Assembly: GCA_024655925.1 (NCBI GenBank)
Contig: JANLFS010000007.1
Span: forward strand, 19,256-54,037
Reading direction: 5' to 3'
Length of the DNA: 34,782 bases
DNA from: Bacillota bacterium
Lineage (GTDB): Bacteria; Bacillota; DTU025; JANLFS01
The notes beneath the pieces were generated by a model. It was not told the origin of the DNA. It made no database searches and was given only the letters and a program-made list of their open reading frames with translations. Shown piece by piece: positions 1 to 34,782 of this stretch. Position 1 is the stretch's first letter, and the number at the start of each line of letters is the position of its first letter. The position numbers and the translations under genes were made by a program.

Positions 1-975
1 TGTTCACTGTGTGGGCTGTGCAAGGAGTTCTGTGTGGGCGCGTACGATATGCCGACACTGGTTCGAGCTGCCCGCGAGGACCTGGTGCACAGCGGTCTGG
101 CTCCATCGGGAGCGATGCTCATGCGCGAGTCCATTCGGGAAGGTGGAACCCCGTGGGATTCGCAGCTGCTACGAAAGCTCGGGGCCGGCGTGGTCAACTC
201 GCGCGGGGCCTCGCCCGGTCTCGCCGATCGCTCACAATCCCCCGTGCTTCTGTTTGCTGGCTGCGCGGCGAGATCTTTGAGACCTTCAATCATCGATGCC
301 ATGGTGAAGATCCTCGATGTCGCCCATGTCCGCTTCACCATGCTTGAGAACGAGGTATGCTGCGGGCTGCCTCTGTACGATGAGGGTTTCCGGGAAGAAG
401 CAAGGGAACAGGCGGTAGGAATCGGTGCCTCAATCGCGTCCACTGAATGCAAGGTGCTCGTGTCTCTCTGCCCCACATGCGTCTGGGCCTTCCGGGATGT
501 CTATCCTGACCTGGGGGTCAACCTAGGCGGTGAGCTCAAGATACTCCATTCATCAGAGTTTATCTTTCGGCTACTGACAGACGGTGGTCTCAACGCTGGG
601 CCGAGAGCGGATGGGGTCCCCCACGCCTCCGACAAGTTTGTTGTCACCTATCACGATCCCTGCTCGATGGGGAGAATCCTGCACAAGTATGAAACTCCGC
701 GAGAGGTTATTGGGAGTCTTCCCGGGGTGGAGCTTCGGGAAATGCGATGGGCAAGGGATCACGCCCACTGCTGTGGCGGCGCCTCAGTACACACCCTCTA
801 CCCGGAAGTGGGAGAACCCATAGCCACGACCCGGGCAGGCGAAGCCCTTGAGACAGGCGCAGGCGTGCTCGTGTCCACATGCCCGTCGTGTGAGCATCAC
901 CTCTCAGAGGCTGCAGGAGATGGGCTTGAGGTACTCGACGTTGCCGAACTCGTGGCGTCAATTCTCGAACTATGA
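1..975 (+). CDS. (Fe-S)-binding oxidoreductase subunit with two CCG domains, 5' partial
   Basis: The reading frame is open from the first base, so the true start lies off the left edge; 324 residues are visible. The first visible residues are CSLCGLCKEFC, the second ferredoxin-type 4Fe-4S motif of a GlpC/GlcF/LutA-like protein. Two cysteine-rich CCG domains follow: the first has GCAA, EVCCGLP and SLCPTC, the second has DPCS, HCCGG and STCPSC. Such subunits pass electrons from a flavoprotein dehydrogenase (glycolate, lactate or glycerol-3-phosphate type) to quinones or other carriers; an FAD partner is probably just upstream. The aldolase gene follows after 28 bases, so it likely belongs to the same catabolic operon. 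The substrate cannot be told from this fragment. Confidence 0.88.
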   Translation, partial: CSLCGLCKEFCVGAYDMPTLVRAAREDLVHSGLAPSGAMLMRESIREGGTPWDSQLLRKLGAGVVNSRGASPGLADRSQSPVLLFAGCAARSLRPSIIDAMVKILDVAHVRFTMLENEVCCGLPLYDEGFREEAREQAVGIGASIASTECKVLVSLCPTCVWAFRDVYPDLGVNLGGELKILHSSEFIFRLLTDGGLNAGPRADGVPHASDKFVVTYHDPCSMGRILHKYETPREVIGSLPGVELREMRWARDHAHCCGGASVHTLYPEVGEPIATTRAGEALETGAGVLVSTCPSCEHHLSEAAGDGLEVLDVAELVASILEL

Positions 976-1003
976 AGAGTCCTTTTCTTGGAGGTTGAGT
1001 GCT

Positions 1004-1885
1004 ATGCCCCTGGCGAGAGTGGTCGACATGCTCAAGACAGCAACCGAGCGTAAGTATGCCATCTGTGCCTTCAACGTGGAGTGTTTCGACGTGGCCCGAG
1101 CGGCTATCGAGGCGGCCGAGGCCGAGAGGGCGCCGGTGATTGTCGAGGCGGTGGAACCCGCTTTGAGGTCGATGGGTTTGACACACATCGCCAACTACGT
1201 GAGACGACTGGCCGAGGAGGCTTCGGTACCCATCGGATTGCACTTGGATCACGGCGGTTCGCTCGACATAGTTCGCGAGTGCCTGGAAGCCGGGTTCACC
1301 TCGGTAATGATAGATGCAAGCCACCTGAGCCTTGAGGAGAACATCAGGGTGAGCTCAATTGCCGTGCGCATGGGCAGGGACTACGGGGCATGTGTCGAGG
1401 GGGAGATCGGCCGTGTGCCCGGGCTTGAGGCTGAGGGCCCATCGGAGGGGGGTGACCGCTCCTACACAGACCCTGCCGAGGCGGCTGAGTACTGTGAACG
1501 CAGTGGGATTGACTGTCTGGCTGTCTCCATTGGCACTGTTCACTATATGAGACGGGTTCCCCTGGAGCTGGATATCGACCTCCTTCACAGAATACGCAAG
1601 GCAGTACGGGTGCCGTTGGTGCTGCACGGAGGAGCCGCAGTGGTTGACGACGATATGAGAACCGTAGTTCAGGCAGGCATCTGCAAGTATAACATCGCCT
1701 TCAAACCCTACAAGGCGTTCGTCACCGGACTTCGGAACGCACTCGACAACCTGCAGGAAGAGGTCTCTCCCGGCAAGCTCTGGGTCTCCCCGGCTGCGAT
1801 AATGCAGGCTGGACGCGAGGCCGCAAAGGCAGAGATGAGGTCGAAGATCCGGCTTCTTGGCGGGTCAGGGCAGGCTGGTGCGTGA
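1004..1885 (+). CDS. class II fructose-bisphosphate/ketose-bisphosphate aldolase family (GatY/KbaY/IolJ-like)
   Basis: Zinc-dependent TIM-barrel aldolase of 293 residues that should cleave a ketose phosphate into dihydroxyacetone phosphate and an aldehyde. The start is ATG 1004, preceded by GGAGGTTGAG at a good distance; an upstream in-frame extension overlaps the previous gene and is not needed. Visible signatures are LHLDHGG (D82 catalytic, H83 zinc), VEGEIG (E134), GTVH (H180) and VLHGG (H208), the spacing expected of the KbaY/GatY group. Length is normal. Placed beside a dehydrogenase, a sugar kinase and an IolB homologue, it most likely performs the final cleavage in this operon. IolJ, the inositol-pathway aldolase, belongs to the same family, but sequence alone does not separate IolJ, GatY and FbaA. 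Confidence 0.93.
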   Translation: MPLARVVDMLKTATERKYAICAFNVECFDVARAAIEAAEAERAPVIVEAVEPALRSMGLTHIANYVRRLAEEASVPIGLHLDHGGSLDIVRECLEAGFTSVMIDASHLSLEENIRVSSIAVRMGRDYGACVEGEIGRVPGLEAEGPSEGGDRSYTDPAEAAEYCERSGIDCLAVSIGTVHYMRRVPLELDIDLLHRIRKAVRVPLVLHGGAAVVDDDMRTVVQAGICKYNIAFKPYKAFVTGLRNALDNLQEEVSPGKLWVSPAAIMQAGREAAKAEMRSKIRLLGGSGQAGA

Positions 1886-1921
1886 CCCGATGAGCCTTGA
1901 GACGAATCGGGGGTGGACCGC

Positions 1922-3061
1922 ATGATTAGAGGGCAGTTCGCGGTCGGGCGGTACATACAAGGCCCCGGCGCTCTATCTCGATGTGGTGAGTTCATGCCGG
2001 TCAAACGCGGGAAGGTGCTCTTCCTGGCTGACGAGATCGTGATGGGACTCACGCACGACCAATTTGCATCGAGCGTTGCAGACGCCGGCCTGTGCGCTGT
2101 CCCTTGCCTGTTTGGAGGAGAGTGTTCCGAGGAAGAAATCCATCGGGTGCGTGAGCGCGCGGTCTCCAGTGATGTCGCTCTGATTGCGGGCGCTGGCGGA
2201 GGCAAGTGTATAGACACTGCCAGGATGGTGAGTCACTTCCTTGAATTGCCCTTGGTGTCCATACCGACCATTGCTGCGACCAACTCCGCTACTAGTAGCT
2301 TGGCGGCAGTATACTCGGAGGACCATTCCTACAGGTACGCAGTGAAGGTGGGTCGGACTCCCGAACTTGCCGTGGTCGACACACGGATTATTGCGCAAGC
2401 CCCGGTCCGATTTCTCGTGGCGGGGATGGGCGACGCGCTCTGCCCGAAATACGAAGGCCGTGCAATGCAACTCTCTGGCAAACTGACTGTGCACGGGACC
2501 AGGCCAAGCGACACAGCCTTGGCGATTTCGGAGATGGCCCATGAGATCATCCTGGAGAAGGGATCTCTCGCCATGATGTCTGTCCAGCACAAGCGTGTTA
2601 CCCCTGCTCTCGAGGATACAGTCGAGGCCATTCTGTTCCTCAGCGAGCTGGGCGCGGAAGGGGGAGGAGGCACCGCGGTCGGTCATGGCCTGCACGCCGC
2701 GTTCACCGTCCTTCCTGAGCTGAAGGCTGTGTACCACGGCGAGAGGGCGGTCTTCGGCCTGATCGTCCAGTTGATACTGGAAGACCGGCCTCTTTGGGAA
2801 ATCTCGCGTATTCAGGACTTCTGCGTCGAGGTCGGACTCCCCGTCACGTTGGCTCAGCTTCGTATCACAAACGGCGTTGAGGAGGCTCTCGGCAAGGTTG
2901 TGCGGAAGGCATGCGAGCCTGGCGGCTACGTTCACAACATGCCTTTCCCGGTGACAGAAGAGTCCCTCACGGGAGCCATACATGCTGCTGATGCACTGGG
3001 ACGAAAGGCCCTCGCGCGATCAAACGGCAGTACGTCAGAGAGGGGGTGGCGCGACTCCTAG
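1922..3061 (+). CDS. GldA-like iron-containing/group III alcohol dehydrogenase
   Basis: NAD-dependent polyol dehydrogenase of the glycerol dehydrogenase type, 379 residues. ATG 1922 is chosen because the purine-rich GGGGGTGG at 1909-1916 is spaced for it; a GTG at 1913 lies inside that element. Motifs seen are the nucleotide-binding GAGGGKCIDTA, the IPTIAATNSATSS loop, AGMGDAL (metal-ligand Asp region) and, near the C-terminus, VGHGLHAAF and YHGERAVFG, which carry the two metal-binding histidines. Family members oxidise glycerol, related polyols or hydroxyketones. It sits between the aldolase and the TRAP importer, so it probably oxidises the imported compound or reduces an aldol product. True substrate unknown. 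Confidence 0.9.
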   Translation: MIRGQFAVGRYIQGPGALSRCGEFMPVKRGKVLFLADEIVMGLTHDQFASSVADAGLCAVPCLFGGECSEEEIHRVRERAVSSDVALIAGAGGGKCIDTARMVSHFLELPLVSIPTIAATNSATSSLAAVYSEDHSYRYAVKVGRTPELAVVDTRIIAQAPVRFLVAGMGDALCPKYEGRAMQLSGKLTVHGTRPSDTALAISEMAHEIILEKGSLAMMSVQHKRVTPALEDTVEAILFLSELGAEGGGGTAVGHGLHAAFTVLPELKAVYHGERAVFGLIVQLILEDRPLWEISRIQDFCVEVGLPVTLAQLRITNGVEEALGKVVRKACEPGGYVHNMPFPVTEESLTGAIHAADALGRKALARSNGSTSERGWRDS

Positions 3062-3157
3062 AACCCAAGTCGGCAGACCAAATCTCACAGGAAACCTTGC
3101 CGGACAATGAAATGCGGTCAGCGAACGTCGCGCGAATAACGAGAGGAGGCAGGATCC

Positions 3158-4144
3158 ATGAGAAAACTGCTTGTCTCACTGGCCGTGTTAGCGCTTCTGA
3201 CCTGCATATCAGGAGGCGTGCTCGGAGCCAGGGTAATGCGGGTGGGACACGAGGGGAGCACTGAGAGTCTCGATCACATAGCGCTCCTCAAGTTCGCAGA
3301 ACTGGTTGAAGCGAAGACCAACGGGGAGATCACCGTCAAGATATTCCCCATGAACCAGCTAGGCAGCTTCTTCACACAGCTTCAGAACCTCAAACAGGGA
3401 CTCCAGGAAGGTCACGTGAACGGACTGGGCTTCCCCGGCCACCTGGTCCCTGAGTTCTTCCTCTTCAACACAGCTTTCGCGCTCCGGGGCTTTGATGAGA
3501 ACGCGCGGGTAATCAACGGTCCTGCCGGGCAGGAGATAAGGGCCAAACTCATAAAGGATCACGGCATTCGACTCATCTCTGTTGGCGGCTGGCGGCGCGG
3601 AGCCCGGCAACTGCTTTCCAAGAAGCCCATCAGATCGGTGGAAGACGTGAAGGGATTGAAGATCCGTGTCCCAGAGACCCCATCATACATCGCCGCATGG
3701 GAGGCTGTAGGGGCATCTCCGACTCCCGTCGCGTTCGGTGAGGTCTACCTGGCTCTTCAACAGGGAGTTGTCGATGCTATGGAGTGCCCTCTGGACTTGA
3801 TCTACGCGCAGAAGTTCTACGAATGCGCCAAGTATATCTCCCTGACTTCTCACTTGGCCGAGCTTCTGGCATTGGGCGTCAACGAGAAGTTCTACCAGAG
3901 CCTTACCCCGGCTCAGCAGCGCGCCCTGGAGGAGGCGGCCGCCGAAGCGGGGGCTTACAACAAGGAGATGGTCGATAAGCTTCAGGAGGAGTACATGGAG
4001 AAGATGAAGGCGGCCGGGGTCACCTTCATCGAGGTAGATAAGGATGCATTTTGGGCGAAAGGGCAGCGGGCGCCCTACGTGCTAGAAGAGAAGGGCATCT
4101 GGCCCAAGGGATTCTATGACCGCGTATTGAAGTCCCTCAACTAG
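3158..4144 (+). CDS. dctP: TRAP transporter solute-binding protein, DctP family
   Basis: Extracytoplasmic substrate-binding subunit of a tripartite ATP-independent transporter, 328 residues. ATG 3158 follows GAGGAGGC. The N-terminus is a Sec signal peptide (MRKLL, hydrophobic core, cleavage near GVLGA). The only nearby Cys (LLTC) is a poor lipobox, so this looks like a soluble exported protein rather than a lipoprotein. The mature part has the family signatures LKIRVPETPSY (with the carboxylate-binding Arg), VAFGEVYLALQQGVVDAMECP, and QNLKQGLQEG. DctP proteins usually bind organic or sugar acids through that Arg, which fits a uronate-like or aldonate-like substrate for the operon. A large hairpin follows the stop codon before dctQ. 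Confidence 0.95.
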   Translation: MRKLLVSLAVLALLTCISGGVLGARVMRVGHEGSTESLDHIALLKFAELVEAKTNGEITVKIFPMNQLGSFFTQLQNLKQGLQEGHVNGLGFPGHLVPEFFLFNTAFALRGFDENARVINGPAGQEIRAKLIKDHGIRLISVGGWRRGARQLLSKKPIRSVEDVKGLKIRVPETPSYIAAWEAVGASPTPVAFGEVYLALQQGVVDAMECPLDLIYAQKFYECAKYISLTSHLAELLALGVNEKFYQSLTPAQQRALEEAAAEAGAYNKEMVDKLQEEYMEKMKAAGVTFIEVDKDAFWAKGQRAPYVLEEKGIWPKGFYDRVLKSLN

Positions 4145-4164
4145 CGGGAGGGACGTCCTCCAGC

Positions 4165-4229
4165 GCTGAGCGGGACCATCCTGCGTGACTCATGCCCGTG
4201 ATGCCGGGCACAGGAAGGTCCCACTCAGC
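4165..4229 (+). promoter_or_regulatory. large intercistronic hairpin between TRAP dctP and dctQ
   Basis: An almost symmetrical stem: GCTGAG (4165-4170) pairs with CTCAGC (4224-4229), GGGACC (4172-4177) with GGTCCC (4217-4222), and TCCTG (4179-4183) with CAGGA (4211-4215). Each block is separated by a single opposed mismatch (C/A, A/A). An inner stem GCCCG (4194-4198) pairs with CGGGC (4205-4209). No T-run follows, so it is not a classical terminator. Its place directly after the binding-protein gene suggests 3' protection of the dctP message or partial termination, giving more binding protein than permease. Confidence 0.7.
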
Positions 4230-4269
4230 TCCAGGTGCCGCACTCCGGCGGAGAGGAGAGTGACGAGGG

Positions 4270-4746
4270 TTGAAGGCTCTTCTGAAGGCCACCTCCGTGG
4301 GTCTAGAGCTCGGGGTCCGGGCGGTCATGATAATCATGGTCTCGGTCGTGACTCTTCAGATTGTCATGCGGTATGTGGTCGGCAAACCGCTGATGTGGAG
4401 CGAGGAACTGGCCAGACTCTCGTACGCATGGTTTTCCTACTTAGGAGTCGCACTTGCCACCAGCGAGCAATCTCATCTGAGGGTCAGTTTCTTTGCCGAT
4501 AAGGCACCGGCTCGAGTACGGCGGGCGCTGACGCTCTTCAGCCAGGTCATCATCCTGCTGTTCTGTGCCGCAGTCGGCTGGCAAACTCTCCAGATGCCGC
4601 GGATCATGGGTACCATAAGGATGTACAGTCTCGGGGTCCCCCTATGGTGGCTCCTGGTTGCCATCGTCCCTGGGTTCCTGGCGTCGATACTCTACACTCT
4701 GGACCAGATGAAACGCGGAACACCACCTGAGGGGGGAGACCGATGA
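4270..4746 (+). CDS. dctQ: TRAP transporter small permease, DctQ family
   Basis: Small membrane subunit of the TRAP transporter, 158 residues with about four hydrophobic segments, as expected for DctQ. The start is TTG 4270, with GGAGAGGAGAG upstream; an in-frame TGA at 4261 leaves no room for an earlier start. The WSEELARLSYAWFSYLG segment after the first helix is characteristic of the family. DctQ pairs with DctM in the cytoplasmic membrane and docks the binding protein. The stop overlaps the DctM start (ATGA at 4743), so the two are translationally coupled. Confidence 0.93.
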   Translation: MKALLKATSVGLELGVRAVMIIMVSVVTLQIVMRYVVGKPLMWSEELARLSYAWFSYLGVALATSEQSHLRVSFFADKAPARVRRALTLFSQVIILLFCAAVGWQTLQMPRIMGTIRMYSLGVPLWWLLVAIVPGFLASILYTLDQMKRGTPPEGGDR

Positions 4747-6020
4747 GCGGATGGTGGCTTCTGATCGCCTTCGGGGTTCTGACTGTCATGGGCATCCCCA
4801 TAGCGTTCTCGCTGGGCGCTTCCTGCGTCGCCTTCTTCGTGCTGAACGGGATCCCCCTTTCCACAATGCCGCGCATCATGATGAGTCTGTATGAGACCTT
4901 CCCGTTCCTGGCGATACCGTTCTTCGCCCTGGCTGGGCAGCTAATGAATCTCGGCGGCATCACTGTCCGCATATTCGACTTCGCAAAGACTGTCGCCGGC
5001 CACATACCGGGCGGCCTCGCCCACGCGAACGTGGTGGCGAGCATGATCTTCGCCGGCATGAGTGGCTCCGCGGTGGCAGACAGCGCGGGCCTGGGCACCA
5101 TCGAGATACAGGCAATGCGCGAAGACGGGTATGACCCGGACTTCTCGGCCGCGATAACCGCGGCATCCTCCACGGTGGGCCCCATCATACCGCCGAGCAT
5201 TCCTTTTGTTCTGTATGGCGCGATGGCTAACGTCTCCGTCGGAGCGCTGTTCCTCGCCGGAGCCATCCCGGGCATATTGATGGGCCTGTCACTCATGGCA
5301 GTGGTGTATGTGATAGCCCTGAAACGAGGGTATGGGGTGTGTGAGAAGCCCACGTTTCACGGGGCACTCAGGTCGTTCATGTACGCTGTCCCGGCATTGG
5401 CCACTCCGGTCCTGATTCTGGGCGGAATCGTGCTCGGAGTGTGCACACCCACTGAGGCTGCCGTGATAGCAGTGCTCTACGCCCTCTTCCTGGGGCTGAT
5501 CGTATACAGGGAGATGACCCCCAGGGACGTACTGCGTATCATAGGTAGAGTCGCCCGGACCGTGGGCATGGTAGCACTCCTGTCCTGCACCGCCACGGTT
5601 TTCGGGTGGATACTCACTTACGAAGGGATACCACAGGCTATCGCCCAGGCGATGACGTCGATATCGCCCAACCGGTATGTGCTGCTTCTGATCATCAACC
5701 TTCTCCTGTTGCTTGTCGGGTGTTTCATGGACACCACGCCTGCCCTGATAGTGCTGGTTCCCATCCTCCTCCCCATGATCACGGCGTTCGGCATAGACCG
5801 GGTGCACTTCGGAGTTGTGATGGTGCTGAATCTCATGATCGGGCTTCTGACTCCTCCGGTTGGACTGTGCACGTTCATTGTCTCTGATATAGCCAAGCGC
5901 CCATTTGAGTGCGTCGTCAAAGCCACTCTGCCGTTCATGGCGATTCTCATAGCAGTCCTGATGCTTGTTACATACTTCCCTGACATCACCCTGTTCCTCC
6001 CACGCCTGCTTCTCAGATAA
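4743..6020 (+). CDS. dctM: TRAP transporter large permease, DctM family
   Basis: Ion-driven large permease of the TRAP system, 425 residues, a normal DctM length, with about a dozen hydrophobic segments. Family signatures are FPFLAIPFFALAGQLM, HANVVASMIFAGMSGSAVAD, AAITAASSTVGPIIPPSIP and LMIGLLTPPVGLCTF. ATG 4743 overlaps the dctQ stop by four bases. Together with DctP and DctQ it forms a complete importer for the upstream catabolic operon, driven by a sodium or proton gradient rather than ATP. Confidence 0.96.
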   Translation: MSGWWLLIAFGVLTVMGIPIAFSLGASCVAFFVLNGIPLSTMPRIMMSLYETFPFLAIPFFALAGQLMNLGGITVRIFDFAKTVAGHIPGGLAHANVVASMIFAGMSGSAVADSAGLGTIEIQAMREDGYDPDFSAAITAASSTVGPIIPPSIPFVLYGAMANVSVGALFLAGAIPGILMGLSLMAVVYVIALKRGYGVCEKPTFHGALRSFMYAVPALATPVLILGGIVLGVCTPTEAAVIAVLYALFLGLIVYREMTPRDVLRIIGRVARTVGMVALLSCTATVFGWILTYEGIPQAIAQAMTSISPNRYVLLLIINLLLLLVGCFMDTTPALIVLVPILLPMITAFGIDRVHFGVVMVLNLMIGLLTPPVGLCTFIVSDIAKRPFECVVKATLPFMAILIAVLMLVTYFPDITLFLPRLLLR

Positions 6021-6052
6021 GGGAAGCGGAATGGACTAGGAGGTTGCGCCCA

Positions 6053-6889
6053 GTGTATCTCTGCTTTCACAGCATTGCGTTCAGTCCGGCCGGCGTATGG
6101 AGCAACGCCTACAGTCTCATGGATGCAGCAAGTGCTATTGCCCGGATAGGGTATTCCGGCGTCGAGATGACTGCGGCACGCCCGCACGCGTGGCCACCTG
6201 ACCTGGATGGCTCGACGCGCCGCACCATCAGGAAGGAGCTGGACAACCTCGGCCTTCGAGTGTCGGCTGTGTGTCCGCTGATTGCCCCGGCCCTGAACCC
6301 CGCAAGCCCCTTCCCAAACGAGTACAAGGATGCCCGGGATCACGTGCTTTCGTGTGTTCGGCTCGCGGCGGACCTGGGCTCTCCTCTGGTTGTGTACCCC
6401 GCGGGATACGTGATCCGCGGCACCTCGAGTGAGGAGGCCTGGAAGCGATCATGTGAGACCCTTGCGGCTGCGGCCGAAGTCGGGAGAAAGGAAGGGGTTG
6501 CCCTCGCAGTGGAGGCGATCCGGCGATGCTCATCGAATCTGCTGTGGAACTCCGACCAGGCCCTTAGGATGAAGTCCGATGTTGGTGCAGCAAACGTTGG
6601 GTTCACCATGGACACGTTTCACGTGTGGGCAGAAGGCGAGCAACCGGCGGACGTCATCCGCAAGTATGGCAACTCGCTCCTCCACGTGCACATGGAAGAT
6701 GCATCAGCGACTGGCACTGAAAGGCGAGTGCCTGGGGCTGGCGCCCGGGATCTGCCCGGAGTCGTGCGATGCCTCATGGAAGGAGGCTATGAAGGAGCCA
6801 TCTCAGTGGAACTGTGGGGGCTGGACCCGGTGGAAACCGCTGAGATGAGTTTCCGGTACCTGGCCCCTCTGGTTGAGGCCAGAGTCTGA
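6053..6889 (+). CDS. sugar phosphate isomerase/epimerase-like TIM-barrel protein (AP endonuclease family 2 fold)
   Basis: Xylose-isomerase-like TIM-barrel protein, 278 residues from GTG 6053. I prefer this start because AGGAGG (6038-6043) abuts the upstream TTG 6044 but lies nine bases before GTG 6053. Likely metal ligands are visible as Glu in LAVEAI, Asp/His in TMDTFHVW, His/Glu in HVHMED and Glu in SVELWG, the standard pattern of the IolE/IolI/tagatose-3-epimerase group. Members isomerise, epimerise or dehydrate sugars, keto-sugars or inosose. Next to an IolB homologue an IolE/IolI-like role is possible, but these families are too divergent to name a substrate. Confidence 0.88.
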   Translation: MYLCFHSIAFSPAGVWSNAYSLMDAASAIARIGYSGVEMTAARPHAWPPDLDGSTRRTIRKELDNLGLRVSAVCPLIAPALNPASPFPNEYKDARDHVLSCVRLAADLGSPLVVYPAGYVIRGTSSEEAWKRSCETLAAAAEVGRKEGVALAVEAIRRCSSNLLWNSDQALRMKSDVGAANVGFTMDTFHVWAEGEQPADVIRKYGNSLLHVHMEDASATGTERRVPGAGARDLPGVVRCLMEGGYEGAISVELWGLDPVETAEMSFRYLAPLVEARV

Positions 6890-6937
6890 GCAGGCGTAGT
6901 AGCACCCGGTGAACACACACTTAGGAGGCGTTGAACC

Positions 6938-7723
6938 GTGATCGTACATAAGCCCTATATCCAGCGTGAGGGGTACACGCCTATCGTGGAGAAGGCAAAG
7001 GGTGAGAGCGTCAAAATAGACTTCGGCCTGCTATACCTAGGCGAAGGTAAGTCCTACAAGGGCCGCACCGAGGGGAACGAGGTCGGACTTGTCATCCTGA
7101 GCGGACGATGCACGGTGGAAGCTGGCGGAAGTGTCTTCCGCGACATCGGCGACCGGCAGGACGTGTTCTCGGGCCCGGCCCACACCGTTTACCTGCCACC
7201 GGGCACGGAGTACACGGTGACTACCAGGTCCTGGGCGGATATCGCCGTCTGCTCCACTCCTTGTGACAAGAGGGGATCGGTGAGGCTTGTCCGGCCTGAC
7301 GAGGTTTCTTACAGGTCGGTGGGGCAGTTCCACTGGAGACGCGACGCGTACTACATGGTAGAGCCACGGACAGGGGCACACACACTGCGCGTCGGCGAAG
7401 TCATTTTCCCCCCGGGCCACTGGACACTCCCGCCCCACAACCATGACGAGGAGGAAGAGATCTACTTCTACCGCATCAGGCCGTCTCATGGGTTTGGGTT
7501 GCAGCTGATCTACACCGACGACGGCTCCATAAACGAGACCCGAATGGTCCGGGATAACGACACCATAGTCGTCCCCAGAGGGTATCACCCTGTGGCAGCA
7601 TCACCGGGCGATGCGGTGTGCGTGCTCTGGATCATGGCACCTGCGCTTGAGAGGACGCCGTTGGTACTGCATCCTGACCCTCGGTACTCATGGGCCGGTA
7701 ACTGGGACTTCCTTGTCAAGTAA
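6938..7723 (+). CDS. iolB: 5-deoxy-glucuronate isomerase (IolB) family
   Basis: Bicupin-fold isomerase of 261 residues, close to the usual IolB length. GTG 6938 follows TAGGAGGCG. The metal site is clear: PPHNHDEEEEIYFY (H167, H169 and a following Glu) and VVPRGYHPV (H217). Other IolB hallmarks are YLPPGTEYTV, the FPPGHW segment and the C-terminal YSWAGNWDF. Known IolB converts 5-deoxy-D-glucuronate to 2-deoxy-5-keto-D-gluconate in inositol catabolism. No IolC (PfkB type), IolD or IolG-type gene lies in the window; the neighbours are an FGGY kinase and a class II aldolase, so the substrate could be a related deoxy-uronate. Confidence 0.93.
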   Translation: MIVHKPYIQREGYTPIVEKAKGESVKIDFGLLYLGEGKSYKGRTEGNEVGLVILSGRCTVEAGGSVFRDIGDRQDVFSGPAHTVYLPPGTEYTVTTRSWADIAVCSTPCDKRGSVRLVRPDEVSYRSVGQFHWRRDAYYMVEPRTGAHTLRVGEVIFPPGHWTLPPHNHDEEEEIYFYRIRPSHGFGLQLIYTDDGSINETRMVRDNDTIVVPRGYHPVAASPGDAVCVLWIMAPALERTPLVLHPDPRYSWAGNWDFLVK

Positions 7724-7757
7724 CGATAGCTCCGACGCAGGCAGCGAGGTGTGAGGA

Positions 7758-9254
7758 ATGTACCTCCTTGGTCTGGACATCGGGACTGGCGGCTGTAAGG
7801 CCACACTAATGGACTTCCAGGGGAACGTCATCTACTCAGGCACTCGGGAATACCCGACTCACTACCCAAAAGAGGGGTGGGCTGAACAGGACCCTGAGGA
7901 TTGGTACAATTCGGCATGTGCCCTTCTCAGGGACATTGTCGGGCGAGGAGTCCCGGCGGAGGATATAACAGCTATGTGCGTGAGCGCTGCCACCCACACT
8001 GCTGTCCTTCTAGACGACAAGCTGGCCGTGGTGAGGCGGGCCATCCTGTGGACAGACCAGAGAAGTGCCCCTCAGTCTGAAAGGCTGCATCGTGAGTTGG
8101 GCGAGGAAATCCTGGAGATCACCTGCAACAAAGTAAGCCCCGTCTGGACTCTGCCCCAGCTTGAATGGGTGAGAGAGAATGAACCTGATATCTGGGCCAG
8201 AGTATCCAGCATCATGTTCGCCAAGGACTACGTCAGGTGGAGACTCACGGCGACACGCTCTACCGATTGGATAGACGCCGCAGGCTCCATGTTGTTCGAT
8301 CCTTGCCGACAGGCATGGTCGGAACGGCTGTGCGAGATTCTCTCGTTGCCAGCTGCTTGCCTTCCTCCGACGACTCCACCTGAGAGCGTGGTCGGAACCA
8401 TCATACCTGCGGCTGCGGTCGAGACGGGGCTTTCCACGCGTACTCTGGTAGTCACAGGCACCACTGACACAGCGCTCGAGGTGTTCGGAGCGGGCGCGCT
8501 CGACTCTGGCCAGGCGACACTGAAACTGGCGACGGCAGGCAGAGTATGCGCGATCACCGAGAGACCGCATCCGCACCCTCACCTGTTCAACTACAGACAC
8601 GTGCTGCGAGACAGATGGTACCCAGGCACAGGAACGAAGTCATGTGCCTCCTCATTCAGATGGTTCAGGGACGTGTTCTGCGGGTGCGAGTCCGAAGTTG
8701 CCAGGATCGCGGGCCAGAATGCGTACGAGCTGATAGACTCAGAAGCAGCGAAAGCCCCGGTCGGGGCCGAAGGGCTTCTGTTCCATCCCTACCTTCTGGG
8801 CGAACTCTCACCGTACAATGACCCCCACCTCAAGGCGAGTTTCACCGGCATAACCATGAGGCACTCGAAAGCGCACTTCGCAAGGGCCGTCCTGGAAGGT
8901 GTGGCGTTGTCCCTCCTGGACTCCATGTCAGTTCTCGAAGAGCTTGCGATTCCCATCAATGATATTAGAGTCATCGGTGGAGGGGCCAGGAGCGCACTGT
9001 GGCGTCAGATAATCTGCGATGCCATAGGGCGCAGCGTGTCCAAGCCGCGCGTGGATGATTCCTCGTTTGGCGGGGCAATGTTGGCCGGCATAGGTGCAGG
9101 TGTGTTTGCAGACGCGAGGACTGCGGTGACCCAGTGTGTCAGGTTGAGTGACCCAACCGTCCCCAACCCAGACAACCACCTGACATACAGAACCATCTTG
9201 GGCAGATACAAGGCAGTCCACGACTGTATGGCGGAAGTGTATCACAAGGGATAG
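7758..9254 (+). CDS. FGGY-family carbohydrate kinase (xylulokinase-like)
   Basis: ATP-dependent sugar kinase, 498 residues, full length for the FGGY family. ATG 7758 starts the phosphate-1 motif LGLDIGTGGCKATLMD. Other features are EGWAEQDPEDWY, LWTDQRS in the substrate-binding domain, GTTDTALEVFGAGALDSGQ, and the C-terminal adenosine motif VIGGGARSALWRQI. It resembles xylulokinase/LsrK-like kinases more than glycerol kinase. As the last gene of the catabolic operon it presumably phosphorylates the isomerised sugar before the class II aldolase cleaves it. Substrate assignment by sequence is not reliable within FGGY. Confidence 0.93.
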   Translation: MYLLGLDIGTGGCKATLMDFQGNVIYSGTREYPTHYPKEGWAEQDPEDWYNSACALLRDIVGRGVPAEDITAMCVSAATHTAVLLDDKLAVVRRAILWTDQRSAPQSERLHRELGEEILEITCNKVSPVWTLPQLEWVRENEPDIWARVSSIMFAKDYVRWRLTATRSTDWIDAAGSMLFDPCRQAWSERLCEILSLPAACLPPTTPPESVVGTIIPAAAVETGLSTRTLVVTGTTDTALEVFGAGALDSGQATLKLATAGRVCAITERPHPHPHLFNYRHVLRDRWYPGTGTKSCASSFRWFRDVFCGCESEVARIAGQNAYELIDSEAAKAPVGAEGLLFHPYLLGELSPYNDPHLKASFTGITMRHSKAHFARAVLEGVALSLLDSMSVLEELAIPINDIRVIGGGARSALWRQIICDAIGRSVSKPRVDDSSFGGAMLAGIGAGVFADARTAVTQCVRLSDPTVPNPDNHLTYRTILGRYKAVHDCMAEVYHKG

Positions 9255-9450
9255 GGTGTCCTGCATTCCAGTATTACGGCTGAACATAGTGGCATCAAGC
9301 CCGAACTCAGCTACACATGCGCCTCTTGAAGAGCGGGGGAGGACTGCAGAACAGACATCCCGACAAAAAACTTCCTTGGCGCGAGTACTGACGAAGGAGT
9401 CAGCCGGGCCCTACAGAATTCCTCTTACCGTTCCACGCGCACCAACCTAA

Positions 9451-9469
9451 ACACGGCGTTGGTCCGTGT
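9451..9469. other. small hairpin in the gap before the exported-protein genes
   Basis: ACACGG (9451-9456) and CCGTGT (9464-9469) form a 6-bp perfect stem with a 7-base loop in the 245-base gap after the FGGY kinase gene. No T-run follows, so termination is only a guess. Apart from the ribosome binding site for the next gene I see no convincing promoter in 9255-9499. Confidence 0.3.
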
Positions 9470-9499
9470 CTACTCCCGTCCCCTGTTGGAGGCGCTTTC

Positions 9500-11365
9500 A
9501 TGTCCGTTCTCTCTACTGCCACCCGGCAAGCGCGGCGACAGGGCCGCAGCTCCGGGTCGACCCATCTCTTCCTTGTGTTCCTCATGCTCTTGTCAATGAC
9601 TTCTGTTGCTCCCATGCGCCCGGCCGCCGCTGCATCGGACGCACGTGCGCTTCTCGTTTCTTGGGGCGTCTTGCCGGCTGGAAGCAGCGGGTTGCGTGCC
9701 CCCGCGAGGGTGGGAACCACGGTCCCCATAGGCCCTGCGGTCGGAGAGGTGGGCGCGGGTTCAGCCAGGATGGTCCAATGCCCGCAAGGGGTGGCCATGG
9801 CGTTCGACGGGGCAGGCAAGCTATTCTACCTGGCTCCGGAGGACACGGGCTACTCCTTGTATCGCTGGGACTACCCTTCAACCGACAAATTCGAACTTGT
9901 GTTGGCCGCGTGGACGCAAGAATCGGGATCCCCTTTGGCCATGGCGGTGGATCCCGCAGGGAATATCGTGATCTCCACCACGAGATCGTTGGACCTCCTT
10001 GCGCCGGATGGGCGGTTCTACTCCACGCCCTACCCAAGCCACCTGCGGGTCATATCGCTCGTGACGGATCCGGGATCAGGCGGTGTAGTGGGACTTGTGT
10101 CCGACACGTCCTCCAGCATCCCGGTCACAGGACAACCTGTAAAGGTGCCCGACACGGGGCAGCCGAATCCTTTACCGGCGGAACACTCGTGCTCAGTAGT
10201 GAGGCTGACCCACATTAGCGACATTGGAGATCGAATCGCTGGCCTGCGCAACCAGGTTCTCTGTTACGCCGGGAACTCCATTGCGCTCAGGCCTGATTTG
10301 CTGCCGTTTCTACCCGTCTGGGACCGAGGGGCGTTCAGAGTGTTCAGAGTGGGGCAGGGGAGGGGCGTTCGGCCGGAGTCGCCCGTAGAGAGATTCCTCG
10401 CAGAGTGGCATCTTTCAGGAGGGATCGCGGCAGACGGGTCTGGCGCCGTCTTCATGAGCGGAACCAAGAGGCCGATGTCCGCAGCTGAGGCCAGGTCCCC
10501 TTCTGCTGCGGTGTTCCGGTGGGCACCGGGCACAGAACCGCGAGACGCGGTGACCAGGTTCGGGGCTGACGCCGGCACTGCGAGGCTCTTCCCGGTGATG
10601 GCCGTGAGTGACTCGGGAGATCTCGTGGCGGCAGGGTTCAAGACAACGAGAGAAGGTGAGAAGTGGGCCGTTTTCGACGCAGGGAGGATAGGGCGGCCGC
10701 GTTCGGCGCCGGGGCCGGGCGTGGCGTTCGCGGGAGCCGTGCCGCTTATCCAGGGGACTCGGAATCCGGCGCTTTCGCCTGTCGAAGGCGCAAACCCCAC
10801 ATTTGTGAGACCCGGCGGGGACTTGGTCATTGAGGGCATCAACTTCGCCCGTGATGCATCCGTGCTCACTGTCACATCCGGCGAGCTCAACCTGGAGGTG
10901 GCGGCCGCGTCAACCGAGGCGCTCACAGCCCGATTCCCGAAACACGCGCCCGGCGGAGACGCTGAAGTGCGGGTGACAGCGGGCGGGGTCGGCTCCAATG
11001 CCGTCTCTGTCATCGTGAAAACCCCTCTGGTGGATGGCCTGGTTCGCATTGGCACCGCGGAGACAGCCAAGTTCCTTGCGTCAGATCTTGCAGTCCGAAA
11101 CTACTCCGGCACGGTTACGGTCACGGGAGTGACAGATTCGGGGAGACAGGTGAACCAAGTGATCCCAGTGGGGGCTGTCGGCTTGGGGTCGAGCAGGCTC
11201 CCCAACGGGCGCTACATGGCCAGATTCAGGGCCAGCTACGACTACTATGTGGCAGGCCGTGCCGCGCTCGGGATCACAGTGCCCGAGCAGGTCCACGCAA
11301 TCACCATCTCTGATGACACCCCGGTCGCAGTCTTCATTCCGGTCTACCTAGCGCATGTCATGTGA
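9500..11365 (+). CDS. exported protein of unknown function with an IPT/TIG-like domain
   Basis: A 621-residue protein beginning at ATG 9500, preceded by TTGGAGG. A basic N-region followed by a hydrophobic stretch (LFLVFLMLLSM) and an AAAASDA cleavage region indicate Sec export. The next 400 or so residues have repeated short beta-type segments such as GVAMAFDGAGKLFYLA, PLAMAVDPAGNIVIS and GGIAADGSGAVFMSG, which could be blades of a degenerate beta-propeller. Around residues 430-505 the sequence NPTFVRPGGDLVIEGINF and what follows resembles an IPT/TIG immunoglobulin-like fold. No lipobox, anchor or catalytic motif was recognised. It lies 10-30 bases from the next exported-protein gene and is probably co-transcribed with it. 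Function unknown. Confidence 0.85.
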   Translation: MSVLSTATRQARRQGRSSGSTHLFLVFLMLLSMTSVAPMRPAAAASDARALLVSWGVLPAGSSGLRAPARVGTTVPIGPAVGEVGAGSARMVQCPQGVAMAFDGAGKLFYLAPEDTGYSLYRWDYPSTDKFELVLAAWTQESGSPLAMAVDPAGNIVISTTRSLDLLAPDGRFYSTPYPSHLRVISLVTDPGSGGVVGLVSDTSSSIPVTGQPVKVPDTGQPNPLPAEHSCSVVRLTHISDIGDRIAGLRNQVLCYAGNSIALRPDLLPFLPVWDRGAFRVFRVGQGRGVRPESPVERFLAEWHLSGGIAADGSGAVFMSGTKRPMSAAEARSPSAAVFRWAPGTEPRDAVTRFGADAGTARLFPVMAVSDSGDLVAAGFKTTREGEKWAVFDAGRIGRPRSAPGPGVAFAGAVPLIQGTRNPALSPVEGANPTFVRPGGDLVIEGINFARDASVLTVTSGELNLEVAAASTEALTARFPKHAPGGDAEVRVTAGGVGSNAVSVIVKTPLVDGLVRIGTAETAKFLASDLAVRNYSGTVTVTGVTDSGRQVNQVIPVGAVGLGSSRLPNGRYMARFRASYDYYVAGRAALGITVPEQVHAITISDDTPVAVFIPVYLAHVM

Positions 11366-11387
11366 GACTCCAGGAGGTTTGTTTGGA

Positions 11388-12590
11388 ATGATCACGCGTA
11401 ACAACCGGCCTGCGGCCTTGTTTGTCATTGCCATTCTGATCATGTCAATCGCTCAGGCTGCCGCCGCCTCTGCAGCACCGCCCTCCACCAAGGCGTCGGC
11501 GTCTGCGCCAACCTTCGTGATGTTCGCGGAAGAGGGCATGAGTTTCAGGTTCCTTTTGCCCACTGATTGGAGCTTCGTGAAGGAGAAGTCCGACGACCGG
11601 AACTGGGTCTTTTACGGACCCAACGAGCAGGACTACGCGTATGTGGAGCTCTACACAGTGCCCGAGAGCATTCGGGACTCCATGAAGCTGGCCTCGGCTC
11701 TGGCCGAGAAGTACGGTGCGGAACTCCCGGCCTTCTCGCTTGTGTCCGGGCCTGTGCCGATCCGTTTGGGCGGGACCGATGCTGCAATCGTGGTCTACTC
11801 GTTCACGACGACAAGCGGCATTGCACTCAAGTCGGTAGAGGTGATGGCCGTGATAGACGGGGGCGGATACAGCATGACGGTCAGGGATACCCCCAAGGAG
11901 TTCGACGCGAGGCTATCGGTGTACGACGCAATGCTCTCCTCCCTCGTCTTCCTGCCCACGGAGCGCGGGATGCTGCGGAATCTGGCGTCCCAGGGCCCCG
12001 TTGCGGCGAAACCCGTCGCATCGAGCGCGCCGTCGGCCCCGGCCCCAGCGCCAGCTCCCGCTCCTACGTACGCTCCGGGGCCACCCCCTGATCAAGCCAG
12101 GATCTTCTCCGCCACAGGCGGCCAGTTCACGATCAAGGTTCCTGCAGGCGCGGAAATATGGGAGCACCTGTCCACCGCGCATGGTGACAAGATGGAGCCG
12201 TATTTCGAGGTCTTCAATCAGACCGACCGAGCCATGAGCCAGACTGTGGTCCTCTGGCAGTATTTCGACCCCTCCACCCAAAAAGAAATCGAGTACGAGG
12301 TCCTGATCGGTGTCATCGAAAACGCGGCGTCTACCCTCGATGAGGCTGTCAGGGTGGTCTGGAAAGGCATATTGGGGCGATACTGGGACTCTGTGAACCT
12401 CACTCAGTCCAGGGCGAAGGTGGGGACGGCAAACGGAATGAGGGTGTACGTCGACGACCTGTCCTGGACAAAGACCGTCGACACATACATAACCAAGTCG
12501 GGAAGAGATGTTCTGTTCATAGTCGCGGATCGCGCCATGGATCCAGCCAAACTCAAAGAGCTGTTAGACAGCATGACTGTCAAGCAGTAG
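11388..12590 (+). CDS. exported two-domain protein of unknown function with an Ala-Pro linker
   Basis: A 400-residue protein. ATG 11388 is preferred because AGGAGG (11372-11377) is ten bases upstream; the earlier in-frame ATG 11355 overlaps the previous gene. A signal peptide (hydrophobic LFVIAILIMSIAQ, then AAAASAAPP) is followed by a first globular part (about residues 35-195) with SFRFLLPTDWSFVKEK, reminiscent of PsbP/DUF1795-like domains. A low-complexity Ala-Pro linker (near residues 205-235) leads to a second part with a similar opening (GQFTIKVPAGAEIWEH), so the two halves may be distant copies. No enzyme motif is visible. It likely acts outside the membrane, together with the preceding exported protein. 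Confidence 0.85.
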   Translation: MITRNNRPAALFVIAILIMSIAQAAAASAAPPSTKASASAPTFVMFAEEGMSFRFLLPTDWSFVKEKSDDRNWVFYGPNEQDYAYVELYTVPESIRDSMKLASALAEKYGAELPAFSLVSGPVPIRLGGTDAAIVVYSFTTTSGIALKSVEVMAVIDGGGYSMTVRDTPKEFDARLSVYDAMLSSLVFLPTERGMLRNLASQGPVAAKPVASSAPSAPAPAPAPAPTYAPGPPPDQARIFSATGGQFTIKVPAGAEIWEHLSTAHGDKMEPYFEVFNQTDRAMSQTVVLWQYFDPSTQKEIEYEVLIGVIENAASTLDEAVRVVWKGILGRYWDSVNLTQSRAKVGTANGMRVYVDDLSWTKTVDTYITKSGRDVLFIVADRAMDPAKLKELLDSMTVKQ

Positions 12591-12644
12591 AAATGGGTGA
12601 CTGGTTCACCTGGGGGCATGTCTGGCCGCGATGAGCAGCATGGC

Positions 12645-12712
12645 CTCGACATGGGTCGAGCCAACGGGGCCGGGTGAGCTGCTTGCCTGTGAAGCAAGCG
12701 CCTGCCCGGCCC
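12645..12712. terminator. tandem hairpins between convergent genes (probable bidirectional terminator)
   Basis: Two hairpins lie between the + strand gene ending at 12590 and the - strand gene ending at 12734. The first pairs CTCGAC (12645-12650) with GTCGAG (12655-12660). The second is strong: GGGCCGGG (12667-12674) pairs with CCCGGCCC (12705-12712), enclosing GCTTGC (12681-12686) and GCAAGC (12694-12699). No clear T-run follows on either strand, so intrinsic termination is inferred from position and stem strength. Confidence 0.6.
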
Positions 12713-12733
12713 TGTGGTATGTCTATCCTGAAA

Positions 12734-13417
12734 TCACGAAGCCCCGCGCCCGTCGGCAAAGGTGATGGCCTGAGCCGGACAGGCGAAAGAACACTCCATA
12801 CACCGAATGCACTCCGGCCCAGCCGACTTCTTGCCGGGCCAGGTCTTGTCGTCCAGCACGCACACGCGCTCGCACTTGCCGCAGTCTAGACACTTCTCGG
12901 TTCGCCGAAGGTCGTAGTCGCTTCCCCGGGAGATCCCGGCCACGATGAAGCCGACCGGGCAGAGGTGAGCGCAGAATACTCGCTTGCGGTAGAGGATTCC
13001 CACAGCAACGGCTACGACCATCATGGACATGAGAAGAAGCATGGGAGGGCCGAGAACCACCCCTCGCCATCCGAGCGCAAGGCCTCGCGGGAAGCGATGC
13101 CAATAGAATAGGCCCAAACCGGCGAAGAATATGAAGGCCCCGATACGCAGGTGCGATGCCCTGATCCACCGAGGCGGCCGGTTTCCCCGCGACGCCCTTG
13201 CCACTACGTTGTCTAGCACACCGCCCATGGGGCAGATCCAGCCGCAGTATATCCGTCCGTATTTCCATGCCAGGGGCATGGTGCCCAGCGTCATGATGAG
13301 CCCCAGATACATGAGGCTCCCAAAGCGGGCGAAGTTCACGAAGGCAAGGGCAAACGATACGAGCCAAACGGTGATGATGAATGCTTGAATGATGTTGCCT
13401 GTCTGTCTTGTTTTCAC
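12734..13417 (-). CDS. NapH/MauN-like membrane protein with 4Fe-4S ferredoxin domain
   Basis: A 227-residue polytopic membrane iron-sulfur protein. The start is GTG at 13417, overlapping the arsR stop by four bases, with AAGGAGATC upstream. About four to five hydrophobic segments alternate with two paired-Cys loops, YCGWICPMG (C58, C62) and CAHLCPVG (C149, C153), typical of the NapH/MauN/CcoG/RnfB-neighbour group. The C-terminus is a two-cluster ferredoxin: CLDCGKCERVC (C176, C179, C182, C186) and CIRCMECSFAC (C203, C206, C209, C213). Such proteins pass electrons between quinol or ferredoxin pools and a partner enzyme. No partner enzyme is adjacent; control by ArsR hints at a redox, metal or sulfur stress role. 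Confidence 0.92.
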   Translation of the reverse strand: MKTRQTGNIIQAFIITVWLVSFALAFVNFARFGSLMYLGLIMTLGTMPLAWKYGRIYCGWICPMGGVLDNVVARASRGNRPPRWIRASHLRIGAFIFFAGLGLFYWHRFPRGLALGWRGVVLGPPMLLLMSMMVVAVAVGILYRKRVFCAHLCPVGFIVAGISRGSDYDLRRTEKCLDCGKCERVCVLDDKTWPGKKSAGPECIRCMECSFACPAQAITFADGRGAS

Positions 13418-13788
13418 TGGCGATCTCCTTCGTCCGTCAAGCTTGCCTTTTTGTCGTCGGTGGCGAGAAGCGACGCTATCTCCTGAGCTGCCTCAAGATA
13501 CTCCCTCAGAACATCCTTCAAGATATCGCATGCTTGCAGGATTCTTAGGTTGCTCACTCGGTAGAAGACATATAATCCCTGTCGTCTGGCTTCCACCAGT
13601 CGCTTGTCTCGCATCAAGGCCAGGTGCTGCGAGAGGCTGGACTTCTGCATCCTTGTGAGCTCCGCGAGTTCATCCACGGATTTCTCTCCCCCGCGCAGCC
13701 AGTGGAGGATCTCCAGTCGCTTCGGACTCGCGAGGGTCTTGCAGATCTCTGCATGGAGTTGGAATAGCCGTTGTTGGACTTCGTCCAT
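13414..13788 (-). CDS. ArsR/SmtB-family transcriptional repressor
   Basis: A 124-residue winged-helix protein starting at ATG 13788, with AAGGAGATT upstream. The ArsR signature is clear: TLASPKRLEILHWL, EKSVDELAELT, the recognition helix around QKSSLSQHLALMRD, and the wing LVEARRQGLYVFYRV. The ELCVCDL-type alpha-3 metal site is absent. Two cysteines exist, C16 in helix 1 and C87 in helix 5, a spacing that could support a thiol/persulfide or metal sensor, though this is inference. It is translationally coupled to the membrane 4Fe-4S gene and has its own promoter-operator upstream, suggesting a repressor of its own two-gene operon. Confidence 0.93.
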   Translation of the reverse strand: MDEVQQRLFQLHAEICKTLASPKRLEILHWLRGGEKSVDELAELTRMQKSSLSQHLALMRDKRLVEARRQGLYVFYRVSNLRILQACDILKDVLREYLEAAQEIASLLATDDKKASLTDEGDRQ

Positions 13789-13803
13789 CGGTCAATCTCC
13801 TTC

Positions 13804-13853
13804 AGTATTTCATAAGATACCGAAATACTAACAGAGAGACGCGGAAGTGTCAA
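13804..13853 (-). promoter_or_regulatory. sigma-A promoter with overlapping ArsR operator
   Basis: On the - strand a perfect TTGACA (plus-strand 13848-13853) and TAGTAT (13825-13830) are separated by 17 bases. The -10 box is embedded in a perfect 8-bp inverted repeat, AGTATTTC (13804-13811) and GAAATACT (13822-13829), with a 10-base spacer. This AT-rich dyad in GC-rich DNA lies 16 bases before the arsR start codon. Binding of the dimeric repressor would block RNA polymerase, so autorepression is the natural reading. Confidence 0.85.
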
Positions 13854-14024
13854 CGAGTGGGGAGACCTCCTAGGTCTGCGGGCTCTCCCAGGTCGGCCAT
13901 TGCCTTCAAACGTAACCCCGTGGCTGCTGTCTCTGCCTTCCTCTTGAGCCTCAGGAATCGCATGGAGAAGCCAGGGTTTTCTGTTCTGGTACAGCAGGAA
14001 TTCCGCGATCCGTATAGAATTCTC

Positions 14025-14055
14025 ATTTGAGGAACAACGTTCTTATATGCGGAAC
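14025..14055 (+). promoter_or_regulatory. candidate IclR operator upstream of the iclR gene
   Basis: ATTTGAGGAAC (14025-14035) and ATATGCGGAAC (14045-14055) form an 11-bp direct repeat with two mismatches, starts 20 bases apart. Within it GGAAC AAC GTTC (14031-14042) is a small dyad of the kind bound by IclR regulators. A TAGAAT at 14015-14020 could be a -10 box but no good -35 was found. The element ends 11 bases before the iclR start, so autoregulation is plausible. Evidence is positional only. Confidence 0.4.
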
Positions 14056-14066
14056 GAGGTGCGATC

Positions 14067-14891
14067 ATGAACACCAAACGTGATGAAAAAGGCACCCTTC
14101 GCATAGCAGACCGGATCATTGACGTGCTGGAGTGTTTCACCGTGGATCAGCACGAGTGGGGCGTGACCGAACTAGCCAATCATCTAGGCATGCACAAGAG
14201 CGTCATCCACCGAATCCTCTCGTCTCTCGATGCCCGCGGCTACGTGCGGCGCAACCCTCACACCAAGACATATACCCTCGGGCTCAGGTGCCTCGACCTG
14301 GGATACACAGTCCTGGAGCGAATGGACGTCAGAACCGTGGCTCTTCCCTACATGAGGGAGCTGGTCAGAACAGTCAACGAGACGGTGATGCTGCACATCG
14401 TTGATGGGGATCAGGCCTTGTGCATCGCGAAGGTCGAGAGTTCTCAAGGACTCAAATGCACATCCCGGTTGGGAAGCCGCGTCCCTCTTCATGCAGGGGC
14501 CGTCACCAAGCTGCTTCTGGCTTACCTCCCCGATGAGCAGGTGGAGCGAATCCTGGCGCGCCCGTTGAAGCGGTTCACTGAGTACACGGTTACTGACCCA
14601 GTGGTGCTCCGTGCCCAACTCGAGCAGATACGTCGCGACGGTTACTGCGTGACCGCGCAAGAAGTGGACCTCGGGTCCATAGGACCGGCGGCTCCCATCC
14701 GGGACCACACCGGGGCCGTGATAGCCTCGATGAGCGTGTCCGCACCGATAATTCGAATGCCTGACGAGAAGCTCAACCAAGTGGTCCAGCTTCTTCTGGC
14801 CACGGTGGAGCAGGTATCCGGGGAGCTAGGGTATCACGGGCCGACTTCTGAACGTGCCCGTGAAACTGCCGCTTCACTTGAAGAAACCTAG
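14067..14891 (+). CDS. IclR-family transcriptional regulator
   Basis: A 274-residue DNA-binding regulator from ATG 14067. The N-terminal winged helix (about residues 10-70) includes RIADRIIDVLECF, WGVTELANHLGMHKSVIHRILSSL and GYVRRNPHTKTYTLG. The C-terminal effector domain carries SRLGSRVPLHAGAVTKLLLAYL and DGYCVTAQEVDLGSIGPAAPI, both diagnostic of IclR. It is transcribed towards the amidohydrolase and nucleoside importer genes and likely controls them, with a nucleoside, base or pentose derivative as possible effector. It is divergent from the arsR unit. Confidence 0.95.
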   Translation: MNTKRDEKGTLRIADRIIDVLECFTVDQHEWGVTELANHLGMHKSVIHRILSSLDARGYVRRNPHTKTYTLGLRCLDLGYTVLERMDVRTVALPYMRELVRTVNETVMLHIVDGDQALCIAKVESSQGLKCTSRLGSRVPLHAGAVTKLLLAYLPDEQVERILARPLKRFTEYTVTDPVVLRAQLEQIRRDGYCVTAQEVDLGSIGPAAPIRDHTGAVIASMSVSAPIIRMPDEKLNQVVQLLLATVEQVSGELGYHGPTSERARETAASLEET

Positions 14892-14956
14892 GGTTTATTG
14901 GCCGTCTGTCAAGGCGATACCATGCGGTGATGATCACCGAGACGGAGGGACGTTCC

Positions 14957-16327
14957 ATGGATGTGAAGGAAGCGGCAGGGGACATGCCTGCGGACGTTGA
15001 TCTTCTGGTAAGTGCGGATGAGATGCTCACCAGCGACTGCGGGATAGCGCAGAACATGGCTGTCGCCATCCACGGAGGGCGCATTGTCGATATGGGCCCA
15101 CGTGGGGACATGGCAAGGAAGTACAGGGCCCGAGAGACTGTCGACGGCAGTGGGAAGCTTCTAATGCCCGGCCTCATTGACGCTCATACGCATGTGTGCC
15201 AGCAGCTTCTCCGTGGAAGGCTCTTCAACGAACGACCCATGATCTGGACCAGGATACTGGTCCCCTTCGAGAGCAATCTGAGGCCCGATGAAGTCCATGC
15301 CGGCGCCATGCTCGCGGGAGTCGAGATGATCCGCGCCGGGATAACCTGCTTTGCCGATTCCGGTGGGCCGCACATGGACCAGGTTGCCGAGGCAATGATA
15401 GAACTCGGGCTGAGGGCTGTCTTGTCCCGTTCGACCATGGACACTGGAGACGCCATTCCGACGTCGATGAAGGAATCCACCGGCGATGCTATCTCCAGGA
15501 CCGAGGAACTCCACGCGGAGTATGACGGCGCTGGGGATGGCAGAATCCGAATCTGGTTCGCGCTCCGGCAACTCATGACGTCCACCCCCGAGCTGGTCGC
15601 AGGAGTCCTCGACAAGGCGAAAGAGAAGGACACCGGCATCCACATCCATCTCGCGGAACACCGCGGGGAAGTGGACCATTGTCTGGTCAGATATGGCAGA
15701 AGGCCAGCTGAATGGCTGGACGACATGGGTGTGGCCGGCGACCGACTGCTAGCGGCCCACTCGGTTCTCCTTACCGACCGGGAAGTCAGGATGCTCGCGG
15801 AACGGGGCGCTCACCCGGTGCACTGTCCGAGGGCGAACCTCCAGAGCCACGGATTCCCCAAAGCCACGCTCTTCCGGGAATTCGGCGCCCAGGTCGGGAT
15901 GGGCAGTGACGGCGCGGCTGGGGGGCCGCTGGATCTCTTCTCCAGCATGCGACTGCTCTACCTGGCCTGCCGCTGCTACTTCGGCCTTCCCGTGCATGAC
16001 GCCACGGCAATGAGCGCCCGGGACCTTATCGGTTTCGTGACGTCGGGAGGGGCGGCGGCCGTACGCATGTCGGATACGATCGGGTCGATTGAGAAAGGCA
16101 AAGCGGCCGATATCATCCTCATAGACCTGCACCAGTCTCATCTCTCTCCAATCACGCCCACCATCGATTCATACGTGAGCTTCATCCAGCCAGCCGATGT
16201 GAGTGATGTCATCGTTGCCGGTAGCGTCCTGATGCGCGACCGGCGCATTCTCTGCGTGGACGAGGAGCACGTGATGGCAAGAGCACTCGAGGCCCGCGAA
16301 TCCGTGTTTCGGAGGGCTGGTCTCTGA
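14957..16327 (+). CDS. amidohydrolase, MTA/SAH deaminase-chlorohydrolase-like (probable nucleoside or base deaminase)
   Basis: Zinc-dependent TIM-barrel hydrolase of 456 residues. ATG 14957 is chosen because GGAGG (14944-14948) is eight bases upstream; in-frame GTG 14927 and ATG 14930 lack such a site. Metal and catalytic signatures in order: PGLIDAHTH (H77, H79), GIHIHLAEH with the Glu of HRGE, LLAAHSV, HCPRANLQ, and MGSDGAAGG with the final Asp. This set matches the 5'-methylthioadenosine/S-adenosylhomocysteine deaminase and related TrzN/guanine deaminase clade. Lying between an IclR regulator and a nucleoside importer, it most likely deaminates an imported purine or pyrimidine compound. 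The exact substrate is not decidable from sequence. Confidence 0.9.
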   Translation: MDVKEAAGDMPADVDLLVSADEMLTSDCGIAQNMAVAIHGGRIVDMGPRGDMARKYRARETVDGSGKLLMPGLIDAHTHVCQQLLRGRLFNERPMIWTRILVPFESNLRPDEVHAGAMLAGVEMIRAGITCFADSGGPHMDQVAEAMIELGLRAVLSRSTMDTGDAIPTSMKESTGDAISRTEELHAEYDGAGDGRIRIWFALRQLMTSTPELVAGVLDKAKEKDTGIHIHLAEHRGEVDHCLVRYGRRPAEWLDDMGVAGDRLLAAHSVLLTDREVRMLAERGAHPVHCPRANLQSHGFPKATLFREFGAQVGMGSDGAAGGPLDLFSSMRLLYLACRCYFGLPVHDATAMSARDLIGFVTSGGAAAVRMSDTIGSIEKGKAADIILIDLHQSHLSPITPTIDSYVSFIQPADVSDVIVAGSVLMRDRRILCVDEEHVMARALEARESVFRRAGL

Positions 16328-16331
16328 CGTG

Positions 16332-16359
16332 CGCGTTCCTCCGTGAACGCGGAGTTCAC
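16332..16359 (+). promoter_or_regulatory. two mutually exclusive hairpins before the nucleoside importer genes
   Basis: CGCGTTC (16332-16338) can pair with GAACGCG (16345-16351), or GTGAAC (16343-16348) can pair with GTTCAC (16354-16359); both use the same GAAC core. They sit just after the amidohydrolase stop and about 120 bases before the binding-protein start. The overlap could be a weak attenuator or chance. A TTGACT in the same gap has no matching -10 box, so I call no promoter. Confidence 0.3.
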
Positions 16360-16477
16360 CATGCAACCAAAGGGGGGGTGATCACTGCACAGGATGAGGG
16401 CGGACTCATTGACTGGTCGGTTTGTTATCTAAGTCGCAACGGGAATTCGTCAAGATTCAAAGGGGAGGCAACATTCT

Positions 16478-17554
16478 ATGTCTCGTCGCACGCTGTCGCT
16501 TCTTCTGGCCGCAGTCATGGTATTCGCACTGGCCGTCGATGTCGTTGGTGCGGCGGCCGCGCCGAAGGCCAAGAAGTACAAAGTCGGATTGCTCGTCAAC
16601 TTGCTGGGCGACCGCTCCTACTGGGACTCCGCGGCCCGCGGTATTAAGTGGGCCAACGAGAAGCTTCCGAACATCGATGGTAGGGTTTTTGAGCACAAGG
16701 ATACCGGCGAGATGGAACTGACTGCTCGTGCCCTCGCAGATCAGGGCTACGACATGGTCATCGTGATGGGTTGGGGTTCTGAGGACTGGGCCGCCCGTGT
16801 GGCCAAGGAATACCCGGATACCCACTTCTTCGGCGCCGCTGTGAAACTGCCGGATCTTCCCAATACGTCCAGCGGGGACTTCCTGGAGCACGAGGGCTGC
16901 TTTACCGTGGGTATGGTAGCCGCGATGATGACCAAGACCGGCAAGGTCGGTTACATCGGCGGATCGGACAGCCCACTTCTCAACCGTTTCCGGCATGGAT
17001 ACATCCAGGGCGTCAAGTACGCCAACCCGAAGGTTGAGGTAGTCACTGGGTGGGTAGGCGTGTTCAACGATCCGACGAAGGCTAAGGAACTGGCACTTAC
17101 CCAGTACCAGGAAGGTTGCGACATCATCTTCGCCGCGGCGGGCAAGAGCGGCGAGGGTGTCCTCGCTGCCGCGGCCGAGAAGGGCAAGTACGCGATCGGC
17201 GTGGACTCTGACCAGTGCTGGATCAGGCCCGGCAACGTGATTACGAGCATGCTCAAGAGAGTGGACATGGTTGTGTTCAACAAGTGCAAGCAGCTGTCCG
17301 AGGGCGCGCTCAAGACTGGCTTCGAGGCATACGGCCTGAAGGAAGGGTTGGTTGGGGCCTGCCATCTGTATGAGGAGGACACCGAATTCCTGGACAAAGG
17401 GCCCAAAGACATGGTTGCCAAGCTCAAGAACGAGGTAATGCCCCAGGTCCGTAAGGCTGTGGAGCGGATCAAGGCCGGGGAGTTCGGAGTGGAGGACTAC
17501 ATGAAGGTCTTCCCCGTCACCAAGACTCCACCGGTCGGCGGCATGACCAAGTAA
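16478..17554 (+). CDS. BMP-family nucleoside ABC transporter substrate-binding protein
   Basis: Exported binding protein of the Bmp/PnrA/NupN family, 358 residues from ATG 16478 after AAAGGGGAGG. The signal peptide (MSRRTLSLLLAAVMVFALAV, cleavage near GAAAA) lacks a lipobox cysteine, unlike typical Gram-positive BMP lipoproteins. Family motifs include VGLLVNLLGDRSYWDSAARG, GKVGYIGGSDSPLLNRFRHGYIQG (contiguous), CDIIFAAAGKSGEGVL and AIGVDSDQ, the last forming the ribose-binding hinge. It delivers nucleosides to the ABC permease encoded just downstream. A strong hairpin separates it from the ATPase gene. Confidence 0.95.
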   Translation: MSRRTLSLLLAAVMVFALAVDVVGAAAAPKAKKYKVGLLVNLLGDRSYWDSAARGIKWANEKLPNIDGRVFEHKDTGEMELTARALADQGYDMVIVMGWGSEDWAARVAKEYPDTHFFGAAVKLPDLPNTSSGDFLEHEGCFTVGMVAAMMTKTGKVGYIGGSDSPLLNRFRHGYIQGVKYANPKVEVVTGWVGVFNDPTKAKELALTQYQEGCDIIFAAAGKSGEGVLAAAAEKGKYAIGVDSDQCWIRPGNVITSMLKRVDMVVFNKCKQLSEGALKTGFEAYGLKEGLVGACHLYEEDTEFLDKGPKDMVAKLKNEVMPQVRKAVERIKAGEFGVEDYMKVFPVTKTPPVGGMTK

Positions 17555-17570
17555 TAGCGGGTTCCCCACT

Positions 17571-17606
17571 GTCCGCAGGAGGGCGGAGAACCGCCTTCCT
17601 GCGGAC
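17571..17606 (+). promoter_or_regulatory. strong intercistronic hairpin after the nucleoside-binding protein gene
   Basis: GTCCGCAGGAGGGCGG (17571-17586) pairs over 16 bases with CCGCCTTCCTGCGGAC (17591-17606), with a single G-T wobble and an AGAA tetraloop. No T-run follows; the next feature is AGGAGG at 17614-17619, the ribosome binding site of the ATPase gene. It probably stabilises the upstream message or reduces read-through so that more binding protein than membrane complex is made. Confidence 0.8.
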
Positions 17607-17628
17607 TCAGATCAGGAGGTTGTAGCCA

Positions 17629-19182
17629 GTGCAGCCAGCTGTTGAGATGCGAGGCATCCGCAAGGTCTTCCCTGGCGTCGTTGCCAACGACAATGTGGAC
17701 TTGACCATCAACGAAGGCGAGATCCACGCGCTCGTGGGCGAAAACGGGGCTGGAAAGAGCACCATCATGAACGTGCTATATGGGCTCTATCGCCCAGATG
17801 CGGGGACAATCAAGATCAACGGTCAGCCGGTGCAGATCCGCAAGAACTCCGACGCCATCGCGCTCGGAATCGGCATGGTCCATCAGAGTTTCAAACTGGT
17901 GCCTTCATTCACCGTCGCCGAGAACATCGTGCTCGGAGCGGAACCTCATCGTTCGATGTTCGTGGACCTGACAGCAGTGCACGATAGTGTCGTCGAGATA
18001 TCGAAGCGGTTCGGGTTGAAGGTCGACCCGGAGGCCCGGGTCAGAGACTTGCCCGTTGGTGTCCAGCAGCGGGTCGAGATTCTCAAGACACTGTATCGAA
18101 ATGCCAACATACTCATTCTCGACGAACCTACCGCGGTTCTGACCCCGCAGGAGACACGTGAGCTGTTTGGCGTCATTCGATCTCTTGTGGCCAAGGGCAA
18201 GACAGTCGTTTTCATCACGCACAAGCTGCGCGAGGTCATGGAAATCTCCGACCGAGTCACCGTCATGCGTGCCGGCAAAGTGGTGGGGACGAAGGACACG
18301 AAAGATACCAACCCCACGGACCTGGCTAGGATGATGGTCGGGCGAGAGGTTCTGCTGCGTGTGAAGAAGGAGCCTGCGAAGCCTGGCAAACCCGTTCTCC
18401 AGGTCCAGAACATAAGGGTACGCGATGACCGGTACCTCATGGCCGTACGTGGCCTCTCTCTCGAGGTTCGGGAGGGCGAGATACTTGGCATCGCTGGAGT
18501 GGAAGGCAACGGCCAGCGGGAATTGGTGGAGGCTCTTGTGGGGCTCCGGCCCCTGGTGGACGGCAAGGTGATCATCCACGGTCAGGAAGTAACGTCCGCC
18601 TCCGTGCGCGACAGGCGCGAGTCCGGCATGGCGTGTGTCCCAGAGGACCGGGCCGTGCGAGGCCTGGCCCCTCGGGCGAGCATAGAGGAGAACTTGATAG
18701 GGGTTTCGTACTTCAAGGAACCCATGAGCAAGCACGGGATTCTGAACCTCAAGGCCATGGCTGAGTTCTCTCGTGATTCCATCAAGAACTTCGATGTCCG
18801 GGCGGTGGGGAAGGACGTCCCCGCCTTCACCCTGTCAGGCGGCAACATGCAGAAGGTAGTGCTCGCCCGGGAGCTCAGCACCAATCCCAGACTCCTTATC
18901 GTGGCCCAGCCTACCCGGGGTTTGGACATAGGAAGCATCGAGTTCATGCACTCCCGGATAGTGGAGGCGCGGGACCGCGGCGCTGCCGTGTTGCTGGTCT
19001 CCGCTGAACTGGGAGAGGTCATGTCCCTCAGCGACCGGATTGCTGTGATGTATGAGGGCAGGATTGTGGGCGTCATAGACGCCGCGAAGGCCACGGAAGA
19101 AGGGCTTGGACTGTGGATGGCGGGTATCACGGATCGAGGCAATACAGGAGTGAAGGGTGAGGGGCATGAGCAGAGTTGTTGA
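17629..19182 (+). CDS. nucleoside ABC transporter ATP-binding protein (duplicated NBD, NupO/YufO type)
   Basis: Two fused ATPase domains in 517 residues; GTG 17629 lies nine bases after AGGAGG. NBD1 has Walker A GENGAGKST (37-45), a modified signature VGVQQRVEI and Walker B ILILDEPTAVL. NBD2 has GVEGNGQREL in place of a true Walker A, signature LSGGNMQK and IVAQPTRGLD, where Gln replaces the catalytic Glu. Such asymmetry is normal for the sugar/nucleoside importer subfamily (RbsA, NupO). It powers the two permeases that follow. Its 3' end overlaps the first permease gene. Confidence 0.95.
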   Translation: MQPAVEMRGIRKVFPGVVANDNVDLTINEGEIHALVGENGAGKSTIMNVLYGLYRPDAGTIKINGQPVQIRKNSDAIALGIGMVHQSFKLVPSFTVAENIVLGAEPHRSMFVDLTAVHDSVVEISKRFGLKVDPEARVRDLPVGVQQRVEILKTLYRNANILILDEPTAVLTPQETRELFGVIRSLVAKGKTVVFITHKLREVMEISDRVTVMRAGKVVGTKDTKDTNPTDLARMMVGREVLLRVKKEPAKPGKPVLQVQNIRVRDDRYLMAVRGLSLEVREGEILGIAGVEGNGQRELVEALVGLRPLVDGKVIIHGQEVTSASVRDRRESGMACVPEDRAVRGLAPRASIEENLIGVSYFKEPMSKHGILNLKAMAEFSRDSIKNFDVRAVGKDVPAFTLSGGNMQKVVLARELSTNPRLLIVAQPTRGLDIGSIEFMHSRIVEARDRGAAVLLVSAELGEVMSLSDRIAVMYEGRIVGVIDAAKATEEGLGLWMAGITDRGNTGVKGEGHEQSC

Positions 19183-20287
19183 CGGGCTCAAGAAGCATGT
19201 GAAGCGAGCCCTCTACGGCTCGTTCAGGCTGGGCGTAAGCATGGCCATCGCCGTGATCATCGGCTCGATTATAATCCTGCTGTACGGGCATAACCCAATC
19301 GAGATCTACGGAATGCTCATCCAGGGCGCCTTCGGCAGCCAGAGGAGCCTCTTCATTACTCTGCAGAGGGCAACCCCTCTCATATTCACCGCCCTCGCTT
19401 CGACGTTGGCGTTCCGAACAGGCGTGTTCAATGTGGGCATCGAGAGTCAGTTCTACGTCGGTGCTCTGTGCGGGACAGTCGTTGGATATGCGTTCGATCT
19501 TCCAGCGATCATCCACTTGCCTTTAACGTTCCTTGCCGCGTTCCTCGGCGGGGCGCTCTGGGCCGTTGTCCCTGCAATACTCCGGGAGCGGCTCAAGATC
19601 AGTGAGATCGTGACTACGATCATGACCAACTATGTTGCCTTCCAGCTCCGGGATTACCTTCTCATCTACGTGCTCAGAGTGGGGCCGCATCTTGCCGAAA
19701 CACCTTTCGTCAAGGACAGTGTCAAGTTGCCCCAGTTCACTGAGCTGGTTCCAGGGCTTGGCAGGGGCAGCCAGGCGCACGTGGGTATCTTCCTCGCCCT
19801 CGCCACCGCTATCATACTCTACCTCGTTCTCAAGTACACCAGGCGTGGGTACGAGTGGCGGATGGTCGGTGTGTCCTTTCCGTTCTCGGAGTTCGCGGGC
19901 ATTAATATGAGGCGGGCGTTCATGACGGGATTCGTCGTGAGCGGCGGCATAGCGGCCATCGGCGGGCTGGTGGAGATCTTGGGCGTCTGGCGCCGCTACA
20001 AGCAGTTGTTCGGCGTTGGGTTTGGGTTCAAGGGGAACCTCGCGGCCCTGCTCGGCGGGCGGACGGTGGTCGGCGCGACGGCTGCAGCGTTGTTCTACGG
20101 GAGCATGGAGGCGGGATCCGTGGCGCTCGAGTGGAATTCCGGTGTCCCAAGGCAACTGATCGACATCCTCATCGGCTTGATCATCTTCTTCATGGCGGCA
20201 CCCGGTCTGTGGGACTTCCTGAAGAGTGCCAAGCTGATATCTGGACCGAAAACGGCTCGCCGCGCCCCTGCGGGTCGGGAAGCATAG
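19166..20287 (+). CDS. nucleoside ABC transporter permease 1
   Basis: Polytopic membrane protein of 373 residues, branched-chain amino acid/sugar permease superfamily (NupP/YufP type). ATG 19166 is preferred, with AGGGTGAGGGG just upstream; a GTG at 19157 is inside that element. The gene overlaps the ATPase stop by 17 bases, indicating coupling. Family motifs are TPLIFTALASTLAFRTGVFNVGIESQF, here seen as two adjoining blocks, then SEIVTTIMTNYVA and the C-terminal GVGFGFKGNLAALLGG. The GxxNxGxEGQ-like block is typical of nucleoside permeases. Forms a heterodimer with the next gene product. Confidence 0.94.
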   Translation: MSRVVDGLKKHVKRALYGSFRLGVSMAIAVIIGSIIILLYGHNPIEIYGMLIQGAFGSQRSLFITLQRATPLIFTALASTLAFRTGVFNVGIESQFYVGALCGTVVGYAFDLPAIIHLPLTFLAAFLGGALWAVVPAILRERLKISEIVTTIMTNYVAFQLRDYLLIYVLRVGPHLAETPFVKDSVKLPQFTELVPGLGRGSQAHVGIFLALATAIILYLVLKYTRRGYEWRMVGVSFPFSEFAGINMRRAFMTGFVVSGGIAAIGGLVEILGVWRRYKQLFGVGFGFKGNLAALLGGRTVVGATAAALFYGSMEAGSVALEWNSGVPRQLIDILIGLIIFFMAAPGLWDFLKSAKLISGPKTARRAPAGREA

Positions 20288-20302
20288 GAGGGAAGGCAAG
20301 CA

Positions 20303-21307
20303 ATGGATGAGGTAATGCTGGCCCAGATAGGGCAAGTACTGAAGCGGTACGTGTTCAACCTGGCCAATCTTCAGGGGATGCTTCGTCTGTCCACTCCTGT
20401 GATTCTGTCTGGGTTGTCCGCTCTCATCACCAGCCGCGCTGGGATCATGAATATTGCGGCCGAAGGCATGATCAACCTGTGCACTTTCGCCGCCGTGGCC
20501 GGGAGCTACTTCCTCGGGCACGCGATAGGCGGCGTAGGGGTGGCGCTGCTCACGGGTCTTCTGGTCGGTGGCTTCTTCGCGCTGTTCTCCATCAAGTTCC
20601 GCGCGAACACCACTGTCATGGGAATCGCGATCAACATCACCTCAGTCTCGGTGACTATGTTCCTGTGCAGGGCCATCTTCAAGCAGGCGGGCGCGTTCAG
20701 TGATCCGAGTATCATGGGTCTTTCTCCCATTCATATTCCGGTTATCGAGAAGATCCCGATACTCGGCCCGCTGGTCAGTGGGTACAGCATCATCACCTAC
20801 CTCGCCTGGGCCCTCATACCCATCACCACCATATTCCTCTATCGGACGAGGACAGGCTGGCATCTCCGGGCCGTCGGCGAGAACCCCCAGGCCGCAGAGA
20901 CTCTGGGCATCAATGTCGACCGGATGAAGTTTGGGGCCATGATGGCCAGCGGTGTGTTTGCGGCTCTAGCAGCGTTGTACCTGTCATTGGCCCACCTTCA
21001 GATGTACACGGACGAGATGGCCGCCGGACGCGGCTTCATAGGCATGTCTGTCAACACCTTCGGAGGAGGCGAGCCCGCAGGAGTATTCCTCTCGAGCCTG
21101 TTGTTTGGGTTCGTCGACACTATTGGCTGGCGCCTGCAGGCCGACCGGATAATGCCTCCGCAGTTCATCACCATGCTGCCGTACGTGGCCACGTTGGTCT
21201 TCCTCACGGTATTCACCGTCCGCAAGAATCGACGGCTCAAGGCCGCGCTGGAGAAGGCTGCCCGCGAAGACGTGCAGGAGAGACAGAGTACAGCTGCCAG
21301 CGCGTAA
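20303..21307 (+). CDS. nucleoside ABC transporter permease 2
   Basis: Second membrane subunit, 334 residues from ATG 20303 after GGAGGGAAGG. Motifs of the NupQ/YufQ group: LRLSTPVILSGLSALITSRA, GIMNIAAEGMINLCTF, LRAVGENPQAAETLGINV and GRGFIGMSVNTFGG. About eight or more hydrophobic segments. With the binding protein, ATPase and first permease it completes a four-gene nucleoside importer. The nucleoside hydrolase gene follows closely, linking uptake to sugar release. Confidence 0.95.
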   Translation: MDEVMLAQIGQVLKRYVFNLANLQGMLRLSTPVILSGLSALITSRAGIMNIAAEGMINLCTFAAVAGSYFLGHAIGGVGVALLTGLLVGGFFALFSIKFRANTTVMGIAINITSVSVTMFLCRAIFKQAGAFSDPSIMGLSPIHIPVIEKIPILGPLVSGYSIITYLAWALIPITTIFLYRTRTGWHLRAVGENPQAAETLGINVDRMKFGAMMASGVFAALAALYLSLAHLQMYTDEMAAGRGFIGMSVNTFGGGEPAGVFLSSLLFGFVDTIGWRLQADRIMPPQFITMLPYVATLVFLTVFTVRKNRRLKAALEKAAREDVQERQSTAASA

Positions 21308-21358
21308 GGTGGGCGTCTTTTCCACCGGATGCTGGCGACGAAAGGATGGGTGTTCGAA

Positions 21359-22291
21359 TTGCGACGAAACGTCATCATTGATACGGACCCCGGCGTCGAC
21401 GATGCGCTGGCTTTGTTGTTCGCCCTGCGCTCGGACCAGTGGAGTGTTCTAGGGATCACCACGGTCGCGGGCAACATGATCCTGGACCAGACAACCCGTA
21501 ATGCGCTCGTCGTGGTCGAGAGGTCCGGCGCATCGGTCCCTGTCTTCAGGGGAGCGTACCGGCCTCTCAGGGAACCCCTCGAGACTGCCGAGCACGTACA
21601 CGGCCACGATGGCCTTGGCGACGTGGGCTTTCCCGATCCCGTCACGGCGGCAAGGCCAGAACATGCCGTAGATTTCATCGTCAAGACTGTCATGGGATCG
21701 GACGAGCCCGTAGAGCTGATCACTTTGGGCCCTCTGACCAACATCGCGATGGCGATCACGGCGGAGCGCGGGATAGAGGAGCGGGTACGCCGTCTGGTGA
21801 TGATGGTGGGAACGTGGACGGTGGGGAACATCACCCAGGCCGCGGAGTTCAACGCTGGGGTCGACCCCGAGGCGACCGACATTGTCTTCCGAAGCCGAAT
21901 CCCCAAGACCATGGTGGCCTTGGACCCGATCCGCGAGGGAGCGCTGATCGAGGCGGATGACGTCCCGACCCTTGAGAACGCGGATAGTCCGTGGTGCCAG
22001 ATGGCCGGGCAGCTGTTGCGCAGGAGCCTTGAGCGGTGGAAGAGACCCAGACTGTCCATGTGCGACCCGGCCGCAGTGGGCGTGGCCATCGACCCGTCCA
22101 TAGCCGAGATTCAACGACTCTCGGTCGGTATAGAGACCAGAGGTGAGTACACCCGTGGCATGACCGTGGTCGACCTGCGCTTCGGGTGCGGGCACAAGCT
22201 CGGGATAATGGAGCCCAACGTCGATGTGGTCATGAGCATAAACCCTGAACGGTTCCGGCGCCTGTACATGGACACCATGCTCAGGTACTGA
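21359..22291 (+). CDS. inosine-uridine preferring nucleoside hydrolase (IunH family)
   Basis: Cytoplasmic N-ribohydrolase that splits nucleosides to free base and ribose. The calcium-binding N-terminal motif IIDTDPGVDDALAL is intact, and the later ITLGPLTNIAMAI, AAEFNAGVDPEA and SMCDPAAVGVAI blocks supply the remaining ligand and ribose-binding residues. Start choice is uncertain: TTG 21359 (310 residues) puts the motif at residues 6-19 as in homologues and has AAAGGATGG upstream; GTG 21350 and ATG 21329 are in frame alternatives. The ribose it releases can be phosphorylated by the ribokinase at the end of this locus. Confidence 0.93.
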   Translation: MRRNVIIDTDPGVDDALALLFALRSDQWSVLGITTVAGNMILDQTTRNALVVVERSGASVPVFRGAYRPLREPLETAEHVHGHDGLGDVGFPDPVTAARPEHAVDFIVKTVMGSDEPVELITLGPLTNIAMAITAERGIEERVRRLVMMVGTWTVGNITQAAEFNAGVDPEATDIVFRSRIPKTMVALDPIREGALIEADDVPTLENADSPWCQMAGQLLRRSLERWKRPRLSMCDPAAVGVAIDPSIAEIQRLSVGIETRGEYTRGMTVVDLRFGCGHKLGIMEPNVDVVMSINPERFRRLYMDTMLRY

Positions 22292-22362
22292 ACCGCCGGT
22301 GAACGCACGACACGAAGAGACGGCGAGACCGGCTGAATCTCACTCGAAGGAGCGAACACTCG

Positions 22363-22824
22363 ATGGCCAAACTCAAAGCTTACATCGCAAACCCCCTGAT
22401 CTTCAGCCCAGCCACGCGGGAGTGGTACAAGAACACGATGATCCCTGTGGTCGAGAAGCACGTTGAAGTGATCAATGCACCAGGTGCGGCAGGTGGAGCC
22501 AAGCTCGACGAATCCATGTCCAAAGCTGAGCGCAGCAAGGCGATTTTCGACTGGAACGTCAAGCGCCTGGACCAGTGCGATTTCGTCATATGCGTCATAG
22601 ACGGTGTCCAGACCGACGATGGCACTGCCTGGGAAGTCGGGTACGCCTGGGCAGAGGGGAAGCCGTCCATAGCCGTGCGTTTCGATGCGCGCGACGGATG
22701 CAAGGAGAAGGTTAGCCGGTTCACCAACCTAATGATCGAGAACAGCTGCGTGGACATGGTGGAGGGGCTTGAGGCGCTAGATCAGGCTCTAGCCAAGTAC
22801 GTCGCGGAGCGCTCGGCGGAGTAG
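22363..22824 (+). CDS. nucleoside 2-deoxyribosyltransferase family protein
   Basis: A 153-residue single-domain protein from ATG 22363, typical size for the family. The flavodoxin-like core begins with KAYIANPLIFS, corresponding to the YLAGPLF motif with Gly replaced by Asn. Then come FDWNVKRLDQCDFVICVIDG and TDDGTAWEVGYAWAEGKP, which contain the substrate-binding Asp pair (D85, D86) and the catalytic nucleophile Glu (E91). Known members swap bases between deoxynucleosides or hydrolyse deoxynucleoside monophosphates. Within a nucleoside operon it could handle deoxynucleosides that the ribohydrolase does not. Confidence 0.92.
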   Translation: MAKLKAYIANPLIFSPATREWYKNTMIPVVEKHVEVINAPGAAGGAKLDESMSKAERSKAIFDWNVKRLDQCDFVICVIDGVQTDDGTAWEVGYAWAEGKPSIAVRFDARDGCKEKVSRFTNLMIENSCVDMVEGLEALDQALAKYVAERSAE

Positions 22825-22881
22825 GTCCTGGATCGCACTGGCACCATTCCCACTAGCGTCATCACTGGAGGAGGAGCCCAC

Positions 22882-23622
22882 ATGGCTAAGATACAGCATC
22901 ACATTCACTGCCAGCCCGAGGACCTCGCCCCTTATGTATTGGCCCCGGGTGACCACGCCCGCGTCGACAGAATTGCGGCACACCTGGAGGAACCCAGGTT
23001 GGTCAGCGAGAGCCGCGGGTACCGCATTATAACCGGCCGGTACAAGGGAGCCCCTGTAACAGCCTGCTCCACGGGCATGGGATGCCCGCAGGTCGCGATC
23101 GCCGTCGAGGAGCTTGCCAATCTCGGAGTTCACACCTTCATCCGTGTGGGGTCGTGCGGAGCGCGTCAGGACTTCCTGAACATAGGGGACGTCGTTATCA
23201 CCAATGCTGCATACCGGGACGACGGCACGTCCATGTGTTACCTGCCGGCGCCGTTCCCCGCCGTCGCACATCAGGATGTGATGGATGCCTTGAGAGACGC
23301 CGCACGCAGCTGCGGTATACCTTGCCATGTCGGCATCACGGTCTCTGGTGATGCCTTCTATGGCCGGAAGTACGACAACCACTCGGACCTTCTCAAGCAA
23401 GCCGGTGTTCTCACTGTCGAGATGGAGAGCTCCACTTTGTTCATCGTTGCTCAGTGGCGCAAGGTCCGAGCAGGCACAATTCTGGCTGTGAGCGACAGGC
23501 CCGGGCAGAGAGTAACCGATCCCGAGGTGGAGAAGATCTTCCGTCGCGGGGAACAGGACATGATACGAATTGCCCTAGAATCGGTGAGGGTGTTGCACGA
23601 CAGGGACGCTGCCGCCAAGTAG
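22882..23622 (+). CDS. uridine phosphorylase / purine nucleoside phosphorylase family (PNP_UDP_1)
   Basis: Phosphorolytic nucleosidase of 246 residues from ATG 22882, with GGAGGAGGAG upstream. Motifs: DLAPYVLAPGDHARVDRIA (phosphate/active-site loop), CSTGMGCPQVAIAVEEL, FIRVGSCGA, SGDAFYGR and VEMESSTLF, the Glu-Met-Glu ribose-binding signature. The MESSTLF form is nearer to uridine phosphorylase than to DeoD, but base specificity is uncertain. It yields ribose-1-phosphate or deoxyribose-1-phosphate for the phosphopentomutase in the same locus. Confidence 0.92.
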   Translation: MAKIQHHIHCQPEDLAPYVLAPGDHARVDRIAAHLEEPRLVSESRGYRIITGRYKGAPVTACSTGMGCPQVAIAVEELANLGVHTFIRVGSCGARQDFLNIGDVVITNAAYRDDGTSMCYLPAPFPAVAHQDVMDALRDAARSCGIPCHVGITVSGDAFYGRKYDNHSDLLKQAGVLTVEMESSTLFIVAQWRKVRAGTILAVSDRPGQRVTDPEVEKIFRRGEQDMIRIALESVRVLHDRDAAAK

Positions 23623-23671
23623 AAGGTGTGCCCGCCCGATTCGCCATCCAGATATTAGAGGGGTGCACCGA

Positions 23672-25069
23672 GTGGCATTACCGAGCAAGTCGCTGTCTTG
23701 GCAGAAGTCTCTTTCGTACGCTGAGAGCCTCCAAGTATGGGCCCTGGTGTGGCCGGTAGTAATCATGTCTCTTCTGGAGAACGGTCTCCGATTGCTGGAG
23801 ATGTGGTGGGTGAAACCACTGGGAACCGCAGCTACTGCGACGCTGTCGGTCGCCGCTTCGATCACCCTCATCCTCGAGGCCATCGCTCGCCTGCTGCAGA
23901 CGGGGAACTTGGCAATCGCCTCCCGCCACGTCGGGGCGGCCGACCCTCAAGAGGCGATATCCGCCTTCTGCCACACCTTCATACTGGCGGTCGGCGTCTA
24001 TATGCTGCTAGGCCCGATTGGGTCGGGAGTGGCCCGTCCGCTCATCCTCCTGCTGGGATGGGAGGCGGATGTGGTTGGTCCCGCGGCGGGCTACATCCGG
24101 ATCATCCTTCTGGGGTCACTAGTGTACCTTCTCAAGCGAGTCATCTACAGTGCTTTCTATTCGTTCGGGGATTCAAAGGCCCCAATGAAGATCATGGCGG
24201 CGGCGGTCCTGGCCAACGCGGTCCTGGCCCCAGCACTCATCTACGGATGGGGGCCCATACCCAGGCTTGAGCTGAACGGGGCCGCGCTCGCCATGATTCT
24301 CGCCCAGGGGTTGGGCGTTGGAGTTGGCCTGATCATGTTGCAGGTTCGGCACAGGGGGCATTTCAACATCACCGGCATGGTCAGGACCAAGCTCAGATGG
24401 GAGCGGTTCGTCGAAATCGCGCGGATCGGATTGCCGGTCGGAGCGCAGACCGTGTCCAGGAGCTTCTCGCACCTGGTCATGCTCAGGATCGTGTCCATTT
24501 TCGGAACTGCGGCCGTGGCTGGGTATGGGGTCGGTTCGCGCGTCGCCGGGTTCCCCCTGATGATTGCCACAGGCGCCTCAATAGCAAGTGGGGCCCTGGT
24601 GGGCCAGAGGCTTGGCGCCAAAGATCCCGATGGCGCGGAACGTGCGGCGTATACCGCAACCGGAATGACGTGCCTCATCCTGGCAGCCACCTCCGCCGTG
24701 GCTTTCACAACAGCGCCGTGGCTGATCGGGCAGTTCACCCGAGACCCCGAGACTATCGTAAACGGCGTGGCTTACCTGAGGATGCTCGCCCTGGTCCACG
24801 TGTTTGTGGGGATAACCATGTGCCTGAGAGGCGCAATGAACGGTGCTGGGTACACGCTTGTTCCTGTCTACCTTGAGAACATCGACCTGTGGGTGATCCA
24901 GATCCCCGTCGCTTTTCTGCTAGGGCAACACCTGGGCTTCGGAACCCAGGGCCTTTGGTGGGGTATCGCCATCTCCGAGGTGGTCCTGGGCATCGCGTAC
25001 ATTTGGCTCTTCAGGATGGGACGCTGGAAATACGTAAGAATAGCCCGGCCCGGAACGCCCCATAGCTGA
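23672..25069 (+). CDS. MATE-family efflux transporter
   Basis: Multidrug and toxic compound extrusion protein, 465 residues with about twelve hydrophobic segments. GTG 23672 is preferred since AGAGGGG (23656-23662) is nine bases upstream but abuts GTG 23663. MATE features: WPVVIMSLLENGLRLLEMWWV near the N-terminus, ARIGLPVGAQTVSRSF at the start of the second half, GYGVGSRVAGFPLMIATGAS, and ALVGQRLGAKDPDGAE. It is an ion-coupled exporter. Placement inside a nucleoside operon suggests export of a nucleobase or nucleoside analogue, which is inference. Confidence 0.93.
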   Translation: MALPSKSLSWQKSLSYAESLQVWALVWPVVIMSLLENGLRLLEMWWVKPLGTAATATLSVAASITLILEAIARLLQTGNLAIASRHVGAADPQEAISAFCHTFILAVGVYMLLGPIGSGVARPLILLLGWEADVVGPAAGYIRIILLGSLVYLLKRVIYSAFYSFGDSKAPMKIMAAAVLANAVLAPALIYGWGPIPRLELNGAALAMILAQGLGVGVGLIMLQVRHRGHFNITGMVRTKLRWERFVEIARIGLPVGAQTVSRSFSHLVMLRIVSIFGTAAVAGYGVGSRVAGFPLMIATGASIASGALVGQRLGAKDPDGAERAAYTATGMTCLILAATSAVAFTTAPWLIGQFTRDPETIVNGVAYLRMLALVHVFVGITMCLRGAMNGAGYTLVPVYLENIDLWVIQIPVAFLLGQHLGFGTQGLWWGIAISEVVLGIAYIWLFRMGRWKYVRIARPGTPHS

Positions 25070-25156
25070 TGCGGGGGTCACGGCGCCATGGAGGCCGTGG
25101 AGCTGGCGCGGAGGACTGGGGAACGGGTGTGAGCCGTGTGCCGAGAGGAGACGAAA

Positions 25157-26119
25157 ATGCGAATCTACTACGCGAGGCCGATCTTCACCCGCTCCGAACA
25201 CGAGTTCAACACAAAAGTGGAGAAGCTCGTGGACGAGGCGGGAATCAGCCGGCAAAGATGGGGCGGCACAAAGGAGAACGCCACCCGCACCAGGGCGAAG
25301 AGGGTGTTTGACAACGACTATGCCGGCCTCGAGGAGGCTCAGGCTATGCTCGCCGTCTTGAGTGGGACGGAAGTCGACGATGGGACGGCCGCGGAGATCG
25401 GAATCTTCCACGCTCTTATGCGGGCGGACAAGGGCAAAAAAGGCATCGTCGCGGTGTTGGACGACTGGCGCACCGACACTGAGAACCCGAAGTTCGAGGG
25501 GAGGGGCCTGAGCTATTCGATATTGGGCTGTCTACGGAGATCGGGTGTGATAGTCCAGACAGTCGAGGATGGGATCGAGAAGCTCCGGGAGTGGGATAGG
25601 GAGCTCGAGGCTTCAGCCCCGACGCCCGAGGCATCGTGTGCAGTTGACGAGACTGGTGAGCCAGCAAGACTCGTCTACCTCACCGGCCCTCTGTATACCC
25701 CCTACGCGCGGCGACACATCGCCGAATGTGCTCAGGCCCTGCGGGAGAGGGGCATGGAGGTCTATGTCCCTTCCGGGCGGGCCGAAGCGCGCCCCACGCT
25801 CACGCCTGAAGAGGTGTTCGACCAGGACGCCGCGGCGTTGTCGCGCGCGAAGGCACTCGTGGCTGTAATGGACGGTGCACAAGTCGATGACTCGGTGGCC
25901 ATGGAAATCGGCATATTCTGCGTGCTGCTCAGGCGAGACCCTGCGAAGAAAGGAATGCTGGGCCTGATGACGGACTCCCGCGGCCTGCGCTGGCGAGACA
26001 ACGAGTTCGGGACCAACCTCTTCGTTGCTGGGATCATACACGAGTGCGGCCGCATCATGGACGATTTCGACGGGCTCGCCGGGCAGCTCGATGCCTGGAT
26101 GAAGGAAGTCTTAACATGA
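25157..26119 (+). CDS. tandem-duplicated nucleoside 2-deoxyribosyltransferase-like protein
   Basis: A 320-residue protein with two copies of the deoxyribosyltransferase fold, about 170 residues apart. ATG 25157 follows GAGAGGAG at a normal distance. Copy 1: IYYARPIFT (3-11), FDNDYAGLEEAQAMLAVLSG, VDDGTAAEIG (73-82, Glu80). Copy 2: VYLTGPLYT (173-181), FDQDAAALSRAKALVAVMDG, VDDSVAMEIG (243-252, Glu250). Both retain the catalytic-type Glu. Copy 1 has lost the Gly of the GP loop and copy 2 the Gly of DDG. A linker near 150-170 (EASAPTPEAS) joins them. Family enzymes are oligomers with shared active sites, so the fusion may form an internal pseudo-dimer. Substrate unknown. It overlaps the next gene by four bases. 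Confidence 0.88.
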   Translation: MRIYYARPIFTRSEHEFNTKVEKLVDEAGISRQRWGGTKENATRTRAKRVFDNDYAGLEEAQAMLAVLSGTEVDDGTAAEIGIFHALMRADKGKKGIVAVLDDWRTDTENPKFEGRGLSYSILGCLRRSGVIVQTVEDGIEKLREWDRELEASAPTPEASCAVDETGEPARLVYLTGPLYTPYARRHIAECAQALRERGMEVYVPSGRAEARPTLTPEEVFDQDAAALSRAKALVAVMDGAQVDDSVAMEIGIFCVLLRRDPAKKGMLGLMTDSRGLRWRDNEFGTNLFVAGIIHECGRIMDDFDGLAGQLDAWMKEVLT

Positions 26120-27366
26120 CACGCGTTGTTAGGAGCGCGTCTGACTACATGAGACGGGTGCGCGGGCTGGACCAAAGCATCGGTCTGTACTTCGCCGCGG
26201 TGGCGTTGAGCAGTATCGCGCTGGGTATATTCAGCGTCGCTTTCAACCTGTACATCCTCTCTGTCGGGATCGGCGAGGGCAAGCTCGGCGCGATTGTCGG
26301 CGCAGGCCCCTTTGCTACGGCGCTTGTGGCGATCCCCGTAGCCTTCGCAGCGGAGATCATCGGCTACAAGAGGAGCTTCTTGATCATTCTGGCCATTACC
26401 GGGGCCACGCAGCTCGCCCGGGTGGCCACGGCTAGTGTGCCCGTGATACTCGTGGCCGCCTTCATAAGCGGGCTCGGCTCCGCGGGCGAGTTTGTGGTGA
26501 AGCTCCCGTTTCTTGCAGACTACAGCGACGCCTCGAACCGGACCCTCGTTTTCAGCTTGAACACCCTGCTGACTAGTGTGGCCACAGCCGTCGGCACGGT
26601 TCTCGCCGGGTACATGCCGAATATGGGGCGCCTCGCCTCGTTCGACCTCAGCCTGGCGTACCGGTACACCTTGTACTTCGCGTCTGCGTTGAACCTGCTT
26701 GGGCTGGTGCCTTTGTGGTTCATCAAGGCGAGGAAGCCGAAAGAGAGGAAGACCATAAGCCTCGGCCCTTACCTTTGGGGAATAGACAGGCGCACGGTGA
26801 AACTGGCATGTATGTCATTGTTTCGCGGCCTGAACATGGGGTTCGTGAATCCGTTTCTCAACATCTACTTCATCAATCATCTGGGCACTACCCGGGAGTT
26901 TTTCAGCAACATCTCGGCGCTCGCGATAATCCCGATCATGATCGGAGTCGCCCTGGGGCCGCACCTGGCGAAGCGCATCGGCAATGTGCGAGCCATTACA
27001 GTGCTGCGTTGGGGCATACCTGTTCCCGCCCTGGTGATGGCTCTCACGACCAACCCGATCACTGCAGCAGTTGCCGAGTGGGTCCACCGGGTGGCCTCGA
27101 TGATGGAGACGCCCTTGTCGTTTGCTTACTCCATGGAGGTGGCCACGGAACGGACCAGGGCGGCGACGGCAGCGTGGCTTCATGTCACTTTTGTGCTGGG
27201 AACGGCTGCGGCCGCTCCGATCACTGGCCTCTGCCTGGCCCAGGCCAACTACCGGCTTCCATTCTATCTGTCTGCCGTGTCCATGGCTACAGCGGGCCTG
27301 TTGAATGAGGTGTTTTTCGGGGTGCGCGCGGCGCGGCAGCGGATGCAGGAGCGGACAGCAGCATGA
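26116..27366 (+). CDS. major facilitator superfamily transporter
   Basis: A 416-residue membrane protein with about twelve hydrophobic segments. ATG 26116 overlaps the previous stop (ATGA). MFS hallmarks include a loop 2-3 region (PVAFAAEIIGYKRSFLI) and the two six-helix halves separated by a charged central loop (IKARKPKERKTISLG). FRGLNMGFVNPFLNIYF starts the second half. No substrate can be read from the sequence. With MATE it makes two secondary transporters inside the nucleoside locus; one could export bases, the other import or export pentoses. The stop overlaps the region just before the isomerase-like gene. Confidence 0.9.
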   Translation: MTRVVRSASDYMRRVRGLDQSIGLYFAAVALSSIALGIFSVAFNLYILSVGIGEGKLGAIVGAGPFATALVAIPVAFAAEIIGYKRSFLIILAITGATQLARVATASVPVILVAAFISGLGSAGEFVVKLPFLADYSDASNRTLVFSLNTLLTSVATAVGTVLAGYMPNMGRLASFDLSLAYRYTLYFASALNLLGLVPLWFIKARKPKERKTISLGPYLWGIDRRTVKLACMSLFRGLNMGFVNPFLNIYFINHLGTTREFFSNISALAIIPIMIGVALGPHLAKRIGNVRAITVLRWGIPVPALVMALTTNPITAAVAEWVHRVASMMETPLSFAYSMEVATERTRAATAAWLHVTFVLGTAAAAPITGLCLAQANYRLPFYLSAVSMATAGLLNEVFFGVRAARQRMQERTAA

Positions 27367-27386
27367 GTCGAAGCGGAGGGGTGAAG

Positions 27387-28628
27387 ATGATAAAGGTTAA
27401 CGTCGTTCCTTTTACGTCTCTGCGAGGAAACAGAGAAGCTACACAGGATAGGGTGTTGCAGCTCTTCGGGGAAATCGAAGTCCTTCCAGGGCTCGAGTGT
27501 ACGCTGGTGGATCCCAATGAAAAGCAGCCTGAGGCGGACGTCACCGTACTTCTGGCGATGGGCGGCGGGATCGAGCCCAGGATGCTGCCGTTCATAGAAT
27601 GCATGGACGAGCCGGCATTGATCCTCGCAAGGCCGGCGGGGAACGCCCTTGCGGCAGCGCTCGACGTCCTCGCGATCGCAAACGGGGCTGGCCGCCCAGG
27701 CCGGATCGTGCAGGCGACAGAAGGATGGCAGGATGAGCTCAGTGAGCTCATCGCGGTTTTCGCCGCCGGTGCCAGGTTGAAGGGAAGGCACATCGGGGTC
27801 ATCGGAACCCGGGCGATCGAGGTCATGGACGTACTCCGCCTGACGATCCAGGTCAGGAAGGTTTGGGGCCCTCGCCTCGTTCATATGGAGATGCAGGAAC
27901 TGATCGATGGTATAAGGAGCGTGGACCCTGCTCAAGCCAGGCAGAGAGCAGAAGAGTTCGGCAGGGGTGCCTCCAGGATCGTCGAGCCAGACCAAGAGAC
28001 ACTCGTCGGGGCGGCGCAGATCTACTTGGGCCTGCGCCGGGTGGTCGAGAGCCGGCGCCTGAATGCGGTCACGGTCAAATGCTTCGACCTCATCCCGGTC
28101 CTTGCCAATACCGGATGTTACGCGCTGGCCCGGCTGAACGAAGAGGGAATCCCGGCAGGGTGTGAGGCGGATGTCCTCTCCACTCTTGGCATGCTGTTTA
28201 TTCGCGAACTGACAGGCCTTCCGAGCTTCATGGCGAATCCAGTGGTCATAGATCCGGGTTCCGGGATGATCACCCTTGCCCATTGCACCATTGCGCGGAA
28301 CATGGCCACCTCATACATTATCCGGTCTCACCTGGAGTCTGGGCTGGGTGTGGGGATCCAGGCGGACCTCAGTCCCGGTCCCGTGACGATTGTGAGGCTG
28401 GGCGGTGGGAGGCTGGACCAGGTGTTCGCGGCGCGTGGCGACCTCAGTGGATGCGGCTTTAGGGATGACATGTGCAGAACTCAGCTTATGATAAAGCTGT
28501 CGGATCCCGAGACCGCCAGATCGATTCTGTCCCGGCCCCTGGGCAACCATCACCTGGTCGTGGCTGGGGACTGGTTGAAGAGAATCCGCGAGTTTCAATC
28601 TATCTTCATGCGAGCGGACGGGGTCTAG
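27387..28628 (+). CDS. L-fucose/L-arabinose isomerase-like protein
   Basis: A 413-residue protein related to fucose/arabinose isomerases. ATG 27387 follows GGAGGG at six bases; an in-frame ATG 27363 overlapping the MFS stop lacks its own site. The C-terminal catalytic-like part contains TVKCFD (C232-D234), then CYALARLNEEGIPAGCEADV (E260, D262), LTGLPSFMANP and AHCTI (H299), the residues expected to bind the divalent metal and sugar in this family. Family enzymes interconvert aldoses and ketoses. Lying between transporters and phosphopentomutase, it may isomerise ribose or another pentose released from nucleosides, but no such role is established to my knowledge. Confidence 0.85.
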   Translation: MIKVNVVPFTSLRGNREATQDRVLQLFGEIEVLPGLECTLVDPNEKQPEADVTVLLAMGGGIEPRMLPFIECMDEPALILARPAGNALAAALDVLAIANGAGRPGRIVQATEGWQDELSELIAVFAAGARLKGRHIGVIGTRAIEVMDVLRLTIQVRKVWGPRLVHMEMQELIDGIRSVDPAQARQRAEEFGRGASRIVEPDQETLVGAAQIYLGLRRVVESRRLNAVTVKCFDLIPVLANTGCYALARLNEEGIPAGCEADVLSTLGMLFIRELTGLPSFMANPVVIDPGSGMITLAHCTIARNMATSYIIRSHLESGLGVGIQADLSPGPVTIVRLGGGRLDQVFAARGDLSGCGFRDDMCRTQLMIKLSDPETARSILSRPLGNHHLVVAGDWLKRIREFQSIFMRADGV

Positions 28629-28682
28629 CGGACACGCCCTGGGCTCGGTTGGATCCCTGGAGTACAAGGAGGCAGTTACTTG

Positions 28683-29900
28683 GTGAGTGCAGGCATTGTG
28701 GACAGAGTCATCTTGATCGTCATGGATAGTGTGGGCATCGGGGCCTTGCCCGACGCCGACTCTTTCGGAGATGTGGGCAGTGACACGTTGCGCAACACAG
28801 CCCGCGCGGTGGGAGGGCTCAACCTGCCCTTTTTCTCTCGCCTTGGCCTTGGGAACCTGGCCCAGGGTTTCGGAGAGCCGATCCTGGGTGTGCCCGCTGT
28901 AGAGGCGCCACTCGCCGCATTCGGCCGGATGGCGGAGAAATCCTCCGGGAAGGACACGACGACAGGCCACTGGGAGATAGCAGGCATTATCCTGGACCGG
29001 CCGTTCCCGGTCTACCCGGATGGTTTCCCGCCCGAAGTCATCAGTGCCTTCGAAGATGCCATAGGCACCAGGACTCTCGGCAATAAGCCGGCCTCGGGAA
29101 CGGAGGTCATCAAGGAGCTGGGCGATGAGCATGTGAGAACTGGGTTCCCGATCGTCTACACCTCCGCGGACAGTGTGTTCCAGATCGCTGCCCACGAGGA
29201 CGTGATTCCCGTGGAGAGACTCTACGAGATGTGCCGGATCGCACGGTCATTGCTTGCCGGTGAGCACGGAGTCGGGCGTGTCATTGCCCGCCCGTTTGTG
29301 GGCACGCCAGGCAAGTACGTAAGGACTGAGCGGCGCAAGGACTTCTCCATCAAGCCCCCACGGAGGACCCTGTTGGACTTCATCGGGGCGGCTGGAATGG
29401 ACGTGACCGGGGTAGGCAAGATCGAGGACATATTCGCATTTCAGGGCCTCACCCGCTCGGACCATACCGGCAACAACGAAGAAACGATGATGGCTGTAAC
29501 GAGGCTGGTCCAGGAGGACAGCAAAGGTCTCATCTTCGCGAACTGCGTCGACTTCGACATGCTCTGGGGGCACCGCAATGATGCGCGGGCGTATGCGCGG
29601 GGCCTGGAGGAGCTAGATGGGATGATTGAAAACCTCACCGGGGTCCTCCGTGACCGGGACGTGCTTGTCGTCACGGCGGACCATGGTTGTGACCCCACGA
29701 CACCGAGCACGGACCATTCGCGAGAGTACGTTCCGCTACTTGTCTACGGAAAGACCGTCAGGCCTGGCGCGTTTCTCGGCACCCGCGCCTCGTTTGCCGA
29801 CCTTGGGCGGACGATTGCAGACCTGCTCGGGGTGGAGGCAGATATCTCGGGCGAGAGCTTCAGAGATGCGATCCTGAAAGGAAGTGTGCCATGTCTATGA
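28683..29900 (+). CDS. deoB: phosphopentomutase
   Basis: Alkaline-phosphatase-superfamily mutase, 405 residues. AGGAGG (28667-28672) serves either GTG 28683 or TTG 28680 one codon upstream; GTG is preferred. Diagnostic motifs: [17 protein letters not shown] (metal ligand Asp), [18 protein letters not shown] (phosphorylated Thr region), TNxTGK-like KADSV is absent but [14 protein letters not shown] is present, and [20 protein letters not shown] near the C-terminus. It converts ribose-1-phosphate or deoxyribose-1-phosphate to the 5-phosphate, linking the phosphorylase above to central metabolism. The ribokinase start lies inside its last codons. Confidence 0.97.
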
Positions 29901-30820
29901 TCGTGGTTTTGGGAAGTCTCAATATGGATCTGGTCACCAGAGTCTCCCGACTCCCAATGAAGGGGGAGACCCTCACTGCACTTGGATTCCACACAGTCCC
30001 GGGAGGCAAAGGAGCCAACCAGGCCCTTGCCGCCGCCAGGCTCGGGGCAGATGTCAGGATGATCGGCCGAGTGGGACGCGATGCTTACGGTGAGATGCTT
30101 CTGGCGAACCTGTGCGCGGACGGGGCGGATGTCTCGCACGTGGTATTGGACTCGAGCGCTCCGACGGGGATGGCCTTCATTACCGTGGACACTGCCGGGG
30201 CAAACACCATCGTTGTCTACCCCGGCGCCAATGCCCATTGCTCTGAGGAAGATGTGGACGCCTGTCGCAGCTTGATCAGTGGCGCCCGGGTTCTCATCGC
30301 TCAACTTGAAATCCCAGTTGAGACAGTGGAGTACGCATTTGAGCTCGCCCGGGCCTCGTCGGTCATGACGATCCTGAACCCGGCGCCCGCGCGGAAGCTG
30401 CCCGCGGCTCTTCTGGCCTCCACTGACCTCTTGATTCCGAACGAGGTTGAAGCTGGCCTCCTCTCCGGGATGCCGGTTTCCGACCCGGACAGCGCACTGC
30501 GTGCTGCGGCCCACCTACGCGAGCAAGGCCCTGCGCGGGTAGTGATCACTCTGGGGTCGAAGGGGGCTATCTACGCCGGGCCTGAGGGGACCATCCACGG
30601 TCACGCTTTCAGGGTACAGGCAGTCGATTCAACGGCTGCCGGAGATGCATTCATCGGCGCGTGGGCCGCTGCGTGGACTCGCGGTGCCGCGATTTCGGAG
30701 AGCCTACGGTATGCCTCAGCCGCCGGTGCGGCGGCAACCACCACTGTCGGCGCGCAATCCTCGTTGCCCAGGCCCGAGCAGGTTCTCGCCCTCTTGGAGC
30801 AGCGTTCGCCATCGGATTAA
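29891..30820 (+). CDS. rbsK: ribokinase (PfkB family)
   Basis: A 309-residue carbohydrate kinase from ATG 29891, overlapping the deoB end by ten bases. PfkB motifs: [30 protein letters not shown] (first signature), NPAPA and NEVEA typical of ribokinase, and the catalytic [14 protein letters not shown] with its Asp base. It phosphorylates ribose to ribose-5-phosphate. The hydrolase upstream releases free ribose, so this completes the hydrolytic route while deoB completes the phosphorolytic one. It is the last gene of the locus; the following 291 bases hold only small dyads and the promoter of the next unit. Confidence 0.95.
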
Positions 30821-31062
30821 CTTAAGGCAACTTCAGATTGAGCCGGCCCCGGCGTTCTTCCGGAAGGAGGCTCTCCGCAAGGACGTGCCGCTCGAGAGCA
30901 TGTAGTCATCTGATCAACCTAACGCCCAAATACTGCCTGCATCCCGCTTCCGGCAAGGCTCTGCGCATCTAGCCTGGCCGCCTGGTCAGCTTCTCTTGCT
31001 CACCCAACCTTCAGTCGCGTGCACCTGGCCCCCTGTGCCACTGGTGGAGTCACGTAACACCC

Positions 31063-31091
31063 TTGACAATGCGAGGGCGAGCAACTAGAAT
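31063..31091 (+). promoter_or_regulatory. sigma-A promoter of the SorC-family regulator operon
   Basis: TTGACA (31063-31068) and TAGAAT (31086-31091) are separated by exactly 17 bases, one mismatch from consensus overall. Transcription would begin near 31098, leaving a leader of about 14 bases that contains the GGGAGGG ribosome binding site. CCAC/GTGG arms at 31038-31047 just upstream could be part of an operator, but this is weak. Confidence 0.85.
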
Positions 31092-31111
31092 GTGTGTGGG
31101 AGGGAAAATCT

Positions 31112-32083
31112 TTGCCGCAAAAATTTGCACAGCCCTTTGCCGATGTCGAAACCAGGCTTGCGATGGCTCTCTGGGTTGCGGAGCGCTACTACTTGCACAG
31201 ACAGAGCCAGAAGGACATCGCGCGTGAGATGGGGTGTTCCATAGCCACTGTCTCCCGCCTGCTCAGGATGGCCGAAGATGAAGGCATTGTCCGGATACAT
31301 ATAGAGAAGCCGGCCGCGAGGGCGACAGAGGCGGAGCGGGATCTGTGCGAGAGGTTTGACCTGAAGGCGTGCCGAGTGGTGGGGGCCCCAGCGGATGGCT
31401 TGCTTGCCAAGAAGATCATTGGCGCTGCGGCGGCTCAGCTCATCGCGGAACTGGTCTCTGACGGAGACATCGTGGGGCTGTCCTGGGGGGTCACCATGCG
31501 AGAAGTGGTGAACTCTCTGCCCTCCCACAGGCGGCACGTGAGTCTAACTGCCGTCCCTCTCATAGGCGGGCTCGGTCAGGTCAAGCCAGAGCACCAGGTT
31601 AACGACCTTGTGCACGCATTCGCCGAGTGCTTCCAGGGCAACTGCATGATGTTGCACGCACCGGCTCTCTCTGATCACGAGTCCACCGTGGCGCTGCTCC
31701 TCAAGGAAGCTCCTATCTCCCGGGTGGTCGGCATGTGGGAACACCTTACCATGGCAGTGGTAGGCATAGGGGAGAGCCCACCAACGTCCCCGATGAGGAA
31801 GACCGGATACTACGACGACACAGAGCTCGAAGAGCTCATAAGAGTCGGAGCCGTTGGTGACATATCCGGCAGGTTCTTCGACTGCAACGGGGTGGAGTCG
31901 CCTGCCTCAGCGAACCGGAGGCTCTTGTCGATCCCGTTCCCAACTCTCCGGGCAGTGAACTACCGTGTCGGGGTTGCAGGTGGACCCGCCAAGATCAAGG
32001 CGATTACGGGCGCCCTCCGGGGCAGCCTCATCAACATCCTGGTGACAGATTCCACTACAGCGCATGCTCTTATCGCACAATGA
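31112..32083 (+). CDS. SorC/DeoR (LsrR-like) sugar-binding transcriptional regulator
   Basis: A 323-residue regulator. The start is TTG 31112, seven bases after GGGAGGG; the earlier in-frame GTG 31094 lies before the predicted transcription start. The N-terminal helix-turn-helix reads WVAERYYLHRQSQKDIAREMG then CSIATVSRLLRMAEDEGIVRI. The C-terminal sugar-phosphate-binding domain has KKIIGAAAAQLIAELV, DGDIVGLSWGVTMREVV and VPLIGGLGQ, as in LsrR, SorC and Bacillus DeoR. Such proteins respond to phosphorylated sugars (phospho-AI-2, deoxyribose-5-P, sorbose). It heads an operon with a dehydrogenase, an LsrF-like aldolase and a sugar ABC transporter, which it probably controls. Confidence 0.94.
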   Translation: MPQKFAQPFADVETRLAMALWVAERYYLHRQSQKDIAREMGCSIATVSRLLRMAEDEGIVRIHIEKPAARATEAERDLCERFDLKACRVVGAPADGLLAKKIIGAAAAQLIAELVSDGDIVGLSWGVTMREVVNSLPSHRRHVSLTAVPLIGGLGQVKPEHQVNDLVHAFAECFQGNCMMLHAPALSDHESTVALLLKEAPISRVVGMWEHLTMAVVGIGESPPTSPMRKTGYYDDTELEELIRVGAVGDISGRFFDCNGVESPASANRRLLSIPFPTLRAVNYRVGVAGGPAKIKAITGALRGSLINILVTDSTTAHALIAQ

Positions 32084-32098
32084 CCGAGGAGTGAGATC

Positions 32099-33124
32099 AT
32101 GAAGGTTGCCGTCTACTACGGGCCCGGCAAGATGGAGATCGAGGATTGGCCCGTGCCTCCAGTGGAGGACCGCGACATCCTCATCAGGATCCGCACCAGC
32201 ATGGTTTGTGGGACTGACGTGAAGACGTTTCTCAGAGGGCATCCTCTGTTCAAACCTCCGACAGTACTCGGCCACGAGTTTGCGGGAGAGGTCGTTGAGG
32301 TCGGCGCAGCAGTCCGCTCGGTAGCCCCTGGGGACCGAGTCACGGTGGCTCCTTTCATCAGTGATGATGTCTGCTTCTACTGTAGGGCAGGGTTGAAGGA
32401 GCTGTGCCCGTCTAGACGCTATCTGAGCAACGGGGCGTTCAGTGAGTATGTGAAGATAGACGAGGATTACGCCCGGACGGGCCTGGTCAAGTTGTCGTCG
32501 GATGTGACGTGGCAGGAGGGAGCCTTGACAGAGCCCATCGCCTGCGTGGTCAACGCTGTATCCGACCTGCACATCACTCCAGGCGACACTGTGGCGGTAG
32601 TGGGAGCGGGTCCAATGGGGCTGCTCAATGCTCTCATCAGTAGGGCATCTGGCGCAGGCAGTGTTGCCGTCCTGGAGATCGACGCCGGCCGCCGGGCGAT
32701 TGCAGGTTCGATGGGTTTCATCACTGTGGATCCTGGCTCAGAAGATGCCGTGGCGCGCATAAAGTCTCTCACGGACGGACGTGGGTCGGATCAGGTGATC
32801 CTTGCAGTGGGATCTGCCTCACTGATCCCGGACGCCATGGCGCTTGCCAGGCCCGGGGCGAAAGTGATGCTCTTCGGAGGGTTTCCCCAGGGCGAGAGTG
32901 CGCGATTCAACCCGAACCTCGTCCACTACCAGCAAGTATCCGTCATTGGGACCTCCGGATTCACCCCGGAGGATTTCGCCCACGCAGGCAAGCTCGTCAA
33001 CTCCCGGGCCTTTGATCTTCGCCCGCTCATCACGCACAGATTCCGCATTGACGAGATAAGGAAAGCCATCGAGACTGCGGCAAGCACAGAGAGTCTCAAA
33101 GTCGAGATTGCGTTGGACGAGTGA
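32099..33124 (+). CDS. zinc-dependent medium-chain alcohol/polyol dehydrogenase
   Basis: A 341-residue NAD(P)-dependent dehydrogenase of the sorbitol/threonine dehydrogenase type, from ATG 32099 after GAGGAGTG. Catalytic zinc ligands are C37 (VCGTD), H59-E60 (GHEFAGEVV) and E145 (TEPIAC). The structural-zinc loop has C92, C95 and C103, but the usual first Cys is Asp (D89). The Rossmann motif VGAGPMG is at 168-174, with Glu (LEID) at the end of beta-2 favouring NAD. It likely oxidises a sugar alcohol or keto-sugar in the same pathway as the next aldolase. Specificity unknown. Confidence 0.93.
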   Translation: MKVAVYYGPGKMEIEDWPVPPVEDRDILIRIRTSMVCGTDVKTFLRGHPLFKPPTVLGHEFAGEVVEVGAAVRSVAPGDRVTVAPFISDDVCFYCRAGLKELCPSRRYLSNGAFSEYVKIDEDYARTGLVKLSSDVTWQEGALTEPIACVVNAVSDLHITPGDTVAVVGAGPMGLLNALISRASGAGSVAVLEIDAGRRAIAGSMGFITVDPGSEDAVARIKSLTDGRGSDQVILAVGSASLIPDAMALARPGAKVMLFGGFPQGESARFNPNLVHYQQVSVIGTSGFTPEDFAHAGKLVNSRAFDLRPLITHRFRIDEIRKAIETAASTESLKVEIALDE

Positions 33125-33153
33125 CGCGACCTCGGAGGGAGGTGGATTGAACC

Positions 33154-33945
33154 ATGACACTGGGAAAGGCAAACCGGCTGTCGAGGATCTTCAGACCTGA
33201 TGATGGGATGAGCGTGATGCTCGCCCTGGACCACGGGATGGCTCTCGGGCCTATCAAAGGTATTGAGAAGCCGGCGGATACTATCGCGCCCCTGGCCCCG
33301 TTCGTTGATGCGCTGATGGCCACGAAGGGCGTCATTGCCAGGGCTTTCGAGCCTGATGGCCGGGTGGGAGTAGTCCTAAGAGCCTCCGGTGCCGCCACCA
33401 TCGCCGGCCCTGACCTGACGAACGAGGGTCTCACGGCCACTGTGGAGGAGGCCATCAGGCTGAGCGCAGATGCCGTTGCCACCTCCATATTCGTCGGCAC
33501 ACCCAACGAGCGCGAGACAATCGAAAACCTTGCGCATCTTGCGGGAGAGTGCTCAAGGTACGACATCCCCGTCCTCGCCGTTACCGCTGTGGGAAAAGAC
33601 CGTGAGAAGCAATTTGACGCCAAGTACCTCGCGCTGGCGTGCAGAGTGGCAACTGAGCACGGAGCTGACCTGGTCAAGACCTACTTCACTCCGGAAGGAT
33701 TTGACTCAGTGGTTGAGACTTGTGGCGTGCCCATAATAATCGCCGGTGGCCCCAAGCTCGAGACCGAGGTCGATGTTCTAAGGCTAGCAAAAGCTGCTGT
33801 GGGGCAAGGGGCGAAAGGTATCGACATGGGCAGGAACGTCTGGCAGAGCCCGAATCCGGTTCTGATGGTCCGCGCACTCCGTGCCATCATTCACGAGGGG
33901 GCCACTACAGAGCAGGCAACCGAGATCCTGGGTGAGGTGATCTAA
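33154..33945 (+). CDS. class I aldolase, DhnA/LsrF family
   Basis: Schiff-base TIM-barrel aldolase or thiolase of 263 residues; ATG 33154 follows GGAGGGAGGTGG. Strong resemblance to LsrF: NRLSRIF, VMLALDHGMALGP, VVLRASGA, VTAVGKD, DLVKTYFT with the likely Schiff-base Lys (K175), PIIIAGGPKLE and GIDMGRNVWQS. It lacks the roughly 25-40 residue N-terminal extension of enterobacterial LsrF. LsrF cleaves the phosphorylated AI-2 product with CoA; related enzymes cleave ketose phosphates. With the SorC regulator and sugar ABC ATPase the set is lsr-like, but a sugar-alcohol pathway is equally possible. Confidence 0.92.
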   Translation: MTLGKANRLSRIFRPDDGMSVMLALDHGMALGPIKGIEKPADTIAPLAPFVDALMATKGVIARAFEPDGRVGVVLRASGAATIAGPDLTNEGLTATVEEAIRLSADAVATSIFVGTPNERETIENLAHLAGECSRYDIPVLAVTAVGKDREKQFDAKYLALACRVATEHGADLVKTYFTPEGFDSVVETCGVPIIIAGGPKLETEVDVLRLAKAAVGQGAKGIDMGRNVWQSPNPVLMVRALRAIIHEGATTEQATEILGEVI

Positions 33946-33947
33946 CA

Positions 33948-34782
33948 GTGTCATCTGCCCTCCTGGAGATGAGGCAGATATGCATGGAGTTCCCCGGAGT
34001 GAAGGCCTTGCACAACGTGGACCTCGTGCTGAACCGAGGCGAGATCCACGCGATCGTGGGGGAGAACGGGGCCGGGAAATCCACCCTCATCAAGATCCTC
34101 GCCGGGGTTCATAGGCCCTCTTCTGGGACCATACTGCTCGATGGCCAGAAGGTGCACATAACGGCCCCTCATGATGCACTGGCCAGGGGGATCGGCGTGG
34201 TCTACCAAGATCGGGCCCTTGTGCCGTTCCTCACAGCGGAAGAGAACATGCTCCTGGGCCGGGAGCCAACCCGGTTTGGCGTTCTGGATCGCGCCGCGAT
34301 CAAGGCCCGCGCGACGGATACCCTGAACATGATGGGGTTATCCGTCCCCCTCGATAAACCTGTTTCCGACATGCGGGCGGGAGACCAGCAACTGGTGGAG
34401 ATAGCCAAGATCGTGATGCTTGAGCCGAGGATCATGGTTCTGGACGAACCAACTGCTCCTTTGAGCCGACATGAGGTGGAAGCCCTCTTCAGCCTGCTCG
34501 GGCGGTTTCGGGACCGAGGCATCGGCATCATCTACATCTCTCACCATCTTGACGAGATATTCCAGATCGCTGACACCGTGACGATCCTGCGCAACGGGGA
34601 AGTCGCCGCCACCGGGCCGACGTCTTCGTTCACCAAAGAAACGATGATAAGGCACATGATAGACCGTGACCTCAAACAGCAGTACGTAAAAGAGACCGTG
34701 GAGATCGGCGAGGAAGTCCTTCGGGTCGATAACCTGACGTCTTCGGAGGCTGGGATTACCGACGTCTCCATTTCCGTTCGGG
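33948..34782 (+). CDS. sugar ABC transporter ATP-binding protein (RbsA/MglA/LsrA type), 3' partial
   Basis: Open frame running off the right edge; 278 residues visible. GTG 33948 starts two bases after the aldolase stop, with GAGGTGATC upstream. The first ATPase domain has MRQICMEFPGVKALHNVDL, Walker A GENGAGKST (38-46), the Q-loop VVYQD, a divergent signature MRAGDQQLVEIAK, Walker B IMVLDEPTAPLS and the H-loop YISHHLDEIF. The visible end (VLRVDNLTS) begins the second ATPase domain, as in RbsA-type duplicated proteins. It likely powers import of the operon's sugar; permeases and binding protein should follow beyond the window. Confidence 0.94.
   Translation, partial: MSSALLEMRQICMEFPGVKALHNVDLVLNRGEIHAIVGENGAGKSTLIKILAGVHRPSSGTILLDGQKVHITAPHDALARGIGVVYQDRALVPFLTAEENMLLGREPTRFGVLDRAAIKARATDTLNMMGLSVPLDKPVSDMRAGDQQLVEIAKIVMLEPRIMVLDEPTAPLSRHEVEALFSLLGRFRDRGIGIIYISHHLDEIFQIADTVTILRNGEVAATGPTSSFTKETMIRHMIDRDLKQQYVKETVEIGEEVLRVDNLTSSEAGITDVSISVR

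Follow-up and report, generated by a model that had tools for sequence, protein, structure and literature searches.

Nucleoside 2-deoxyribosyltransferases (NDTs) have active sites that are complete only in the dimer (PMC10913048), in which an Asn lent by the partner monomer touches the substrate 5'-OH (PMC7308715). In CtNDT, Tyr7 polarises the nucleophile, Glu88, Asp82 is placed at the 5'-OH, Asp111 is the general acid, Ser10 contacts the sugar 3'-OH, and the D62N variant retains about 50% efficiency (PMC10913048). A search of the open-access literature, with subscription papers outside its coverage, returned no report of a two-domain or of a heterodimeric or otherwise heteromeric NDT, and the relatives in the PDB are single-domain NDTs.

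The window, which is the whole 34,782-nucleotide stretch analysed here (contig JANLFS010000007.1, Bacillota), encodes a protein that matches the NDT family PF05014 over two stretches (E = 8.9e-27, 94 bits for the whole protein). The initial annotation had proposed two NDT-like domains in one chain with their catalytic-type Glu residues 170 positions apart. Both halves indeed match the family (45.5 and 51.6 bits against a curated cut-off of 28.8 in a profile scan of the genome), the spacing from E80 to E250 is exactly 170 residues, and the motif strings that it had picked out, including ARPIF (from residue 6) and TGPLY (from residue 176), are all present. The halves share 29% identity (E about 1e-18) and are joined by a Pro/Ala/Glu-rich linker that is normal in type. 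NCBIfam has no family for this protein or for the single-domain member upstream. A TIR/NADase reading was rejected, as the TIR_2 match is sub-threshold (18.2 bits versus 28). The features of the gene are as follows.

25143..25150 (+), probable ribosome binding site GAGAGGAG, 6 nt before the ATG
25157..26119 (+), fused A-B NDT-like coding sequence, 320 aa, stop included in the coordinates (open reading frame with PF05014 matches)
25157..25612 (+), half 1, residues 1-152, A-subunit orthologue (identity to A proteins, tree, NDT fold in the model)
25175..25177 (+), codon of Arg7, which aligns with CtNDT Ser10 (residue comparison; PMC10913048)
25373..25402 (+), VDDGTAAEIG, half-1 nucleophile motif, from residue 73; E80 codon at 25394-25396
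25511..25519 (+), Ser119-Tyr120-Ser121, degraded trans-acting N-x-F/M motif of half 1 (key-residue table)
25613..25669 (+), linker, residues 153-171, with pLDDT <50 at 156-165 in the predicted model
25670..26113 (+), half 2, residues 172-319, B-subunit orthologue without the ~40-aa insert of B (identity to B proteins, tree)
25883..25912 (+), VDDSVAMEIG, half-2 nucleophile motif, from residue 243; E250 codon at 25904-25906
26015..26023 (+), Asn287-Leu288-Phe289, the trans-acting motif, intact in half 2 and by prediction completing the E80 site (motif role: PMC7308715)

The surrounding cluster opens with an IclR regulator and an amidohydrolase and continues in the order given here, with the fused gene between the MATE and MFS transporters.

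16478..21307 (+), nucleoside-type ABC transporter: Bmp/PnrA-type binding protein, ATPase and two permeases
21329..22291 (+), nucleoside hydrolase (IU_nuc_hydro), 63% identical to the neighbour of the second fused gene described below
22363..22824 (+), separate single-domain NDT-like protein (PF05014) from another branch of the family
22882..23622 (+), uridine phosphorylase-like protein (PNP_UDP_1)
23663..25069 (+), MATE transporter
26116..27366 (+), MFS transporter, ATGA overlap with the fused gene
27363..33945 (+), sugar genes: isomerase-like protein, phosphopentomutase, ribokinase, SorC-type regulator, Zn-dehydrogenase and DeoC-family aldolase

The single-domain PF05014 member, to which the initial annotation had also pointed, ends 2.33 kb upstream of the fused gene. 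It has Asn for Gly in the first loop (ANPLIF), is kin to proteobacterial proteins and stands outside the subfamily of the fused protein. The isomerase-like gene (27363-28628, +), which overlaps the MFS gene and is followed by the phosphopentomutase, has weak similarity only, to the sulfoquinovose isomerase/L-arabinose isomerase group, and possibly encodes a pentose isomerase of the nucleoside cluster that has gone unrecognised. Elsewhere in the window, an ORF of 411 aa (11355-12590, +) has no Pfam match at E <= 0.001.

When genome contigs were scanned with a profile, a PF05014 subfamily emerged with members in Chloroflexota (Anaerolineae), one actinobacterial MAG, and one Bacillota MAG. In five Anaerolineae-type contigs, two such genes, which we call A and B, adjoin with an ATGA start/stop overlap. 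The A proteins have about 160 aa, and the B proteins about 195 aa including an insert of ~40 aa. Compared with the window protein, the A proteins show 43-50% identity to half 1 and the B proteins 38-43% to half 2. The cluster around the A-B pairs is also similar: identities to the window reach 76% for the ABC ATPase, 58-66% for the permeases, and up to 58% for the nucleoside hydrolase, and the position of the MFS gene in the window matches that of MFS genes downstream of A-B in Anaerolineae. In one Chloroflexota MAG cluster (L041:7528-9076), three consecutive NDT-like genes encode A, A, and B. The B insert (L040:8492-9073 and the other B proteins) follows VPHE, in a place comparable to that of the shielding loop of DNPH1, and there is no such insert in half 2 of the fused proteins. 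Outside these clusters, an NDT-like gene on a Streptosporangium plasmid (L037:6001-6477) lies within a queuosine/deazaguanine-type cluster and possibly serves a deazapurine nucleoside.

Searching 249 genomes of Anaerolineae, the class of Levilinea, for other two-domain members, as the initial annotation had suggested, yielded one more (genome G566, L093:964-1968, minus strand), 45% identical to the window protein over 325 residues. Its gene directly adjoins a nucleoside hydrolase, which is the best match (63%) of the one in the window, and the genome also encodes a canonical A-B pair. Beside the second fused gene, on the opposite strand (L096:7330-9902), genes for an amidohydrolase and a uroporphyrinogen-decarboxylase-like protein overlap end to start. 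The second fused protein likewise has ARPIF in half 1 and, in half 2, DDAVALEIG. Since they are common to both fused proteins, we consider the odd motifs an inherited signature and not the product of decay or assembly error.

A proteins, B proteins, and single relatives in the subfamily keep G-P, VPHE, DDGT/S..E, and N-x-F/Y; the exceptions in the key-residue table are the fused proteins and one pair of adjoining genes from another contig, described below. At residue 7, both fused proteins have Arg where all non-fused A and B relatives have Gly. The window protein is without the VPHE loop in half 1 and without its His-Glu in half 2, and the second fused protein shows both losses. Counted from the nucleophile, Gly(-4) and Thr(-3) are replaced in half 2, and Gly7Arg and Thr247Val are identical in the two fused proteins. 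The trans-acting motif of half 1 reads S119/S121 in the window protein and N/L in the second fused protein, and that of half 2 of the window protein is N287/F289. Because the second protein keeps the half-1 trans Asn and has Cys for Asp55, the degraded site is not strictly conserved between the two; the objection that the Cys raises is softened by the CtNDT D62N variant, which matches Asp55 and stays about half as efficient.

Both fused proteins retain the Tyr, the Asp at -6, the Glu, and the general-acid Asp (TD.R motif) in each half. With the correspondence to CtNDT set by profile alignment, the changed positions are, as read from these alignments, substrate-binding positions or their neighbours and not residues of the chemistry. 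Arg7, for example, falls on the Ser that contacts the 3'-OH. The VPHE loop lies near the position of the base/water residues E55-H56 of DNPH1 when aligned by eye (PMC10603095), and in other NDTs the loop at this position varies while its Pro is kept (profile alignment). The initial annotation had described reciprocal motif loss. This holds insofar as substrate-binding loops have changed and half 1 has lost its Asn/Phe; the loss is neither cleanly reciprocal nor catalytic. Its view of IYYARPIF, which has no GP loop, as degenerate is not supported, as the family does not require Gly before Pro: AvNRT has Ala there (PMC7308715) and CtNDT has Ser (PMC10913048). The VPHE loss in half 1, Ser119/Ser121, and the His-Glu loss in half 2 had escaped it.

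Complementary oddities also occur in an adjoining NDT pair on the minus strand of another contig (L105:1032-1484 and 1489-2025). One subunit has DDEVACEIG and a Ser at the trans position, and the other has SSGTACEIG with Ser at -6. In DNPH1, S98 and S128' play a role in phosphate binding (PMC10603095), and the pair could together recreate this two-serine site as a heteromeric nucleotide hydrolase.

Predicted models of the two fused proteins (pTM 0.87 and 0.83) show two NDT-like folds each, and in the window protein the two repeats have an identical strand-helix order, so that neither half lacks the fold. The best PDB matches in Foldseek are NDTs (TMt 0.6-0.8 over about 150 residues), each match covering one half at a time; it is the arrangement of the halves that we infer. 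MAFFT put every A and B protein onto one half of the tandem, and structure alignments were therefore limited to A proteins and the two fused proteins. Since relatives encode the halves as two adjoining genes with overlapping start and stop, a built-in heteromeric pairing is indicated: the two halves very probably form a pseudo-heterodimer within one chain. The initial annotation had anticipated an obligate internal heterodimer, and the conservation of the changes in the second fused protein agrees with it. The linker would also allow domain-swapped homodimers.

With a probability of roughly 60%, we propose that the window protein is a fused A-B NDT-like enzyme, an obligate pseudo-heterodimer with two unequal composite sites that acts through Glu80 on a deoxyribonucleoside-type substrate other than that of the canonical A-B pair. 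If the halves pair like NDT monomers, site 1 would consist of Tyr4, Asp55, Asp74, Glu80, and Asp103 of half 1 with Asn287 and Phe289 of half 2; its covalent-glycosyl chemistry appears intact, in a pocket that would be reshaped by Arg7 at the sugar 3' position and by the loss of VPHE. Site 2 would combine Tyr174, Asp224, Asp244, Glu250, and Asp273 of half 2 with Ser119/Ser121 of half 1 and may be weakened or redirected. Because site 1 keeps the residues of the chemistry and site 2 receives the two serines in place of Asn/Phe, we expect the first to be good but refitted and the second to be weakened. By double displacement through Glu80, the enzyme would break or exchange the N-glycosidic bond of a substrate of the 2'-deoxyribonucleoside type; the substrate would be imported by the adjacent ABC transporter, and sugar and base would pass to the deoxyribose/ribose enzymes encoded nearby. 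A single residue rule (cited in PMC7308715), applied to the Tyr at the 2'-specificity position, favours 2'-deoxy sugars. A nucleotide substrate (5'-monophosphate), which the initial annotation had entertained, is disfavoured, as both halves have Asp and not Ser at -6.

A bolder version of this proposal is tentative and, in our judgement, carries well under an even chance. It sees a distinct type of enzyme, a single-chain hetero-NDT, one of whose composite sites has been refitted by the conserved Arg at the sugar 3' position and the loss of the base-binding VPHE loop for a substrate outside the range of known NDTs, such as a 3'-substituted or otherwise modified deoxynucleoside. Its second site would be structural or regulatory, and it would have descended from an undescribed two-gene heteromeric NDT system.

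Two other functional readings start from the same residues. The catalytic residues retained in both halves, and the distinctness of both halves from the canonical A-B pair, would also suit two active composite sites with different specificities, such as donor cleavage in one and transfer or a second substrate in the other. We regard this as unlikely, since half 1 of the window protein has Ser119 and Ser121 where site 2 would need Asn/Phe and since half 2 has replaced Gly(-4) and Thr(-3). Improbable too is a pseudo-enzyme or binding protein with both sites dead, whose role would be to sense or sequester a nucleoside or to regulate the cluster. Altered substrate loops in both halves and their long branches are what such a protein would show, but the four catalytic residues are kept in all halves although the fused proteins are only 45% identical overall, and the gene is embedded in a catabolic operon. 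The fused enzyme with unequal sites remains our preferred reading.

The origin of the two halves bears on a further alternative. In the tree, half 1 falls inside the A clade (support 100/99) and half 2 inside the B clade (99/97); the first halves of the two fused proteins pair with each other (100/99), and so do the second halves (99/94). Half 1 is the A orthologue and half 2 is the B orthologue. Two homologous halves within one ORF could have come from tandem duplication of a single NDT gene whose copies then drifted, with a role in gene dosage or stability. This is very improbable, given that each half is less close to its partner than to an outside family, a different one in each case, and that a constraint holding all four fused halves together was rejected (p-AU 0.0002; p 0.026 in a smaller tree). 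The tree and the AU test reject internal duplication as the origin. Most simply, these relationships would reflect a single A-B fusion and then accelerated change, after which, we infer, the fused gene spread across phyla. As the motifs are fully intact in the split A and B subunits, the two-subunit organisation predates the motif changes. A and B themselves are best explained as ancient paralogous subunits of an NDT-family N-glycosidase/transferase in a nucleoside-utilisation cluster.

The fusion is rare: roughly 1,000 genomes of Bacillota and Chloroflexota contained two cases. Whole-protein and Pfam searches found no further fused members in 399 Bacillota genomes, nor did a sample of 400 Chloroflexota genomes contain any, and none of 11 further genomes of the host's order has the locus. 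A Pfam scan of 397 genomes from the phylum of the actinobacterial MAG (L062) found no ORF with two full PF05014 domains, and E. coli gave no match. Phage or plasmid origin was rejected, as tblastn found no match in phages and one distant single-domain match only in plasmids; in viral contigs the whole protein is absent, and the profile recovered distant single-domain relatives only. An artefact of assembly or binning in a metagenome-assembled genome is hardly credible as the source of the fusion, even with the genome in 232 contigs, this absence from the order, and a cluster that resembles those of Chloroflexota, because a second fused protein with the same motifs comes from an unrelated assembly, the linker is of a normal type, and the tetranucleotide composition of the cluster fits other contigs of its genome (0.41-0.60) about equally well as, or better than, Anaerolineae (0.26-0.49), a difference that is not decisive. 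Bin contamination, which the composition does not suggest, would alter the host and not the protein.

NDTs are used to make nucleoside drugs, and a natural variant with refitted pockets and a one-chain pairing is therefore of practical interest. The occurrence of fused and separate two-gene forms, even in one genome, offers a series for following the change from a symmetric enzyme to an asymmetric one whose active sites are unequal, and it predicts that the Anaerolineae A-B gene pairs are heteromeric enzymes.

The closest counterpart is the Anaerolineae A-B pair (e.g., Levilinea saccharolytica L040:8001-9076), which belongs to the same subfamily, with half 1 corresponding to A and half 2 to B. 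As in the window, its clusters contain an ABC transporter, a nucleoside hydrolase, phosphorylases, MFS transporters, and a kinase. The pair has two genes where the window has one, its motifs are canonical (AGPLF, VPHE, VDDGTA.EIG, and N-x-F), and the ~40-aa insert of its B subunit is missing from half 2. With the characterised NDTs (LlNDT 1f8x, CtNDT 8pqr/8qc0, E. faecalis 7m5h, and D. psychrophila 7o62), the window protein shares the fold, the Glu with Asp at -6, the Tyr, and the general-acid Asp, and their trans Asn is present in half 2. Those enzymes are single-domain homo-oligomers with identical sites, whereas the window protein has two non-identical domains per chain and altered substrate loops. 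AvNRT from Archaeoglobus veneficus resembles it in the TDYR motif and in an obligate dimeric site with Asn/Met supplied in trans, but is single-domain, accepts ribonucleosides, and has Phe where both halves here have Tyr (PMC7308715). The nucleotide N-hydrolases DNPH1/Rcl and MilB belong to the same superfamily and use a double-displacement Glu, as here. They have a Ser at -6 for the 5'-phosphate (S98 in DNPH1, S97 in MilB) where the window protein has Asp74 and Asp244, and the first-loop Arg of MilB that controls specificity, R23 (PMC4081090), differs in position from Arg7. Set beside these systems, the fusion of two different NDT subunits is a new form of a well-known enzyme family.
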